Part shown: positions 1-64,000 of the stretch, piece by piece
How the letters are laid out: each line of letters begins with the position of its first letter
Numbering within the stretch: position 1 is the first letter of the stretch
DNA from: Erysipelotrichaceae bacterium 66202529
GTDB taxonomy: Bacteria; Bacillota_I; Bacilli_A; Erysipelotrichales; Erysipelotrichaceae
Reading direction: 5' to 3'
DNA: 64,000 nt
NCBI GenBank assembly: GCA_017161075.1
Contig: CP046174.1
Coordinates: 4,216,001 to 4,280,000, forward strand
The notes under the pieces: generated by a model
Told to the model about the DNA's origin: nothing
The model's database searches: none
The model's input: the letters and a program-made list of their open reading frames with translations, nothing else
Position numbers and translations under genes: made by a program

Positions 1-1457
1 TCAATTCCCGGAGCGATTTCTGTTAGAACCACGTTGCCGTCCAGCAGTCTGAATACTGCTCTTTCCGTGATGTAGATAACCTCCTGCTTCTGCTTTTCCG
101 CCTGCTCTGCACGGAAGGTGACGGAGCTTACTTTCTTGATCAGCTTTTCGAATTTGCCTTCCTGCTCTATTGTTATCCTTCCATCTTTTACCGACGTCAT
201 AAGCTTTCCGGCACGCAGGGTACCGCACAGAACCACCTTTTTACTTCCGGCAACAATATTGACAAAGCCTCCGGTTCCCATGATTTTTCCGTTAAAGTGA
301 TGAACATTCACATCCCCGTTCTCATCTAACTCCGCAAAGGACAGAAATGCCACATCCAGACCGCCGCCGTCATAAAAATCGAATTGTGCAGGCATATCCA
401 TGACTGCTTTTGCATTCACTGTCGCACCAAAGAATATCCCCTGTGCTGTAGCACCGCCGACCGGGCCGGTTTCCACTGTCAGGGTAAACGCATCCTGAAC
501 ACCTTCTTCACGTGCAACATTTCCAATACCATCCGCAATACCTACACCGACATTCCCGACATATCCAGGGCGCACCTCCATCAGTGCTCTTCTTGCGACA
601 ACCTTTCTCTGATCTAACGGAAGCATCGTGATATCACTGTCATCCGCAATATAATCTCCTGAGAAAAAACGGTCTGAGCCATTATACAGCTGCTGCTGGT
701 TCTCCTCCACTACGATTGCATCCACCAGAAATCCCGGTATTTTTACGCTTTTCGGATGCAGAGTGCCAGCCTTAACAATACGCTTTACCTGCAGGATAAC
801 AGTACCGCCGTTGTTATGCACCGCCTGAGCAAGCTGCAAAGCATCAATGTATGTGATTTCATCCTCCATAGATGCATACCCCTCGGTATCCGCCGTTGTC
901 GCACGAATCAGGCATACATCCAGGGGAATTACAGGGTAGAAAAGCCATTCTTTCCCATTGAGGTTCATCACCTCGATTAAGTCCTCCTGTGTGACCTCAT
1001 TCAGCTTACCGCCGTTTACGCGTGGATCGATAAAGGTTCCCAGTCCCACATGGCTCAGAATTCCTGGCTGTCCGGCTGCCGCACTTCTTGCCAGCTGTGC
1101 CATGATTCCCTGCGGGAAATTGTATGCCTCTATTTTGTTTGCGCTTGCCATTTCCGCAAGTCGCGGTGACTGTCCCCAGTGTCCGCCGATTACACGCTTC
1201 ACCAGACCCTCTAAGGCCAGCGGTGACATTCCTCTGTCATTTCTATCACCGAGCCCTGTTGAATGCCAGAGTGTTAGATTCTTTGGACTATTGGTTTCCA
1301 CATACCGCTCATGCAGTGCATTGATCAGTGCATAGGGATCAACAATTCCACCTCCTGCACCACAGACTGCGACTGTATCATTGTCCGCAATATAGCTGAC
1401 TGCTTCCCTTGCGCTTACTATCTGCGGTCTTGTTTTATTCCTCTTAATTTTTGACAT
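1..1457 (-). CDS. Acyl-CoA:acetate/3-ketoacid CoA-transferase, C-terminus cut by window edge
   Basis: Family I CoA-transferase (YdiF / propionate CoA-transferase type), which moves CoA between short-chain acyl-CoA and a carboxylate in fermentation. 485 codons are open from the ATG at 1457 to the left edge. Family members run to about 520-530 residues, so roughly 40 are missing. Visible marks are a glycine-rich AGGGI loop near residue 35, and TVETGPVGG in the second half, which fits the catalytic-glutamate loop (E-x-G-x-x-G) of the family. The AGGAAAGG ribosome site ends 7 bases before the ATG. It diverges from an AraC-type regulator gene, which probably controls it. The exact substrate cannot be told from sequence. 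Confidence 0.88.
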   Translation of the reverse strand, partial: MSKIKRNKTRPQIVSAREAVSYIADNDTVAVCGAGGGIVDPYALINALHERYVETNSPKNLTLWHSTGLGDRNDRGMSPLALEGLVKRVIGGHWGQSPRLAEMASANKIEAYNFPQGIMAQLARSAAAGQPGILSHVGLGTFIDPRVNGGKLNEVTQEDLIEVMNLNGKEWLFYPVIPLDVCLIRATTADTEGYASMEDEITYIDALQLAQAVHNNGGTVILQVKRIVKAGTLHPKSVKIPGFLVDAIVVEENQQQLYNGSDRFFSGDYIADDSDITMLPLDQRKVVARRALMEVRPGYVGNVGVGIADGIGNVAREEGVQDAFTLTVETGPVGGATAQGIFFGATVNAKAVMDMPAQFDFYDGGGLDVAFLSFAELDENGDVNVHHFNGKIMGTGGFVNIVAGSKKVVLCGTLRAGKLMTSVKDGRITIEQEGKFEKLIKKVSSVTFRAEQAEKQKQEVIYITERAVFRLLDGNVVLTEIAPGI

Positions 1458-1483
1458 ATCCTTATCCTTTCCTCTATATAGAA

Positions 1484-1512
1484 ATTATAGGAATTCCATG
1501 ATAAAAAGGAAA
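1484..1512 (-). promoter_or_regulatory. Sigma-A-type promoter for the CoA-transferase gene
   Basis: On the minus strand, TTTCCT (1507-1512) and a perfect TATAAT (1484-1489) are 17 bases apart and lie just upstream of the CoA-transferase start. The -35 box is weak, as expected of a promoter needing an activator such as the divergent AraC protein. Confidence 0.5.
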
Positions 1513-1542
1513 CAATGTAATCTGTTGAATTGAAAAATTATC

Positions 1543-1571
1543 TTGCTTGTTTTCATTTGTTTTTCTATAAT
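1543..1571 (+). promoter_or_regulatory. Sigma-A-type promoter for the araC-like gene
   Basis: TTGCTT (1543-1548), a 17-base spacer and TATAAT (1566-1571), about 65 bases before the AraC-type start codon. It is back to back with the CoA-transferase promoter, so one regulator site between them could serve both. Confidence 0.6.
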
Positions 1572-1637
1572 AAAAGCGTAATATATGTAACTATCCTGCT
1601 TTATTTAAAAATTATATTGTTAATTTTGGAGGGCTCT

Positions 1638-2510
1638 ATGTTCCTATTTGATAATCAAAACGAAAAAAAACATGCCAAACCGATTTTCACAAGCGCACCG
1701 GTGATGTCCAGACTGTCCCACAGCTTCAACGATTCTCACTGGTCTTATCCCTACCATGTTCACAAGCATGAAACCGAGCTGATATATTTCTCAGGCGGTA
1801 AGGCAAGCTATCAGATAAACAATGAGGTTTTTAATGTTATCGCAGGCGATTTACTAATTGTGAATAAAGGCTGTATTCATTCCATAACCTCTGATATCGA
1901 TGATCCGATTTCCTGCTGGACCTGTGCAATCACCAATTTTAAAATGGCAAACTCCAGCTCACCGGATATCTTTCTTCCATTAGATAAAAAGCCCTATGAT
2001 CGATCGCACGAACACAGGAGGATAATTGAAGATATTTTTGAAGCCCTGGAATATTTTTCTCAGCAGCACAATCCGTATGCTGTAACGGTTTGTGACTCCC
2101 TAGCAAATGCACTTGCGAATATATATTTCAGTATATTCCAGAATGCAGTAACAGATCATAACGAAAAAAAGCCGTCCTTTGCACAGGACATTCTGTTCTA
2201 TATAAATGAGAATTATGCAAAGGATATCACATTAAAGGAGCTGACAGAGCATTTTCATATCAGCAGTGATTATATATCGCATAAATTCAAGGAAACCTAT
2301 GGGATTTCACCAATTAACTATGTGATTGACCGTCGCATCAGTGAAGCGAAGTGGATGCTGATCAACACAATGGATTCTCTGATATCTATTTCATCGCAGG
2401 TCGGCTATGACAACACAACTCATTTTTCTAAGCTGTTTCTGAAAAGAGTCGGATATCCGCCATTGGAGTATAGAAGAAAATTCGGTATGAAGCTGAACAG
2501 CGGTAAATAA
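1638..2510 (+). CDS. AraC-family transcriptional regulator
   Basis: 290-residue regulator. The N-terminal half is a cupin-like sensing domain (HVHKHETELIYF near residue 40, then a GDLLIVNKGCIHS strand). The C-terminal ~100 residues are the double helix-turn-helix AraC DNA-binding domain, with HFHISSDYISHKFKE and the conserved end VGYDNTTHFSKLFLKRVGYPP. The frame is open upstream to 1530, but the ATG at 1638 has a GGAGGG site 4-9 bases away and is chosen. It diverges from the CoA-transferase gene, its likely target. Ligand unknown. Confidence 0.9.
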   Translation: MFLFDNQNEKKHAKPIFTSAPVMSRLSHSFNDSHWSYPYHVHKHETELIYFSGGKASYQINNEVFNVIAGDLLIVNKGCIHSITSDIDDPISCWTCAITNFKMANSSSPDIFLPLDKKPYDRSHEHRRIIEDIFEALEYFSQQHNPYAVTVCDSLANALANIYFSIFQNAVTDHNEKKPSFAQDILFYINENYAKDITLKELTEHFHISSDYISHKFKETYGISPINYVIDRRISEAKWMLINTMDSLISISSQVGYDNTTHFSKLFLKRVGYPPLEYRRKFGMKLNSGK

Positions 2511-2919
2511 AAATCAGGCTGCATATGCTCATCATCAAAAAGCAAAGCTCAGATATTGTGAACCGTAAAAACACCTGGCTTCTGAAAATATGCTCAATGC
2601 CATATGCACAGGGATAAGCCTGTATGAACACTTCTATATGTAGCTGCTTTCTAATACTGTACTTTATGATAAATATGAAAAAAAGAAAGTAGTAAAACAC
2701 TAAACTTTCTGTATAATTGCTATCTCTAAATTTGTAATAACTATGAATTTCCTTTAAATTGTTAAAATATTGTATATCTTAATATCAATATTTTTTACCT
2801 TGTTTACGTTAAAAAACAGATAAGTGCCCTTGAAGGTATTTATCCGTTTTTATTATGTTCGATCTTTTATGCATAATGTTTGTTTATAAGTTCTTCGCAG
2901 CTATCGTTATGTACCTTGT
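2511..2919. other. Gene-free stretch between two converging genes
   Basis: 409 AT-rich bases between the convergent AraC gene and the Nif3-like gene. Apart from the bidirectional terminator near 2819-2850 I see no gene or RNA here. An antisense reading frame at 2428-2700 has no ribosome site and no recognisable protein features. Confidence 0.6.
2819..2850. terminator. Bidirectional rho-independent terminator
   Basis: A 10-bp stem with two G-U pairs (2819-2828 with 2835-2844) and a six-base loop. A-rich sequence lies on one side (2811-2818) and TTTTT on the other (2847-2851), so it can end both the plus-strand AraC transcript and the minus-strand Nif3/phosphatase transcript. Confidence 0.7.
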
Positions 2920-3768
2920 CTATTTTGTCATATACTCATACATATCTCCGGACTGGATGTATGTACAGGAAATATCTGTTCCGATTGCAGCTGGCAGATA
3001 GCTCACCATATACTCCATTCCAGGCTCCTCCAGATTAAAATGCCCCATGCCGATGATGGCCTTATCCATCCCCAGCATACTGCTGTCACGAATATATTCC
3101 GCCAGTGTAAAATCTACAACCTCCATTGTCAGGAAACAGTTGATATCCTCCTGATCTGCCTCGCTGATGGAATCTCTAGCATCTCCCAGGATATGAAAGG
3201 GAATCCTTACCTTTTCCACTGCACTATGCAAATTTCCTATAATCTTTATCCCGTTTAACTGTAGCCTTTGAACAAGAAAATCTGCCAGCTCGCCAACTGT
3301 TGTCTTTGGTATTTCAAAATACAGAGGATTGTGAATATCTTTACGGATATAATCTGTCCAGCCCAGCTTTTCTGCAACTCCGTAAAATATACCGTCCGTA
3401 TAGCTTCCATCCTTCATCGGTATTCCGGAATGAATATAATCATGATCTCTCCATACAACGATACCATACGCATCCAGCAGTTTTTTCTTTTCAATAAAAG
3501 TATGGTTTTGCTCCTTTATTAGCCAGTCTGTATGATCGCCATGATTCCAGAACAATGCTTCATGAGCTATAATCAGATTTGCCCCTAGCTCTGCTGCCTT
3601 TTTTATGACGTCAACACTGGCCCAGCAGGTCGTCACAACACCACTACATTCCTGCTGTGGATTCCCGTATAAAATTTTATCTCGTGTTGTTGCTTCATCA
3701 ATTTTTTTACCTTCCCATTCCCCTTTATGATAGGCCTTTACATTTTCTATAATCTCCTGTATCAGCAT
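2920..3768 (-). CDS. Nif3-like dinuclear metal-centre protein (DUF34/NIF3), copy 1
   Basis: 282 residues of the NIF3/DUF34 family: hexameric, two-metal proteins whose reaction is still unsettled. Family marks include VVTTCWASVDVIKKAAELGANLIIAHEALFW (shown here in part: ANLIIAHEALFW, residues ~64-75), where the histidine of the I-A-H-E segment is a metal ligand, and a C-terminal DKAIIGMGHFNLEEPGMEYM segment. AAGGAG precedes the ATG. It is last in a three-gene set with a phosphatase and a second Nif3-like protein, downstream of PTS system 1. The DUF34 assignment is firm; the reaction is unknown. Confidence 0.82.
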   Translation of the reverse strand: MLIQEIIENVKAYHKGEWEGKKIDEATTRDKILYGNPQQECSGVVTTCWASVDVIKKAAELGANLIIAHEALFWNHGDHTDWLIKEQNHTFIEKKKLLDAYGIVVWRDHDYIHSGIPMKDGSYTDGIFYGVAEKLGWTDYIRKDIHNPLYFEIPKTTVGELADFLVQRLQLNGIKIIGNLHSAVEKVRIPFHILGDARDSISEADQEDINCFLTMEVVDFTLAEYIRDSSMLGMDKAIIGMGHFNLEEPGMEYMVSYLPAAIGTDISCTYIQSGDMYEYMTK

Positions 3769-3790
3769 ATGCTGCTCCTTTCTGTATATA

Positions 3791-4546
3791 TCACAGCTCT
3801 TCCAGATATATATCCTTTAAATACTGGATTCTTTCTTCATCCAAAGCATACTCCTCTTTAAAATAGGTATTCCAGCTTGTATAGCATCTTTTTATTTCTT
3901 CAAAGGAAGAACGCAAAAGCTCTTCATGCACACTGCAGCAGTACAGCAGCATATCCCTTTTTTCTCCGGTAAATCCCAGCTCCTGTGCATGACGCAGCGT
4001 ATCCTGCAGGATATACGTGTTACTTAACAAATATTCCTGCATAATTATTTCTTCTCTCACACCGAGAAGCTTTTGAATCAATGCCGCAAGCACACCGGTT
4101 CTGTCCTTTCCAGAGCTGCAGTGAAACAGAACAGCACCGTCATCCTGCTCCATCAGGGAAAGAATCAGCTTCAGTGCAGGATTATGAAAAGGCAGTATAC
4201 GGTAGCCTTCATGTACAAAGGCAGCTGCTTTTTTTATTTCCTCACTGGTGGAATCCCTGTCGATCAGCATGAAGAAGTAGAAATTTTCCAGCCCGTCCCT
4301 TGTTTTCAAAGCTGAAGCATGGTGCATGGTAAACGGGGCAGGAAGCTGATAGGCATGCGCTTTGCATTCCTCATCGCTGCGCAAATCTACAATATGGCGG
4401 ATATTACGCCTGCGCATTCCCTCCAGATCATCAGCTGTCATAAAAAACGGATTTCCACAGCGATACAGCTTTTTATCACGAATTCTTCTGCCGTCCTCTG
4501 TAGCTCCCTTCACACGCCGAAAATTGCTAATTGTTATCTCGTCCAT
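3791..4546 (-). CDS. Tyrosine-protein phosphatase-type phosphatase (Y_phosphatase3 family)
   Basis: 251-residue cytoplasmic phosphatase. The Cys-x5-Arg signature is intact as HCSSGKDRTGV (cysteine nucleophile, phosphate loop, arginine) near residues 155-165, preceded by the general NFRRVKG and HIVDLRSDEE segments typical of PF13350 proteins. The frame opens at a GTG (4552), but the ATG at 4546 sits at normal distance from AGGAGG and is preferred. It lies 22 bases before one Nif3-like gene and 37 after the other. In this PTS-linked setting the substrate could be a sugar or lipid phosphate rather than phosphotyrosine; that is inference. Confidence 0.88.
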   Translation of the reverse strand: MDEITISNFRRVKGATEDGRRIRDKKLYRCGNPFFMTADDLEGMRRRNIRHIVDLRSDEECKAHAYQLPAPFTMHHASALKTRDGLENFYFFMLIDRDSTSEEIKKAAAFVHEGYRILPFHNPALKLILSLMEQDDGAVLFHCSSGKDRTGVLAALIQKLLGVREEIIMQEYLLSNTYILQDTLRHAQELGFTGEKRDMLLYCCSVHEELLRSSFEEIKRCYTSWNTYFKEEYALDEERIQYLKDIYLEEL

Positions 4547-4583
4547 CTCCACCTCCTGTACTTACTTACGACGATTCGTCTTT

Positions 4584-5372
4584 TTAACCTGTGTAATAGT
4601 GGATATGAAAGCCGTCATCCAGCCATTGCACAGATTGATTTTGTGTGCGTTTTTGCAGCCAGGGAACCATCGCCTGCAGTCCTGAGCGTTCTACTGCGGC
4701 ATGATTCACTACGACCATACCGATGGCATGATCCAGTGCATATTGTGCGGCATCGTAATTGGTTATACCATCATCACACACGATGACAGCATCCGGATGA
4801 AGCTTCAGCATTTCATATAAGCCGGTTGCCGCACCCGTACCGATTACAATACGATTTACTATGCTCTGTGGGTTTCCAAAGACATATACACCATCCTCCC
4901 CATCCTTCCGCAATACCTTTGCTGTATGCTTTGCCAGAGCTTCCAGGCTTGTCTTTGGTATAGTTGCCGCCTGATAATAGGATGCCTGCTCGCGCATTTC
5001 AAAGGGAAAGCCGAGAAGCCTTGCCCATTGATCTGCCACTCCGTACTCACGAATACAGTCCCATACATCATGACAGCGGTAAATACTGATACCGTATTGT
5101 TTAAGCAGCTGACGCTTTTTCTGTGCTGCATCATAGGCGGCTGTATGCATTTGTGTGGAGCATTGATAAAACGGATTTTCATGTGTAATGATAAAATCTA
5201 TCCGCTGTGAAGCTGCTTCCTGCAGCACCTTGATTGTCGCTACCCAGCAGACACCGATTTTATGAACCTGTGCTTCTTCACTGCCATACAAAAGGTGATC
5301 TCTGGTCTGAAAATCCCGCTGAAGCCATGTCCCCTCCTGCTCAAGCAGCTGTATAACATCCATAACCTTCAT
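4584..5372 (-). CDS. Nif3-like dinuclear metal-centre protein (DUF34/NIF3), copy 2
   Basis: 262 residues, a distant paralogue of the protein at 2920-3768. The shared pattern is an N-terminal TRDHLLYGSEEAQVHKIGV strand, then IDFIITHENPFY (metal-ligand histidine before Glu-Asn), a YRCHDVWDC stretch, and a C-terminal AIGMVVVNHAAVERSGLQAM segment that supplies further His/Glu ligands. GGGAGG precedes the ATG at 5372. Two diverged copies flanking one phosphatase suggest different substrates or a hetero-oligomer. A 240-base gap with a hairpin separates it from the PTS genes, so it may be expressed by read-through or from its own promoter. Confidence 0.78.
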   Translation of the reverse strand: MKVMDVIQLLEQEGTWLQRDFQTRDHLLYGSEEAQVHKIGVCWVATIKVLQEAASQRIDFIITHENPFYQCSTQMHTAAYDAAQKKRQLLKQYGISIYRCHDVWDCIREYGVADQWARLLGFPFEMREQASYYQAATIPKTSLEALAKHTAKVLRKDGEDGVYVFGNPQSIVNRIVIGTGAATGLYEMLKLHPDAVIVCDDGITNYDAAQYALDHAIGMVVVNHAAVERSGLQAMVPWLQKRTQNQSVQWLDDGFHIHYYTG

Positions 5373-5400
5373 GAAATACCTCCCTTCCTTATGTAATCAC

Positions 5401-5416
5401 GCTTTCTGTGGAAAGC
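5401..5416. promoter_or_regulatory. Perfect inverted repeat upstream of Nif3-like copy 2
   Basis: GCTTTC-TGTG-GAAAGC, a perfect 6-bp dyad 29 bases before the Nif3-like start codon. It could be an operator or a small leader hairpin. I found no strong promoter around it. Confidence 0.3.
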
Positions 5417-5577
5417 ATACATAGACAATAGGCCTGTAGAAATGAGTCAATGCATGCACTTAACAGCCATTCCCAAAGGAAGACCTTTCGTGCCGAATGC
5501 TTGAAAATAAACCAAATACCACAAAATCACACAAGCACATAGACCTTGCAATTTTTACAAATCCTATTTGTGAAACA

Positions 5578-5603
5578 GGCTCTGAAGCATACCCTTCAGA
5601 GCC
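5578..5603 (-). terminator. Perfect hairpin after the PTS-1 EIIA gene
   Basis: A perfect 10-bp stem GGCTCTGAAG / CTTCAGAGCC with a six-base loop, 10 bases past the EIIA stop. The minus-strand tail (TGTTTCAC) is only weakly T-rich, so it may be a partial terminator or an mRNA-end stabiliser rather than a full stop before the Nif3 genes. Confidence 0.55.
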
Positions 5604-5612
5604 GTTAGACAC

Positions 5613-6035
5613 TTATTCATCATCACAGTCCATAGCTGAAGCCGAACTTAATTTATTTACATAAACGATTTGGTTTTTGCATTCCTCAACAATCTCAGAA
5701 ATCCGCTCATCTGTGAAAGGTACATCCTCGGGTGCAAGTACGATACTCATCGCCATCGGTAAATTCATACCGCAGAGAACATGAACATGCTCACTGATAT
5801 ATGGGTAAAATTTCTGATAGACACTGCCGCCCAAAAGATCTGTCAGCACGATAACTTCATCATCCTCATGAAATGTGTCAAACAGGCTTTTCACAATAAG
5901 CTCCAGATCCTGTTCCTTATCCTGAGTATAGGCATTGATATCATGTATCGTCCTTGCCTTGCTGGTAAGGAAATCTACAGTATCCTTTAATCCATACGCC
6001 AGATAATGATGTGATGCAAAAATAAATCGTCTCAT
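5613..6035 (-). CDS. PTS mannose-family EIIA component (system 1)
   Basis: 140-residue cytoplasmic EIIA of the mannose/fructose/sorbose family. It accepts phosphate from HPr on the histidine in FASHHYLAYG (His9 by alignment with the other two EIIA proteins here) and passes it to EIIB. A second conserved block is VLTDLLGGSV. The start overlaps the stop of the ceramidase-like gene by four bases (ATGA). It is the last gene of the operon, an unusual place for EIIA, which usually comes first. The acidic tail DCDDE is a small oddity. Confidence 0.9.
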   Translation of the reverse strand: MRRFIFASHHYLAYGLKDTVDFLTSKARTIHDINAYTQDKEQDLELIVKSLFDTFHEDDEVIVLTDLLGGSVYQKFYPYISEHVHVLCGMNLPMAMSIVLAPEDVPFTDERISEIVEECKNQIVYVNKLSSASAMDCDDE

Positions 6036-7255
6036 AATAAATCTCCTATCTCGCCGGCAATGCGTTCACTTTCACCCATCGGTGTATTGCTGGCCTTTGT
6101 TTCGTATGTCTTTCCATATTCTTCAGCTTCTATAAAATAACCCTGATAATCATTAGCGTAACCAATTAAGAGAAAATGCTTTGTTTTACATGCTTTTCTC
6201 AGCTGTAAACCGAACACAGACGCTAGCTCTCCTGGAAATGTAACAATGGTTAGCTCTCCTGTATGCAGTACAATTCCACGCACATGGAAATCCACCTGCT
6301 CTGTTTGCAGCTTCATTTCCAGCAGCATTTTCTCAGAGGCTGCCAGCTTCCATGCATCCAGAGATATGTCCTTATTGGATAAAACAGTCTCAGCTTCCCG
6401 GATTCCCTTTTGATATTCCGCAAAGCGGCTTGTATTATCATATTGTACATGATGGTCATACGTTGTAATCGCTACATCCTGCAGACTCAGCTTTTCATAG
6501 GTCATTGCCTGTAATATTTTCGCAATTCCATTTCCAACCCGATCCAGCTCGGCAAAATCATTCCCCTGCCGGTACTGGCGGTTACTGATATCACCGCTTG
6601 CCCCGGTAAAGGTATAGGGAATGACACCGAGATGCTCTCCCATCAAAGAGCGTACCTTTCCAATCAGATCGGCGCTCAACAGCATATTATCCGGGCCCAG
6701 CACTGTCGCATGACAATTAAAATTACACATCGCCGCTATGACAGACTCCCCCTTCATGAATTTGATAACGGCAGCGTTATCCTCAAATGGCAGGCTCTTA
6801 TCTGTCCGTTTGCTGTAATAGCCATGTACCTTACCCGTCGCAATATGTGCCTGCACCTCACACAGCTGCTCAGGCAGTCCCTTTATGCTTTCCATGATTC
6901 GATCACATACATACAAGAAGTATTGCGGATTATCAGGGGTACCAAATACCGCTTCATCCCCAAATCCGTTCGCAGCAGAATGGGAGTGAATGGCATTTAT
7001 GATGATATGATCCCGGTCAATCGGAAAAACTTCCATAATTCTATCTTTAATGACTGCCGCTTTTCCTCCACCCAACGTTACAACATCTATACTTACAAAG
7101 AGAAGTCTGGTACCTTCGATTTCCAGCAGCAGAGAAACAGCCAGGGGGCTGTCATGAACCCCCTTTGCCGGATGCTTTCTGGCTTCTCCAACATAACCGC
7201 ATAAATGAACAGCACACTGCGGAGTAATATCAGCGACACATGTCGCAGCTTTCAA
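6032..7255 (-). CDS. Neutral/alkaline ceramidase-like amide hydrolase, cytoplasmic
   Basis: 407 residues matching the N-terminal catalytic domain of neutral ceramidases (PF04734), zinc enzymes that split an N-acyl amide. Visible motifs in order: ADITP near residue 8, NAIHSHSAANG (zinc-ligand histidine), FNCHATVLG (second zinc histidine), GASGDISN, TFPGELASVFG, and GYANDYQGYFIEAEEYG holding the late Glu/Tyr ligands. Known neutral ceramidases are about 650-750 residues and secreted; this one has no signal peptide and no C-terminal beta domain. It starts with TTG at 7255 after AAGGGG. Lying between EIID and EIIA, it probably acts on the phosphorylated sugar delivered by the PTS. Confidence 0.8.
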   Translation of the reverse strand: MKAATCVADITPQCAVHLCGYVGEARKHPAKGVHDSPLAVSLLLEIEGTRLLFVSIDVVTLGGGKAAVIKDRIMEVFPIDRDHIIINAIHSHSAANGFGDEAVFGTPDNPQYFLYVCDRIMESIKGLPEQLCEVQAHIATGKVHGYYSKRTDKSLPFEDNAAVIKFMKGESVIAAMCNFNCHATVLGPDNMLLSADLIGKVRSLMGEHLGVIPYTFTGASGDISNRQYRQGNDFAELDRVGNGIAKILQAMTYEKLSLQDVAITTYDHHVQYDNTSRFAEYQKGIREAETVLSNKDISLDAWKLAASEKMLLEMKLQTEQVDFHVRGIVLHTGELTIVTFPGELASVFGLQLRKACKTKHFLLIGYANDYQGYFIEAEEYGKTYETKASNTPMGESERIAGEIGDLL

Positions 7256-7272
7256 TACAGTTCCCCTTCTTT

Positions 7273-8073
7273 CTATGCCGCGAAGATTCCTGTAGCCGCA
7301 CCAATCATGGATGCAACGATGATGAATAGAATCATCCAGGTCATCTTCACCTTTTTCACCTTCATGAAGTAATAAATAATTCCAACAGCAGCTACCGGTA
7401 ACAACGCAGGCATAACACCGTCAATCAGATCCTGAACCTTCATGACAACATCGCCGTTCTTAAACTGGATACCCGTGCTCAGCTTCACAACAGTCGCAAC
7501 AAGAGAGCCTACAACGGTCAGACCCAGAACAGAGCATGCTTCGGTAAATACGGTGATTTGCTTACCAAATTTCGTGATGACATTAACACCCATGCCGTAT
7601 CCCCATTCATACTGAAGAATACGCAGAATCAGAAATGCAAAGGTGAATGCAGCCCACAGGAAGATTCCCAGCGGATTGCCTTCCATACCCATACTTGCGG
7701 CAATAGATCCAAAGATTGTCGGAATCATTGCCCAGCCAATCGTATCTCCGATACCGGCAAGAGGGCCCATTAAACCAACCTTAAAGTCATTGACAGCATC
7801 CAGGGAGTCAATACCGCCCTCATCCTCGATACCAAGTGCGGCACCAATAACAAATGGAGAAATCCAAGGCATGGTATTATAGTAACGCATATAATTCAGA
7901 CAGGATTTTTTCAGATCCTCATCATCCGGATACATTTTGCGTAAGCAGGGATATACTGAGAATAAAGCGGAAGGCGCCAGCTGTGTTTCATAATTAAAGG
8001 TGGAAATACCAATCAGCCATCTCCATGCGGCCTTGCGCAAATCTTTTTTAGTTAAAACTTTTTCCTTACTCAT
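7273..8073 (-). CDS. PTS mannose-family EIID membrane component (system 1)
   Basis: 266-residue membrane subunit that forms the sugar channel with EIIC. It starts with the KKDLRKAAWRW motif of EIID proteins, carries the conserved GLMGPLAGIGDTIGWA segment near the middle, and ends in hydrophobic helices. The start codon lies within the end of the EIIC gene (8-base overlap), which points to coupled translation. Confidence 0.93.
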   Translation of the reverse strand: MSKEKVLTKKDLRKAAWRWLIGISTFNYETQLAPSALFSVYPCLRKMYPDDEDLKKSCLNYMRYYNTMPWISPFVIGAALGIEDEGGIDSLDAVNDFKVGLMGPLAGIGDTIGWAMIPTIFGSIAASMGMEGNPLGIFLWAAFTFAFLILRILQYEWGYGMGVNVITKFGKQITVFTEACSVLGLTVVGSLVATVVKLSTGIQFKNGDVVMKVQDLIDGVMPALLPVAAVGIIYYFMKVKKVKMTWMILFIIVASMIGAATGIFAA

Positions 8074-8845
8074 CTTCCAAACCTCCTGCGACAGTTCCTG
8101 CAGCTGCAGTTCCCGCCTTCATCTGATTTTTGTAAATTTCATATGCTGCAGCCAGTCCAACTGCTGCAATACCGAGTACAGGTACATTCAGGTAAGCTGC
8201 CAAAACAAAGCCAACCAGCAGGAAGGACCAGTATTTTCCAAGCGGCATATACATTAACAGCATTGCCATACCTACACCGGGAAGCACACCACCTGCAATC
8301 GTAAGTCCGGTTGTGAACCATGCAGGCATGAAGTCCAGAATCGCATTGACTACCGTTGGCCCTGCAACTACGCATACCAGTACCGGTACAGCGGAGCATA
8401 AGCCATAGAAAATTGGTGAAATCTTAATCATATTCAATGCAGAGTGAAATTTACCTTCTTCAATCAGTGAGGTTTCCTTTCTCATCAGGAAGCCGTTGAA
8501 GATTTTATAAATTACATCGAAGTTTACCCCAAGCATAGCAACTGGAAGACCGATGGCAAGACCTGCCTCCATACCCTTTCCCGTCGTTACTGCAATCGTT
8601 GTCGCAATAATTGCCGCAATCGGGTAATCCGGCATTGAGGAACCACCTACAGCCACAACCCCCATAGACATCAGCTGCATGGTAGCACCGATGCTCAGTC
8701 CTGTTGTCGGGTCTCCCACAACCAGACCTGTCAGCCATCCGCAGATGATAGTATTAAATGCAAATAACTGTGTTGTTACGTTATCCGTCATTTTCAGATA
8801 CGCAATCAGTGTGATAAAGACTATCTGAAGTATTGATAATTCCAT
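8066..8845 (-). CDS. PTS mannose-family EIIC membrane component (system 1)
   Basis: 259-residue hydrophobic permease subunit. The early segment GWLTGLVVGDPTTGLSIGAT is the EIIC signature, and AAIIATTIAVTTGKG follows. About eight membrane segments are apparent. GGAGAAAAAGG precedes the ATG. It sits between EIIB and EIID in the common B-C-D order. Confidence 0.93.
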   Translation of the reverse strand: MELSILQIVFITLIAYLKMTDNVTTQLFAFNTIICGWLTGLVVGDPTTGLSIGATMQLMSMGVVAVGGSSMPDYPIAAIIATTIAVTTGKGMEAGLAIGLPVAMLGVNFDVIYKIFNGFLMRKETSLIEEGKFHSALNMIKISPIFYGLCSAVPVLVCVVAGPTVVNAILDFMPAWFTTGLTIAGGVLPGVGMAMLLMYMPLGKYWSFLLVGFVLAAYLNVPVLGIAAVGLAAAYEIYKNQMKAGTAAAGTVAGGLEDE

Positions 8846-8858
8846 CCTTTTTCTCCTC

Positions 8859-9341
8859 CTACAATTCCATTGCGTGTGACAGCTTCACAGCCTTATCGGT
8901 TGTTGTGAACTGCACATCCACTTCGCATCCGTTTTCTATCAGCTTCTTATATACAGGCTTTTCTTCATCCTTAACAGAAGCTCTTGAGCTTACCTTCGTT
9001 CCTGCATCACGATCTCTGGTGATACCGATCACGATTCTTGGAATCTTCTGTCCTGCCTCTTCCTGAAGCCTCAAAAATACGTTGGGATCCTCACATACCA
9101 CAAACACCTTGTGATCATCATACTTCCCTGCCTTGAAATTCTTCATGGCTGTTTCCTCAGTGATAATGGAACATGCCATACCGGCAGGCTTACCAAGGCG
9201 CATGCTTTCTTTGATGATTGGATCATTCGCCGTGCGGTCATCGATTACCATTACACGCTGTGCTCCGGATTGCGGTGCCCACATAGTTGCCACAATGCCA
9301 TGCAGCAGACGGTAATCAACTCTGCCTAATACAATACTCAT
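8859..9341 (-). CDS. PTS mannose-family EIIB component (system 1)
   Basis: 160-residue EIIB. It takes phosphate from EIIA on His14 in GRVDYRLLHG and transfers it to the incoming sugar. The GGAGGAAACGGT site precedes the ATG. It is the first gene of the PTS-1 operon and lies about 60 bases downstream of a sigma-54 promoter. The family assignment is clear; the sugar is not readable from sequence. Confidence 0.94.
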   Translation of the reverse strand: MSIVLGRVDYRLLHGIVATMWAPQSGAQRVMVIDDRTANDPIIKESMRLGKPAGMACSIITEETAMKNFKAGKYDDHKVFVVCEDPNVFLRLQEEAGQKIPRIVIGITRDRDAGTKVSSRASVKDEEKPVYKKLIENGCEVDVQFTTTDKAVKLSHAMEL

Positions 9342-9401
9342 ACCGTTTCCTCCTTTTCCTGTTGGGAATCTGTGTTGTTCCCTTCGTTACACCAATACTC
9401 T

Positions 9402-9418
9402 AGCAATTCCCGTGCCAA
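9402..9418 (-). promoter_or_regulatory. Sigma-54 (-24/-12) promoter of the PTS-1 operon
   Basis: The minus strand reads TTGGCAC-GGGAA-TTGCT, a near-perfect match to the -24/-12 consensus with correct GG-to-GC spacing (10 bases). It lies about 60 bases before the EIIB start and next to a gene for a sigma-54 activator, which supports it strongly. Confidence 0.88.
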
Positions 9419-9424
9419 CTTTCT

Positions 9425-9448
9425 AAAAGCCTGTATACAAAGGCTTTT
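9425..9448 (-). terminator. Hairpin between the regulator gene and the PTS-1 promoter
   Basis: An 8-bp perfect stem (9425-9432 with 9441-9448), eight-base loop, with four T residues at the end of the minus-strand arm. It lies just upstream of the -24 box, so it probably ends the regulator transcript before the PTS promoter. Confidence 0.5.
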
Positions 9449-9455
9449 CTTGCAG

Positions 9456-9487
9456 GGAAAGACACTATTTTCAAATACTTAACACTA
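9456..9487 (-). promoter_or_regulatory. Candidate activator-binding (enhancer) elements for PTS-1
   Basis: Minus strand: TAGTGTTAAG (9478-9487) and AAATAGTGTCTTTCC (9456-9470), 40-70 bases upstream of the sigma-54 promoter. The same 10-mer and 15-mer recur exactly at 13116-13170, upstream of the deacetylase/regulator genes. This pairing is what is expected of sites bound by the adjacent LevR-type activator. Confidence 0.55.
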
Positions 9488-9552
9488 CTTCTTATCAGTA
9501 ATCCTTTATCTGTAGGAAGATACATGGATGGAATTATCAAAGGGTTACCGGA

Positions 9553-12279
9553 TTAGTGCATATTTTTGATGTAAATGCTGATATATTCGATTTCCTCTAT
9601 AGGAATGGACACACTGTAATACTTTTCCACCTTTTCAAATGCCGTCTTGATACGCAGCGTAAACTCCTGCAGCTCTCTGTCACAGTCCGCAAAGGTCTTT
9701 CTATAATCCTCCTCACCCTCACGCGTAACCAGCCGTTCAATCAGACAGCAGACATGTACATACAAGCCAAAGCACATATTATAGCTGAACATCATGGACA
9801 TTTCCTTCTGCAGACGGTCAATCGCATCCGCCACATGCTCCAGCAGCTTATCCGGATTCAGAATGGTCAGATTACCTATGATATTAGAAAGTGAGAAATT
9901 CTTCAATATATTCCTTCGAAACTGCTCCATAGCTTCCTCATTGATCAAATCCTTAAAATGTATGGTCAAAACATCAAACGAATTATTCATAATCAGCTCT
10001 TCCACAGGTATGAACTTTATATTCTCAATATTAGGATTTAAGGTGCCTACAATGCATACTACCTCATAGCGTTCAAAAAAATCATCCTCCATACGGTTTT
10101 CCAGCAGCGTTGAATAGTCATAGGTCAGTACCCGCACCGGCAGATTCTTTGGCAGGGAATCCTCTAGAATGGTTTTCAGCTTCTCCGCAGTACCGATGCC
10201 TGTAGCACAGGAGCATAAAATTGCCTTTTCACGCTCTCTGCTTTCCATGATCTGGTATTGCATCATGCTTTGTTCCCTGTATGATTCAAATATCTTTTTC
10301 AGAGGTACGTTCTTACGCAGCGCATCACCGATGCTTAATGCCATTCTCGTACTAACGTCACTGGCGATTGCGACATTGGCTCTTGAGGTATCCTGAACAC
10401 CCTTGTGTATCTCCTTGAGGCTTCCCATATCGACAAGCAATACCAGATCGCGGTATTCCCCACGCTTTTTCAGGAAATCATTCAGTTTCTTTACGATTGC
10501 GTCTGTTGTTGTATCCAGGGGCATATCAATGGCATCATATACATACTGATCCAGCATCTGATTGACTGCATTCGCCATGGAGGAGGCAGTCGCATAGCCA
10601 TGTGCCAGAATGATGCCAATTCGTTTATTGATATCCCGACTGCGATGATACATATGCATAATCAAAGTGAAGATAGCCGCAATAAAGGGTCGCAGCTCAA
10701 TATCCAGATGCAGCTTCAGCACCTCGCTGATTTCAGTGACAATCGCAAATTCACGCATGAATTTCTTTTCAATAATTCCCACAAAATTTGTACATTCCTC
10801 CTGGAAGGTATCAAAATAATCCTCCATTTCCATATAGGACTGCATACAATCCCTTACCATAAGGGACATGGAATAAATCTCGTTCGTCTGAAACGCATAC
10901 CCGTATTTCTCAGAAATCATTTCAACGATAGCCTTCAGCGATTTCATAATATATGTATTCGTCGGGCCCTTAATATTCTGATCGTCAAACAATATTGCAT
11001 TGAAATAACGTTCTACATCCTCAGTGCATTTTTCGATGAATTTCTGCATCAGTATCTGATTATTCTGTAAATCCTTTAAATGCTCAAGCAGCTGCGCAAA
11101 CAAGGTGGTCTGCGGCAGGCTGTCAGCGGTATGGTCCTTCAACTGATCTAGGGTAAGCATTTGATGACGGTCAAACAAAATACTGTTTCTGTCAATGTGA
11201 TGATTGGATATGATTTTGCCGGGGAGATTCAGTGTATGGATTTCCAGCATCCCCTCTTTTTTATTATGGAATAAAGAGTCCATGCAGGTTGCCTGTACCA
11301 CATTGAATAATTCACCGACATTGCCTGTATAATTTGCGTTAAGCAATGCATTAAAGGCAGTATTGCTTATACGAATCCCTCTGCGCATTTTCTTCGCTTC
11401 CATATCGAGCGCTTCCACGAGAATCTGCGATTTTTCACGAATACCGCGTTCTTCCAGTGATGGTATTTCAATCCGCACCGGAATTCTTCGCAGCAGTGTT
11501 TTTAACAGGACTGCTTCTGGATCCTCTGTTGTTGCGAATACAAGCAGCACATTGCTGTGATACTGATGTTCATTATCCCCCAGCATACGGTAATTGCCAT
11601 GATCCATAAACAGGAAGAGCTTCTCCTGACACTCGGGGCGCAGGCAGTGCACTTCATCGAGAAACAGCACACCGCCCTCCGCAGCCTTAATCATTCCGAT
11701 ATTATCGCTCTCTGCACCGGTAAAGGCGCCTTTTTTATACCCGAACAAATTAGCTGTTATCAGCTCTGGATTGTTCGCATATTCACTGCAGTTGACATGG
11801 ATGAATTCACCGCCCTGTATGATTTTATGGTGAACACCATATTCATACATCAAAGCCGCAATACTGCTCTTTCCTGTTCCTGTCGGGCCGTACAGCAGAG
11901 TAGGCAGTCCATGGGGCGGATAAGAGATACTCGCCTTGCATTTATCCACAACATCGCGCAGCGAGCCCTTCTGTCCAATCAGCTTCTGAAAATCGGATTT
12001 ATCCTGTACCTGAATCATTTTTCTAAGCTCGTCAAAGGATGTAAGCAGTGATTTATCAACACGAATCTGAAATTTTTCCTCCAGAGCTTCTCTGTCGATA
12101 AAGACAACCGGACGTGTGTTTACTTTGATAAAGGTTCCGTCATTATAATAGTCATTCAGATACTGACAGATCCAGTTTCTGCTTAGTCCCAGCTGGGTTC
12201 CAAGCTGAGAGGCATTATTCAGCTTATATTTTTCATTTATGGTGTTTTCTTTCACAAGAGTTCGCAATCTATCTTCCAT
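9553..12279 (-). CDS. LevR-type sigma-54-dependent activator with PRDs (system 1)
   Basis: 908 residues. Order: winged helix (1-75); AAA+ domain with Walker A GPTGTGKS (131-138), GAFTGA loop (184-189) and Walker B VLFLDE (204-209); PRD1 (~405-545); EIIA-like domain with AHG (His560); EIIB-like domain with CSCATGIG (Cys ~689-691); C-terminal PRD2. All motifs needed for ATP hydrolysis and contact with sigma-54 are intact. PTS phosphorylation of the PRD/EIIA/EIIB parts should set its activity by sugar supply. It starts 5 bases after the deacetylase gene stop, so the two are co-transcribed. It should activate the promoter at 9402-9418. Confidence 0.93.
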   Translation of the reverse strand: MEDRLRTLVKENTINEKYKLNNASQLGTQLGLSRNWICQYLNDYYNDGTFIKVNTRPVVFIDREALEEKFQIRVDKSLLTSFDELRKMIQVQDKSDFQKLIGQKGSLRDVVDKCKASISYPPHGLPTLLYGPTGTGKSSIAALMYEYGVHHKIIQGGEFIHVNCSEYANNPELITANLFGYKKGAFTGAESDNIGMIKAAEGGVLFLDEVHCLRPECQEKLFLFMDHGNYRMLGDNEHQYHSNVLLVFATTEDPEAVLLKTLLRRIPVRIEIPSLEERGIREKSQILVEALDMEAKKMRRGIRISNTAFNALLNANYTGNVGELFNVVQATCMDSLFHNKKEGMLEIHTLNLPGKIISNHHIDRNSILFDRHQMLTLDQLKDHTADSLPQTTLFAQLLEHLKDLQNNQILMQKFIEKCTEDVERYFNAILFDDQNIKGPTNTYIMKSLKAIVEMISEKYGYAFQTNEIYSMSLMVRDCMQSYMEMEDYFDTFQEECTNFVGIIEKKFMREFAIVTEISEVLKLHLDIELRPFIAAIFTLIMHMYHRSRDINKRIGIILAHGYATASSMANAVNQMLDQYVYDAIDMPLDTTTDAIVKKLNDFLKKRGEYRDLVLLVDMGSLKEIHKGVQDTSRANVAIASDVSTRMALSIGDALRKNVPLKKIFESYREQSMMQYQIMESREREKAILCSCATGIGTAEKLKTILEDSLPKNLPVRVLTYDYSTLLENRMEDDFFERYEVVCIVGTLNPNIENIKFIPVEELIMNNSFDVLTIHFKDLINEEAMEQFRRNILKNFSLSNIIGNLTILNPDKLLEHVADAIDRLQKEMSMMFSYNMCFGLYVHVCCLIERLVTREGEEDYRKTFADCDRELQEFTLRIKTAFEKVEKYYSVSIPIEEIEYISIYIKNMH

Positions 12280-12284
12280 TATGT

Positions 12285-13025
12285 TTACAGCTCCTTAAAT
12301 GACAACAGTGTATGTCCGTTCAAAAATTCTTTTACTTCCCCCTCACAAAGCATAGCGGCATCCAGACAGCGGTTGATTTGCAAAGACGATTTGCATAGGA
12401 CATCATAATCCACAAAGCCGGGATGGAATACGATTAGACTGATCCGATCACTGCTGTACTGTAGATAGGATTTAAAAAATTCCACAAAGGGAAGCTTCAG
12501 CTTATAAAAATCTTCATTTGTAAAATCCTTCTGAATGCCTTCCCAGCGGGGATCCTCTTTATGTCCCTGTATATGAATACCATAGGCATCCGCTGCATCA
12601 CTGATTGCTTTTTCAGATGTCGGCGTACATACCGCATGCGCATCAATATAATCCGGCAGTTTTCCACACAGGGAGATAAATCGCTCAATCTGTGCCTCCA
12701 CCTCACGCCGGGTATCCTCATAAACAAAGCCGTCAATGCCCTTGCGCATTTCATTTCTTCTTAAGCGGGAGGATAAAAGCTGTCCCTGTTTATCCACAAG
12801 GGATGGTATCTGCTCTGTTCTTGCACAGGGAGTTCCCAAAATCAGATTCACATGCAGACCCAGAGCTACATCCTCATCTTTTATCAAGTGAAAGGCATGC
12901 TCTGCATAGGGCATATTGCTCATCAATCCTATGTTTTTCACAAGTCCTCCGCGATACGCTTTCATAACACCATAATTTACTGCCTCACTGAAGCCGAAAT
13001 CATCAGCACGTATTATCAGTTTCAT
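12285..13025 (-). CDS. ChbG/YdjC-family carbohydrate deacetylase
   Basis: 246 residues of the YdjC/ChbG fold. In E. coli ChbG removes an acetyl group from phosphorylated chito-oligosaccharides. Metal-binding marks are RADDFG at the N-terminus (Asp pair), LGLHVNL and YIDAHAVCTP (histidines). A later FHPG segment fits the family. Overlapping starts are possible (GTG 13034, ATG 13028, ATG 13025); the last has the best distance from AGGTG. It precedes the LevR-type regulator. With a ceramidase-like amidase in the same cluster, an N-acylated amino sugar is a fair guess for the PTS-1 substrate. Confidence 0.85.
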   Translation of the reverse strand: MKLIIRADDFGFSEAVNYGVMKAYRGGLVKNIGLMSNMPYAEHAFHLIKDEDVALGLHVNLILGTPCARTEQIPSLVDKQGQLLSSRLRRNEMRKGIDGFVYEDTRREVEAQIERFISLCGKLPDYIDAHAVCTPTSEKAISDAADAYGIHIQGHKEDPRWEGIQKDFTNEDFYKLKLPFVEFFKSYLQYSSDRISLIVFHPGFVDYDVLCKSSLQINRCLDAAMLCEGEVKEFLNGHTLLSFKEL

Positions 13026-13115
13026 CATAAACACCTACTTATCTATTATAAAAATAACGCAATTTTAACAGGATGTAAACGGAAAGGAGATGGTTAGATA
13101 TAGAAAAAACCTGTT

Positions 13116-13170
13116 TAGTGTTAAGACAGCAGCCTAACAGTGTCACCAAAGGCTGAAATAGTGTCTTTCC
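13116..13170. promoter_or_regulatory. Second set of enhancer-like elements
   Basis: Plus strand: TAGTGTTAAG (13116-13125), CAGTGTCACC (13138-13147) and AAATAGTGTCTTTCC (13156-13170). The outer two are identical to the elements upstream of the PTS-1 promoter, here spaced further apart around an imperfect dyad (CAGCCT...AGGCTG). They lie 65-120 bases upstream of the presumed deacetylase/regulator promoter, so the activator may control its own gene. Confidence 0.5.
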
Positions 13171-13234
13171 ATATGGATGTTACTACTGTTTAAAGAGTGC
13201 ATATGTTTCATTTACTATTATCATAGTATAATAA

Positions 13235-13266
13235 ATCAGCGATAAAAGTATATATCAGCGATAAAA
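13235..13266. repeat. Short direct repeat, two copies
   Basis: ATCAGCGATAAAA occurs at 13235-13247 and 13254-13266, 19 bases apart (about two helix turns). This could be a pair of protein-binding sites; no partner gene is evident. Confidence 0.5.
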
Positions 13267-13719
13267 TTTAGTAAAGTATTGATAAGCTATCGGATGAAAA
13301 GAATAGCATTTCACAGTTGAAAGAAAGTATACAATTTTCAGAATTTCAAGAAATTCTTACAGGGATAAGAAAGAGCAGTAACGAGTGCTTATCCAAATCA
13401 TTGCAGGAACATATCCTTCATTTTTCTCACGCCTGACGATACGTATTATATAAGGTATCTATGGAAATAAACGTGGTAATTGTTGGCTAGACATTATCCA
13501 TCTAAATATCCTACAAAGAATAATTAAGGTATTGTAAACAAAGGAATATATATTAAATTTCTCATGTATAATAATATTAAAACGAAGATAATGTAAAAAA
13601 GAGATATCATAGTTGTATTCATACATACCATAGCTATGAAATCCCTTTTTTTGTATATGCCTACGAAAGAATTACTTCTCACACATTTCCTTTTTTTATT
13701 TGCGTTCCTATAAGGACAC

Positions 13720-14925
13720 TCAGTCTTCCTTTTGTAATGTATAAGGCTGTTCTTTATGAAAATAAATACTTGATGCCGATAATACAACCAGAAACAGCAG
13801 TCCGGTTTGTACCCAGTATACGGTATAATCCAGGATACCGTGAATCAGTACGGTAAGGATAAACGCACATATCAGCGAAAACAGCCGCAAATCGATCCGG
13901 CGTTTGAACAGCAGATAAACTTCCTTTAAATTCCCTGCAAAATAAACTCCAGCCAGAAGAACACCGATAATACCATGACTCAATATGGGATCCAGATACA
14001 CACTGTGCGCATGCTGTGTCGGATGTCCGTGATACTGCTTATAAATATGGAAATAGGTTAATGGTCCCTCTCCTAAAAGCGGATGTGCCTGTATTCCCTT
14101 AATTGCGGTTTCCCAGATATTGCTGCGCTTTGCGAAATCCTGGAAAATGGTAGCCCGCTGCATCAGCTTTGGCTCCAGCAGAACGAGCAAACCGGCACCT
14201 CCGATTCCCGCCATGGATGCGGTGAAATAGCCATACCGTTTATTTATAAGAAACATAAACGGTATCGTTACAACGAAAGGAATCCAAGCTGTTCTTGAGC
14301 CGCTCAGATATAAGGCAAATAGATTACAGACGATAGTCACAACATAAAATATGACGCGATGCATTGTTTTTACCTGCATCATTTTATAAACACAAATCAA
14401 AACGATGAATTCAATCATCATGGCATAGTAATTAGCATTGAAAAATGTAGAATTTATCCGGTCCTTGGGACTGTTTTCCACCTTCAACTGAAGAAAGCTG
14501 TAATTGAGACGGTCAATGATTCTGCAATATTCCATCATCGCCCAGGCAAAGCAGAATAAGGATATAATACAGCATGCATCCATCAGCAGCTCAAATAAGC
14601 GCTTGTTAATGACTGTACGGAAATAGAAAATAAACAGCATCAGCAGCAGGATACCGATACCGCAGACTCCTCCCAGTATGTTGCCACTGAAAAAAGCCAC
14701 CGCCGATGTTAAAATACAGAATACAATCATGAATCCTGATTTTGGCACAGCCTGTATGATTCCCTTCATCCTTCCTGTTGCACACAGGTAGAGAAGTACA
14801 CCGGCAATCGCCAGCAATGGGAATTCAAACGGCAGAAATATGGAACACACGACAAACATAATAATATACTCATCAAGTGTGAAGTTATCGAGTTTACGGT
14901 GCAGAAAAGCGGATATTTTCTCCAT
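13720..14925 (-). CDS. O-antigen ligase/polymerase-like membrane protein (Wzy/WaaL family)
   Basis: 401-residue polytopic membrane protein with about ten hydrophobic segments. A central loop carries HPLLGEGPLTYF and HAHSVYLDPILSHGIIG, the G-x-GP and H-x-x-x-L pattern of the O-antigen ligase family (PF04932). Such proteins join or polymerise lipid-linked glycans at the outer face of the membrane; in a Firmicute the product would be a capsule or cell-wall polysaccharide. The frame opens at 14976, but the ATG at 14925 with GGAGGG 7 bases upstream is the likely start. It stands alone, with no glycan gene neighbours. Confidence 0.8.
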   Translation of the reverse strand: MEKISAFLHRKLDNFTLDEYIIMFVVCSIFLPFEFPLLAIAGVLLYLCATGRMKGIIQAVPKSGFMIVFCILTSAVAFFSGNILGGVCGIGILLLMLFIFYFRTVINKRLFELLMDACCIISLFCFAWAMMEYCRIIDRLNYSFLQLKVENSPKDRINSTFFNANYYAMMIEFIVLICVYKMMQVKTMHRVIFYVVTIVCNLFALYLSGSRTAWIPFVVTIPFMFLINKRYGYFTASMAGIGGAGLLVLLEPKLMQRATIFQDFAKRSNIWETAIKGIQAHPLLGEGPLTYFHIYKQYHGHPTQHAHSVYLDPILSHGIIGVLLAGVYFAGNLKEVYLLFKRRIDLRLFSLICAFILTVLIHGILDYTVYWVQTGLLFLVVLSASSIYFHKEQPYTLQKED

Positions 14926-15162
14926 CTGGTTCCCTCCATTCCTAAACAAAGTAAACCTATTATAGCATTGCGGCAAAAAAATGACAATTTAATAATGAAT
15001 ACCTTACAAAACTGGTAGAGAAAACTGTTATGCTGTAGCGTAGAAGTAAGAAGGTATAAGCTATAAAGAGAACCTGTAAAAGGTCTGTATCTGTATCCAA
15101 TAGAAAAGGATGATACCTGCCTTGGATTTTGAAGTGTTCCTAGCAGTAGCTGATCGCTGTAG

Positions 15163-15182
15163 AAAACCGGCATTGCGCCGGT
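15163..15182 (-). terminator. Rho-independent terminator of the coiled-coil protein gene
   Basis: A 6-bp stem ACCGGC/GCCGGT with loop ATTGC that overlaps the stop codon at 15182-15184, followed on the minus strand by TTTT. Confidence 0.7.
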
Positions 15183-16513
15183 TAATTATAAGCATTCAGT
15201 TTTGTCGTTGTATCCGCGATCTTGGTTTCCAGCTCTGTTTTCCTACTCTCCAGTGACGAAATGCTGCTTTCAGCAGTACTCTTTTTCTGTTCGGCTGCCT
15301 GAGCCTTTGTATTGTAATCTTCATTCGCTGTATTACTTTTCTGCAGTGCTTCATTATAATCAGAAACGCCATACTTTGCACAGGCATCGTTATATGCCTT
15401 TAAAGCTGCTTCATATTTTGCGGCATCAAACTTAGCTTTTTCTTCCGGATCCGTACTGTCTCTATACTTGGCCTGCTCATTTACCGGATTCAGCAAAGTC
15501 CCAATTTCCTCCGCCTGTGTTTTTAACAGCACTGCATTATTCAGCAGCTCTTTATATGAATCCAATTCGCTCTGCGCCGCAGTCTTATCTTTTTTAGCCG
15601 CCGCAAGCTCTTTATTCACCTCATCCAGCTGCGATTCATACTGATCAAGCTGTTTCTGAAGCTGTGCTGCTTCTGCCTGATTTGTCTGGATTTCATTCTT
15701 CTTATCATCATCGCTGTCATTCGGTGTCGTATTGGTTTCCGTTTTTCCATTATTCTTATCCGTCGTGTCTGTTTTATTCTTATCTGTAACTTTATCCTTA
15801 TCATCACTTCCGCCCAGGAAATTTGACAATGCGTATTTCACACCGAAGAATGCTCCTGCAATAATACAGATGCCTACAATACCGATAATCACATAGGTAA
15901 TAATTTTATTCATTTTTGTGCTTTTATCAGAATCGTCTTCTTCCTCGTCATCTTCATCATCCTGACGCATATTCCGCTTTGCTTCTTCCTTACGCTGTTT
16001 TTTCTCTTTTATCCGTGCAAGCAGATTATCGTCATCATCCTCTTCATAGATATCTTCCTCAGCTTCATCCACTTCCTCATCACTGTCATCATATTCCTGC
16101 ACATCCTCTGCATGAAAAACCGCAGTTTGATCCTCACCGAAAATCTGCGTCTGATCTGCTGAGGAAGCTTTGGTCTTATTATTCATAATAACCAGTGTCT
16201 TATCATAAGCAGGCGCATCATCAAAGCCCACCCTTGTTTTATCAAGCTGTGTATCGTCAACCCGTATATCAGGAATACCTCCCTGCTTTTGTGTATCCGT
16301 TCGTTTAAATGACCCCGTATCACTGATGTTATCAAAGATACTGCCTTGTGAAGTCTCCTGCTGTCGGGAAGCATACATCCTTTTTTCTTCTTCCTTCTGC
16401 TTTTTCAGTTCTTCAATTTTCTTTCTTAATTCATTATCCTGACTGTATTCATTGATCATACCGGACAGATCAACATCCTCATCCGTTGTATTCATTCTTC
16501 TTTTATCATCCAT
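15182..16513 (-). CDS. Single-pass membrane protein with acidic cytoplasmic head and external coiled coil
   Basis: 443 residues, family not recognised. Residues 1-205 are hydrophilic and very acidic near 130-200 (long Asp/Glu runs) with TQIFGEDQT- and TLVIMN-like repeats rich in Asp-Thr. One membrane helix follows near 205-230 (IITYVIIGIVGICIIAGAFF). After a Thr/Asp/Asn-rich linker, residues ~275-443 form a long coiled coil (heptad-like, Gln/Lys/Glu/Ala-rich). There is no signal peptide, so the N-terminus is probably inside. Possible roles are envelope organisation or sensing; I see no catalytic motif. Confidence 0.75.
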   Translation of the reverse strand: MDDKRRMNTTDEDVDLSGMINEYSQDNELRKKIEELKKQKEEEKRMYASRQQETSQGSIFDNISDTGSFKRTDTQKQGGIPDIRVDDTQLDKTRVGFDDAPAYDKTLVIMNNKTKASSADQTQIFGEDQTAVFHAEDVQEYDDSDEEVDEAEEDIYEEDDDDNLLARIKEKKQRKEEAKRNMRQDDEDDEEEDDSDKSTKMNKIITYVIIGIVGICIIAGAFFGVKYALSNFLGGSDDKDKVTDKNKTDTTDKNNGKTETNTTPNDSDDDKKNEIQTNQAEAAQLQKQLDQYESQLDEVNKELAAAKKDKTAAQSELDSYKELLNNAVLLKTQAEEIGTLLNPVNEQAKYRDSTDPEEKAKFDAAKYEAALKAYNDACAKYGVSDYNEALQKSNTANEDYNTKAQAAEQKKSTAESSISSLESRKTELETKIADTTTKLNAYN

Positions 16514-16730
16514 ATTTAAACCTCCAGCGTCATTGTATTATTGTATCGAATGTATGTGAACCGTTTTGTCGATTTTCCTTATTTTAATGAAAGAGTGCCC
16601 ATAGCTCTACTACGAACACTCCGATCGAATTTCTGCTTCTCAAAGGAGGAGAGAGAAATTTCGCTACGTAAGTCACATATCCTTTTTTCATTGGCTAGAT
16701 GAAAATATGCAATCTTACGGCATAATTATA
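16514..16730 (-). promoter_or_regulatory. Promoter and long leader of the coiled-coil protein gene
   Basis: Minus-strand ATGACA and TATAAT (16725-16730), 18 bases apart, would start RNA near 16718 and give a ~200-base leader. The leader contains a strong dyad (AATTTCT...AGAAATT, about 16629-16665) and a second one with arms GAGTG/CACTC (about 16594-16622). It matches no riboswitch class I know. The remaining bases to 16846 show nothing else. Confidence 0.4.
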
Positions 16731-16846
16731 ACACCGAATCCCACAAACTGTCATTTTAAATCTTAAAATTAACTTAATTTTACATATTTTAAGGAAAGGC
16801 CTCTTTCATCCGGAAAATCAGAATCTTTTCAGCAACCAAACATAAG

Positions 16847-16870
16847 AAAAAAGCAGCGATCCAGCTGCTT
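16847..16870 (-). terminator. Rho-independent terminator after the NrdD-like gene
   Basis: Stem AAGCAGC/GCTGCTT (16851-16857 with 16864-16870), loop of six, followed on the minus strand by six T residues. It overlaps the stop codon of the small NrdD-like gene. Confidence 0.82.
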
Positions 16871-17153
16871 ATGCGTGCTTTACCCGATCATGCTCCTCGG
16901 CGCGTTTTCCGTTATTAAAGCGGTCAACTGTTCCAACAAGATATCCGGTAATACGTCTGATTTTTTCAAAGCCCTCCGGCTGTAAATGATACCCAAGACC
17001 GACTTCCTCTCCGTCAAAGCTCAATTCAACAGAGGAGATTTCCTTTTTCGGATTATTTTTGCGAATGTAGCTGATATAGGCGCGTGCCTCTTTTTCATTT
17101 ACCCTTTCATTTGACTGAATTTCAATTCCATCTACCATAATCTGATATTCCAT
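16869..17153 (-). CDS. Small protein ending in an NrdD-like glycyl-radical segment
   Basis: 94 residues. The last ~30 follow the C-terminus of anaerobic ribonucleotide reductase NrdD: IRRITGYL, then RFNNGK and a final DRVKH, in the same order and spacing as the glycyl-radical tail. The cysteine pairs of the NrdD zinc site are absent, and residues 1-60 are a small alpha/beta region of unknown kind. It could be a stand-alone glycyl-radical part for NrdD, as YfiD/GrcA is for pyruvate formate-lyase; that is inference. The ATG at 17153 follows AAGGAGG. Its place after the SRPBCC and signal peptidase genes gives no clue. Confidence 0.72.
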   Translation of the reverse strand: MEYQIMVDGIEIQSNERVNEKEARAYISYIRKNNPKKEISSVELSFDGEEVGLGYHLQPEGFEKIRRITGYLVGTVDRFNNGKRAEEHDRVKHA

Positions 17154-17202
17154 ATGTGTATCCTCCTTATAACGATTATCCTTATTATATCCAAGTCGCT
17201 GT

Positions 17203-17625
17203 TTACTTACAATCATAACGCCTGTGAAGTTCTTTCGTTAAATCATCGATATATAATTTCTGCAGCTTCTTCAAATCCCACGCTATTCCCGCAACAAGCC
17301 GCATCACAGGATGATGGATTTCTATCTTTTCCTCCAGAACTAGCAAACAGCCGCCATCCGCAAGACTCTGCAGCCGCCCTGACCAGTCCCCGGAAAACCG
17401 TTTGTTTTCCATATGGAAGGCATATAATGAATTCTGCTTTTTTTCTGTAATCGTAAACATGGTTTCATTTCCATTCGGATAGATTTCCCGAAAGGTCAGC
17501 GCATCTACTGTTTCTATACGCTTTATATCACTTCTCCATGCATACTGCGTAAGATCCGTCATTACCTCCCAGACTGCCGCAGAATCAAAGGGCAGCTCAC
17601 AACGCCAGGTTGAGCTTTTCATCAT
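17203..17625 (-). CDS. SRPBCC-fold small-molecule-binding protein
   Basis: 140 residues with the START/polyketide-cyclase pattern: a start strand STWRCELPFDSAAVWEVMTD, several beta strands, and a long C-terminal helix (WDLKKLQKLYIDDLTKEL). Such proteins bind hydrophobic ligands or act as cyclases; no catalytic residues can be named. The start overlaps the signal peptidase stop by four bases, so the pair is translationally coupled. Confidence 0.75.
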   Translation of the reverse strand: MMKSSTWRCELPFDSAAVWEVMTDLTQYAWRSDIKRIETVDALTFREIYPNGNETMFTITEKKQNSLYAFHMENKRFSGDWSGRLQSLADGGCLLVLEEKIEIHHPVMRLVAGIAWDLKKLQKLYIDDLTKELHRRYDCK

Positions 17626-18266
17626 GCCCCTCCATTGCGTACCATTTTTATTTTATTAAATGGAAACAGCACATACACATCCTTACCGCGAATATCCTCC
17701 CGCTTGAATGTACCAACACGACGGGAATCATAGGAAACAACACGATTATCCCCCATCAGGAAATATTCATCGTCCTTCAGAGTGCGCTTTTCAAAATCCT
17801 CTGTAAAATTATTGCCGTGACTGCGAATCTGTTTTGCATAGGAATTATTCAAATACGGCTCATCGAGCGGCAGGCCGTTTACATACACCACATCATCCTT
17901 TGCATAGATGGTATCTCCCGGCAAGCCGATGACGCGCTTTACCCAGTTTTCATCCTTTTCTTCATTATAAACAACGACAACATCAAACCGTTTAATGTCC
18001 TGAAATTTTGCACTGAACACATTCATGAGGCCAATTTCTCCATCCTCCAGCGTAGGATACATGCTTCTTCCATCCACACGTACCGGCTTGATGACAAAGG
18101 TCGTCAGCAGGAAAATGCAGACAAAGCAAATAACAAATGTCTTAACAAGATCCAGCAGCTCATATTTTAGCCCTTTTTTCTCTTCCTTTTTCTTTTTCGG
18201 CTTTATGTTTTCCGTTCCATCAATCACTGCCTGAAACGTTTCTTCCTTATGTTCTTTTTGATCCAT
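17622..18266 (-). CDS. lepB: Signal peptidase I
   Basis: 214-residue membrane-anchored serine protease that removes signal peptides from exported proteins. It has a lysine-rich cytoplasmic N-terminus, one membrane helix (VKTFVICFVCIFLLTTFVI, residues ~47-66), the serine box GRSMYPTL and the lysine box VKRVIGLPGD that form the Ser/Lys dyad, and the conserved GDNR near the end. The frame opens upstream at 18290, but the ATG at 18266 lies 7 bases from GGAAGGAG and is preferred. Its gene heads a three-gene run with the SRPBCC and NrdD-like genes. Confidence 0.95.
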   Translation of the reverse strand: MDQKEHKEETFQAVIDGTENIKPKKKKEEKKGLKYELLDLVKTFVICFVCIFLLTTFVIKPVRVDGRSMYPTLEDGEIGLMNVFSAKFQDIKRFDVVVVYNEEKDENWVKRVIGLPGDTIYAKDDVVYVNGLPLDEPYLNNSYAKQIRSHGNNFTEDFEKRTLKDDEYFLMGDNRVVSYDSRRVGTFKREDIRGKDVYVLFPFNKIKMVRNGGA

Positions 18267-18519
18267 AATGCACTCCTTCCTTAACAGCATGGTTTAATTA
18301 TAGCACTGCTTTTTTAAAACGAAACTCTTTTTTTCAAATGTTAAGAAAACCTTTTGTTGAGGAGATATCACATTTTACAAAAAGGTAAACATTTTCAATC
18401 TTTTCAGTATAAAAAAAGAAAACGGAGAACTGTTTGAACTGCCCCTATATATCCGTTATAATAAATATAGACAAAGAACACATTACAGCTTCATACTATA
18501 CGGAAATGAGGTGCCGCCC

Positions 18520-21135
18520 ATGTCTGAAAAAGATCGTTTCTGGAATTGTCTGGATAATTGCCGCAACATATTGGACTCTCTGCCAAATCCTGTGATTGTT
18601 ACAGATATGGACAAAATTGTACGCTATATCAATAAAGCAGCAAGAGCGATCGTTCCCTCACCCTGTGAGAATTTACTGAACCAGCCCTGCTGTAATTTTA
18701 ACACCCCCTATTGCCATACAGAGAACTGCTGTATTGAACGCTTTCTGCGCAATGAGAAGGGGGCCATACAATACGGGCCGGATGATCTCATAAACCGCGT
18801 GGATATCTCCTATCTCACGGATGAGGAGGGCAATCATATCGGCTATATCAATGTATCTACAGATGTGCGGGAGCTGATTGAGGTACAGCGACAGCTGAAG
18901 ATCAGTCAGGAGCGCTATGAGATTGCATTGCAGCAGGCACGCACAGCCCTATGGGAATATGATATAAAGGAACGCACCATTCAGCGTATCGATGCAATAC
19001 ACGGACAGTTTTCCGAAATCTTTCCAAATGAAGGAATCATATGCGATGTTCCAGACTCTTTGATTGAACAGGGCATTGTCTACAGGGATTCCATCGAGGA
19101 AATCGAAAGCATGTATGCCCAGTTAAAGGAGGGCTTAAAAAAGGTTTCCGGACAGCTGCATATGCGCAATATGAAGGGGGAGGAGCGATGGGTTGAAATC
19201 AGCTGTACGACTATTTATGATGAAACGGGAAGAGCTATAAAAGCAATCGGCATATCAAAAGATATTACAGAACAGAAGCAGCTGGAATACAGTTACCGGA
19301 ATGAGCGGGAGCTCCAGGAGGCAGTATCCACCGGATTCCTGAGTGTTTTTGAAGTAAATGTCACAAAGAACTGTGTCATCCTGATTGACAAGCATGCAAA
19401 GGGAAAGCTGCATAAGCCGTTATCTGAAATTACATATGATGAAATACTGGAGGCTACGCTGCAAAAGGTACATCCCGATACACAAAAACGGGTTCATAAC
19501 GCAATGAACCGCAATACGCTGTTAACGGAATATGCAAAGGGTGCGCGTGAACTTACAATCGAATATCAAAAGCTTGTAAATAATACATACCGCTGGATCA
19601 ACGCCTCTGTTCACCTATTAAAAAAAGAAGAAAGCAGTGATCTGTTTGCCCGTATGTTTCTTAAAGATATCCATTCACAGAAGGAAAAGGAAGCAAGGCT
19701 GCAGGAGGAGGTTCAGATTGATGCACTGACAAACACCTTTAACCGCAAGGGATTCATTGATCACGTCAATACGCTCCTGAATCATAAGCCGGATATACAG
19801 TGTGCACTCATGATTCTGGATATTGATAATTTCAAGGAGGTGAATGATACCTTCGGACACCTCTATGGAGATGCTGTGCTTTCAGAAACTGCTAAGAAAA
19901 TACAGCAATATTGCCGTGAGGATACATTGATTGGACGTCTTGGCGGAGATGAATTCATTGTCTTTTTTCCACAGTTAAGCAATGCAGAAGCAATTCAGCA
20001 TATCGCAGAACGCCTGCAGCAGGCGCTGATGAATACATATACCTCAGGCAGTCATACGGTACGCACGAGTATTTCCATGGGAATTGCCTTTTATCCGGTA
20101 CATGGAGTAACCTTTACTGAGCTGTATGATAAAGCAGATACAGCGATGTATCACTGTAAAAAGAATGGAAAAAATAAGTGGTCTGTCTATGATGAGAAAA
20201 TGAAGCGCACACAGCAGATCATAGAGCGGCTGGAAGCTGATCCTGTAAATGATACGCAACTGAACAAGCCGTTTGAAGGCAATATCGGTGAATATATTTT
20301 CCGTATTCTGTATCGCAGGGATAAGATGGACGATACGACCATCCGTACGGTGCTTGAGCTGGTCGCAAGGCATTACGGTATGCAGTATTTCTATGTTATG
20401 GATTTTGACAGAGAAGGCCGCACCCTGTATCCGCTTCTTATCTGGGGTGAGCAGAATCAAAATCTGTATGCGGAATTAAAGGCTGAGGAACAAACGGCTG
20501 TGTTGAATTTCCTTGCGTCTGTCCATACGGAAACCGATCAGATATGGTTCATAGAAAATCGGGAACAGGACTGCTTTACCCGACTGCCTAAAGAAATTAT
20601 GGAGAAATTGCATATGCAGGCACTGGCACATATGAGTGTACCGGTATCTATTCACCACGATGTATTGATCGGCTTTGCGGACTTGTGTGAGAGGCATAGC
20701 TTCAGCCGTGAGGAAAGAAATGACATTCGGACAGTATTTGAAGTTATCGTTACCTTCCTGCGTGATCAAAGGCAGCGCATACAGCAGAAAAAATATACGG
20801 ATACGCTGCTCTCTCTATTAAACAATCTGGGTAATTCCGTATATGTTATCAATCCGCATACCTATGAGCTGATTTACTTCAATCAGAGTCTTCGTGAGGT
20901 ATTTTGCGGCATTGAAACAGGAAAGATATGCTATCGGGTCTTTCGCTGCAAGGACACCCCATGCAGTGACTGTCCGATACAAAAGCTATCCCAGAATGCT
21001 TCATCCGCCACAGCTGATATTTTCAATGCAAAGCTGCAGGCTGTTATCAAAACCACGGCTGCCTATGTGGAATGGTACGATCATCAGAAATATGTACTCC
21101 TATCCTGTGTGGATGTTACAAAATACAACCGCTGA
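18520..21135 (+). CDS. Multi-PAS diguanylate cyclase (GGDEF protein)
   Basis: 871 residues, cytoplasmic. Order: PAS (~12-125, with a Cys-rich stretch containing CNFNTPYCHTENCC), PAS (~130-255), a further PAS-like region (~265-390), GGDEF domain (~400-560, motif RLGGDEF intact, so cyclic-di-GMP synthesis is likely), a GAF-like region (~580-755) and a C-terminal PAS with CKDTPCSDC. The inhibitory I-site (RxxD nine to six residues before GGDEF) reads RxxT, so product inhibition may be lost. The cysteine sets could bind metal, iron-sulphur or sense redox state. The frame opens with a GTG at 18511; the ATG at 18520 after GAGGTG fits better. Confidence 0.9.
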   Translation: MSEKDRFWNCLDNCRNILDSLPNPVIVTDMDKIVRYINKAARAIVPSPCENLLNQPCCNFNTPYCHTENCCIERFLRNEKGAIQYGPDDLINRVDISYLTDEEGNHIGYINVSTDVRELIEVQRQLKISQERYEIALQQARTALWEYDIKERTIQRIDAIHGQFSEIFPNEGIICDVPDSLIEQGIVYRDSIEEIESMYAQLKEGLKKVSGQLHMRNMKGEERWVEISCTTIYDETGRAIKAIGISKDITEQKQLEYSYRNERELQEAVSTGFLSVFEVNVTKNCVILIDKHAKGKLHKPLSEITYDEILEATLQKVHPDTQKRVHNAMNRNTLLTEYAKGARELTIEYQKLVNNTYRWINASVHLLKKEESSDLFARMFLKDIHSQKEKEARLQEEVQIDALTNTFNRKGFIDHVNTLLNHKPDIQCALMILDIDNFKEVNDTFGHLYGDAVLSETAKKIQQYCREDTLIGRLGGDEFIVFFPQLSNAEAIQHIAERLQQALMNTYTSGSHTVRTSISMGIAFYPVHGVTFTELYDKADTAMYHCKKNGKNKWSVYDEKMKRTQQIIERLEADPVNDTQLNKPFEGNIGEYIFRILYRRDKMDDTTIRTVLELVARHYGMQYFYVMDFDREGRTLYPLLIWGEQNQNLYAELKAEEQTAVLNFLASVHTETDQIWFIENREQDCFTRLPKEIMEKLHMQALAHMSVPVSIHHDVLIGFADLCERHSFSREERNDIRTVFEVIVTFLRDQRQRIQQKKYTDTLLSLLNNLGNSVYVINPHTYELIYFNQSLREVFCGIETGKICYRVFRCKDTPCSDCPIQKLSQNASSATADIFNAKLQAVIKTTAAYVEWYDHQKYVLLSCVDVTKYNR

Positions 21136-21149
21136 TTTGTAAAAGCACA

Positions 21150-21190
21150 AAGCCTCCTTAGAAAATCACTTTTGACAGGAGGCTTTTTTG
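21150..21190 (+). terminator. Rho-independent terminator between the cyclase gene and rpoN
   Basis: An 8-bp stem AAGCCTCC/GGAGGCTT (21150-21157 with 21178-21185), a 20-base loop and a T6 run. It ends the cyclase transcript and, with a weaker tail, may also end the convergent rpoN transcript. Confidence 0.8.
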
Positions 21191-21213
21191 TATGCCTGTG
21201 AAATCTGATATTT

Positions 21214-22431
21214 CTATTTTTGTTTTCTTTCCTTTGATCCGGGAATATGTAAAATAGAACGATACTTCGCGATTCCCCTTCTTGAAACATACAAATCAAG
21301 CTCTTCCAGCATGACAACAAGATCCTGATCACGGTAGGGGCAATGCTTATCCTCTGTATCCACAAGCTTTTGTATTGCTTTCAGTATGGAATCTTTACTG
21401 CTTCCCTCCTTTGTCGCTGATACAAACAAATCCTTAACCGCATAAATTTCATTTTGGAAAACATAATACTTGTTCGACAGTGTCCGTGATACAGTGGATT
21501 CATGAAACCCTGTTTTCTTTGCAATATCCATCAATGTACAAGGCTGCAGCTCATCCATGTATAGAAAATGATTTCTCTGTATATGCACAAGCTCATTCAC
21601 CATCATAAGCAATGTCCTGTTTCGTTTATGCAAATGGTCTATAAAATAATAGGCTTCATCAAAATATTCCCGCAGCTCCTTCATTTCTTCCTTCATTACC
21701 AGAAGCTCATCCTCAATCTGAAAATGTCCCAGCTGCTTTGGTATGATTTCTATTTCTCCATCCTGCGCCTGAATTTCAAAATCCGGTAAAGCTGGTGGTG
21801 GACACTCTGCCCCATAGGAACTGCATGGATATGGCTGGCATTCCTGTATTTCCTTCAGACAGGCATACACCTGTTCAAGAGATAAATGACAGGCGGCTGC
21901 AATCGCTTTATAGTCCTTGTGTATGATTTCCTTTGCATACTGTGTGAAAATCTTTTCTGCCGCATGCTTTCCTTTTCTCAGCAACTGTACCCGTATGCTA
22001 TCCCTGCAGCCTTCTGCAGCAACACCGCACGGCTCAAACGACTGCAGCAGCTGAAGACTTTTTTGTATGACAGTTTCCTGTGTTTGCAGGAGCTGAGCAT
22101 ATTCATGTACCGAGGCCGTGAGGAATCCATTCTCATCGAGGGATTCAATCAGATAACTGCAGACAGTCTCGTTAAAAGCAGAACGGCAGGTATGCAGCTG
22201 CATATACAAATCGTCTTTGAGCGTTTGTTTCATGGAAACCGTTTCCTGCAGGAGCTGATGCATATCCGCAGACGGTGTGTATTCAATCACCGGATTCCGC
22301 TCTGCCAGTGCCTTTATGTACTCCAGCAAATCCTGCTTACTCATTTTTAAAATATCCAGTGAGTTTTTCATAGTCTGTGATAACTGCAGGGTCTGTGACA
22401 GCTTTTGTGTATAAATAAATTTATGCTCCAA
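21214..22431 (-). CDS. rpoN: RNA polymerase sigma-54 factor
   Basis: 405 residues. The N-terminus is Gln/Leu-rich (TQKLSQTLQLSQTM, the activator-interacting region I), followed by the core-binding region, a helix-turn-helix (MDIAKKTGFHESTVSRTLSNK) and a C-terminal RpoN box, SRRGIAKYR. The usual box is ARRTVAKYR, so Ala-Arg-Arg-Thr-Val has become Ser-Arg-Arg-Gly-Ile. Two starts are open: GTG 22449 and TTG 22431. A sigma-54 promoter at 22458-22474 would start RNA at about 22449, and GGAGGG lies 6 bases before the TTG, so TTG is chosen. The protein serves the LevR-type activators on both sides. Confidence 0.93.
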   Translation of the reverse strand: MEHKFIYTQKLSQTLQLSQTMKNSLDILKMSKQDLLEYIKALAERNPVIEYTPSADMHQLLQETVSMKQTLKDDLYMQLHTCRSAFNETVCSYLIESLDENGFLTASVHEYAQLLQTQETVIQKSLQLLQSFEPCGVAAEGCRDSIRVQLLRKGKHAAEKIFTQYAKEIIHKDYKAIAAACHLSLEQVYACLKEIQECQPYPCSSYGAECPPPALPDFEIQAQDGEIEIIPKQLGHFQIEDELLVMKEEMKELREYFDEAYYFIDHLHKRNRTLLMMVNELVHIQRNHFLYMDELQPCTLMDIAKKTGFHESTVSRTLSNKYYVFQNEIYAVKDLFVSATKEGSSKDSILKAIQKLVDTEDKHCPYRDQDLVVMLEELDLYVSRRGIAKYRSILHIPGSKERKQK

Positions 22432-22457
22432 AAGAATCCCTCCTCTCACCCATATTC

Positions 22458-22474
22458 TAGCAAGAATTGTGCCA
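22458..22474 (-). promoter_or_regulatory. Sigma-54 (-24/-12) promoter of rpoN
   Basis: The minus strand reads TGGCAC-AATTC-TTGCTA, 27 bases before the rpoN TTG start. Spacing and both elements match consensus. This suggests that sigma-54 drives its own gene, with the divergent LevR-type activator as the likely partner. Confidence 0.82.
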
Positions 22475-22497
22475 CAGAAGCTATGTAAATTTTAATC

Positions 22498-22526
22498 TTG
22501 ACATTTATTTTCTTTGAAATTACTAT
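22498..22526 (+). promoter_or_regulatory. Sigma-A promoter of the LevR-type regulator gene (system 2)
   Basis: TTGACA (22498-22503), 17-base spacer, TACTAT (22521-22526). RNA would start near 22533, leaving a ~14-base leader made almost entirely of the AAAGGGG ribosome site. It is back to back with the rpoN sigma-54 promoter. Confidence 0.75.
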
Positions 22527-22546
22527 TCTATCAAAGGGGTGATAGT

Positions 22547-25279
22547 GTGAAAGAGAAAATTCTCGCAATCATCAGAAGAAATTGTGAACAGCATTTGTTT
22601 GAACGTAATACGGCAGGGGAAATCAGTGAGGAGGTTCATGTGAGCCGAAATGAAGTTGCCGCAGCACTGCAAAATCTGACAAAACAGAAGAAGCTGATTA
22701 AAATTGAATCCAGACCACTGTATTTTTTAGACAGAGTGTATATGGAGCAGGAATACCAAACACAGATACCGGAAAGCAGCTATCCATCACTCGAGCTTCT
22801 TCTGGCATACTGCAAAAAGGAACCGCAGGATTTTGACAAGCTGATCGGTCATGACGGAAGTCTGGCTGAACTGATCCGCCAATGCAAGGCAACCATTGCG
22901 TATCCACCGGATGGACTTCCCCTGATGCTATATGGGCCGACAGGATCCGGTAAGAGTCTGATTGCAAGACTTGCATTTGAATATGCCAGAAACAAAGGAT
23001 TACTGGCTGATCAGGGAAAATTCATTGCGGTAAACTGTAGTGAATATGCAAATAATCCGGAATTACTAACTGCCAATCTGTTTGGCTATGTCAAGGGTGC
23101 ATTTACCGGTGCGGATCAGAACAAGGCAGGGCTCATTGAGCTGGCAAACGGCGGGGTCTTGTTTCTCGATGAAGTGCATAATCTCAAGGCGGAATGTCAG
23201 GAAAAGCTGTTTCAGTTCATGGATCGCGCCATCTATCACAGAGTAGGTGACAATGAAACCTGGTATACCTCAAGGGTTCGCCTGATCCTTGCGACAACCG
23301 AGCCGCCGGAAGAGGTATTACTGAAAACACTGCAGCGAAGAATCCCTATGACGATAACGGTTCCCGGCTTGAAGCAGCGGGGTGTACAGGAAAAGGTTCA
23401 GCTTTTATATGCAATGTTCAAGGAAGAAGAACAACGCCTGCATAAAACGATACTGCTTAGTACCAAGGTGTACAATATACTGCTTTCCCATGATTTTACA
23501 GGCAATATCGGCGGCTTAAAAAGCTGTGTGCAATCCTGCTGTATCAACTCCCTTTTTCAGGATAGCGATCATAAGGAAATGCAGATACAGCTCGTAAGCC
23601 TTCCTTCTCATATCCTCAATGATATCACTGAGAAAAGCTCTGTCTACACGACCTCTACAGAATATATACGTTTACAGGATCTTATGAGCTTTATTCATAC
23701 AGACAAGGAAATCATACGGCTGAATGAGGAGCTGCTGAAGCACTTCGCTGCATTTGAACAGCATGAAATCGACGAGGAAGCCTATATCAGGAAATGCTGT
23801 CATGCTGTATGGAAATATTTTGATAACACGCTGCTTTCTGAATCACAGGCGCAGCAAAAAGATTTTTATCAAAGCGGCATACAGCATATCTTCGGGATCG
23901 TAAGCGGTCAGTATAAGCTGGCAATCAGCAATAACGATGTGTTATCTGTATGCAGCTATCTCAACGCATACACAAAGGACTATCACAGCTTTAGGAACTG
24001 GTCACTGAAGAACAGGGAGAAGACAGAATTGTTTCTCAGCTATATGAAAACACGATTCCCCAGAGAATACAGTCTTGCTTCAGAAATCGGAAATTATCTG
24101 ACCTCCTATCTGGATATCGATATCCTGCCAATGACCATCATAACCTTTATCCTGTATTTCAAAAATCTGTTTAAGGATGAGCAGCACCAGAAACGCACCG
24201 GTGTCATACTGGCACATGGATTTTCCACAGCCAGCAGCATTGCGGATGCCGTTAATAAGTCCCTGGGAAGCTATGTATTCGATGCCATCGACATGCCGTT
24301 AAATGTGGATATGGGCTCCATACTGGATCAGCTGAATACCTATCTGAAAAAGCTGGGAGGTACGCAGGAGCTGTTTCTTCTCGTGGATATGGGAAGTCTG
24401 GAGGAAATATATAAGGGGCTTCATCTCAATAATGTTAACATTGGCATTATCAACAATATCAGCACAAAAGCAGCACTGGAAATCGGCATCGGCATGCTGC
24501 ACAACCAGACGATGGAGGATATCTTTAAGCGTGTTGTGAGCGGTAATGTAACCAGCTATCATATTGAACGCAACAGACAGAAAAAACATGCAATTCTCTG
24601 TTCCTGTGCAAGTGGTATGGGTACAGCCGAAAAGCTGAAGCAGACAATCGAGGATTCTTTGCCGCTTCAAAGCGAAATCGCCGTCCTGGCATATGACTAT
24701 AATGAATTGGTGGAAAAGGGAATGAACAGTACATTATTTGACAGCTACCATATCCTGTGCGTTATCGGAACACTGAATCCCAACATTGAACAGCTGTACT
24801 TTATACCGATTGAAGATTTGATTATCAATGATACGATCGACGGATTTGATCAATGTCTGGAAGATGTGATGACGAAGGAACAGCTGATCTGTTTTAAAAA
24901 GAACATCCTAAAAAACTTCTCCTTGTCCAATATCATGAACAGTCTCACCATATTGAATCCCAATAAGCTGCTGGAGCATATTGCAGATGCCATTGACAGA
25001 TTGCAAACCATTCTTTCCGTACAGCTTGCCAACAATACCTGCTTTGGTTTATATGTACATATGAGCTGCCTGATTGAACGCCTGGTTATGAATAAGGGAA
25101 TTGAGCTGTATCCGGATATGCTGGCGTTTGAAGAAAATCAAACAGCATTTATCGCACAGGTAAAAACCGCATTTACAGATGTGGAGCAATTTTACGGTGT
25201 TCAGATACCGGTCGCAGAAATCGGTTATGTATACGATTATGTAAAAAATGATTTGAATTATATAAAATTTCACTCATAA
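22547..25279 (+). CDS. LevR-type sigma-54-dependent activator with PRDs (system 2)
   Basis: 910 residues, same plan as the system-1 activator: winged helix (1-70); AAA+ with Walker A GPTGSGKS (130-137), GAFTGA (184-189) and Walker B VLFLDE; PRD1; EIIA-like domain with VILAHGFSTASS; EIIB-like domain with LCSCASGMGTAEKLK; C-terminal PRD2 with YVHMSCLIERL. All active motifs are present. Starts at GTG 22547 after AAAGGGGTG; an upstream TTG-led extension (22514) overlaps the promoter and is rejected. The PTS-2 operon with three sigma-54 promoters follows directly. GfrR of Salmonella, which drives a glucoselysine/fructoselysine PTS, is a good functional model. Confidence 0.93.
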   Translation: MKEKILAIIRRNCEQHLFERNTAGEISEEVHVSRNEVAAALQNLTKQKKLIKIESRPLYFLDRVYMEQEYQTQIPESSYPSLELLLAYCKKEPQDFDKLIGHDGSLAELIRQCKATIAYPPDGLPLMLYGPTGSGKSLIARLAFEYARNKGLLADQGKFIAVNCSEYANNPELLTANLFGYVKGAFTGADQNKAGLIELANGGVLFLDEVHNLKAECQEKLFQFMDRAIYHRVGDNETWYTSRVRLILATTEPPEEVLLKTLQRRIPMTITVPGLKQRGVQEKVQLLYAMFKEEEQRLHKTILLSTKVYNILLSHDFTGNIGGLKSCVQSCCINSLFQDSDHKEMQIQLVSLPSHILNDITEKSSVYTTSTEYIRLQDLMSFIHTDKEIIRLNEELLKHFAAFEQHEIDEEAYIRKCCHAVWKYFDNTLLSESQAQQKDFYQSGIQHIFGIVSGQYKLAISNNDVLSVCSYLNAYTKDYHSFRNWSLKNREKTELFLSYMKTRFPREYSLASEIGNYLTSYLDIDILPMTIITFILYFKNLFKDEQHQKRTGVILAHGFSTASSIADAVNKSLGSYVFDAIDMPLNVDMGSILDQLNTYLKKLGGTQELFLLVDMGSLEEIYKGLHLNNVNIGIINNISTKAALEIGIGMLHNQTMEDIFKRVVSGNVTSYHIERNRQKKHAILCSCASGMGTAEKLKQTIEDSLPLQSEIAVLAYDYNELVEKGMNSTLFDSYHILCVIGTLNPNIEQLYFIPIEDLIINDTIDGFDQCLEDVMTKEQLICFKKNILKNFSLSNIMNSLTILNPNKLLEHIADAIDRLQTILSVQLANNTCFGLYVHMSCLIERLVMNKGIELYPDMLAFEENQTAFIAQVKTAFTDVEQFYGVQIPVAEIGYVYDYVKNDLNYIKFHS

Positions 25280-25304
25280 GTGTGCCCTGTGGCACACTTT
25301 TTGC
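25278..25304 (+). terminator. Terminator that shares its arm with a sigma-54 promoter
   Basis: Stem AAGTGTGCC/GGCACACTT (25278-25286 with 25291-25299), loop CTGT, followed by TTTTT (25298-25302). It starts inside the regulator stop codon. Its right arm is the -24 box of the first PTS-2 promoter. Confidence 0.65.
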
Positions 25305-25306
25305 TT
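25290..25306 (+). promoter_or_regulatory. Sigma-54 promoter 1 of PTS-2
   Basis: TGGCAC-ACTTT-TTGCTT, followed by GTAT as in the two other copies. The -24/-12 match is full. It overlaps the regulator terminator. Confidence 0.7.
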
Positions 25307-25357
25307 GTATACCGATGAGACATGTAAGCAAAGAAAAAAAGAAAACAATACGCTCTG

Positions 25358-25374
25358 TGGCACAATCCTTGCTT
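25358..25374 (+). promoter_or_regulatory. Sigma-54 promoter 2 of PTS-2
   Basis: TGGCAC-AATCC-TTGCTT then GTAT, 68 bases downstream of copy 1. Full consensus match. Confidence 0.82.
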
Positions 25375-25414
25375 GTATGCTGTTGAGCAGCAATGCCTTT
25401 AAAACCAGACTGTG

Positions 25415-25431
25415 TGGTACAGAATTTGCTT
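25415..25431 (+). promoter_or_regulatory. Sigma-54 promoter 3 of PTS-2
   Basis: TGGTAC-AGAAT-TTGCTT then GTAT, 57 bases after copy 2 and 26 bases before the EIIA start. One base differs from consensus in the -24 box. Confidence 0.78.
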
Positions 25432-25456
25432 GTATGAAAATGAAAGGAGAATCAGC

Positions 25457-25876
25457 TTGAGAAAAATTACGATAGCTTCGCATGGTGAGTTTGCGAAGGG
25501 ACTGAAGCATTCCATAGCTTTGATTGTTGGAAATCTCGCAGATGATATCAATACCTTCTGCCTGTATCCATCTCAAAGCCCAATGGATTTTAAGGAACAG
25601 ATGGAGGAGGAGATCAAAAAGCATCCCGAAAACGAATATGTCTTTCTGTGTGATATCAAAGGAGGCAGTGTCCATACGGTATGTTCGCAGCTGTGCCGGT
25701 ATGATAACGTCAAGGTATTCAGCGGCACGAATATGAATCTTGTTCTCGATCTGCTGTTATCCGGTACAGAAACAATTATGAATGAACAGAAGGAAATACT
25801 TTTAAAGCATGCAAGAGATGGAATAACACTTATGACCAGGGTTGATCTGGTCGAAAAAAAGGACGAGGAGTTCTAG
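25457..25876 (+). CDS. PTS mannose-family EIIA component (system 2)
   Basis: 139 residues. The phosphorylated histidine lies in TIASHGEFAKGLKHS (about His9), and FLCDIKGGSV is the second family block. No ATG is in frame near the start; TTG at 25457, seven bases after AAAGGAG, is the only start that fits the family N-terminus. First gene of the PTS-2 operon. Confidence 0.92.
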   Translation: MRKITIASHGEFAKGLKHSIALIVGNLADDINTFCLYPSQSPMDFKEQMEEEIKKHPENEYVFLCDIKGGSVHTVCSQLCRYDNVKVFSGTNMNLVLDLLLSGTETIMNEQKEILLKHARDGITLMTRVDLVEKKDEEF

Positions 25877-25888
25877 GGAGGTAGAAGC

Positions 25889-26380
25889 ATGATTAAGTGT
25901 TTAAGAGTTGACCACAGATTATTACACGGCCAGGTGGCATTTTCCTGGACAACAGCATTGGGTGCTGATTGCATTCTGATCGCAAATGATGATGTGATGA
26001 ACGATGCTATGCGGAAAACGACAATCAAGCTGGCAAAGCCAAGCGGTGTCAAGCTGGTAATCAAGACGGTCGCAGATGCAATCGAGGCTTTAAACAGCGG
26101 TGTTACAGATAAATACAAGCTGTTCATTGTGGTGGAGTCCATTGAAGATGCCTATCAGATCGCCACAAATTGCCCGCAGGTGAAGGCTGTCAATCTGGGT
26201 GGTACCAAAGCAAGAGAGGGTACACGCAGCATTTCCCGGGCAGTGAATGTGAACCCGGATGAAGAAAAGAGAATACAGGAATTACTGGATGCCGGTATGG
26301 AAGTGGAAATCCGTATGATACCGGTAGATAAATCCATAGATGCCCGTACAGCATTACGTGAAGGAGGAGGTATAAAATGA
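25889..26380 (+). CDS. PTS mannose-family EIIB component (system 2)
   Basis: 163 residues with the EIIB active site RVDHRLLHGQVAFSW (His13). AGGGAGG precedes the ATG. The stop overlaps the EIIC start by four bases. Phosphorylates the sugar as EIIC/EIID bring it in. Confidence 0.95.
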   Translation: MIKCLRVDHRLLHGQVAFSWTTALGADCILIANDDVMNDAMRKTTIKLAKPSGVKLVIKTVADAIEALNSGVTDKYKLFIVVESIEDAYQIATNCPQVKAVNLGGTKAREGTRSISRAVNVNPDEEKRIQELLDAGMEVEIRMIPVDKSIDARTALREGGGIK

Positions 26381-27138
26381 TACAGGCGATTTTATTGGGG
26401 ATCATTGCATTTTTTGGAAACTGCGATTATGCACTGGGGACAAGCCTACTGAAAAATCCAATTGTTTTAGGGCCACTGGTCGGCTTTGTTCTGGGGGATG
26501 TCACAAAGGGAATCATCATCGGTAGTACGCTGGAGCTTGCGTTTATCGGCGCACAATCCATCGGAGCATTTGTACCGCCAAATGTAGTCGTCGGCGGTGT
26601 GCTTGGAACAGCCTTTGCCATTACAACCGGAAAAGGTGCAGAGGTGGCAGTAACACTTGCATATCCGATTGCCATTCTGGCCAGTATTTTTGAAAATCTG
26701 TTTATGTCCGCCATCTTCCCGCTGACCGGAACATGGGCTGATTCATATGCAGAAAAAGGAAACTATCGGGCGATTGAAATGATTCATATCGGTGACGGTA
26801 TCGTACAGAGTCTGACATTCGGTCTGCTTGTGACCTTTGGTTTTCTGATTGGAAGCGGTCAGGTGGAAACCCTTGTTAATTCTATTCCTGCAGTTATTAC
26901 AGACGGTCTGACGATTGCGACAGGTCTGCTTCCTGGTATGGGGTTTGCTATGCTGGCACAAATGACACTGAACAAGAAGGTTATCATGTTCTTTTTCCTG
27001 GGCTTCCTTCTTTCTGCCTATGTCGGTGTTCCGGTACTCGGGATTGCATTGCTTGGTGTGATTGCAGCGTTCCTGAAGGTTGACTTTTTCTCGGATACAG
27101 CAGTAGCTGTCGATGGAGGTGACGATGATGACTTCTAA
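26377..27138 (+). CDS. PTS mannose-family EIIC membrane component (system 2)
   Basis: 253-residue permease subunit. Signature GPLVGFVLGDVTKGIIIGST near residue 30, then FVPPNVVVGGVLGTAFAITTGKG. About eight membrane segments, and an acidic tail (GGDDDDF) encoded where the EIID start overlaps. Confidence 0.94.
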   Translation: MIQAILLGIIAFFGNCDYALGTSLLKNPIVLGPLVGFVLGDVTKGIIIGSTLELAFIGAQSIGAFVPPNVVVGGVLGTAFAITTGKGAEVAVTLAYPIAILASIFENLFMSAIFPLTGTWADSYAEKGNYRAIEMIHIGDGIVQSLTFGLLVTFGFLIGSGQVETLVNSIPAVITDGLTIATGLLPGMGFAMLAQMTLNKKVIMFFFLGFLLSAYVGVPVLGIALLGVIAAFLKVDFFSDTAVAVDGGDDDDF

Positions 27139-27952
27139 TACAAAGGAACTGATTACAAAAAAAGATTTGCATAAAATGTTCTGGCGATCCCTGCCTATGG
27201 AATTTTCCTGGCATTACGAACGGCAGATGCATATGGGATTTGAATTTATGATGATACCGGCATTACGTAAAATATATGAAAATGATCCGGAAAAATTCAA
27301 TGACTCCCTGCAGCGGCATCTGGAATTTTTCAACACATCCATGTACTTCAGTACGTTTATTGCAGGTATCATCATATCCATGGAGGAAATGAATTCCAGA
27401 CAATGCAATTTTGATACTGCTTCCATCAGCACCATGAAGGTTGCTTTAATGGGGCCACTTGCCGGTATCGGTGATTCTGTTTTCTTTGGTACGATTCGTA
27501 TTCTGGCGATTGGTGTTGGAACCTCCTTAGCTGCACAGGGGAATATTCTCGGTACCATCCTATTTCTTCTGATTTTCAACATTCCTGCCTATGCTGTCCG
27601 CTATCTAGGTGCAATGAAGGGCTATGAGCTGGGGGCAAATTATCTTGAAAAAATACAGAAATCAGGCATGATGGATAAATTTATGCTTGCGGCATCTATT
27701 GTCGGTGTTATGGTCATCGGTGGAATGACAAAGGAATTGATTACCGTTAATACACCTATTTCCATCGGCTCCGGTGATGCAGCGACGGCAATCCAGGAAA
27801 TTCTTGACGGAATCATGCCAGGTATGTTAAGTCTCGGTGTTATGGGTGTGTATTACTGGCTGCTGAAAAAGAAGGTCAATGTTATCGCGATGATTATTGG
27901 AACTGCCCTGTTTGGTATCTTCTGTGCATGGCTTGGTATCCTTGCCTGCTGA
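27125..27952 (+). CDS. PTS mannose-family EIID membrane component (system 2)
   Basis: 275 residues with the EIID start ITKKDLHKMFWRSL and the central VALMGPLAGIGDSVFFG. Two adjacent ATGs (27125, 27128) both suit the GGAGG at 27115-27119; the first is given. The start overlaps the EIIC gene by 14 bases. Confidence 0.93.
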   Translation: MMTSNTKELITKKDLHKMFWRSLPMEFSWHYERQMHMGFEFMMIPALRKIYENDPEKFNDSLQRHLEFFNTSMYFSTFIAGIIISMEEMNSRQCNFDTASISTMKVALMGPLAGIGDSVFFGTIRILAIGVGTSLAAQGNILGTILFLLIFNIPAYAVRYLGAMKGYELGANYLEKIQKSGMMDKFMLAASIVGVMVIGGMTKELITVNTPISIGSGDAATAIQEILDGIMPGMLSLGVMGVYYWLLKKKVNVIAMIIGTALFGIFCAWLGILAC

Positions 27953-27985
27953 TGACTGATGAAAAAATAAAAGGAGGTGACAGTT

Positions 27986-28846
27986 TTGGTTATTGATATG
28001 CATGTATCTCCGGCTTTTATAGAAGAGCTGAATTCCAGTGAGGAACAGCTGCAGTATTGCCGAAACCAGACAGGATTATATAAGACGGATACAGCCTCGA
28101 TTTCTTATATGAAGACGATGTGCAGGGTTTCTGAAATCGAAAAGCTTTGTTTGCTTCCCCTTGATTTAAGTACCATCAACGGCGGTTTTCTCGGTACAAA
28201 TGAACAGGTGGCAGACCTGGTGGAAAAAGAGCCTGATCTTTTTATTGGCTTTGCAAGTGTGGATCCGCATCGCATAGATGCCATTGACACAGCGATTCAT
28301 GCATTTGAAAAGCTGCATCTGTCAGGACTTGTCCTGCATCCCGGACAACAGCATTTTTATCCAAACGATGAAGCGTTACACGAGCTTTATAAGGTATGTG
28401 AGAGTTACAATAAACCAATTATATTTCACAGCGGGATGTCTGCACGTCCGCAAACGATCAGTAAATACGCACAGCCTTTGTTATTTGAAGAGGTTGCCTT
28501 ACAGCATCCTAAGCTGCGTATCTGCCTGACACATTTCGCCTGGCCATGGGTTCGTGAGGTATGCATGCTGATGCTGAAGTATAAAAATATATATACGGAT
28601 ACAGCCCTGCTGTATTTCGACAATCCGAAGGAATTTTATCACCAGTCCTTCTGTGTGGATATCGGAGAACACTGGATTGATCGCAGCTTACGGCATCAGA
28701 TTATGTTTGGTTCCGATGAGCCGCGTCTGGAACAAAGACGTATGCTGGAAGCCTTAAAACAAATGGACTGGCGGGACAGTACAAAACAGCTCATATTTAA
28801 AGAAAATGCACTCGTCTTTTTAAAGGGAGGCGAATATCATGACTGA
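27986..28846 (+). CDS. Amidohydrolase-family metal-dependent hydrolase
   Basis: 286 residues of the amidohydrolase-2 TIM-barrel type (PF04909). Segments in order: VIDMHVSP at the N-terminus, ALHELYKVCESYNKPIIFHSG, LRICLTHFAWPWVREV, and MFGSDEPRLEQRRML near the end (the family's late Asp ligand). The first metal site, usually D-x-H-x-H, reads DMHVS, so the second histidine is missing; activity may need one metal or be altered. TTG at 27986, eight bases after GGAGG, is chosen over the GTG at 27977. It sits between the PTS genes and YjbQ and overlaps YjbQ by eight bases, so it probably acts on the imported compound. Confidence 0.8.
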   Translation: MVIDMHVSPAFIEELNSSEEQLQYCRNQTGLYKTDTASISYMKTMCRVSEIEKLCLLPLDLSTINGGFLGTNEQVADLVEKEPDLFIGFASVDPHRIDAIDTAIHAFEKLHLSGLVLHPGQQHFYPNDEALHELYKVCESYNKPIIFHSGMSARPQTISKYAQPLLFEEVALQHPKLRICLTHFAWPWVREVCMLMLKYKNIYTDTALLYFDNPKEFYHQSFCVDIGEHWIDRSLRHQIMFGSDEPRLEQRRMLEALKQMDWRDSTKQLIFKENALVFLKGGEYHD

Positions 28847-29267
28847 ATACAGGGAGCTGACCTATGAAACACAGGCCTATAACGAGCTGCTTCCGATTGC
28901 TCAGGATATCAAAAGGCTGGTTGCGGAAAGCTGTATCCAACAGGGTGTACTTTATATTATTACAAAGCATACGACAACCGGCATCACAGTGAATGAAAAT
29001 CTGGAATGTCTAAAGGATGATATCCTGCAAAGACTTGGTATGCTGTTTCCTGAGGACGATGCTTACTACCATGCCAGATTTCTTCAAAGCTATGGAGCTA
29101 TGGCCGGTAATCCCACAGGACATTTAAAAGCAATGGTTACAGGAAATCATGCTGTATTTCCAATCGTTGATGGTGCCATTATGCTTGGTAAAGCACAGGA
29201 GATTTATTTAGCGGAATTCGACGGGCCGCAGATACGCGATGTAATGGTTACCATACAGGGCGAATAA
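28839..29267 (+). CDS. YjbQ/UPF0047 family protein
   Basis: 142 residues of the YjbQ family (annotated elsewhere as secondary thiamine-phosphate synthase). Family marks: ITKHTTTGITVNEN near residue 45, the FLQSYGAMAGNPTGHLKAMV block (usually G-N-x-x-x-H-I-K), PIVDGAIMLGKAQEIYLAEFDGP (shown in part: LGKAQEIYLAEFDGP). The usual role is uncertain; thiamine-phosphate formation was seen only as a side activity in E. coli. In this operon a role in sugar-phosphate breakdown is more likely, by context only. Confidence 0.85.
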   Translation: MTEYRELTYETQAYNELLPIAQDIKRLVAESCIQQGVLYIITKHTTTGITVNENLECLKDDILQRLGMLFPEDDAYYHARFLQSYGAMAGNPTGHLKAMVTGNHAVFPIVDGAIMLGKAQEIYLAEFDGPQIRDVMVTIQGE

Positions 29268-29303
29268 ACAAATATAAAATATAGAAAAGAGAGGGTTATA
29301 AAC

Positions 29304-30314
29304 ATGTACAATTTTGATAAAGAAGCATATTTCACAGACGCAAAGCTAACCTATGACACAAGAGGTGAAATTGAACGGGTTGCCGATGAGGTTAGCAAGC
29401 AGGGCTTTAAGAACATATTCTTTATTTCATCCGGTGGATCACTGGCAGTTATGCAGCCGATTCAATACCTGCTGCGTTCCAAATCAAGCATTCCAAGCTA
29501 TTGTGAAATTGCATCAGAGGTAATACTGACAGATAATAAACAGCTGAATAAGGATTCCATCGTTATCACTTCAAGCAAATCAGGGACAACAACAGAAACT
29601 GTTGAGGCAATTGATTTCTGTAATAAGAAAGGGATTCGTGTCATTGCCTTTTGTGGGAAAGCTGATACACCGGTGGATCAGAAGGCTACGTATTCCATTA
29701 TTGGTAAGGCTAAGGACGCAGTGGAATTTGAATATATCCAGCACTATCTGCTTGCCTTCCGTCTGCTGTATAACAATGGTGAATTTGATGCTTACGAAAA
29801 GCTAGCAGATCAGTTAGAGAAGCTGCCGGAAAACCTTGTTGCTGTAAAGGAAAAGTTTGAGCCTGTTGCCGCAAGCATTGCCGAAACCTATTACAATTCC
29901 AATATCCAGTACTGGATTGGCGGCGGTACGCTGGCACAGGAGATTTACCTTCATGCAATGTGCATTCTGGAAGAAATGCAGTGGATCAAAACAAAATCCA
30001 TTAAAAGTGCTGAATTCTTCCATGGAACTCTGGAGGTAATTGAAAAGGATACTCCGGTATTCCTTGTGAAGGGTGTTGATGAAACACGACCGATTGACGA
30101 GCGTGTAGAGCGCCTGATTAAAAAGTTGAGCGATCATGCTGTTATCATAGATGTGGCAGATTATAAGTGTCCTGATATTGATGAAGCATTCTTTGATATC
30201 ATTTCAACCTCCATTGTTACTACCATGCTGGATGAGCGTTTAGCAATTCATTATGAACGTGTGACTGGTCATGACCTGACGACCAGACGTTATTACCGTC
30301 AGTTTGCATATTAA
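29304..30314 (+). CDS. SIS-domain sugar-phosphate deglycase/isomerase, FrlB-like
   Basis: 336 residues with two SIS domains. IFFISSGGSLAVMQP and VITSSKSGTTTETVEA are the sugar-phosphate-binding loops of SIS 1; SAEFFHGTLEVIEKDTPVF holds the His-Gly-x-x-E motif shared with FrlB and glucosamine-6-phosphate enzymes; the C-terminus TTRRYYRQFAY resembles the FrlB end (RRYYGG). FrlB/GfrF-type enzymes split fructoselysine- or glucoselysine-6-phosphate to hexose phosphate and lysine. With a mannose-family PTS and a GfrR-like activator this supports an Amadori-product pathway. Other 6-phospho-aminosugar adducts remain possible. Confidence 0.85.
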   Translation: MYNFDKEAYFTDAKLTYDTRGEIERVADEVSKQGFKNIFFISSGGSLAVMQPIQYLLRSKSSIPSYCEIASEVILTDNKQLNKDSIVITSSKSGTTTETVEAIDFCNKKGIRVIAFCGKADTPVDQKATYSIIGKAKDAVEFEYIQHYLLAFRLLYNNGEFDAYEKLADQLEKLPENLVAVKEKFEPVAASIAETYYNSNIQYWIGGGTLAQEIYLHAMCILEEMQWIKTKSIKSAEFFHGTLEVIEKDTPVFLVKGVDETRPIDERVERLIKKLSDHAVIIDVADYKCPDIDEAFFDIISTSIVTTMLDERLAIHYERVTGHDLTTRRYYRQFAY

Positions 30315-30345
30315 AGAAGAGATAATTCAGGCTGAAAGCCATAGG

Positions 30346-30380
30346 AAAAGCAGGTAATTTTAATCGCCTGCTTTTATCTT
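30346..30380 (+). terminator. Rho-independent terminator of the PTS-2 operon
   Basis: A 9-bp stem AAAAGCAGG/CCTGCTTTT (30346-30354 with 30367-30375), 12-base loop, then a T-rich tail, 31 bases after the deglycase stop. Confidence 0.8.
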
Positions 30381-30562
30381 TGTTATTAAAATGTGGTCAA
30401 TTTTTTCATTGTTCATTTGACAGTAAAAGGTAGTTGAACCTTTTCAGCCATTCGTTGTGTTCGTTTAATTTTGAAAAAGAGAAGCTGAATATTGTATGCA
30501 TTTTATTATGATATACAGCTTCCAGTTGTAAAGAATGCTGGAGCTCTTATTACGTGATATAA

Positions 30563-31075
30563 CTATCGCTCCATCATACTGATGGATTCAATTCCTACAC
30601 TTCCGCCTCTTACAACTTCAATATTCTTAAATTCTTCCTTCATCAATTTGATTACAGCATCATTCTTTGTCGCAGTCTGTACAAATTCCAAAAGCAGACT
30701 GTCTCTCCCGTAATCAATTACCTTTGCTTTGAAGGTCTGTGCAATCTGAAACAGCTCAGTTTTTTCCTGAAGTGTACAGTTTTGCACCTTTACATATAAA
30801 ATTTCCTTCATTCTGACAAATATATCTGTAAAATCAATTACTTTAATAACCTCCACAAGGCGGTTAAGCTGTTTCTTAATCTGTTCAAATGTTTCATCAT
30901 CACTAACGGTGGCAATCGTCATTCTCGAAATCGTCGGATCCTCTGTCGTCCCAACCGTCAGACTGTCCAGATTATAGGATTTGCCAGAAAAAAGACCGGA
31001 TATTTTTGACAAAACACCAATTTGATTTTCCACATACAGCGATATCCACCGCTTCTTCATACCGTTCCCATTCAT
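30563..31075 (-). CDS. ilvN: Acetolactate synthase small (regulatory) subunit
   Basis: 170 residues. An N-terminal ACT domain (WISLYVENQIGVLSKISGLFSGK) binds branched-chain amino acids for feedback control; the second domain binds the catalytic subunit. Typical length for IlvN/IlvH. Encoded 35 bases after ilvB in the same operon, with AAGGAG ten bases before the ATG. Part of valine, leucine and isoleucine synthesis. Confidence 0.93.
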   Translation of the reverse strand: MNGNGMKKRWISLYVENQIGVLSKISGLFSGKSYNLDSLTVGTTEDPTISRMTIATVSDDETFEQIKKQLNRLVEVIKVIDFTDIFVRMKEILYVKVQNCTLQEKTELFQIAQTFKAKVIDYGRDSLLLEFVQTATKNDAVIKLMKEEFKNIEVVRGGSVGIESISMMER

Positions 31076-31110
31076 ATGCTCTGTTCTCCTTTATATATTA
31101 CATACATGCC

Positions 31111-32832
31111 TTAACAATCCATAATCATATTCTTCAGTGTACCGTTGGGTTGTATCATTGGATATACAAGATCCTCGGGATTGATAATGAATTCGATAAT
31201 CACCGGCGTTTTCTTGCTCTGCATCGCTTCACGAAGAGCTGGCTCGATCTGTTCCTTTTCTGTCACACGAATACCCTTTGCCCCATAGCTTTCCGCAAGC
31301 TTCACGAAATCCGGTGTATATTCCGGACAGGAGACCTCTCCGCACTTATTACGACATGCGGCTCCGGAGCGTAAGCAGGTCATTGCATAGCGTTTTCCGT
31401 AAAACAGCTTTTGCCACTGCCGTACCATACCTAGATTATTATTATTGAAAATACAGGATATGATCGGAAGCTCCTCGAGGACAGCTGTCGCAAGCTCCTG
31501 AATATTCATCTGCATTCCGCCATCACCGGATATGGAAAGTACAGGGATGTCCGGATTTCCGATTTTTGCCCCTATGGCACCAGGCAGGCCATATCCCATC
31601 GTACCAAGACCACCGGACATCAGCATTCTCTTTTTACTGGTAAGCTCTAAAAACTGAGCAGTAAACATCTGATGCTGTCCAACATCGGTCACAACGATTA
31701 GCTCATCGAACATACGGTTAATCGTTTCTATAATATCCTGCGGTGTCAGATACGGCTTCTTTTTCATCATCAGCGGATGAGCAAGCTTCCATTGCTCTAT
31801 CTGATCCAGCCATTTCTCCGTATTGTATTCTGTTACATATTCCAGCATTTTATCGATTGCTTCCTTGGCATCCGCAACAATCGGAATATCCACCTGTATA
31901 TTTTTTGATATCGCTGCCGTATCAATGTCAATATGCACGATTTTCGCATTTGGCGCAAAGGAATGCAGTTTACCTGTGATGCGGTCATTAAACCGCGTGC
32001 CTATGGAAAACAGAAGATCACATTCATTGACGGCCATATTACACGCATAGGAGCCATGCATTCCGATATTACCGATATACAATGGATGAATGCTTGGGAT
32101 AGCTCCTTTCCCCATAATCGTTGTCACAACCGGTATATTTGTTTTTTCAGCCAGCTTGGTAAAAGCATCGTTTGCCCGGGCGATATTAATACCGCCTCCA
32201 ACTAGGAATAGCGGGCGCTTTGCCTTCCCCAGCATTTTAATTGCACGCTTCAGCTGACCGATATGTACTGCCGTATTCGGTTTATATCCACGGATATTCA
32301 CCTTATCCGGATAATCTGCATCCCCCAGCTCCCCCATAACATCCTTTGGAAGATCAATCAGTACCGGGCCGGGCCTTCCGCTTGCGGCAATATAGAAAGC
32401 CTCTTTGATAATCCGTCCAAGATCCTCTCTGTTTCGCACAGTTACGCCATATTTTGTAATACTGCGTGTAATGCCGACAATATCAACCTCCTGAAATGCA
32501 TCATTACCGATCAGGTTTCTTGCCACCTGACCGGTAAAACAAACAAGCGGAACACTGTCATAATAGGCAGTCGCCAACCCTGTAACCAGATTGGTAGCCC
32601 CTGGCCCGCTCGTTACCAGACAGACTCCCGTTTTGCCTGTGGAACGGGCATATGCATCCGCCTCATGTACGAGCGCAATTTCCTGCCGTGGAAGTATGAT
32701 TTTTATGCGATCCTGCTTATATAATTCATCGCTTATATCAATCGTGCATGCGCCAGGATAGGCAAAGATTGTATCAACACCCTCTTCCTGAAGCGCTTTT
32801 ACCAATAATTTGTTACCACTGATTTTCTTCAT
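31111..32832 (-). CDS. ilvB: Acetolactate synthase large (catalytic) subunit
   Basis: 573 residues, thiamine-diphosphate enzyme that joins two pyruvates (or pyruvate and 2-oxobutyrate). The early catalytic glutamate lies in LPRQEIALVHEADAYARSTG (Gln replaces the common His before it), VTSGPGATN and a C-terminal ISGDGGMQMNIQEL with a later NNNNLGM form the ThDP/Mg site. Odd: between YGKRYAMT and TPDFVKLAESYG there is an extra Cys-rich stretch, CLRSGAACRNKCGEVSCPEY, with four cysteines. The flavin-binding regions look normal. A sigma-A-type TATAAT lies ~110 bases upstream. Confidence 0.95.
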   Translation of the reverse strand: MKKISGNKLLVKALQEEGVDTIFAYPGACTIDISDELYKQDRIKIILPRQEIALVHEADAYARSTGKTGVCLVTSGPGATNLVTGLATAYYDSVPLVCFTGQVARNLIGNDAFQEVDIVGITRSITKYGVTVRNREDLGRIIKEAFYIAASGRPGPVLIDLPKDVMGELGDADYPDKVNIRGYKPNTAVHIGQLKRAIKMLGKAKRPLFLVGGGINIARANDAFTKLAEKTNIPVVTTIMGKGAIPSIHPLYIGNIGMHGSYACNMAVNECDLLFSIGTRFNDRITGKLHSFAPNAKIVHIDIDTAAISKNIQVDIPIVADAKEAIDKMLEYVTEYNTEKWLDQIEQWKLAHPLMMKKKPYLTPQDIIETINRMFDELIVVTDVGQHQMFTAQFLELTSKKRMLMSGGLGTMGYGLPGAIGAKIGNPDIPVLSISGDGGMQMNIQELATAVLEELPIISCIFNNNNLGMVRQWQKLFYGKRYAMTCLRSGAACRNKCGEVSCPEYTPDFVKLAESYGAKGIRVTEKEQIEPALREAMQSKKTPVIIEFIINPEDLVYPMIQPNGTLKNMIMDC

Positions 32833-32941
32833 AAGCTGCCTCCCTCATATAATAATATCTGTATTCACATCGTATACAGGGAAAGAAATCATGTTGTTGC
32901 CATAACTAATCTTACCCACATACCTATTCTGTTCTTTTTAT

Positions 32942-32972
32942 ATTATAACAGAAAATGCATCGTTTCTGTCAT
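32942..32972 (-). promoter_or_regulatory. Probable promoter of ilvB-ilvN
   Basis: The minus strand has ATGACA (32967-32972) and a perfect TATAAT (32942-32947), 19 bases apart. The resulting ~100-base leader shows no T-box specifier or clear attenuator. Confidence 0.45.
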
Positions 32973-33121
32973 GAAACCGCTTAAATTGACTCATGCTTTC
33001 CTTGAATATGAAAGAAAAACAGGAAATTACCGGAGTTAGAAAAATCCGCATTCCCTGCTTTATTCTTATGTTCTGCAGTATTAAGAGCTCAGGAGCATTT
33101 CCTGTTCTTCAGGATAAGCTG

Positions 33122-33991
33122 TTAATATGTTAATATTTCAATGCCATGCTCTGTAACAAGCAGGGTATGCTCCCACTGCGCGCTCAAAGAGCCATCCTCC
33201 GTATAGGATGTCCATCCATTGTCCTCGTCAATATACAGATGATAGTCTCCTGCATTGATCATTGGCTCAATTGTGAACACCATTCCCGGGGCAAGCACCA
33301 TACCGCTTCCTGCCCTGCCGACATGACCGATGACAGGATCCTCATGAAACTCTTTTCCGACACCGTGCCCTGCAAAGTCTACAACCACACTGTATCCCTT
33401 ACTGGTGGCATACTTATGAATGACAGCACCGATGTCCCCAACATGGCCCCATGGCTTCACAGCAGCAATACCGATATTCAGACATTCCTTTGTCACCTCT
33501 ACAAGCCTTCTTGCTTCTTCACTGACCTCTCCAATCATAAACATACGGGAGGCATCCGAATAATATCCGTGAAAGATCGTAGACACATCGACATTAACGA
33601 TATCGCCTTCCTGAAGGATAATGTTATCGTCCGGAATACCATGACAAACCTCATCATTGATTGAAGTACAGCAGCTTTTCGGAAATCCTTCATAATTTAA
33701 TGGTGCTGGTATTGCGCCGTGGGATACCGTATAATCATAAACAAGACGGTCAATTTCTCCGGTACTCATACCAACGTGAATGTTCTTTGCTACATGGTCC
33801 AAAACCCCGGTATTGATATTGGCACTCTTTTTTATACCAATGATATCCGCTTTATTTTTGATCAGAGAACGATCCGGTATGATGTGTCCTTCTCTTGCCA
33901 GCTGTGCAAGCTTTTCATCAAATTTTTCATGACACTGTTTATATTTTTTTCCGCTACCGCACCAGCAACGGGTATTTCTATGCATTTCCAT
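33122..33991 (-). CDS. map: Type I methionine aminopeptidase with SEC-C zinc motif
   Basis: 289 residues. Residues 1-45 carry a SEC-C-type zinc motif (TRCWCGSGKKYKQCH), then the peptidase domain. Metal ligands can be seen in VNVDVSTIFHGYYSDASRMF (two Asp), GHGVGKEFHEDP (His), MVFTIEPMI (Glu) and a late WEHTLLVTEHG (Glu region shown by SAQWEHT). Removes the N-terminal methionine from new proteins. GAGGTG precedes the ATG. Monocistronic, 290 bases from ilvB. Confidence 0.95.
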   Translation of the reverse strand: MEMHRNTRCWCGSGKKYKQCHEKFDEKLAQLAREGHIIPDRSLIKNKADIIGIKKSANINTGVLDHVAKNIHVGMSTGEIDRLVYDYTVSHGAIPAPLNYEGFPKSCCTSINDEVCHGIPDDNIILQEGDIVNVDVSTIFHGYYSDASRMFMIGEVSEEARRLVEVTKECLNIGIAAVKPWGHVGDIGAVIHKYATSKGYSVVVDFAGHGVGKEFHEDPVIGHVGRAGSGMVLAPGMVFTIEPMINAGDYHLYIDEDNGWTSYTEDGSLSAQWEHTLLVTEHGIEILTY

Positions 33992-34171
33992 AATCTATAC
34001 ACCTCATTTCAACTTCTATAGTATAGCACTTATTGATACACTTTTCACATCAAAAGATGCAAAGGACACGAAATTTATAAGCAGAACGATGGTCCTGTAA
34101 TTAGGATAACAGGTATTCGAAACATCTTTATTATATAGAATAATTACCATGTGAATAATTCCGTTTTCCCT

Positions 34172-34200
34172 TTTGCCTGTGTTCGCAGGCATGGTATAAT
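34172..34200 (+). promoter_or_regulatory. Sigma-A promoter of the broken ATPase gene
   Basis: TTTGCC (34172-34177), 17-base spacer, perfect TATAAT (34195-34200), and AAAGGAG just ahead of the ATG at 34222. The promoter and ribosome site are intact although the gene is not. Confidence 0.6.
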
Positions 34201-34221
34201 ACAGGCAAAGGAGCTGAGCTT

Positions 34222-35915
34222 ATGAAACGTTTACCAATTGGTATAGAGAATTTCAAAGAATTGATAGATAAAAATTATTATTATGTTGATAAAACAGAGT
34301 TCATAAAAGATGTCTGCAATGAGAAGGTTGCTTTATATACCAGACCTCGGCGATTTCACCGAAATAGTGTCGATACCTTTGGTATCCGACAAGAGGCGCG
34401 CTAGTAGCGGGGAAAACGCTGAATATGAGTATGCTCTATTATTTCTTTTCTATTAAGGAAACAGAGAATGCATATCTTTTTCAGAACTTGAATATTTCAA
34501 AGGATACACAGCTACTGAAACATCAGAATCAATATCCGGTTATTTTTATAACCTTAAAAGATATGAAGAATAATTCTTTTCATAAGCAATTAGAAATGTA
34601 TTCCCTTTTGATACAAAAGGTTATAAGGAAAAACAAAGAACTATTAACGAGCAAAGATATCGATGAATTTGACAAGGAGAGAATAATCAATCTGTATCGT
34701 GGAGTACACAATGAAGTTGATTTACAAAATGCTCTTGGGTTTATTTCTGATTGTCTTATGCAACATCATCATAAAAAAGTAATCCTATTGATTGACGAAT
34801 ATGATGTTCCGTTACAAAATGCCTATTTGAATGGGTATTATGATGAGATGGTGAATTTTCTCAGAAATGTATTCAGTGCAGCTTTTAAGACAAATGATGC
34901 GTTGGAAAAAGGGGTGCTCACAGGCTGTTTGAGAATCGCAAAAGAGAGTATTTTCACCGGTCTGAATAATTTTAGGGTGGTTTCTATTTTCGATGAAATC
35001 TCCAATCAGCGCTTTGGCTTTACGCAGCCAGAAATTGATACGATGCTGCAGGATTATCAGCTGAAGGATTACCAAAAGCAAATGAAGGAATGGTATGATG
35101 GTTATCAATTCGGTGGCTGTGATATCTACAACCCATGGAGTGCCTTGATGTATGTGGATAAATTAGCGAATACAAGCAGAAGGGAGCCGGAATCCTTCTG
35201 GGCGAATACAAGCGGCAATGATATCATTTATCGTTACATAAAAGAAGCGAACCCAAAAATGCGGGATGAATTTGATATTCTGGCAGCTGGAGGAATGATT
35301 GAAAAGGCAATTAAGGATGATATAACCTACAGGGAGATGGATCAGATCAGCAATGTATACAGCTTTTTGTTGTATACAGGCTACTTAAAGGCTATTCGCT
35401 GTCTGGATGAAGATAAGCGGATTTATCAGTTAATGATACCAAACAAGGAAATTAAGCGGGTGTTTCTGTCCATATTCAGTGAATGGTTTGATGAGCAGGT
35501 GGAGCACAGCGGCAATTCCTTTGTGGAGGCTCTGATGAAGGAAGATCTAATACAGGCAGCAGATATTCTTAACAATATCCTGTTTCAATCCATCAGTTAT
35601 TTTGATTATGACGAAAAATTCTATCACGGTCTGTTAATAGGAATGCTGAGTGAATATCAAACAGTGTCCAATGGGGAAGCTGGACTTGGGAGATTTGACA
35701 TAGCAATCCTTCCACTGAGCCGGATGTCTAGAGGTGTGATACTGGAATTGAAGGTCGCAAAGCAGGAGGAGGATTTGCAGAAGCTATCGGAAGAAGCTTG
35801 CAGGCAGATAAGAGACATGAAATATATTGAGGGCTTACAGAAGAAGGGATATGAGGATATCCTTGGATATGGCATTGCCTTTTATAAAAAGTCTTGCATC
35901 ATTACAGCTTTATAA
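34222..35915 (+). pseudogene. AAA-ATPase-like / PD-(D/E)XK nuclease family gene split in its Walker A
   Basis: Family of PF09820 + PF08011 proteins, common in gut anaerobes and of unknown role. The first 45 codons (RLPIGIENFKELID, DKTEFIKDV, YTRPRRF) run into 53 extra bases and stop at 34402. The frame then resumes at GGG-AAA-ACG (34410), reading GKTLNMSML, so the original motif RPRRFGKT was interrupted between Phe and Gly. The remainder to 35915 is fully open: LLIDEYDVPLQ (Walker B-like), GVLTGCLRIAKESIFTGLNN, and C-terminal GRFDIAILP with ILELKVAKQEE, the nuclease core. ATG 34425 could start a product lacking Walker A. Recent loss is likely because the rest is undamaged. Confidence 0.85.
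34357..34409. other. 53-base insertion with a stem-loop inside the Walker A codons
   Basis: Removing these bases restores RPRRFGKTLNMS in one frame. The insert contains TGTCGATACC-TTT-GGTATC-CGACA, a 10-bp stem with one bulged base. 53 is not a multiple of three, and the insert also carries tandem TAG stops. No clear target duplication is seen. Origin unknown: a tiny mobile palindrome or a recombination scar. Confidence 0.75.
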
Positions 35916-35980
35916 AATGAATCATGATTTGTTCATGCTATTTCTAGTAGATAGTGAGGTTCTTTATAGGTTGACATTAT

Positions 35981-36012
35981 AAAAAGATTGCATAGATTGG
36001 CAATCTTTTTCA
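35981..36012. terminator. Bidirectional rho-independent terminator
   Basis: Stem of 11 bp AAAAAGATTGC/GCAATCTTTTT (35981-35991 with 36000-36010), eight-base loop. The A and T runs at the ends let it work for both convergent genes. Confidence 0.8.
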
Positions 36013-36070
36013 TTGAGCTTACACATATATGTGAGGTTATACTGATAACCTTTTAACTGCTTCATAAGCT

Positions 36071-36961
36071 TTATACTGCTTCTGTTTCCTTTTTCAGTAT
36101 TGCTTCCTCTGCTTTTTTATGTTCTTCCTGTTCCAGTTCCTTTCTTGCGAGCCGCTTGAAATCAGCATCTCTGGTCTTTCTCCTTGGAAGAAAATGTTTA
36201 GTAAAGGATCCCTTTCCACGTTTTTTTACATAGAAATACCCAAGGATAGAGAATGTTCCAGCGCCAATGAAATTAACCAGCAAGTCCTCCATGGTATCGA
36301 TCAGTCCAATATCTAGGTAACCGTTGAATCCTAGCTCCTTACCATTCACCGCAACAGAATGAATGCCATCGATCGTAATCGGAATATTACTGTTGGTCGG
36401 GTCCAGCATGACAGTCGTAATACTTTGAACAATCGTATCCTTCTGCATATCTGTTCCCATAAAGGTATCCATACCAAACTCAAAAAACTCCCATACAACT
36501 CCAATCGTCATGGAAAAGCAAAACGCAACCAGCGTCATGAAAACCGGTGATAAACGAAATTGGAGACGGTCATCATTATTTAACAAATCCACCAGTGAGA
36601 AACCGATTGCAGCAGCCAGAAACCCGTTCAGCGTGTGCAGAATCGTATCCCACATAGGGAATAAAATATAGAAGGATTGTATTTCACCCAATATCTCTGC
36701 AGAAAAGATAAACAGCAGGATGATGATTTCCAATGCTGTCGGCAGTTCGATTTTCAGCTCCACTTGTAAAAAGCTGGGAACTATAAAAAGAATCAGTGTC
36801 AGCAGACATAAGAATACATTTTCAAAATTGCGATTAAAAATCTGAAGAATCATTACAACAATAACGAGTGCACGCAGTGTCAGATAAACAAGAAATGATT
36901 TTCTGTGTTCCTTAATTTCCATATCAATAGCTTTTTTCATGGTCTGATATTTTTTTCGCAT
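36071..36961 (-). CDS. Polytopic membrane protein, DUF2238/YjdF-like
   Basis: 296 residues. About seven membrane segments between residues 25 and 245. The segment FPMWDTILHTLNGFLAAAIGFSLVD resembles the Asp-x-x-x-His patch of DUF2238 proteins (shown in part: WDTILHTLNGFLAAAIG), with GVVWEFFEFGMD after it. The C-terminal 50 residues are charged and helical, facing the cytoplasm. No function is known. The start is at the first of several close Met codons after AGGAGG. Confidence 0.65.
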   Translation of the reverse strand: MRKKYQTMKKAIDMEIKEHRKSFLVYLTLRALVIVVMILQIFNRNFENVFLCLLTLILFIVPSFLQVELKIELPTALEIIILLFIFSAEILGEIQSFYILFPMWDTILHTLNGFLAAAIGFSLVDLLNNDDRLQFRLSPVFMTLVAFCFSMTIGVVWEFFEFGMDTFMGTDMQKDTIVQSITTVMLDPTNSNIPITIDGIHSVAVNGKELGFNGYLDIGLIDTMEDLLVNFIGAGTFSILGYFYVKKRGKGSFTKHFLPRRKTRDADFKRLARKELEQEEHKKAEEAILKKETEAV

Positions 36962-37057
36962 AGAACACCTCCTGAATTTTTTATTACAATCATATATAAT
37001 TCTGAAGGAAATTTCAACAATTCTTTTAAAATATCAGATAATTACCATGTTTTAATT

Positions 37058-37437
37058 CTACTCGATATGCTTTTGCACCAGAGATGAGAATGCAGGATAA
37101 GTTTCCGCCATGTATGGATACTCATCGATTGCAAGAATAACCTTTTCATTAACTTTTGTATCTATAAAGTCTAATATACCTTCTATGCTTTGAAAGGAAG
37201 GAATAGAGAGTCCTGGAAGATAATAATTCGTGACTGCATTTGATAAACCTCGAATATTACTTTTTAAATCAGATTCAACCGCCATCATATAGTAAATACT
37301 TTTTCTCCTTTACAAAATTCGTTTATGAGCGTTGATTTTCCAACTCTTCTCCTTCCATAAATAACAGCAAATTCAAAGGTATTACTGTTATACATTTCAT
37401 CAAGTCTGTTTAACTCCTGTTTTCTTCCTATAAACAT
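37058..37437 (-). pseudogene. Truncated, frameshifted ATP-binding protein (AAA ATPase, DUF234-type)
   Basis: From the ATG at 37437 the frame reads MFIGRKQELNRLDEMY, then a Walker A YGRRRVGKSTLIN, and stops after FCKGEKVFTI at about 37287. The sequence continues in another frame as MMAVESDLKSNIRGLSNA ... VILAIDEYPYMAE (Walker B) ... SSLVQKHIE and stops at 37058. Full members of this family have 400-470 residues, so there is one frameshift and about 70% of the gene is missing. The upstream operator-like array is kept. Confidence 0.8.
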
Positions 37438-37452
37438 AATTGCCTCCATATA

Positions 37453-37489
37453 TTACTAAGTTATGACTTAGTAAGTTATAACTTAGTAA
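37453..37489. promoter_or_regulatory. Nested palindromes upstream of the truncated ATPase gene
   Basis: Three half-sites ACTAAGT/ACTTAGT in alternating orientation (37455-37461, 37466-37472, 37481-37487), including the perfect dyad AAGTTATAACTT. Looks like an operator array. The bases from here to 37651 show nothing else. Confidence 0.5.
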
Positions 37490-37651
37490 TATACCATGCT
37501 TTATGAATTGTCAATACAAAGAATATTCATAATCTTCCATAAATTATTATAGAAATTCATTCACATATGAAAGTTATTGATACTATATAATTCAATTCCA
37601 TATCATATGGGTATTTTCTATGTGAGCAATCAAAGTATTTAGATAATCATA

Positions 37652-37686
37652 AAATATCCTGTTACGATTACCATAACAGGATATTT
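37652..37686 (-). terminator. Terminator of the PTS-3 operon
   Basis: A perfect 13-bp stem (37652-37664 with 37674-37686), nine-base loop; the minus-strand end is TTTTA. It lies 17 bases after the aldolase stop. Confidence 0.78.
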
Positions 37687-37703
37687 CCCTATAAGATTAT
37701 TTG

Positions 37704-38591
37704 TTACTTTGCTTCATTTAAGTCCTGTTTCAATCCGGAAGAAACATATTGCTCTGCCTTCCATGCTTTATCTGCACATCCCAGAATTTTAATGAAATGC
37801 TTTGCTGTCTCCTTATATCCTTCTTGCAGCATCGGCATTAAGGCATAGATATTATTACCCTCCATACCGACCTCCTGTATTTTATTATATGCTCCGCGGA
37901 ACAAGTCATTCGCTACATTTACTTTACTGATACCAAGACGGCATGCTGTTGCCAGATTCTCATCACCGGTACCGCTGCCACCATGTAACACCAATGGTAC
38001 CGGAACTTTTTCTGCCAGCTCTTTCAAAAGATCAAGACGAAGCTTTGGCTTTCCTTTGTAAACACCATGTGCAGAACCGATGGCCACAGCTAGACAGTCA
38101 ACGCCTGTCTCCTCCACATACCGCACTGCTTCATCCGGCTGCGTTAAGGCCGCAATTCCATCCACAGCATAATTCTCACCGACACCGACATGACCTAGCT
38201 CTGCCTCTACACCGACACCTGCAGCATGTGCAATTTTCACAAGCTCCTTCACCTGTGCAACATTTTCTGCATATGGAAGAGAGGAGCGATCCACCATGAT
38301 TGTGTGAAAGCCGGCATGAATTCCTTTTACTGCATCCTCAAAGGTTGCACTGTGATCCAATATAAACGCTACCGGTACGCTCGCTTTTATCGCAAAATCA
38401 TGAAGCATGCGGCCAAAATACTGCATATCCTTATTATGTCCCCAGCCACATAGCATGATCAAGGGGGCATTCATTTCCTCTGCTGCTTCCACGCATGCTC
38501 TCAATGAAAGCTCATCTACAGCTGACAATGCCGGTACTCCGTAATGTCCCTCTTTTGCCCGCTGCAGAATTTCTGCCATACTTACTAACAT
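37704..38591 (-). CDS. Class II ketose-bisphosphate aldolase
   Basis: 295 residues, zinc-dependent aldolase of the fructose/tagatose-bisphosphate family. Zinc and phosphate sites: FILDHSATFEDA (first His), VEAELGHVGVGE (Glu/His), AIGSAHGVYKG (His), VLHGGSGTGDE (His and phosphate loop) and KVNVANDLF. It cleaves a ketose bisphosphate to triose phosphates. As last gene of the PTS-3 operon, it likely finishes breakdown of the imported sugar or polyol, although no sugar-phosphate kinase is in the operon. Confidence 0.92.
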   Translation of the reverse strand: MLVSMAEILQRAKEGHYGVPALSAVDELSLRACVEAAEEMNAPLIMLCGWGHNKDMQYFGRMLHDFAIKASVPVAFILDHSATFEDAVKGIHAGFHTIMVDRSSLPYAENVAQVKELVKIAHAAGVGVEAELGHVGVGENYAVDGIAALTQPDEAVRYVEETGVDCLAVAIGSAHGVYKGKPKLRLDLLKELAEKVPVPLVLHGGSGTGDENLATACRLGISKVNVANDLFRGAYNKIQEVGMEGNNIYALMPMLQEGYKETAKHFIKILGCADKAWKAEQYVSSGLKQDLNEAK

Positions 38592-38609
38592 CTTATATTC
38601 CTCCTTATG

Positions 38610-39653
38610 TTAAAATGTGATAATAATTCGAAATGTATCCGGACGTATTGCTGCTTCAAATGCTTCCTGTGCCTGTTCGCACGGATATACTCCGGAAACC
38701 AGCTTTTCCGGGTCAATCAATCCTTTGCTTAACATATTGACCGCCCGCTGAAAGGAACGTACACTTGGACTTACTGCTCCTGTAATAACCGTTTCACTGG
38801 AATGCAGCCAGTTTGGACTGATTTCAATAGGCTTATCTGGATGCTGTGAGCTGTACATGACGCATCTTCCCAAGGGTGCCGTCATCTCGACAGCCTGCTT
38901 AGCCACGGCACTGATTGGGGTCGTGTTAAAGACAGCCTCGGCACCGATTCCATTCAGATTTTTTATGTAATCAACCGGATTTGTTTTCATCGGGTTGATA
39001 GTATCATCACATCCCAGCGTCTTTGCCAGAGCACGACGTTCAGCATCCGGCTCACTCATGATAACGCGTGCACCCGACAGCTTGGCACAGAGTACATGCA
39101 GCATGCCCATGATACCTCCACCTAACACTGCAACATCATCTCCAAGTGCAATCTGTCCACGTTCAATTGAGTTCAGCACACAAGCCAGTGGTTCGCTGAA
39201 CACTGCTGCTGTATCGGAGAGTGATTCTGGCAGCAGATACGCCTGTGATGGATCAATGTTCAAATACTCTCCAAGCCCTCCTGTCCCTGGTATTTCCATT
39301 TCCTTATCAAATGGTGCATTGATATCAACGCACAGATTTTCTTCTCCATGACGACAGAAATAACATTTTCCGCAAACCTGAATCAAACGGGCTGTCAGCT
39401 TTTTTCCAATCGGAAACTCACGCTCATTTACGCCTTCCCCAATAGCCGCAATGCTTCCTACAATTTCATGTCCGCCAACAAACGGCAGCGGCATTTTGGA
39501 TTCCCGTGTAAATACACGCTGTTCCCAGGTACATAATGCACATGCTTTAATATGCATCAGTATTTTGCCCGGCTTTACATCAAGACGCCGAACCTCTTTC
39601 ACCTCAACCTTATGATCATCTGTAATTGCTACTACCTTCATTTTCTCATTCAT
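38610..39653 (-). CDS. Zinc-dependent medium-chain alcohol/polyol dehydrogenase
   Basis: 347 residues, MDR superfamily (sorbitol/threonine dehydrogenase type). Catalytic zinc: CALCTWEQR and GGHEIVG; structural zinc: CGKCYFCRHGEENLC with four cysteines; NAD fold: VAVLGGGIMGMLHV. The catalytic Cys segment lacks the usual C-G-T-D. The ATG at 39653 follows GGAGG; the frame upstream (to 39680) belongs to the preceding gene's end. Probably oxidises the phosphorylated polyol or ketose from PTS-3. Confidence 0.9.
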   Translation of the reverse strand: MNEKMKVVAITDDHKVEVKEVRRLDVKPGKILMHIKACALCTWEQRVFTRESKMPLPFVGGHEIVGSIAAIGEGVNEREFPIGKKLTARLIQVCGKCYFCRHGEENLCVDINAPFDKEMEIPGTGGLGEYLNIDPSQAYLLPESLSDTAAVFSEPLACVLNSIERGQIALGDDVAVLGGGIMGMLHVLCAKLSGARVIMSEPDAERRALAKTLGCDDTINPMKTNPVDYIKNLNGIGAEAVFNTTPISAVAKQAVEMTAPLGRCVMYSSQHPDKPIEISPNWLHSSETVITGAVSPSVRSFQRAVNMLSKGLIDPEKLVSGVYPCEQAQEAFEAAIRPDTFRIIITF

Positions 39654-40806
39654 ATGCTGTCCTCCATTCTTTTCCATCATATAATTCCTGATACATTGCT
39701 TTTAATTCAGCCGCAGAGAAGGTCTTTGGTGCACACTGCACATTGGCATCCTGCATAGCCTGCTTCACATAGGTATCAATTTTACACATATAGGCTTCAC
39801 GGTCGATACCGGCTGCCCGTAGGGTAATCGGCATATTTATATTGTGATACATCTCCCATATCCTTGCTATCAGACGCTCCTGTTTTTCCATAGAGGTCCC
39901 ACAGATTCCCAACTGATCAGCCACTTCCTCATACAAAGGCTGCGGCAGCAGATGACACATCGTATACGGCAGAATAAGCCCGGTCATCAGTCCATGCGGC
40001 TTTCTGAAATCACCGCCGGCCTGATCCATTCCATGTGCCATACCGGTAATGGAGTTATTGATACATGCACCTGCAATCGTTGCACTCAAATGAATATCAC
40101 GACGTGCATTCAAATCACCATTGCAGGAAGCCTCCAGCTGTTTAATTATCTGCACGGCTGCCTGAACACTCTGCATCCGTACCATATCCGAAGCCAGAAC
40201 AGATATACCCGCCTCTAATGCGTGGGCAAGAGCATCACATCCGGAGAATGCAATGACGTGCTTGGGAAGACTGATCAACAGGTCATAATCAAGAATAGCT
40301 GTGCTTGGTATGATTTCATTGCTTAAAACCATACACTTTCTCTTCTCTGTATCCTTTACTACCGCACAGCCTGTTGTTTCAGAGCCTGTTCCACTGGTTG
40401 TAGGAATGGCAATTAGTTCCTTTTCCCTTGTGAATGATTCCACAGCATATGGGGCAAATGCCTGTTCCCATGTATAATCAGGGTATTCTGTAAACAGCCA
40501 TAGCACCTTCGCACTATCCATAACAGAGCCACCTCCGATTGCCACAAATACATCCGGATCAAAGCGCTGCGCTTTTAGAATAGACGGTTCCAATAGCTCT
40601 GTAGTAGGCTCCTGCGGCATATTACACAGGACTTCATAATCGCAGTCCTTTAGAAGCTCATTGAATAGCTTTGTTTCAAGCTGTAATGCCTTCAGAACAT
40701 TTTCATCGACAACCAAGCCGATTTTTTTATCCTTCCACCGCTGCAGTTCACGAATTGCACCATTTCCCATGATATACTTCGTTGTTTGGTATTGTTTAAT
40801 CTCCAT
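39646..40806 (-). CDS. Iron-containing alcohol dehydrogenase
   Basis: 386 residues, group III (Fe) alcohol dehydrogenase. NAD site AIGGGSVMDSAK and IPTTSGTGSE; metal site Asp and His in SGCDALAHALE, MAHGMDQAGGDF and KPHGLMTGLILP. It overlaps the zinc dehydrogenase gene by eight bases. Two unrelated alcohol dehydrogenases side by side suggest two redox steps or two substrates. Confidence 0.92.
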   Translation of the reverse strand: MEIKQYQTTKYIMGNGAIRELQRWKDKKIGLVVDENVLKALQLETKLFNELLKDCDYEVLCNMPQEPTTELLEPSILKAQRFDPDVFVAIGGGSVMDSAKVLWLFTEYPDYTWEQAFAPYAVESFTREKELIAIPTTSGTGSETTGCAVVKDTEKRKCMVLSNEIIPSTAILDYDLLISLPKHVIAFSGCDALAHALEAGISVLASDMVRMQSVQAAVQIIKQLEASCNGDLNARRDIHLSATIAGACINNSITGMAHGMDQAGGDFRKPHGLMTGLILPYTMCHLLPQPLYEEVADQLGICGTSMEKQERLIARIWEMYHNINMPITLRAAGIDREAYMCKIDTYVKQAMQDANVQCAPKTFSAAELKAMYQELYDGKEWRTAYE

Positions 40807-40817
40807 TTATTGCCTCC

Positions 40818-41654
40818 CTATACACTCAAAATTCCCGTTAATCCGCCAATCACACCAATAGCGATTATGACTAGCATTACCAAAACACTTGATTTCCCTG
40901 CTTTCAGCAGCTTATAGCAGCCCAGTGTCAGCAGCAGTGGAAGCATACTTGGAAGAATAGCATCAAATAGCTGCTCCTGCATGGAGAAGCTTCCCTCTGC
41001 CTGTGGTATGCTGATACCGCATTTCATAGTCACAAAATTAACAACCAATGCTCCCAGCACCATGCAACCCATAATACTCGCTGCGGATATCAAACGTTTA
41101 ATAACACCATTCTCAAGCATGCTGAGAATTGCATCTGAACCTTTACGATATCCCAGTAAAAAGCCAAAGCGTGATATGCCGAATACAATAACTGCCATAA
41201 CCAATGAGAATACTAGAGGAATGACCCAGTTACCACCTTTTGCAAAATCTACAGCGAATGCAATAAGCAAGGGGAGAATGACACCCTGTATCAGGGTATC
41301 ACCAATACCCGAAAGCGGCCCCATCAATCCGGTTTTAATTGAGGTGATTGCATCATTATCAAGTTCAGCTCCCAATGCCTTCTGTTCTTCCATTGCCAGA
41401 ACCAGGCCAACAATCGATGATCCCAGACAAGGCTCACAATTAAAGAAGCTGGTATGACGCTGCATAGCCTCTATACGTAAATCCTTATTATCCTTGTAAA
41501 ACCTTCGAAAGGCCGGTGTCATAGCATGAAGAAAGCCGATTCCCATCATACTCTCATAATTGTAGCAGGCCTGATTATTGAACAGCCATAGCAACCAGGC
41601 TCTATTAACCTCTTTACTGGTAAGCAGGGTTTTCTTTTCCATAGTTTCACTCAT
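40818..41654 (-). CDS. PTS mannose-family EIID membrane component (system 3)
   Basis: 278 residues. EIID start LTSKEVNRAWLLWLFNNQ, then TGLMGPLSGIGDTLIQG in the centre. The start overlaps EIIC by four bases. More diverged from systems 1 and 2 than those are from each other. Confidence 0.92.
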   Translation of the reverse strand: MSETMEKKTLLTSKEVNRAWLLWLFNNQACYNYESMMGIGFLHAMTPAFRRFYKDNKDLRIEAMQRHTSFFNCEPCLGSSIVGLVLAMEEQKALGAELDNDAITSIKTGLMGPLSGIGDTLIQGVILPLLIAFAVDFAKGGNWVIPLVFSLVMAVIVFGISRFGFLLGYRKGSDAILSMLENGVIKRLISAASIMGCMVLGALVVNFVTMKCGISIPQAEGSFSMQEQLFDAILPSMLPLLLTLGCYKLLKAGKSSVLVMLVIIAIGVIGGLTGILSV

Positions 41655-42406
41655 GCCGCATTACCTCCTGTACTCTCTTTTTTCTGTGTATAGACGATTG
41701 CAATACAAAGGGATATAAATCCAATCGCAATCATACTCAATCCCGAATATACAGAAATCAAGAACCCGATGAAGAAAAAGATTTTTGCTTCTCCTTTGAA
41801 AATATACATCAGAGTCAGACCAATACCAAGAGCAGGCATCATCCCTCCAATAATCATAAGGATGTTTAAAACAGTCCCACCTAAAGCATCAATAATACCC
41901 TGAATATAGCTGGCTCCGAAATAGCATGCCAGCATACACGGAACAAAGGTAAGCACAAACAGCATTAACTGCGGCAATAATACAGAAGGAATCCAAACCT
42001 TTCCTGCCTCGCCTTTTTCCGCTAAATGATCTGCCATATGTGCAAATACGGAATCCAGTGTCAGACGTCCGAACCACAATAAGGTACCGATCAATCCAAT
42101 CGGAACAGCAATCGCCAGAGCAGCTTCCGTATCCAATCCTCCTGTTATACCCAAAGCGGCTCCCAAAATCCCAGCCAGACACATATCTCCGGGTAAAGCA
42201 CCACCTGCTGATATAAACCCGACATACATCAGGTTTATGGTAGCTCCTATCATGGTTCCCTGTGCGGGATCACCAAGAATCATCCCTGTCAGGCAACCAC
42301 TTATCAAAGGTCTGTAGACGGAATAATAACCAACCGGTCCTGCAATGATCGAGCTATTCCCCAAATAATAAATAATCCCCAGTAAAACAGCCTGTAAAAT
42401 ACTCAT
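41651..42406 (-). CDS. PTS mannose-family EIIC membrane component (system 3)
   Basis: 251 residues, about eight membrane segments. Signature ISGCLTGMILGDPAQGTMIG near residue 33 and ALPGDMCLAGILGAALGITGG after it. GGAGAGG precedes the ATG. Confidence 0.92.
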   Translation of the reverse strand: MSILQAVLLGIIYYLGNSSIIAGPVGYYSVYRPLISGCLTGMILGDPAQGTMIGATINLMYVGFISAGGALPGDMCLAGILGAALGITGGLDTEAALAIAVPIGLIGTLLWFGRLTLDSVFAHMADHLAEKGEAGKVWIPSVLLPQLMLFVLTFVPCMLACYFGASYIQGIIDALGGTVLNILMIIGGMMPALGIGLTLMYIFKGEAKIFFFIGFLISVYSGLSMIAIGFISLCIAIVYTQKKESTGGNAA

Positions 42407-42422
42407 AAATACCTCTCCTTTC

Positions 42423-42905
42423 CTATCCGCTTATCATTTTACCAACATCACTTGGTGACTCATTCGGTACCAACTGATAATACATCGGGATATGCTTATT
42501 CATGATGCGCTGCATACACTCTATTTCCTCTTCACTTGCTGATACATTGCGATTAAATTTTCTGCGGCCTGACTTTGCCCCCATTCCTCCAAGAATAACT
42601 TTATCCAGCAGAATTCCTTCATCAATTAAAGCCTCAACCACCTGTGGTGTCTTAACCAAAATGATTATTCGTTCTTTATCCTTAGCCTCCCTTTTCAACT
42701 CACACACTCCGTTTGCTATATTGTATATATCAATACGAATATCGGAAGGTGCTGCTGCTTTAATGATTTTCTGCAAAAAAACATCCTTCACCAATGCCTC
42801 ATCAATTATTACGATCCGATTACCCTCAGTCTGCTTTACCCATGCTGTAACAACCTGTCCATGTATAAGACGGTCATCAATACGGCATAACACAATATGT
42901 TTCAT
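42423..42905 (-). CDS. PTS mannose-family EIIB component (system 3)
   Basis: 160 residues with active site CRIDDRLIHGQVVTAW (His15) and the later KVILGGMGAKSGRRK block. It lies two bases after the EIIA stop. Length and motifs are normal. Confidence 0.93.
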   Translation of the reverse strand: MKHIVLCRIDDRLIHGQVVTAWVKQTEGNRIVIIDEALVKDVFLQKIIKAAAPSDIRIDIYNIANGVCELKREAKDKERIIILVKTPQVVEALIDEGILLDKVILGGMGAKSGRRKFNRNVSASEEEIECMQRIMNKHIPMYYQLVPNESPSDVGKMISG

Positions 42906-42907
42906 GT

Positions 42908-43309
42908 TTAATCCTCCTTCAGCATTTCATTAACATGAATGAGCGTTTTCATTCCCTCTGACATTATGTGTACTATCAGCGACTTCAGCTCCAATTGCAT
43001 TCTTGAACAGAGAATCTCCAGTAAAATGGGAAGATTGATTCCTGTCAGGTGTTCAAATGTGTGATCCTTCATCAATGACGCTGTAACATTAAACGGACTT
43101 CCTGAGCGCATATCTGTTAGAATCAGTATTTCACTTCCTTTTCGTGTACAGCTAATTGCCTGCAAAATAGACTCTCTCAGCTGTTCAACGCTTTCACCTA
43201 AATAGAAGCCGAATGCCTGTACATTTTCCTGTTCCCCCATAATGAGTTCACTGCTTGCCAGCATCGCTTTTCCATATTCGCCATGTGTAACGATTATGAT
43301 ATCAATCAT
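42908..43309 (-). CDS. PTS mannose-family EIIA component (system 3)
   Basis: 133 residues, His9 in IIIVTHGEYGKAML and ILTDMRSGSPFN as second block. The frame opens at 43342, but the ATG at 43309 with AAGGAGG seven bases away gives the family N-terminus. First gene of the PTS-3 operon. Confidence 0.92.
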   Translation of the reverse strand: MIDIIIVTHGEYGKAMLASSELIMGEQENVQAFGFYLGESVEQLRESILQAISCTRKGSEILILTDMRSGSPFNVTASLMKDHTFEHLTGINLPILLEILCSRMQLELKSLIVHIMSEGMKTLIHVNEMLKED

Positions 43310-43340
43310 ATACAGCTTCCTCCTTTTCCTTTCTGATGTC

Positions 43341-43370
43341 ATCTTATCATCGTCCCTTTTGAGTGGTCAA
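43341..43370 (-). promoter_or_regulatory. Sigma-A-type promoter of the PTS-3 operon
   Basis: The minus strand has TTGACC (43365-43370), an 18-base spacer and TAAGAT (43341-43346), about 32 bases before the EIIA start. No -24/-12 element is found anywhere between the operon and its regulator, in contrast to PTS-1 and PTS-2. Confidence 0.65.
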
Positions 43371-43387
43371 AAAAGTTCCTATTTCAA

Positions 43388-43407
43388 CACACTCAGGAAA
43401 GCGTGTG
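43388..43407. promoter_or_regulatory. Inverted repeat just upstream of the PTS-3 -35 box
   Basis: CACAC (43388-43392) and GTGTG (43403-43407) with ten bases between, extended on both sides by partly paired TTCA/GAA. It is placed where a class I/II activator would bind. Confidence 0.4.
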
Positions 43408-43584
43408 AAGAAAAAAGAACGGATTTACAAGCTTTTAATCCAATGATTTCCAGCGAAAACATACATTACATGTATATTTTTCAAAAAGCAGACACACTTT
43501 TAGACTTTTATATGCATTTTTATTCTTACTGTGTTATTATGAAGAAGAAAATTACACAAAAAAAACTGAAGAGGGAGTGATTTT

Positions 43585-46020
43585 ATGAGCAAACGTAAAG
43601 AACTAATTCTGAAAGCAATTTATGCGCATACCTTAGAATGTCTGGAAGACAAGCAGTATGATAAGCTTGGAATGGATGCCTCCTCTTTGGCGATGGATCT
43701 GCAGCTGGACCGCTCAAATGTATCCAGAGATCTCAACCTCCTGCATCAGGAAGGCAGACTGATAAAGCTCAACGGTAGACCCACACTATATGTTTCACGC
43801 CAGCTTTTAATGAAGTATTTTCCTGAGCAGAATATTCCAGCCGTTCTTTCCAAGGATCAGCAGCTGAACGATTTTCTTACAAAGCAGCAGCGTCAGATTA
43901 AACATATGCAGTTGAAAGAATCGCTAGATACATTGATTGGAAAAAACATTGGTGAGAGTATGTATGAGCCGATTCAAAAAGCTAAAGCAGCAATGAATTA
44001 CCCATATAGCGGTTTAAATACCATCATAGAGGGACAGGAGGGAACTAATCGTAAGAGCTTCGCACAGCTCATGTTTTTATATGGAAAACAGAATGACCGC
44101 TTTTCCTCCTTTCATTCTCCGATTATTGCAGATTGTAGCCTTTTAAAAAATTATTCTATTCATGATTTGGATATGTATTTATTTGGAAAAATCATCGACA
44201 GCCGTCTGCGTCACGGTCTTGTGGAAAAGGCTAAGCAGGGGATGCTCATACTGCTTCAGTTCGATCAGCTCCCCGATTTAATAAAGATTAAGATATGCAA
44301 CGCCATAACAGAAGCACAATACCATCCACTTAATGCTGTCAATCGTAGATTTTCATTTCAATGCCAGGTGATTATCACTACCTCCTCTTCCGAATTAAAG
44401 GAGGAGTCCATGATTCGTCGCTGTTTTCCAACACTTATTTCTTTGCCTTCGCTACAACAGCGTACTCTAGAAGAAATCGTAATGCTGGTTCTCAATCAAT
44501 TTCAAGAGGAGGCTTATTTCATTAAACGTGCCATTCGAATATCTAAGGGTATTTTGAGTTGCTTTGCAATGTCCTCCTATAAGGGAAACCTGCCGCATTT
44601 AAAAGCCGAAATACGCAGTGCATGTGCAAATGCCTATACCCGTTTGATAAAAGAATCCCCCTTATGTATCACTTTGGATTTCGCCGATATATCAAATACG
44701 GTGCTATCCGATATTTATGATGTAAATGAACGTTATCAGCAGTTGAATACTATTTTAGCTTTATTCGCACATAATGATTTTTATTTTTCCACGGTGAAAG
44801 AAAATGAAGAATTACAGATGCTCTATCATATCAATGAGGAAATGAATCAGAAAAAAACGATTTCTATAAATAATGCAAAGAGCGAAATCGTAAATCAGTG
44901 TTTAAATGATATGAATGCATTTATGAATGTTCATCTGAACACCATACGCTCTATTTTATTAAAGGATATTTATGATTTGTTATATCCTGTCTTACAGGAT
45001 AAGCCTATTTCACGAAATGAAAATATACTTTATGGAATGTTAAGCAAGCTTTCTGAGTTTATCTCTGCTTTCAAAGAAGATGCATATCAGGCGATTACAG
45101 ATAATGGTTCTATCAACATTGCACGAAAAAAAGATTACCTGTTATTTGATGAGATACAAGAAGCTGTTTCTTCACGCTTCAATTATACTTTTACAAAATG
45201 GGAGCGTGATTATATTGCGACCTACATATATCTTTCCAGCCAATGGTTGCAGGAAAAGCAGGTACAGCTTCTAATCGTTACTGAAAATGGCCGTTCCAAA
45301 GAATATGCACGTTATCTGCATTCTCATGATTACGGAAACCAGATTCTATCTCTGGAGTTGGATACACAAGTATCTCATGATGCTCTGATATCCATTCTAG
45401 CAAAGCATGTACAGGATAATGATAAGGGAAAAGGTGTTTTGATCATTACGGATTGTAAGGATATCAAGCTGCTTGAGGAGGAAATACAGACTTTATCAAA
45501 TTGCCATGTACGCATTGTCCCAGACCTTGACCTGCCACTCTTGTTAACACTGCTAAAACGAGCAAGCAGTATTGGAGCAACCTTTGATACCATTCTTCAA
45601 AAGGATAACAGTAATCTGAATGCCGAAATAGACACCAAGGACTCTGACAGTTATGCAATGCAATTGATTCAACAAATGGATGAAACTATTTTAAGTGATT
45701 CCCTTGTTTTTTTAAATCCCCGTAAATCCTCCCAAATACTTTATAAAACCTTAAATTCCATTACAAAGCAGCTTCAGCTTCCATATTCAGATAATCTGCT
45801 CATTAAATTTATTTTTCACTGTTCCTTTACCTTAGAACGATGTATAAAAAATGAACCACTTTCTTTTCCGAAGATGAAGGCATTCATAAATCGCAATCAT
45901 TATATTTACAATATTATCGAGCGTAATTTTCATGAAGTTCAGGAGGTTTTTGACTGTACGATTCCTTCTTCTGAATTTTCATTTATCACTGAGATATTTC
46001 TTCCTTTATTCAAAGAATGA
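43585..46020 (+). CDS. Degenerate LevR-like PRD regulator lacking ATPase and GAFTGA motifs
   Basis: 811 residues, alignable throughout with the two intact LevR-type activators. Winged helix (1-75) is kept. In the AAA+ region Walker A GPTGTGKS is replaced by GQEGTNRK (150-157), the GAFTGA loop is deleted (LFGKIIDSRLRHG at 199-211), and Walker B LFLDE reads LILLQF. The EIIA-like domain has IVTENG where the others have ILAHG, so its phospho-histidine is gone; the Cys-containing EIIB-like domain is absent. The last PRD keeps a histidine (IFHCSFTLERC). The frame is long and open, so it is selected, not decaying. It probably binds DNA upstream of PTS-3 and works without sigma-54. Confidence 0.85.
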   Translation: MSKRKELILKAIYAHTLECLEDKQYDKLGMDASSLAMDLQLDRSNVSRDLNLLHQEGRLIKLNGRPTLYVSRQLLMKYFPEQNIPAVLSKDQQLNDFLTKQQRQIKHMQLKESLDTLIGKNIGESMYEPIQKAKAAMNYPYSGLNTIIEGQEGTNRKSFAQLMFLYGKQNDRFSSFHSPIIADCSLLKNYSIHDLDMYLFGKIIDSRLRHGLVEKAKQGMLILLQFDQLPDLIKIKICNAITEAQYHPLNAVNRRFSFQCQVIITTSSSELKEESMIRRCFPTLISLPSLQQRTLEEIVMLVLNQFQEEAYFIKRAIRISKGILSCFAMSSYKGNLPHLKAEIRSACANAYTRLIKESPLCITLDFADISNTVLSDIYDVNERYQQLNTILALFAHNDFYFSTVKENEELQMLYHINEEMNQKKTISINNAKSEIVNQCLNDMNAFMNVHLNTIRSILLKDIYDLLYPVLQDKPISRNENILYGMLSKLSEFISAFKEDAYQAITDNGSINIARKKDYLLFDEIQEAVSSRFNYTFTKWERDYIATYIYLSSQWLQEKQVQLLIVTENGRSKEYARYLHSHDYGNQILSLELDTQVSHDALISILAKHVQDNDKGKGVLIITDCKDIKLLEEEIQTLSNCHVRIVPDLDLPLLLTLLKRASSIGATFDTILQKDNSNLNAEIDTKDSDSYAMQLIQQMDETILSDSLVFLNPRKSSQILYKTLNSITKQLQLPYSDNLLIKFIFHCSFTLERCIKNEPLSFPKMKAFINRNHYIYNIIERNFHEVQEVFDCTIPSSEFSFITEIFLPLFKE

Positions 46021-46141
46021 TTTAAATTAAAATATTAGTTTTGCTGCATCCATGCTGCTAATGTAATTCCTTACTTAAATAATAAAAGCATGCATGTATG
46101 CATTTTCTATATGCTGCGTATTGAAACAATCATCGCAACAA

Positions 46142-46202
46142 AAAAAGACTTATATACAGCAGTGGATTAAATGATCTGACCAATGCTGTTATACGTCTTT
46201 TT
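46142..46202. terminator. Bidirectional terminator between the PTS-3 regulator and the mannitol-type operon
   Basis: A long imperfect stem: AAAAAGAC-TATA-ACAGCA (46142-46161) pairs with TGCTGT-ATA-GTCTTTTT (46184-46202). A and T runs at each end serve the convergent genes. Confidence 0.7.
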
Positions 46203-46217
46203 CATTACTAATTAGCT

Positions 46218-46673
46218 TCACTCATAAAGCGTCGCATTTAATATCTGCATAATTTCCTTCTTATCCGTACTCCTTCTAAGCCGTTCAACCTGCTCTTGTT
46301 CCATACACACGAGCGCGATCTGAGAAAGCAACTGAATATGTACTCCATCTCTGCCTGCAATTCCAATCATGATATACACCTTTTCTCCATCAAAATCAAC
46401 CCCCTCGGGAATCTGCAGTACTGATAAGCCAGATTCTAGAATATGCTGTTCACTATTAACAATCCCATGGGGAATAGCCACATGATTACCTACATAGACA
46501 GATACCAGACGTTCCCGTTCCATCATATCCTCAATATAAGCCGCCCTAACATACCCCTGCTTTACAAGTACCTCACCACATGCCTGTATGGCGCTCCAGC
46601 GATCTGCGTATGAAGCCTGCAATATGATATTATCCTCCTGTAAAATGGGCTTCCTCGTTTTTTTTGTATTCAT
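46218..46673 (-). CDS. PTS fructose/mannitol-family EIIA component
   Basis: 151 residues of the PTS_EIIA type-2 fold. The phosphorylated histidine lies in NHVAIPHGIVNSE. The start overlaps the EIICB stop by four bases. Supplies phosphate to the neighbouring EIICB. Confidence 0.92.
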   Translation of the reverse strand: MNTKKTRKPILQEDNIILQASYADRWSAIQACGEVLVKQGYVRAAYIEDMMERERLVSVYVGNHVAIPHGIVNSEQHILESGLSVLQIPEGVDFDGEKVYIMIGIAGRDGVHIQLLSQIALVCMEQEQVERLRRSTDKKEIMQILNATLYE

Positions 46674-48085
46674 TCGGATTTTTTCAAGGAATCCACAAGT
46701 CGATCATATGCTTCAGAATTCAACAGATTATTCACCGCATAGACTGCATTTTTCTTCCCGTTTGTCTCCAGTACATTTTTCACACGCGCTTCCAATGGCT
46801 TTGTTGTTACAATTAAATCTCCGGTCCTTGCAGTTTCACAGAGTGTCGCTACAGAGGAATGCATAACCTCTATATTCAGCATAGCCTTCTGGAGTTTGGT
46901 CTTCATGATAGATTCTCCCATGACACTTGATCCCATACCAGCATCGCATGCGTAAATAATTCTTTGTACAGCAGCACTACTCTGCTCTGTATCTATGACT
47001 ACCTCACCTGCATTTGGCATATCGAATCCGTAGTCCAAATCAATAAGCTCTGTTTCATCCTCAGTTTTATCCATTTTTAAGATGAAGCCTGCTACAAACA
47101 TAGAAACCACCATACCTGCGACATAGGAAATAATATTAACCAGCATAGCATCCTTCGGAGAAACAGATAGTAAGGCAAAGAAGCTACCTGGTGAAATTGG
47201 CGCTACAGTTCCACCTCCGAAAACCTGAATGATAAACAGAGAAACCATACTTCCTGCAATCTGTCCTAGAATAACAAGCGGTTTACTTAATACGAATGGA
47301 TATACGACCTCACCGATACCACCAAAGAAGTTAATGAAGGCGGCACCAGGTGCTGCTTTTTTCGCAGTCCCCTTACCAAAGAAGGTAAACGCTAGTGCGA
47401 TGCCTAATACACATCCGTTATTTGCTTCTATCATAAAAAGCAGAGATTTTCCCGCTTCCGCTGCCTGTTCCACACCCAAAGGAATCATAATACCATGATT
47501 CACAGCATTATTCAGGAATAATACCTTGGCAGGCTGTACAAATACAGCAATCAATGGAAGAAGCCCTTTATTGATTAGGAAATCAACAGCTGTACTTAAA
47601 ATACCCAGCAAAAATTCAATAACTGGTACAAAGGCAAAGAAGCCCAGTACCATTAAACATACTCCTACAAGTCCCAGGGAAAAATTGTTGACCATCATTT
47701 CCATTCCCGGTTTTACTTTTCCCTCAAACAGCTTATCCACCTTTTTCAGAATCCATGCGGCCAATGGTCCCATGAGCATTGCCCCTGCAAGCATGTTGAT
47801 ATCAGCGCCTAGGATTACTCCCATCGTGGCAAATGCGCCGATAACACCACCACGCTTTTTGTGTACATTATACCCTCCTGTGTACGCGATCAGCAATGGC
47901 ATCAGATATTTCATAGTCGGTGCTACCATCTGATTCATTGTTTCATTTGGCAGCCACCCCGTCGGTATGAATAATGCAGCTAATAATCCCCATCCAATAA
48001 AGACCCCAATATTCGGCATAACTTCTGCGCTTAGGAAAGCTCCCATTTTCTGAACTTTCACTTTCTTTGAAGTGTTCGTTTTCAT
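46670..48085 (-). CDS. PTS mannitol-type EIICB, altered substrate motif
   Basis: 471 residues, usual length for a Gram-positive EIICB. EIIC (1-340) has about eight membrane segments. EIIB (~375-471) has IIYACDAGMGSSVMG with the phosphorylated cysteine. In mannitol carriers the substrate loop reads GGIHEIYFPYV; here it is FFGGIGEVVYPFVLSKP, so the conserved histidine is glycine and IYF is VVY. The glutamate is kept. I therefore doubt that mannitol is the substrate; no mannitol-1-phosphate dehydrogenase is in the operon. Confidence 0.88.
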   Translation of the reverse strand: MKTNTSKKVKVQKMGAFLSAEVMPNIGVFIGWGLLAALFIPTGWLPNETMNQMVAPTMKYLMPLLIAYTGGYNVHKKRGGVIGAFATMGVILGADINMLAGAMLMGPLAAWILKKVDKLFEGKVKPGMEMMVNNFSLGLVGVCLMVLGFFAFVPVIEFLLGILSTAVDFLINKGLLPLIAVFVQPAKVLFLNNAVNHGIMIPLGVEQAAEAGKSLLFMIEANNGCVLGIALAFTFFGKGTAKKAAPGAAFINFFGGIGEVVYPFVLSKPLVILGQIAGSMVSLFIIQVFGGGTVAPISPGSFFALLSVSPKDAMLVNIISYVAGMVVSMFVAGFILKMDKTEDETELIDLDYGFDMPNAGEVVIDTEQSSAAVQRIIYACDAGMGSSVMGESIMKTKLQKAMLNIEVMHSSVATLCETARTGDLIVTTKPLEARVKNVLETNGKKNAVYAVNNLLNSEAYDRLVDSLKKSE

Positions 48086-48137
48086 AATTCCTCCATTTTT
48101 TCTATTTGTTAAGGATCTAATTCATTTAATTTTATAG

Positions 48138-48683
48138 TTATTGCAGATTTGCATGGCGATTGTTCATATATTGCGTTGAAATCTTTTTCTCTTCCTGAAT
48201 ACAGGATGTGATAGCATCTCCTATGATTAGTACCGCTTGTTCAAAGAGAGAGCCAGCATGCTGGGATGTTTGCACCTTGGTTTTTGCCGGTATACACAAA
48301 TAGGTATCACTTATTTCTGGATTTTCGCTGAGTGAAGAAAACAGGATTACATGTGCATTCTGTTTCCTTGCTATTTCCATATGATTCATAGTCACCTTTG
48401 TTTTAGCACTTGATGATACCGCAATCAATACATCATCTTCCTGTATGGAAGGTGTAGCTGCATCCCCTGCTACATAAGCCGTGTATCCTAAATGCATAAA
48501 GCGGATGGCCAGTGCCTTGACCATGTTTCCGGATCGCCCCATTCCACTAAAGAAAATTCTATTCGCTGAAAGACAGGTGTTTACTACAGCTTGCAGCTGC
48601 TCCTCATCCAGTGCAGTCTGTATTTCACGCAGCTCATCCAGATTTGCCGCAATGTGTTTGCCTACATTCATATCAATTACCAT
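48138..48683 (-). CDS. hxlB: 6-phospho-3-hexuloisomerase-like SIS protein
   Basis: 181 residues, single SIS domain. Loops RIFFSGMGRSGNMVKALAIR and LIAVSSSAKTKVTM bind the sugar phosphate. HxlB interconverts 3-hexulose 6-phosphate and fructose 6-phosphate. No partner HxlA (hexulose-phosphate synthase) is in view. The start at 48683 lies inside the preceding gene (11-base overlap); an ATG at 48671 is an alternative. Confidence 0.82.
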   Translation of the reverse strand: MVIDMNVGKHIAANLDELREIQTALDEEQLQAVVNTCLSANRIFFSGMGRSGNMVKALAIRFMHLGYTAYVAGDAATPSIQEDDVLIAVSSSAKTKVTMNHMEIARKQNAHVILFSSLSENPEISDTYLCIPAKTKVQTSQHAGSLFEQAVLIIGDAITSCIQEEKKISTQYMNNRHANLQ

Positions 48684-49578
48684 TCTTATGTTTTACCGGA
48701 TGGCCGCCAATCGTACCACGCAATGCTGCTATGCACTGCATAGATAGAGAATCCTCCTGCTGAGAACGAAATCTTGCCTGCAAGGCTGCTGAGATTGTAG
48801 GAGTAGGTACCTTCAGACGTGTTGCTTCTTCTACTGTCCATCTTCCCATACCGGAATCTGCAACATAATCCGCAACACCCTCTAGTGCAACATCCGGATG
48901 CAATGCCTCTATCACCTTTTCCAGGATATGTGAACGTATGGAACAGCCATTCTGATATGCCTGCAGACTGCCCAGTACATCCACATCAATTTCAGATGAC
49001 ATCAGCATTTCATAGCCCTCTGCATAGGCCTGCATAATCGCATATTCTACACCGTTATGTATGGTTTTCGCGTAATGTCCGGCAGCCGTACCACCACAAT
49101 GAGCATAACCGCCGGGTGCTGCTAGAGAATCCAGAAACGGAAGCATACGTTCATAATTTTCTTTTGTCCCACCAATCAGCATACCGCAACCGTTTTTTGC
49201 GCCTGCTACACCTCCGCTGACACCGATATCCATAAAATGGATATTCTTTTCACTAAGGTATTCCGCTGTTTTCTTCGTATCGCGAAAATCAGAATTACCA
49301 CCGTCGATGACCATATCGCCTTCCTTTAACAACTCAGAAAGCTCTCTGATAATAGTATTTGTAATGGCACCGGGTGGAGTCTGAAGCCATACGATACAAG
49401 GCTTTTCCAATCTTTTAACCAGCTGCTGCATACTTACTACCGCCTTAATTCCCCTCTTGGAAGCGCGTTCGCACGCCTCTTCACTGGCATCACAGCCAAT
49501 TAGATCATGTCCATCGTCGACAGCTCTTGCGGCCATCTCCAGCCCCATTTTTCCTAAACCGATAAATCCGATTTGCAT
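48673..49578 (-). CDS. gnd: 6-phosphogluconate dehydrogenase (decarboxylating), short GntZ/YqeC type
   Basis: 301 residues. NAD(P) loop GFIGLGKMGLEMA, substrate loop VSGGVAGAKNGCGM and the catalytic segment GHYAKTIHNGVEYAIMQAYAE with lysine and the H-N-x-x-E-Y signature. Converts 6-phosphogluconate to ribulose 5-phosphate. Length is that of the short, tetrameric class. In this operon it may act on a phosphorylated aldonate or related acid brought in by the PTS. Confidence 0.9.
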   Translation of the reverse strand: MQIGFIGLGKMGLEMAARAVDDGHDLIGCDASEEACERASKRGIKAVVSMQQLVKRLEKPCIVWLQTPPGAITNTIIRELSELLKEGDMVIDGGNSDFRDTKKTAEYLSEKNIHFMDIGVSGGVAGAKNGCGMLIGGTKENYERMLPFLDSLAAPGGYAHCGGTAAGHYAKTIHNGVEYAIMQAYAEGYEMLMSSEIDVDVLGSLQAYQNGCSIRSHILEKVIEALHPDVALEGVADYVADSGMGRWTVEEATRLKVPTPTISAALQARFRSQQEDSLSMQCIAALRGTIGGHPVKHKNGN

Positions 49579-49600
49579 ATACTTATTCTCCTTTTTTTCA

Positions 49601-50467
49601 TCAGTCGTTATAATTCTTAAATTTTTTCATATTCGTGCTGATTTCTAAAAGCTTCTCTGCAACCGTGTCCTGCGACTGCATGCAGAAACCAACATATAGA
49701 ACATCAACAAGACTGTATTCTGCGATTCTGGAGATCAGCGACTGTGGCTTATAACTGAAATTTCTCGACAGTGTATATAAGCAAACATCCGCAAGCTTTG
49801 TTAAAGGAGATTGAGAGAACTGCGTTATCGCAATGATTTTCATGTGATTTTCCTTTGCGACCTTTAAAGCGGCGTTCAATTCCGTATTAGCTCCCTCATT
49901 ACTTACAACAATAATAGCATCCTTTTCATTTCCAACAGAGGAAACAACCGCCTGTGTGTGCACATCTGTAATCAGCTCCACCATCATGCCAATCCGCATA
50001 AACTTATGGTAGGCATCCTGTGCCACACTAGCTGAACCTCCAACACCTGTGAAGATTACTCTCCTTGCTTCTCGGATAATTCGAAAGGCTTCTTCCAAAT
50101 CATCCTCGTGAATGATCTTCCCAATATCCTCAATCGTTTCAATGTTTTTCTGCAAAACCTTTTTTGAAACGGTAAGAATATCGTCTCCTTCTTCCACACG
50201 TACATACTGTGAGCTTTCACTGGCTTCCATATCCCTTGTAATAGCAAGCTTTAAGTCCTGTAGCTTGTCATAGCCCATTTTCTTTACAAAGCGGGTAATC
50301 GCCGCAATACTTGTCCCGATATCTTCTGAGATATCCGTTATGGACATACGTGTAAACTTATCAGGATGTTCCTTTAAATAGGATACAATCTTCTGATCAG
50401 ATTTTGTCAATGCATCCTTCACATTTGTCAGTTGTTTCTCAAATAACGCCAATTTAGTTGTATTCAT
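49601..50467 (-). CDS. RpiR/MurR-family transcriptional regulator
   Basis: 288 residues. N-terminal RpiR helix-turn-helix (ITDISEDIGTSIAAITRFVKK), C-terminal SIS sensing domain (RRVIFTGVGGSASVAQDA and DAIIVVSNEGANTEL). First gene of the operon that also holds 6-phosphogluconate dehydrogenase, the hexuloisomerase and the PTS, so it should respond to a sugar phosphate of that pathway. Start at the ATG after GGAGGG. Confidence 0.9.
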   Translation of the reverse strand: MNTTKLALFEKQLTNVKDALTKSDQKIVSYLKEHPDKFTRMSITDISEDIGTSIAAITRFVKKMGYDKLQDLKLAITRDMEASESSQYVRVEEGDDILTVSKKVLQKNIETIEDIGKIIHEDDLEEAFRIIREARRVIFTGVGGSASVAQDAYHKFMRIGMMVELITDVHTQAVVSSVGNEKDAIIVVSNEGANTELNAALKVAKENHMKIIAITQFSQSPLTKLADVCLYTLSRNFSYKPQSLISRIAEYSLVDVLYVGFCMQSQDTVAEKLLEISTNMKKFKNYND

Positions 50468-50525
50468 TTATTTTCTTCCCTCCAGAATAGCATCATCCTT
50501 CTTTCTGTTCGTGTAGCGCAGCCCG

Positions 50526-50539
50526 GGTAAGCGTTTACA
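50526..50539 (-). promoter_or_regulatory. Catabolite-responsive element (cre)
   Basis: The minus strand reads TGTAAACGCTTACC, matching the CcpA consensus TGNAANCGNTNNCW. It lies 60 bases upstream of the RpiR gene, so CcpA-type glucose repression of the rpiR-gnd-hxlB-PTS operon is likely. Confidence 0.7.
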
Positions 50540-50888
50540 TGAATATCAGGAACAATTGTTCACACCATTATTGTAAATTATTATCATTTTTATGTCAATA
50601 TTCTTTGATAATTATTTTCATAATTTGTGTTGTTTATCCCTGCAGAAAATCTTATAGAATAATAAAACATCCTTTTTATCCTACAATTAAAGGTGATTTT
50701 ACAAATATGATCTTGTATATAATTATATCATGGATGAAATTGATTATCATAAAACAGTGATAATTATTTTCATTTTTTAAATATAAATGTATCAATATCT
50801 AAAAAGTTCGCGAAGGTACAACATGTATTCATATACATTAGTTAAAATTCTAAATAATAGAATTGTATAGTATGAAAAAAATACTAAA

Positions 50889-50939
50889 AAAACAAGAGCT
50901 TTCTAATCCATTACACAAAATAGATTATCCTCTTGTTTT
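50889..50939 (-). terminator. Terminator downstream of fhs
   Basis: Outer stem AAAACAAGAG/CTCTTGTTTT (50889-50898 with 50930-50939), inner partial pairing of TAATC/GATTA, and a minus-strand T7 tail. It lies ~90 bases after the fhs stop. Confidence 0.7.
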
Positions 50940-51029
50940 ATTATATAGTTAATTAAATGCATGATAAGCTTCTATGTGAAATCGAATGATATGCTGCTTA
51001 CAAGACTATAATTCTTAATATCCAGAAAT

Positions 51030-52700
51030 TTAGAACAACCCTTCAATATGTCCCTTTTCATCAATATCCATATTATTTGCCGCCGGCACCTTTGGCAATC
51101 CCGGCATTGTCAGAATCTTACCAGTCAGCGCTACCAGGAAGCCTGCCCCAAGGCTTGGACGCAGTTCACGAACGGTAATGGTGAAATCCTTTGGCGCTCC
51201 ATACACCTTCGCATCATCGGACAGTGACATCTGTGTTTTTGCCATACAGATCGGCATCTTATCCCAGCCAAGGGAATTATACAATGCAATCTGCTCCTTC
51301 GCTTCCTCCGTAAATGCAACATCCTTTGCGCCATACACCTTTGTCGCAATAGCAGTGATTTTTTCCTCGATGCTTTCCTCAACATCATACAGCGGTGCAT
51401 AGCTGTTTTCCTCAGCACAAAGCTCCACCAGCTGCTCTGCAAGATCAAGCGCACCTTCTCCGCCCTTTGCCCATACCTGGGAGAGACTCATTGGATGACC
51501 ATGCTCCTTACACCAGGCTTGCAGCGCTTCCACTTCTGCCGGTGTATCACTCGCAAATTCATTGATTGCCACAATATAAGGCAAACCAAACTGCTTCACC
51601 GTGTCAATATGCTTCGCAAGATTTTCACAGCCTGCCAGCATCGCCTTCACATTTTCTTCCTTTAAATCCTCATAAGCTACATTTCCATGCTGCTTTAAAG
51701 CACGAATTGTCGCAACGATAACCACTGCATTGGGATTCAAGCCACCAAAACGACATTTGATATCAAGGAATTTTTCAGCGCCCAAATCTGCTCCAAAGCC
51801 AGCCTCTGTCACCGTGTAATCCGCAAGCTTCAGACAGGTTCTTGTCGCAAGAATAGAGTTACAGCCATGCGCAATATTGGCAAACGGGCCTCCGTGAATC
51901 AATACAGGATTATGTTCCAGCGTCTGTACCATATTCGGTTTGATTGCATCCTTCATAACCATCGCAAGTGCACCCTCAATACCAAGATTCTTCACATAAA
52001 CCGGCTCTTTTTTAGAATTGAATGCCACCAGCATATTGCCAAGGCGCTCCTTTAAATCCATCAGTGATGTGGAAAGACAAAGAACTGCCATAACCTCACT
52101 GGCCACCGTAATATTGAAGCCGTCCACACGCTCCACACCATTTGCCTTCGGCCCCTGTCCAATTGTTATATGACGAAGTGTACGGTCATTCATATCCAGA
52201 CAGCGTTTCCATGTAATATTATCAATATCGATATCCAGCTCATTTCCCTGATGGATATGATTATCCAGACATGCTGAAATCAGGTTGTTTGCCGTTGTGA
52301 TTGCATGCATATCTCCGGTAAAATGCAAATTGATATCCTCCATAGGTACGACCTGTGCATATCCGCCTCCGGCTGCACCGCCCTTTAAACCGAATACCGG
52401 CCCCAGACTTGGCTCACGAAGTGCAATCATCGTCTTTTTTCCAAGCCGATTCAACGCATCTCCCAGACCAACCGTTGTCGTAGACTTTCCTTCCCCGGCC
52501 TTTGTCGGATTGATGGCAGTCACCAAGATCAGCTTTCCATCCTCCTTGTCCTCATTTCTATGCAGCAGATCAAGGGATACCTTAGCCTTATAATTTCCAT
52601 AGTATTCCAGATCCTCTTCCCCTACACCGATTTTAGCCGCAATATCGCGGATATGCTCCATCTTACATTCCTGTGCAATTTCTAAATCTGTTTTAAACAT
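51030..52700 (-). CDS. fhs: Formate-tetrahydrofolate ligase
   Basis: 556 residues, full length. Uses ATP to join formate to tetrahydrofolate. P-loop [17 protein letters not shown] segment ([16 protein letters not shown]), [20 protein letters not shown], and [18 protein letters not shown]. Supplies one-carbon units for purine synthesis, which fits the purD gene upstream. GGAGGC precedes the ATG. A 7-bp hairpin lies in its leader. Confidence 0.96.
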
Positions 52701-52757
52701 GGCTGCCTCCTTTATATATGCCTATTCAGCATTACTATATTCAAATTCATACTACTT

Positions 52758-52793
52758 CTGTGGCGCTGAATTTATCTTTTATCAAAGCCACAG
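52758..52793 (-). other. Hairpin in the fhs leader
   Basis: CTGTGGC (52758-52764) pairs with GCCACAG (52787-52793) around a 22-base A/T-rich loop, 58 bases before the fhs start. It does not fit the tetrahydrofolate riboswitch consensus. Role unknown. Confidence 0.4.
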
Positions 52794-52921
52794 ATCAAAA
52801 TATTATATAATATATTATATGGTTTCGGTAATTTTACATTGCTCCATACCCTTCATATACAGAACACAAAATCCATACATGAAAACGTCTTACTTTTTCT
52901 TAAATTCAACGAATACGGGCT

Positions 52922-54157
52922 CTATTCCATATCCTTTTTACCGATATCGTTTCTGTAAAACAGTTTATCGCATTGAATCGTATGTACATCTGCATACGCC
53001 TTTGCATATGCTTCCTCCAAGGTATCCGCTGCAGCAGTAATACATAATACACGTCCGCCATCTGTTACAAGCTTTCCGTCTTTTTCTGCCGTCCCCATAT
53101 GGAACACCATAGATTCTACATCATCGCAGCCTTCAATAACCGCATTCTTGGTACTGGATGCAGGATATCCCTCACTCGCCATAACTACGCCAAGTGTAAC
53201 CTTTTTATCCCATTCAAGCTCTGTCTTCGAGTGATTCATAATATTTTCAATAACATCACAGAAATCTGTTTTCAGTCTTGGCAGAATTACCTCAGCCTCC
53301 GGATCACCAAAACGTGCATTGAATTCTATCGTCTTGATACCGTGTTTTGTCAGCATCAATCCACCATATAGAAAGCCGGTAAACGGATGCCCTTCCTTTA
53401 CCATTGCCTTAGCCATTGGAATCATAACAGAGCTCATAGCCTCATCAATAATCTCTGGAGTGATCTTCTTCACAGGAGAATATACACCCATTCCTCCGGT
53501 ATTAGGGCCCTTATCCTGATCGTAAGCAGCTTTGTGATCCTGTGCGATCTCCATTGGAAGCACCAGATCCTCACACACAAAGCAAATTAAGGAAAACTCA
53601 AAGCCCTCCAGACATTCCTCTATAACTACGCGATTTCCCGGAATGCTGAATGCGATATCAACCGCTTCCAGAGCATCCTTCATTTCATAGGCTACGGTAA
53701 CACCTTTTCCCGCTTTTAATCCATCCTCCTTAATGACGATGGGAACACCCTGATGCTCGATATAACCGATTGCATCTGCCTTATTGTCAAAGGTCTGATA
53801 GCTGGCTGTCGGTATGCCGTACTTCGCCATGATCTTCTTCGCAAAATCCTTACTGGATTCCACCTGTGCCGCATCCTTCGTAGGCCCGAAAATCTTTAAG
53901 CCCTCTGCCTGAAATGCATCGACGATTCCCAAAGACAGCGTTGCCTCCGGCCCGACAATCGTTAAATCTATCTCCTCTTTTTTTGCGAATGCAGTTAAGC
54001 CTTCCACATCGCTATCCGCAATATTTACACACTCTGCCAGCTTTGCCATCCCCGGATTTCCCGGAGCCGCATAAATCTTCTTAACCCGGCCGCTTCGGCT
54101 GACTGCATGTACGAGTGCATGCTCTCTTCCGCCTTTACCGATTACCAATACTTTCAT
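52922..54157 (-). CDS. purD: Phosphoribosylamine-glycine ligase
   Basis: 411 residues, ATP-grasp enzyme, second committed step of purine synthesis. N-terminal VLVIGKGGREHALV, IVIKEDGLKAGKGVTVA (ATP-grasp lysine strand), DKGPNTGGMGVYSP and EFNARFGDPE (metal-binding Glu/Asn). ATG at 54157 is used; a TTG one codon earlier is also open. Expression is under a guanine riboswitch. No other pur gene is next to it here. Confidence 0.96.
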   Translation of the reverse strand: MKVLVIGKGGREHALVHAVSRSGRVKKIYAAPGNPGMAKLAECVNIADSDVEGLTAFAKKEEIDLTIVGPEATLSLGIVDAFQAEGLKIFGPTKDAAQVESSKDFAKKIMAKYGIPTASYQTFDNKADAIGYIEHQGVPIVIKEDGLKAGKGVTVAYEMKDALEAVDIAFSIPGNRVVIEECLEGFEFSLICFVCEDLVLPMEIAQDHKAAYDQDKGPNTGGMGVYSPVKKITPEIIDEAMSSVMIPMAKAMVKEGHPFTGFLYGGLMLTKHGIKTIEFNARFGDPEAEVILPRLKTDFCDVIENIMNHSKTELEWDKKVTLGVVMASEGYPASSTKNAVIEGCDDVESMVFHMGTAEKDGKLVTDGGRVLCITAAADTLEEAYAKAYADVHTIQCDKLFYRNDIGKKDME

Positions 54158-54182
54158 CAAACAATCGCTCCTTCCGAAACAT

Positions 54183-54301
54183 AAAAAGCATGAAAAGTCA
54201 CAGTAAACCTTCCATGCATCACGCCAAAAAGTTTACTTGTAGTTCGCCAATTTACGGTCGGCGAGTAGAGACGAATCATCCAATCATGTTTCTATACAAG
54301 T
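54183..54301 (-). promoter_or_regulatory. Purine (guanine-type) riboswitch with terminator, upstream of purD
   Basis: Minus strand, from 54301 down: P1 ACTTGTA pairs with TACAAGT (54295-54301 with 54235-54241). J2/3 CTCTAC and the L3 loop GACCGTAAAT are conserved, L2 carries GATTGG whose GG can pair with the CC of L3, and the strand before P1 ends CGAACTACAAG, with C at the ligand-pairing position (guanine, not adenine). Below it, a 10-bp terminator (54188-54217) has a T5 tail. AGTAAAC (54231-54237) overlaps the P1 arm and can pair with GTTTACT (54202-54208) as antiterminator, so guanine should switch purD off. Confidence 0.85.
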
Positions 54302-54316
54302 AATATTTCCACTCTT

Positions 54317-54345
54317 ATTTTACTTTATTTCATACAACATTACAA
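54317..54345 (-). promoter_or_regulatory. Sigma-A promoter of the riboswitch-purD transcript
   Basis: The minus strand has TTGTAA (54340-54345), 17 bases and TAAAAT (54317-54322). RNA would start near 54310, just before the aptamer. Confidence 0.65.
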
Positions 54346-54931
54346 TTCCATTTCAGAAAAGTTTCATCAATCTGAAGAACAACGTATCACTTTCACAGTC
54401 CTTTAAAACATGGAGGCAGAAAAAGCTATAGCCTGCAATACAATTTATCATGACATACCATATCTATTTAATACTATTTTCAGCCAAGTCCTATCTACGC
54501 GCTCTAATACTGAATCATTGCAATCGTAGTCTTCCAAAACAGTTCCTATAGCGACATTCCCACTCATACCTGATATTTATGCTTGTACCAAACTGTGTAT
54601 CAAAGCATTTCCCCTTACATTCGACATGCCTTTCCCTATTTCATTGAAACTCACTGTAAGCTTGTAACGGCTGTGAATCGCAATTACTAAGTACGTATAG
54701 AAAAAGCTCGGCATACAAAAACAGGTCTATGGTGAATGGTTCTTTCTCATTTTAAGATACAAGAGGATATGAGATATAAAGGGATTGATAAACATCAATT
54801 CATTTGCAGTTCACGATTTCCATATATCCAGAGTCGGAAAAACCCTGATGAATTAGCTTCTATTCTAACTCTGTAGTTCCTCGCTATCGTATCCTGTTCT
54901 CTTAGCAATACGTCATCCCCCATATACATCC
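54346..54931. other. 590-base stretch with no recognised feature
   Basis: Between the purD promoter and the membrane/lipoprotein cluster I see no gene with a ribosome site, no tRNA, and no strong terminator. Base composition is like the surroundings, so an undetected decayed gene is possible. Confidence 0.5.
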
Positions 54932-55657
54932 CTAGGAATACGAGGTATCGAAAATTACATTCAATACCATACCTGCTGTTTTATGAATCGGAAGCACCTG
55001 TTCACCATAATACACTTCCTCACTGCCTCCCAACTCATACGTATATTTCAGATTGGTATAAATATAGTCATATTCTGAAAATGGAAGATAGTGAAGCTGA
55101 ATCCGGTAATTCTTTTCATCCTCTGTAATCGTTGCTGCTTTTATGCGTAAATCAGAATTAACAGCCTCTACAGCCTTCAGCTTTCCCTGTGCTCCCTTTC
55201 TGATACGGATGTTTATGCTTCGCTCTTGTGAACCGGATGCGATTTCCGCCTCCTGCAATGAGCTCCCTTTGCAATACTGGATATCATAACGTCCAATATC
55301 CGCTGTTTTCACCTTTCCCTGTTCCGAATATTGCAGGGTATGAAACTGTACATGCGTTCCCGGTATCATAGGAACATACACACACAAATCCGGATCATCC
55401 TCAGAAAACCAGAATGCAGGATCAAGCTCTGTATCAGCTTTAAAATCAGTAAGCGCCGCTTCCCTTACGATTGTATCTGAGGAATCATTTCTTTCCAGGA
55501 AAAAGGTTTCCACAGCATAATCTGCGGTATGAATATACTTCACACTGTTCCGCTGAAATACTGCGGGGGAATGCTTTGGTTGAGCAAAGAGCCATAAGAA
55601 CAGAACTGCACATACAGCTCCTGCCAGTAGCAGCATTATTTTTTTATTTATTTTCAT
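54932..55657 (-). CDS. Membrane-anchored extracellular protein, paralogue of the lipoprotein at 56370
   Basis: 241 residues, family not recognised. One N-terminal membrane helix (IMLLLAGAVCAVLFLWLFA) with no valid lipobox, then an all-exported domain. Shares a row of blocks with the protein at 56370-57107: DFKADTELDP, KTADIGRYDI, LKAVEAVNSDLRI, and a late NLKYTYELGG...YYGEQ. The start overlaps the previous gene by 14 bases. Last gene of the cluster. Confidence 0.7.
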   Translation of the reverse strand: MKINKKIMLLLAGAVCAVLFLWLFAQPKHSPAVFQRNSVKYIHTADYAVETFFLERNDSSDTIVREAALTDFKADTELDPAFWFSEDDPDLCVYVPMIPGTHVQFHTLQYSEQGKVKTADIGRYDIQYCKGSSLQEAEIASGSQERSINIRIRKGAQGKLKAVEAVNSDLRIKAATITEDEKNYRIQLHYLPFSEYDYIYTNLKYTYELGGSEEVYYGEQVLPIHKTAGMVLNVIFDTSYS

Positions 55658-56357
55658 ACTGTATTCCTCCGTTCTCTATCGTGAAGCGGATGTTTATATG
55701 CACAGGCTTCTCATTTCTCCCCTCAGTGATATTGCGCAAGGTAAGCCTGAGCAAGGAGGCATCACAGGATTCCAGCATCGTTCCTTTGATCATAACATTC
55801 AGCTTACGCTCCTGTGGCTTCATAACAACATTCGTAGCATAGCGGCCGCCAAGCTCTTCCTGAAGCTCTACATAATAATATTCCTTTTGAGCAGCTTGCT
55901 TTCTTTCATAGCTGAGTACATATACATACTCTCTGCTGTTCTTTATAGCATACTGTATCCGCATTCCATCCTCCAGCTCTTTTTCATGGAAGGAAGCAGA
56001 TTCTTTATTTTTTAAGCTCTGTATATTCTCAAGCTCCTGATTGATCGTTTTTTCATCAGCATTGAAATCCAGATAGCTGTCTGTTGTAAAACAGCTTTTT
56101 GGCTCGCTTTTTTTCGGTTGTGTATACAGTGCGAGTGATATTAACAAAAGACAGACTGCAAGGATACTGTAAACGGATACCACCGTAACAATGGAAGGCA
56201 TTTTCTTTACCGGTTTTCCAAGTAAGGAAGCATTCATATTTTTATCGTAGTGAAAACGGTAGCCATAATACAATAGGATTCCAACAAGTACCGTAAGTAA
56301 GAGCATCCAGATCCATATTGTAAAATCTGTCGTAGCTTCCTGTATCATTGTATTCAT
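55644..56357 (-). CDS. Two-helix membrane protein, paralogue of the protein at 57104
   Basis: 237 residues. Two N-terminal membrane helices (residues ~13-33 and ~58-82) around the loop YDKNMNASLLGKPVKK, then an exported domain with the segments NSREYVYVLSYERKQ and a C-terminal FTIENGGIQYENK. The protein at 57104-57802 has the matching features (INAHLRTPNKR, NRKEYVYIVEYDLL, YTIEKGGIHR). AGGAGG precedes the ATG. Function unknown. Confidence 0.7.
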   Translation of the reverse strand: MNTMIQEATTDFTIWIWMLLLTVLVGILLYYGYRFHYDKNMNASLLGKPVKKMPSIVTVVSVYSILAVCLLLISLALYTQPKKSEPKSCFTTDSYLDFNADEKTINQELENIQSLKNKESASFHEKELEDGMRIQYAIKNSREYVYVLSYERKQAAQKEYYYVELQEELGGRYATNVVMKPQERKLNVMIKGTMLESCDASLLRLTLRNITEGRNEKPVHINIRFTIENGGIQYENK

Positions 56358-56369
56358 ATATGCCTCCTA

Positions 56370-57107
56370 TCACACAGATGAGCGCAAAAAGCCTCTGCTG
56401 GATATAATATCACCGTTTTTATAAATCAGCAGATTGCCACGTCCATAACGTTGTTCCTCTATGCCGTTTTTTATAAAGGTATAGCAGAAATTCGTAGCTA
56501 CCATATCATAAGTCTCAGGAAGCTCATAGTGAAGTGTCACTCTGGTATTGGTATGGATTTCCTCATCCTTATGACTTTTGAATGAGATCCTCACCTGCAT
56601 ATCCGGATTCACAGCCTCTACTTTTTTTAAAACTCCCTGCTTTTCTATATTCAAATCAATGTATACTTCTCTTTTCTTTTCATCCTCATAGTTTCTTGAT
56701 ATAGATATCTCCTCAATTCCTTTTCCCCTTTTTTCTATTTCATAAATGCCAATATCGGCTGTTTTTTCCTCATTATTCTCCAGATAGCTGATTGTCGTAA
56801 AGGCGGCCTTCATGTTTTTAAGCATTGGTAATTGTAAACCGTAGGTGTAAAAATTCTTGTCCTGCAATGCCGTTTCGCTGTCAATCATATAATAAGGGTC
56901 AACCTTCACATCAGCCTTATAATCTGTAATTCCTGTCAGCTTCACAGCATTTCCCGCTTCGTTTGTAAATGGAAAGAAAAGTGCTTCCTCCCCATTTTCT
57001 GCCTGATAGTGATAACGCACACTTGCTTTTAGAAAAACAGCTTCCTTCTGTGATGTACAGCTCGTCACGCATAATAAGGCTATTATCAGCCATTTATAAT
57101 TTTTCAT
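56370..57107 (-). CDS. Lipoprotein of unknown function
   Basis: 245 residues. Signal peptide with lipobox (LLCVTSC, lipidated Cys17). Exported domain blocks DYKADVKVDP, KTADIGIYEIEKRGKG and LKKVEAVNPDMQV match the paralogue at 54932. It overlaps the preceding membrane-protein gene by four bases, so each copy of the module encodes one two-helix membrane protein and one anchored protein, translated together. Confidence 0.72.
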   Translation of the reverse strand: MKNYKWLIIALLCVTSCTSQKEAVFLKASVRYHYQAENGEEALFFPFTNEAGNAVKLTGITDYKADVKVDPYYMIDSETALQDKNFYTYGLQLPMLKNMKAAFTTISYLENNEEKTADIGIYEIEKRGKGIEEISISRNYEDEKKREVYIDLNIEKQGVLKKVEAVNPDMQVRISFKSHKDEEIHTNTRVTLHYELPETYDMVATNFCYTFIKNGIEEQRYGRGNLLIYKNGDIISSRGFLRSSV

Positions 57108-57802
57108 CGATGAATCCCTCCCTTCTCAATCGTATAGCTATCATAATAGTCTATACGGTCTTTATTTTCTCCTTTTGTATAATTATAGATATGAATACGT
57201 TGTTTCTGTGCATCACACATGCTATTTAGCTTTCCTGTTTGCATGGAAACGATTCTTTGTGAATCCAGCTTGTGCTCACTGCTGCTCCAGCCGGAGGAAT
57301 CACTGCTGCGAACGACAATCATCTCATCCTTAAAAGGCTTTCTCAATAAATCATACTCCACAATATATACATATTCTTTACGGTTATTTACAGCATAGGT
57401 TACCGTTACATGCTTATTCGGCTTTTCTTTCTGTAAGCTGAAGGAGCTGCTGTCCTTTTTCAGAGCTTCCAGCTGTTCTCTGATATCATCATCCCTTGCG
57501 CCGTTATAGCGTACACCATCGTATGTATGACAGGCTGCAGCATCGTTGTCAGATTCCGGGGCAAGGTAAAAGAAGCCGGTATATGCACAAAGTAAAAGGA
57601 TTGCTGTTATTCCCCATATTCTCATGACAGTGCGAATGGATACCAGATGTATCCGCTTATTTGGTGTCCTCAGATGCGCATTGATTCGAAGTTCATAATA
57701 TCTTTTATACAATCCATATAGCAGGAATCCGCTTAGAAGCAGCAGCATGATACTCATACATAATCCGGTGGATGAATTTTTTTCAAATAGTATATTTGAC
57801 AT
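57104..57802 (-). CDS. Two-helix membrane protein, first module copy
   Basis: 232 residues. Helices at ~13-32 and ~56-77 with INAHLRTPNKR between, then an exported domain. The frame opens upstream at 57880, but the ATG at 57802 after GGGAGGGAGG is the start. It lies 13 bases after the broken LytTR gene and was probably under its control. Confidence 0.7.
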   Translation of the reverse strand: MSNILFEKNSSTGLCMSIMLLLLSGFLLYGLYKRYYELRINAHLRTPNKRIHLVSIRTVMRIWGITAILLLCAYTGFFYLAPESDNDAAACHTYDGVRYNGARDDDIREQLEALKKDSSSFSLQKEKPNKHVTVTYAVNNRKEYVYIVEYDLLRKPFKDEMIVVRSSDSSGWSSSEHKLDSQRIVSMQTGKLNSMCDAQKQRIHIYNYTKGENKDRIDYYDSYTIEKGGIHR

Positions 57803-57815
57803 GCTTCCTCCCTCC

Positions 57816-58261
57816 CTAGAATCCCATTTCTTCCTTAAAGCGGTAATAATAGCTTCTTGATACCTCAATCTGATCGCCATTTGTAAGAAGCAGTGTGAAT
57901 TTGGAATTCAGGCTGCTTCGTATTCTGCGAATGTCCTTTTTATTTACAATAAATGATTTATGAACACGTAAAAACCCCTTCTCATACAGATTCGCCTCCA
58001 GCTGATACATTGTCTCTCTTGCCCGATACCTGCCTTCGCCGGTATGAATCCATATTTCCTGGGAAATGCTTTCGATATAAATGATATCTCCACCGCAAGA
58101 CGCATGTATTCCTCCTGATCCTTTACTAACAGATAACGGGAATCATGATTTGCTTCGTATAATACAAAATCTGCATCCTCACATATGGTAACCTGTCCAT
58201 TTTGAAGATCTTCAAGCAGTTGGTTTCTCATCTCTTTTCTACATAACAGCTTTAGCTTCAT
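57816..58261 (-). pseudogene. LytTR-family DNA-binding regulator, frameshifted
   Basis: About 147 codons in two frames. The first (from the ATG at 58261) reads MKLKLLCRKEMRNQLLEDLQ and runs to EEYMRLAVE; the second continues DIIYIESISQEIWIHTGEGR, then KGFLRVHKSFIVNKKDI and VSRSYYYRFKEEMGF to the stop at 57816. The join falls at GCGGTGGAGATATC near 58098; one extra G would restore a single frame with the LytTR pattern (D-I-I-Y-I-E). This is either a real one-base loss or an assembly error. The DNA-binding half is otherwise undamaged. Confidence 0.82.
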
Positions 58262-58368
58262 ACTTTCACCCTTTTCAATTATAGTTTATCGGATTCCAGA
58301 GGAAACACAAGGTTATTTATATAAGATACAAAATTACGCAGTAAAATGCATAATCTGTGTGATTCAAA

Positions 58369-58430
58369 GTAAAGTAAGCTTTACATATCGAGCAACTGGT
58401 GGTAAGATAATAGTGTAAAGGAGGCTTTAC
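58369..58430 (+). promoter_or_regulatory. Promoter with two identical operator palindromes for the XRE pair
   Basis: TTTACA (58380-58385), 17 bases, TAAGAT (58403-58408). GTAAAG-N4-CTTTAC occurs twice, at 58369-58384 (over the -35) and 58415-58430 (over the start-proximal ribosome site), 46 bases apart. This is the layout of an autorepressor. Confidence 0.72.
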
Positions 58431-58434
58431 ATCT

Positions 58435-58644
58435 ATGAGGAACAGAATCCGGGAGCTGCGGCAGGAATATAAGCTGACACAGGAGGATCTGGCTCAGCAA
58501 TGCAGAGTCAGCCGGCAGACAATCATTTCCTTGGAAAAAGGGAAATATGACCCATCCATTCATTTAGCACATCGTATAGCAACAATTTTTCACCAACGCA
58601 TTGAAGATGTATTTTTGTTTGTGGAAGGAGAGGATGAAGCATGA
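58435..58644 (+). CDS. Small XRE-family helix-turn-helix regulator
   Basis: 69 residues, a single HTH_3 domain (LTQEDLAQQCRVSRQTIISLEKGKYDPS), the type found as autoregulators paired with a small membrane protein (YgzD/YozG-like). The stop overlaps the next gene by four bases. It probably binds the two palindromes over its own promoter. Confidence 0.9.
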   Translation: MRNRIRELRQEYKLTQEDLAQQCRVSRQTIISLEKGKYDPSIHLAHRIATIFHQRIEDVFLFVEGEDEA

Positions 58645-59057
58645 AGGAACAGAATATTATAAAAATGAAAATAGTGACAAGTGTTCTTTTCAGTTTGATA
58701 TCTATAGCATTGATAATAATTGGGTTTACAGAAGAATATCGCAGCTCGTCATTATTCAGCGGCGGGTTGGGAGGTCTTGCTGTTTCTCTGTGGATGCTGA
58801 GAAGCGTATGGACTATCAGAAATTCACAGGTCAAGCGGGAGGAGCTCATCATCAGTGAAACAGATGAACGCAATATTCAGATTTATAGAAGAAGTGCAGC
58901 GCTTGCGTTCATTGCTTCTATAATTTCAACCTTCACAGCCTCTATACTTGCGGCCCTGTTTCACAAAAATACAATCAGTACATGCCTTGTAATACTTCTC
59001 GGTATACAAATACTGTCTTACTTTATTTTCAGAATGTTTATTGCAAGAAAGCTCTGA
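58641..59057 (+). CDS. Small membrane protein paired with the XRE regulator (DUF2178-like)
   Basis: 138 residues with four hydrophobic segments in two pairs and the cytoplasmic segment ISETDERNIQIYRRSAALAF between, the Asp-Glu-Arg-Asn pattern seen in DUF2178-type partners of small XRE regulators. Function unknown; possibly an envelope stress sensor. Confidence 0.7.
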   Translation: MKEQNIIKMKIVTSVLFSLISIALIIIGFTEEYRSSSLFSGGLGGLAVSLWMLRSVWTIRNSQVKREELIISETDERNIQIYRRSAALAFIASIISTFTASILAALFHKNTISTCLVILLGIQILSYFIFRMFIARKL

Positions 59058-59464
59058 ATGAATATTAACTTGAAAAATCATAGTACCCCTACCGATTGTG
59101 ACAGGTATGCCGATTATAGCTTAAAGCTGCTTCATAAAATGAGCCGCATGAACCTCTGCCCCGCTATATTATGATAAATACGGCAACTTTCAATTTGCAC
59201 AAAGGCAGTGCTTCCATTTTACTGATACCTTCATTCCCTGTATATAAGCGGGTATTGTATTTTTGAGAATGCTTCCGCAAAATACAAAAGATGGTTTAAG
59301 ATCCTCCCTATTATACAGCTCCACAGCTTCTTTTATAAGAAAGCTTATTATCTCTCAGCCGGTATGAATAATCTTTTTTATGTGAAACTATCCTTCTGTT
59401 TCTTGTATAAGAATATGATTTTGAAAGAGGATGGTATTATAATATAGAAAAGGAGATGCTGGCT
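59058..59464. other. 400-base gene-free stretch
   Basis: No gene with a ribosome site is seen. Near its end, a TATAAT-like box at about 59437-59443 and AAAAGGAG lead into the hydrolase gene. Confidence 0.5.
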
Positions 59465-60559
59465 ATGCAAATCATATGGATTCTGATGATTGCAGCAATC
59501 ATCACTATTTGTGAATATCTTATATATCATTATCATTTACCCAGAGGATTACTTTTTATATTTCCTATTATCAATATCTGTATTGAAATATACGTCATCT
59601 TTTATATTCTTCGTATGCAGGCACTTCTTACCAGTATGTTTCCTCTGTGGATACGAATTGGTGTTTACCTGCTTCCTTTGCTCTTATCGCTGCTTGTGAT
59701 GACGGGATTGCTTGTACGAAGATATGTGAGAATGGCGCATACAAAGCCCCTTCGGCATATCATTTATCGTTTGTTTGCATTTTTTCTCATCAGTATGTTA
59801 CTGATTTTTCTTGCGACCGTTTATTTAGCGCAGGAATATGTCATTTTTTATCCAAATGCCAATTCCCAGGATCGCGATGCACTGATGAACACTCCAGATT
59901 TTGAGCGAATCAGTATCAATTCCAGATATCGCGGATGGCTAAGGAACGTAGATAACGCAGATAGTATCCTTCTTTACTTCGGCGGAAATGCACAAAATAC
60001 AAGTACCTTGTTTAAAGATTATATGGAAAGCGGAATTTTTTCAACCATGACAAGCACCAGCTTTCTGAGCATTGATTATCCATCCTATGGTGATAGCGAA
60101 GGCTCCTTATCTGAGGATGAATTATTCAAAATGGCGGAGGCGACTATACAATATATTCAACATAGCTTTCCGCATAAAAAGCTTTATATCGTCGGATACA
60201 GTATTGGAACAGGAATTGCAAGCTATGCAGCCTACGTGGCGCATCCGGATGCCCTTGTACTGCTATCCCCCTATAACAATGGGAAAGACTTATTTAATTC
60301 TTATTTCCCCGTTTTCTATGGCCCGCTTCAATACCTGATCCGCTATCCTTTAACAAGTGATGTTTATGTAAAAACACTTGATTGTAAAAGCATGGTGATA
60401 TTGAGTGATAAGGATACAATCGTTAAGCCTATGCTTTCTAAAAAGTTGATTCAAAGCTTTTTAAAACCTCCGCACGTCGTGCATTTTGATACATTGGAGC
60501 ACGGAGATATCGCAATGAGCAAAGATGTGTGGAAAACTATTATGAATTTTCTAAGATAA
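59465..60559 (+). CDS. Membrane-anchored alpha/beta hydrolase
   Basis: 364 residues. Four N-terminal membrane segments (~1-20, 30-50, 58-80, 98-122) followed by an alpha/beta hydrolase domain, probably on the outer face. Nucleophile elbow IVGYSIGTGIA (G-x-S-x-G), SDKDTIVKP with the acid, and a late LEHGDIAM with the histidine give a complete triad. An early LLYFGGNAQNTS strand forms the oxyanion region. Esterase or lipase is likely. ATG 59465 is preferred over ATG 59456, which abuts the ribosome site. Confidence 0.85.
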   Translation: MQIIWILMIAAIITICEYLIYHYHLPRGLLFIFPIINICIEIYVIFYILRMQALLTSMFPLWIRIGVYLLPLLLSLLVMTGLLVRRYVRMAHTKPLRHIIYRLFAFFLISMLLIFLATVYLAQEYVIFYPNANSQDRDALMNTPDFERISINSRYRGWLRNVDNADSILLYFGGNAQNTSTLFKDYMESGIFSTMTSTSFLSIDYPSYGDSEGSLSEDELFKMAEATIQYIQHSFPHKKLYIVGYSIGTGIASYAAYVAHPDALVLLSPYNNGKDLFNSYFPVFYGPLQYLIRYPLTSDVYVKTLDCKSMVILSDKDTIVKPMLSKKLIQSFLKPPHVVHFDTLEHGDIAMSKDVWKTIMNFLR

Positions 60560-60802
60560 GCTATAAGAAAGTATCATATACCCAACTGCCCCAAACCCAT
60601 ACTGTCTTTTCACGGCATCCACAATCATATCCTTTTATCAAACAGCTTCCCATATCAAATAAAATTATTCACAGGCTTCCTTTTTATCTCATGAAGTATA
60701 TGCAAAGGGGACTCAACAGCATTACATAACGAAAATGGGAAAGGAGCAGAAGTTTCTTGTTCTTACTCATTTATAAAAAAGAATGCATCCGTAAAAAATA
60801 AA

Positions 60803-60846
60803 AGAAAGTAAGCTCCTTTTTCATAGGAAATTTACTTTCTCTTTTT
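60803..60846. terminator. Rho-independent terminator after the hydrolase region
   Basis: Stem AGAAAGTAA/TTACTTTCT (60803-60811 with 60832-60840), 20-base loop, then a CTTTTT tail; A-rich on the other side. It lies 240 bases after the hydrolase stop; the bases between show nothing else. Confidence 0.65.
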
Positions 60847-60861
60847 GATATTTTTACTTGT

Positions 60862-61009
60862 AGCCTAAGGAAAGGCCAGAAGCACAGCATCTTAAAATGA
60901 TGGCGCTGGAATTTAGATTCACTAGCCTCGTGAAAGGCCAGACCCGGTATAGGATTTTGAAATTATTAACAAAGAGATTTAGATCCATCAGCCTCATAAG
61001 AAGACAGAA
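60862..61009. repeat. Degenerate tandem repeat, three units of 62-66 bases
   Basis: Units start with AGCCT at 60862, 60924 and 60990. The first two share AGCCT-NNN-GAAAGGCCAGA, the second and third are preceded by TTTAGAT-C-CA-AGCCT-like sequence. It lies just downstream of the minus-strand EIIA gene. No open frame runs through it. Confidence 0.45.
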
Positions 61010-61027
61010 AAGACATTTTACTAGGTC

Positions 61028-61375
61028 CTAGCCTTTTTCCATAATCTTCTCTTCAAGCTCATCAAATTTACGATACAAATCCACAAACTCGTCGCATAGA
61101 ATCTTAAATGACTCTGCGCTCACCAGCAAATCCTGTGCATGCGTAAGCAAAAGATTTAAGTCAACAGGGTTCCCGCCAGCTTCCTCCTGAACAAGGCGCT
61201 GGTGTATACGATGCCCTTTTGCATACAGTTCATTACCCTTTCTTACAAGCTCGTTGCATTGTCCGTAGTTTTTGCTTTTCGCTTCTTGAATTGCTTCAAT
61301 ATAAAGACTTCTAGCCTGTCCCACGGAAGAAATGATTTCCAGTATCTCGAGTTCTGAACTACCCATCGTATCCAT
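61028..61375 (-). CDS. PTS lactose/cellobiose-family EIIA component, orphan
   Basis: 115 residues of the helical PTS_IIA Lac fold. The phosphorylated histidine lies in LLLTHAQDLLVSAESF. Family length is 100-115. No EIIB or EIIC gene is near it, so it may serve a distant carrier or have a regulatory role. Start could be either of two close ATGs (61375, 61366). Confidence 0.9.
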   Translation of the reverse strand: MDTMGSSELEILEIISSVGQARSLYIEAIQEAKSKNYGQCNELVRKGNELYAKGHRIHQRLVQEEAGGNPVDLNLLLTHAQDLLVSAESFKILCDEFVDLYRKFDELEEKIMEKG

Positions 61376-61471
61376 CTCCTGACCTATTCTGTTCTACTAT
61401 TGTATCATACCCTATCTATGATTTCACTAGGTATTTAAGAAAAATGATATCTCTTACAAAAGTTGGCAGAT

Positions 61472-62077
61472 TTATATAGTATTACGACTGTGAAGCTGTA
61501 TTTCTCTGCGTATGATTGCTTCTACTTTCTTTAAACCATCTCCTCTTGCATCGATAATTTCATAAGCGAACATATTGCTCAATCCCATGACAATACTCCA
61601 CATGAAAAGAATTTCATTATAATACTCCTCTTGCTTATATCCGTGTTTCTGCAAAAATGCTATTGCCGTACTGCGGAATACCTCAAAGGAGCTGGTGGAT
61701 GCATCTTCCATAGTAGGAAACTCATACATTTTCGATTTCATCGTATTGATATGGTACTTCATGAAATCCGGATGCTCAATCATAAAAGCCACATACCCAA
61801 TCCCAATCTGAATGATGGCTTCATCCACATCCCCATCTGCCCGGTTTCGTGCATTTACCAATGCCTCTGTAAAAAGAGTTTCAATATAATCGGATATCGC
61901 ATACATGAAATCTTCCTTACTGCGAAAATGCTTGTACAGGGCCGTGTGTGAGACATTACAAAGAGACGCGAGCTTTCGCATGGATAGATTTTGCTCACCA
62001 TATTCATTTATATAGTGAATCCCTTCCTGTATCAGCGTGTTTTTCAAATTCTTATGATGATAGCTATGCTCGCTCAT
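61472..62077 (-). CDS. TetR-family transcriptional regulator
   Basis: 201 residues. N-terminal helix-turn-helix LASLCNVSHTALYKHFRSKEDF, then a helical ligand domain of unknown specificity, with the block GYVAFMIEHPDFMKYH typical of the WHG/TetR_C_33 subgroup. It diverges from two flavin reductase-like genes across a shared operator, which it probably represses. Confidence 0.92.
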   Translation of the reverse strand: MSEHSYHHKNLKNTLIQEGIHYINEYGEQNLSMRKLASLCNVSHTALYKHFRSKEDFMYAISDYIETLFTEALVNARNRADGDVDEAIIQIGIGYVAFMIEHPDFMKYHINTMKSKMYEFPTMEDASTSSFEVFRSTAIAFLQKHGYKQEEYYNEILFMWSIVMGLSNMFAYEIIDARGDGLKKVEAIIRREIQLHSRNTI

Positions 62078-62116
62078 ATAATCCCTTCTTTCTCCATCTG
62101 TATTTTAACACATCAT

Positions 62117-62167
62117 GTTGACAGTGTAAACATTGTATGATACGCTATATATGTAAACGGTGTTAAC
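62117..62167. promoter_or_regulatory. Divergent promoters and TetR operator dyad
   Basis: The arms 62117-62133 and 62151-62167 match at 11 of 17 inverted positions (GTTGACA.. / ..TGTTAAC). Minus-strand TTAACA and TATCAT (18 bases apart) serve the tetR gene; a plus-strand TTGACA at 62118 points to the reductase genes. Binding at the dyad would block both. Confidence 0.6.
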
Positions 62168-62188
62168 TTCATTGAGAAAGGAATCCAT

Positions 62189-62704
62189 ATGAAAACTATA
62201 TTATCTGATATTCCCCTGACTATAACATCACAGAAGCACAGTCTGCACGTATTTGATCCAGTAGTTTTACAGAACGGGAAGCCCTGTGTCGGATGCTTTT
62301 CCTGTTGGTTGAAAACTCCTGGTTCATGCATATATCAAGACGCAATTACAGACTTCACCCGCATCATGAAAGATAGCGAAACGCTTTATATTCTGACACA
62401 TAATCAGTATGGCTCCTACAGTCCGCTTGTAAAATGTGCCATAGACCGGTCCCTCTCCTATGTACAGCCCTATTTCACAATCCGTAACCAAGAAATGCAT
62501 CATGTATTATTTCCCAACAGACGCCTTCAGCTCATCGTCATTGCATATGGCCCTGCCAGTGCACAGGAGCAGACTGATTTATCCGCACTCGCACAGGCGA
62601 ATGGAATCAATATGGGATGCCGGGATATTCAGTGCTATCACTGTATGAATGAGCAGGAAGCACTCACCCTTTTGCGGACAATGGAAGAAGGTATCCAAGT
62701 ATGA
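62189..62704 (+). CDS. Flavodoxin-fold NAD(P)H-dependent oxidoreductase-like, lacking the FMN phosphate loop
   Basis: 171 residues. The KPCVGCFSCWLKTPGSCIYQD segment (residues ~31-50), a Cys-rich motif common in NADPH-dependent FMN reductase-like proteins, is intact, as is the middle strand LYILTHNQYGSYSP. The usual N-terminal G-S-x-R loop that holds FMN phosphate and the first helix are missing; residues 1-30 replace them. It may work together with the following gene product. Four-base overlap with that gene. Confidence 0.75.
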   Translation: MKTILSDIPLTITSQKHSLHVFDPVVLQNGKPCVGCFSCWLKTPGSCIYQDAITDFTRIMKDSETLYILTHNQYGSYSPLVKCAIDRSLSYVQPYFTIRNQEMHHVLFPNRRLQLIVIAYGPASAQEQTDLSALAQANGINMGCRDIQCYHCMNEQEALTLLRTMEEGIQV

Positions 62705-63324
62705 AATACGGCATATTATCAGGCTCCTTAAAACAGGAGAACAGCTGCAGTATCATGCTCGCAAAACAGCTTTTTCTGCAAGATTTTGAAACACCGATAA
62801 TCTACAGTGCGGCAGCCACCAACAGCACACAGACACTGGAAAAGCTAGAGGACTGTGATACTGTCATTTTATCATTTCCACTCTACTTTGATGCTCTACC
62901 CTCTCATTTGCTTGCCTTCCTTATACAATGGGAAGCGTATAGAGAAACACATGCTTCAGCGTTAAACCTTTATGTAATTGTTAATTGCGGCTTTTTTGAG
63001 GGCAAACAATGCCAGCATGCTTTGAAAATTGTGGAAAACTGGAGCAGAAGATCCAATGTACAGTACAGGGGCGGTATTGGAATCGGTGGCGGCCCTATGC
63101 TGAATGAGATACAATCTATGTCATGGAAGCATGGCCCAAAAGCTCCTGTATCAAAGGCACTTATACGCATGAAGGATGCCCTGCAGAAAAATCTGTCCAT
63201 AGAAAACTGCTTTGTACAGCCTGCATTTCCTCGCAGATTTTATATCCTCATGGCACATCATTCCTGGAATCAGCAGCTTAAAAAGAGAGGATTTGATCCC
63301 GAAGATATATATCCCCGACGCTGA
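62701..63324 (+). CDS. Flavodoxin-fold FMN reductase-like protein
   Basis: 207 residues. N-terminal GILSGSLKQENSCSIML forms the FMN phosphate loop that the upstream protein lacks, and TVILSFPLYFDALPSHLLAF is the second flavin-contact strand. No Cys-rich motif. The coupled pair probably acts as a redox enzyme induced when the TetR regulator releases. Confidence 0.78.
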   Translation: MKYGILSGSLKQENSCSIMLAKQLFLQDFETPIIYSAAATNSTQTLEKLEDCDTVILSFPLYFDALPSHLLAFLIQWEAYRETHASALNLYVIVNCGFFEGKQCQHALKIVENWSRRSNVQYRGGIGIGGGPMLNEIQSMSWKHGPKAPVSKALIRMKDALQKNLSIENCFVQPAFPRRFYILMAHHSWNQQLKKRGFDPEDIYPRR

Positions 63325-63803
63325 TGACGATTTGTACAATACATTAGAGAGCGAAGTTGTAATTTAATAGCATGAATATCCTTACATGGTAATGTATATT
63401 GGCTATCATTCACTGAATTCTTTCCTGGTCTTGTTTACTGGCTATGCTATGCAGTGAGTATTTCAGACATCCTGTATTTCTATCTTTTCCATATGATATT
63501 GTATAGGCAGTATCCTCCTTCATGTTAACGAACACCTTGAGAAAAGGAAATCAAATGTACTGCCGGAAGCATGCAAAGCCTGCCTGTTCTGTAATACGTT
63601 AAATAAGCCTTTCATTATCAAAAGCGAATGATTACGTTCCTAAATCAAAATAATATACCAGTATTCATGCTTATTGTTATATACAGGGTGACGGCAGTTT
63701 CATTTTAAGCGCTGATAAACGAAAACGTGCAAAATGAATTGTGCAATAGTAAAAACCGCTCACGAAGCCCAGATAAAAACCGTCATGTTACGAGCATGGC
63801 GGT
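63325..63803. other. 480-base gene-free stretch with a terminator at its end
   Basis: I see no gene, promoter or RNA here, except the terminator of the next minus-strand gene at 63772-63805. Confidence 0.5.
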
Positions 63804-63805
63804 TT
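63772..63805 (-). terminator. Terminator of the gene at the right edge
   Basis: An 11-bp stem with one G-T pair (63777-63787 with 63795-63805), seven-base loop, and a minus-strand T5 tail. It overlaps the stop codon at 63804-63806. Confidence 0.8.
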
Positions 63806-64000
63806 ATTTAACATTCAGCTTTTCTTCAGGAAAATAAATTTTAGATTCTTCCTTTAAATCAGCTCTTGTAAGTGCGCGAACGATATCGCTTGCCTTTGAA
63901 AGCTCTTTTACCTTTCCGGTTTCCTCCAAAACCCAAATATTATGACCGCTCTCATTGCTCTTATAAGGTGAATACGGCTTTTGGGAGACAACATCCTGAT
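63804..64000 (-). CDS. C-terminal end of an unrecognised protein, cut by window edge
   Basis: 65 codons are visible, ending in LTRADLKEESKIYFPEEKLNVK (last part: YFPEEKLNVK) and a TAA at 63804. A preceding segment reads NESGHNIWVLEETGKVKEL. Codon use is normal and the terminator follows at once, so this is a real gene end. No family is recognised from this fragment. Confidence 0.7.
   Translation of the reverse strand, partial: QDVVSQKPYSPYKSNESGHNIWVLEETGKVKELSKASDIVRALTRADLKEESKIYFPEEKLNVK

Follow-up and report, generated by a model that had tools for sequence, protein, structure and literature searches.

The 64,000-nucleotide stretch of DNA analysed here, referred to as the window, carries the gene of a degenerate LevR-type regulator of 811 aa (P0001; 43585..46020, plus strand), recognised by its open frame, Pfam matches and alignment. 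The best reading of this protein, to which we assign a probability of roughly 0.65, is that of a sigma-54-independent, PTS-controlled, class-I-like activator working at a sigma-A promoter. Its ancestor would have been a LevR-type sigma-54 enhancer-binding protein (EBP), from which the sigma-54 contact and the ATPase motifs have been lost.

Organization of the window regulator

The reading frame is uninterrupted from 43585 to 46020. Two intact LevR-type regulators encoded in the same window, P0003 (22514-25279, plus strand) and P0004 (9553-12279, minus strand), served as references in the alignments, and alignment A1 includes P0001 and 18 of the relatives P0005-P0023 (19 rows). The winged HTH (residues about 1-80, 43585..43824; approximate boundaries) is conserved throughout A1, where R43, N45, S47 and R48, among other residues, are invariant. 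The AAA+ remnant (residues about 110-370, 43912..44694) was delimited, also approximately, by hhalign of A1 against P0003. Its altered Walker A (44029-44061) reads EGQEGTNRKSF versus YGPTGSGKSLI in P0003 and P0004, the lysine being changed to R and the S/T residue to K. The altered Walker B (44236-44271) has no DE. FGKI..IDSR of the window regulator aligns with FGYVKGAFTGADQ of the intact pair, QGMLILLQFDQL with GGVLFLDEVHNL, and the GAFTGA loop is deleted. The EIIA-Man-like region (residues about 555-665, 45247..45579; profile alignment and motif table) features IVTENG versus LAHG in the intact pair, and has no histidine; the whole EIIB stretch is missing. PRD2 (residues about 700-811, 45682..46017; Pfam PRD, 50.4 bits at 721-806) retains H745 (codon 45817-45819), a predicted phosphorylation site invariant in alignments A1 and A2. 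All these features lie on the plus strand. The preliminary description had listed the same losses, and the open frame, the DNA-binding domain and a PRD histidine as the parts retained; the alignments confirm it on each count.

The protein is, by sequence comparison, a member of the LevR superfamily by descent. Its Pfam Sigma54_activat score is 27.7 bits, versus 131 and 126 for P0003 and P0004, and the HTH-AAA part of A1 matches P0003 in hhalign with 99.8% probability (E 4e-30). Aligned as a profile, the C-terminal half matches PRD1-EIIA-PRD2 of intact LevR (99.9% probability, 429 columns), and an EIIA-like region is therefore present without its histidine. Window-clade and intact LevR profiles can be aligned in each of the two halves (E 7e-66 and 9e-37), and the LevR domain order is kept, minus EIIB. 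GAFTGA, Walker A and B residues, EIIA histidine, EIIB and a neighbouring -24/-12 promoter, the marks of a functional LevR-type sigma-54 EBP, are all missing. A single-sequence search found no solved relatives; with profile A2, a mixture of intact and degenerate proteins, matches to AAA+, PRD and EIIA structures were obtained.

The intergenic region and the divergent PTS operon

The regulator gene is flanked by a divergent operon (37704..43309, minus strand) encoding, according to Pfam, EIIA-Man, EIIB, EIIC, EIID, an Fe-alcohol dehydrogenase, a Zn-dehydrogenase and a class II aldolase. The start of the listed EIIA ORF (43342) overlaps the -10; an ATG preceded by AAGGAGG is found at 43309, to which the start was corrected. 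The sigma-70-type promoter TTGACC-18-TAAGAT, with TG before the -10 (43341..43370, minus strand), and a candidate operator dyad upstream of the -35, ACACG-N10-TGTGT (9 of 10; 43387..43406, minus strand), centred at -62.5 from the inferred start, are both present as first described. Taken alone, however, the promoter does not exceed chance (1 occurrence versus 1.0 expected; p 0.06) and the dyad is weak (p 0.07); the window contains 4 copies of the dyad pattern at one mismatch, versus 1.66 expected. For this reason nothing was concluded from the window promoter by itself; promoter and dyad become convincing only across the family, on which the case rests. A single candidate half-site near the regulator start (43554..43558, plus strand) points to possible autoregulation.

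No -24/-12 element scoring 12 or more of 14 was found at 43341-43584, in agreement with the preliminary description. The operon beside P0003 has a perfect -24/-12 element at 25358 (plus strand; a second one at 25290, plus strand), and so does the operon beside P0004 at 9402 (minus strand). An overlooked element was rejected as an explanation, given its absence from the window intergenic region and its frequency of 1/19 in the family. Searches of Rfam (42800-46300) and PHROGs gave no match.

The clade of degenerate regulators

A protein search identified 19 relatives of 34-94% identity (P0005-P0023, one a fragment), all ranked above the first intact protein. The single-protein search confirmed no relatives in genome contigs; an alignment search of named genomes returned 15 loci, 4 of which are clade members, residing in Breznakia pachnodae, Amedibacillus dolichus and two MAGs. 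Carriers number at least 17 among 244 genomes of the A. dolichus family (a lower bound, at most 4 candidates per genome being scored), 18 among 315 genomes of the order, and 3 among 395 genomes of the class, all three included in the 17. A second search with a more distant member added 56 clusters (P0038-P0093, including a few fragments), in which GAFTGA is found in none, Walker B DE in 9, Walker A GK[ST] in 33, EIIA HG in 55 and the PRD2 histidine in 49; P0038 is one of those with Walker A preserved. No relatives were found in viral contigs, and tblastn matches on plasmids were all under 60% identity.

Near copies and fragments were removed before tree building. The 90-row FastTree tree includes 77 clade rows. 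GAFTGA is kept in none of them, Walker B in 10, Walker A in 29, the EIIA histidine in 57 and the PRD2 histidine in 71. Twenty of the 77, the window protein included, retain the PRD2 histidine only. Four of these (L044, L046-L048) branch outside the closest subclade of the window protein or at its base, which makes repeated loss of the EIIA histidine probable (the tree shows 2 changes). None of the clade rows examined has EIIB, nor does one group of intact LevR proteins (P0024, L005-L013), and EIIB may therefore have been the first piece to go. Motif loss is old and family-wide, rather than recent in the window gene; a recent loss in this strain was rejected, as 0/77 clade rows keep GAFTGA.

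For the AAA remnant, dS was usable in three window-clade pairs, where omega is 0.04, 0.14 and 0.05, and in one Clostridium pair, where it is 0.07; the remaining three degenerate pairs are saturated in dS. The low values indicate that the remnant is under purifying selection, and a pseudogene was rejected on the pairs with usable dS.

Promoter type across the family

For each locus, the best match to a -24/-12 element was scored in a 360-bp region around the first PTS gene's start. Strong elements precede the PTS operon in 21/21 intact LevR loci (best score 12-14 of 14) and in 1/19 degenerate loci (score 12), the others scoring 8-10; 4.7% of 1600 random 360-bp pieces from the same loci reach a score of 12. 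The sole exception, L004, comes from a genome (G004) where rpoN was not found. The intact set leaves out L073, which has no recognised mannose-type PTS beside it, and the degenerate set L049/L050, which adjoin no PTS; L097/L098 were added after this count. Sigma-70 promoters, searched in the 110 nt that precede the corrected start, are supported against shuffles among degenerate loci (combined p 8.9e-9) but not among intact ones (p 0.93). Across the family, loss of GAFTGA goes together with the switch of promoter type.

Better dyads pair with weaker promoters (Spearman -0.475, p 0.04, 19 loci), a correlation expected of activator-dependent promoters; the test is a soft one, some promoters being second choices.

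Operator half-sites and their position

Half-sites of the ACACA/TGTGT kind number 102 versus 20.3 expected in degenerate intergenic regions, and 18 versus 14.8 expected in intact upstream regions. Dyads matching at 9 or more of 10 positions occur in 12/19 degenerate versus 2/21 intact loci. Because the pattern had been picked out in these regions themselves, its enrichment is descriptive. Half-sites within 70 nt of the regulator start were found in 16/18 loci, 1.91 hits being expected in all.

The spacing of dyad and promoter was analysed by picking the best of each independently, with the start inferred from the -10, and leaving out L043, a near copy of L042. An ACACA-N9/10-TGTGT dyad is centred at -61.5 +/- 2.5 in 14/21 degenerate loci; the mean in 200 shuffles is 1.9 loci, the maximum 6. 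Other distances are represented by 0-2 degenerate loci each, and the intact set has no peak at -61, with at most 3 loci at any distance. Seven of the 21 loci deviate with first choices; L036, L039 and L040 fit with a second choice, while L047, L097, L098 and L050 stay off with second choices too. Position -61 is that of class I activators, and sites upstream of the -35 are typical of activators. The window dyad at -62.5 falls within the same range, and the position fits recruitment of sigma-A polymerase.

Among eight intact loci examined, L071 and L085 have a 9-of-10 dyad about 115 bp upstream of the -24/-12 start, four have 8-of-10 dyads at scattered distances and two have none. The dyads at L071 and L085 suggest that the recognition sequence may be older than the conversion, the site having perhaps moved.

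A stricter genome-wide operator pattern was dropped as evidence of specificity, because it gave 6 matches in 9 genomes versus 8 for the reversed control. In two of these genomes (G002 and G003) the only match was the PTS promoter site.

Occurrence of rpoN

The window includes rpoN (21214-22449), and sigma-54 is thus available to this organism. Among the 244 genomes of the A. dolichus family, rpoN scores over the family cut-off in 37 of 38 genomes having an intact LevR-like protein versus 8 of the 17 found carriers of the degenerate form (Fisher p 3e-5), the 38 being sorted by hand and 8 genomes sitting in both groups. These 8, which combine rpoN with the degenerate form, all have an intact LevR-like protein as well. 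In the other 9 carriers neither rpoN nor, at E 1e-20, an intact Sigma54_activat domain was detected, although single absences may be gaps. In a further carrier, G187, rpoN was not found. Breznakia pachnodae carries rpoN.

A second lineage in Clostridium

Another group of LevR-type regulators devoid of GAFTGA (P0033, P0034, P0037; L093-L096) was identified in Clostridium, in 4/68 genomes of a single genus at E 1e-150. These proteins have lost GAFTGA and the Walker B pair, and keep the EIIA histidine, the EIIB cysteine and the PRD2 histidine; L096 also retains Walker A GKS. They adjoin a PTS_EIIC permease, in L093 along with a GH1 glycosidase, and we read the neighbouring PTS as being of the lactose/cellobiose type. 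TTGACA-17-TAAAAT promoters are found at L093-L095 (p 0.003 or less); promoters in the two L096 regions have p values of 0.03 and 0.42. None of the five Clostridium regions has a -24/-12 element (best score 7-9), and rpoN is present in all four genomes. Trees place the lineage apart from the window clade; an AU test on a 36-row subset does not reject a single origin of the two (p 0.145).

Proposed mode of action

The regulator most likely binds the ACACA-N9/10-TGTGT dyad about 61 bp upstream of the sigma-A start of the divergent PTS operon, and would activate in class-I style, RNA polymerase being recruited and not remodelled with ATP. Signal input would have shrunk to the PRD2 histidine. By analogy with LevR, the EIIB of the operon would phosphorylate this residue when no substrate is present, and inhibit the protein. 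Since only the PRD2 site is kept, the likely logic is induction by the transported substrate without HPr input. Selection has kept the AAA+ remnant, perhaps for oligomerisation. The preliminary description had proposed that a sigma-54 EBP had evolved into an ordinary PRD activator. The evolutionary part of this proposal is supported by the promoter switch that accompanies GAFTGA loss (21/21 versus 1/19) and by the presence of the degenerate form in 9/17 genomes without detected rpoN, but a protein with a selected AAA+ remnant is not ordinary in build.

Activation rather than repression is suggested by the position of the operator. Repression is the main rival: a sigma-54-independent repressor would occupy the dyads between the divergent genes and block sigma-A promoters until substrate is available. 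The half-sites close to the regulator's own start would suit such a protein, as would the TATACAC that overlaps the -10 of a near-consensus promoter in the Clostridium lineage; a main dyad near -61, upstream of the -35, in 14/21 loci, and LevR ancestors that are activators, make it unlikely nevertheless. It is quite improbable that the protein is a sigma-A activator still in need of ATP binding, as the NtrC of R. capsulatus, which requires binding of ATP and not its hydrolysis (PMC10274813). Walker A GK[ST] survives in 29/77 clade members, as this reading would have it, but not in the window protein, where R and K replace the lysine and the S/T residue, nor in its nearest relatives, which are equally altered.

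A lasting link to sigma-54, in which the protein would for instance assist the intact LevR proteins of its genome as a non-ATPase partner or antagonise them, would be in line with the presence of rpoN and two intact LevR proteins in the window, and of an intact LevR-like protein in 8/8 degenerate-form genomes endowed with rpoN. It is hard to reconcile with the 9/17 carriers in which neither rpoN nor an intact Sigma54_activat domain was detected, and with the 18/19 target operons having no -24/-12 element, and is accordingly very doubtful. That several motifs are lost could also denote a decaying gene without function, a reading rendered scarcely credible by the open frame, by the low omega of the domains in pairs with usable dS, and by the conservation of the divergent PTS neighbour and the operator half-sites.

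The activator reading can be extended, tentatively and at slightly less than even odds, to the history of the clade. A whole clade of LevR-type EBPs would have been converted stepwise into class-I-type sigma-A activators, GAFTGA having gone everywhere, Walker B and Walker A in most members and the EIIA histidine in a quarter, with the PRD2 histidine kept longest. Half-sites of the ACACA kind, lying roughly 115 bp upstream of the start in two intact relatives, would now lie near -61, the regulator would thereby have survived the loss of rpoN, and a similar second conversion would have occurred in Clostridium.

Relation to known regulators

The window regulator shares with LevR/CelR-type proteins (B. 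subtilis LevR, B. thuringiensis CelR) the HTH, the AAA+ region, PRD1, the EIIA-Man-like region, the PRD2 histidine, the mannose-family PTS neighbour and homology over both halves, and differs from them by the absence of GAFTGA, Walker A/B residues, EIIA histidine and EIIB domain. LevR is inhibited by EIIB-dependent phosphorylation of the PRD2 histidine, stimulated by HPr-dependent phosphorylation of the EIIA histidine, and binds at -125 (PMC10864463). The window regulator, in contrast, has a target operon without a -24/-12 element and a candidate site near -61. The nearest named model, NCBIfam DagR, scores 179.5 bits versus a cut-off of 1400, and the intact P0003 and P0004 also fall below the cut-off. 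MtlR/LicR-type proteins are likewise PTS-controlled PRD activators, if the window protein indeed activates, and are not known to use sigma-54. They feature, after the HTH, a Mga-like domain and two PRDs (PRD1-PRD2) followed by EIIB-Gat and EIIA-Mtl (PMC10864463). Unlike the window regulator, they have no AAA+ region between HTH and PRD1.

Loss of GAFTGA along with a move to sigma-70 has been described for TyrR, DhaR and HupR, by sequence for VpsR (PMC3162934), and for NtrC of R. capsulatus and Caulobacter (PMC10274813). These proteins share with the window clade the descent from sigma-54 activators, in our case indicated by tree and motif states, and the lack of GAFTGA; their site of action, established or presumed, is a sigma-70 promoter (same sources). 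They are NtrC-like, whereas the window clade belongs to the LevR class and would be under PTS control. Unlike the TyrR/HupR kind, it also loses Walker motifs and PTS sites, comprises 77 or more of the sequences sampled, and resides partly in genomes where rpoN was not detected. Among 490 Clostridiales EBPs surveyed elsewhere, 355 have exact GAFTGA and 100 have variants (PMC6615313); a 2025 survey kept GAFTGA proteins only and found Erysipelotrichia poor in EBPs (PMC12316311). No sigma-54-independent LevR-class regulator was found in the titles and abstracts searched, which mostly do not extend to subscription papers. Loss of the sigma-54 contact is already known from TyrR, DhaR and HupR; the LevR-class clade adds an unusually complete series of intermediates.

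Two members of the clade, P0068 and P0069, are named 'sigma 54-interacting transcriptional regulator' in the database, a label that would mislead predictions of their regulons. Activators of sigma-54 promoters work by ATP-driven remodelling and ordinary activators by recruitment, two different mechanisms, and what is known of the crossing from one to the other comes mostly from end points, for instance TyrR and HupR. In the family described here several stages survive among the relatives, operators and promoters included, in genomes that have sigma-54 as well as in others that apparently lack it, and the order of the conversion steps is thus testable.

Degenerate regulators and GAFTGA variants

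Some degenerate LevR-type regulators lack the PRD2 histidine, the presumed site of phosphorylation by the PTS. They are encoded at L049/L098 (3512-6004) and L050 (4533-7022), and the same subclade also includes the related proteins P0083, P0084, P0086 and P0090. At both loci the neighbour of the regulator gene is an operon which starts with a HAD hydrolase gene and includes no PTS genes; in L098 the next genes after the hydrolase encode a pair of BtpA-family proteins and a ribulose-phosphate epimerase. PTS neighbour and phosphorylation site are missing together in these two loci. The GGCACAGATTAATCTGTGT dyads, candidate operators of the degenerate clade, are still present between the divergent genes at L049/L098 and L050. 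At another locus, L046, the EIIC gene adjoining the degenerate regulator appears to be split into two frames (10463-10849 and 10872-11207).

Degenerate LevR-type regulators of Clostridium, found at L093 (8260-10887), L094 (7959-10586), L095 (8073-10376) and L096 (7744-10425), form a lineage probably independent in origin. The PTS promoter of this lineage is overlapped by TATACAC repeats.

Loop 1 reads FGASKGATISTQER in the regulator encoded at L037 (1619-4090, genome G220) and in P0085, and may be a remnant of GAFTGA caught halfway. GAFTGA is replaced by HAFTGA or QAFTGA in P0094, P0110 and P0128, LevR-type proteins otherwise intact, the first two of which carry Enterococcus protein names.

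rpoN beside LevR and PTS genes

Cassettes of LevR and PTS genes carry rpoN along, as in the window (rpoN, 21214-22449; LevR-type gene, 22514-25279) and at loci L069-L088. An intact Sigma54_activat gene lies within 10 kb of rpoN in 54 of 59 rpoN places, at a median distance of 1.7 kb. Two or more rpoN copies were found in 12 of 43 genomes, with a maximum of five in Breznakia. The window also encodes a large protein (18511-21135, plus strand) in whose translation visual inspection shows a GGDEF motif.

A -24/-12 site, the sigma-54 promoter element, is located directly ahead of rpoN in the window (at 22459, minus strand), as at L070, L076, L086 and L088; the LevR encoded alongside rpoN may therefore activate transcription of this rpoN.
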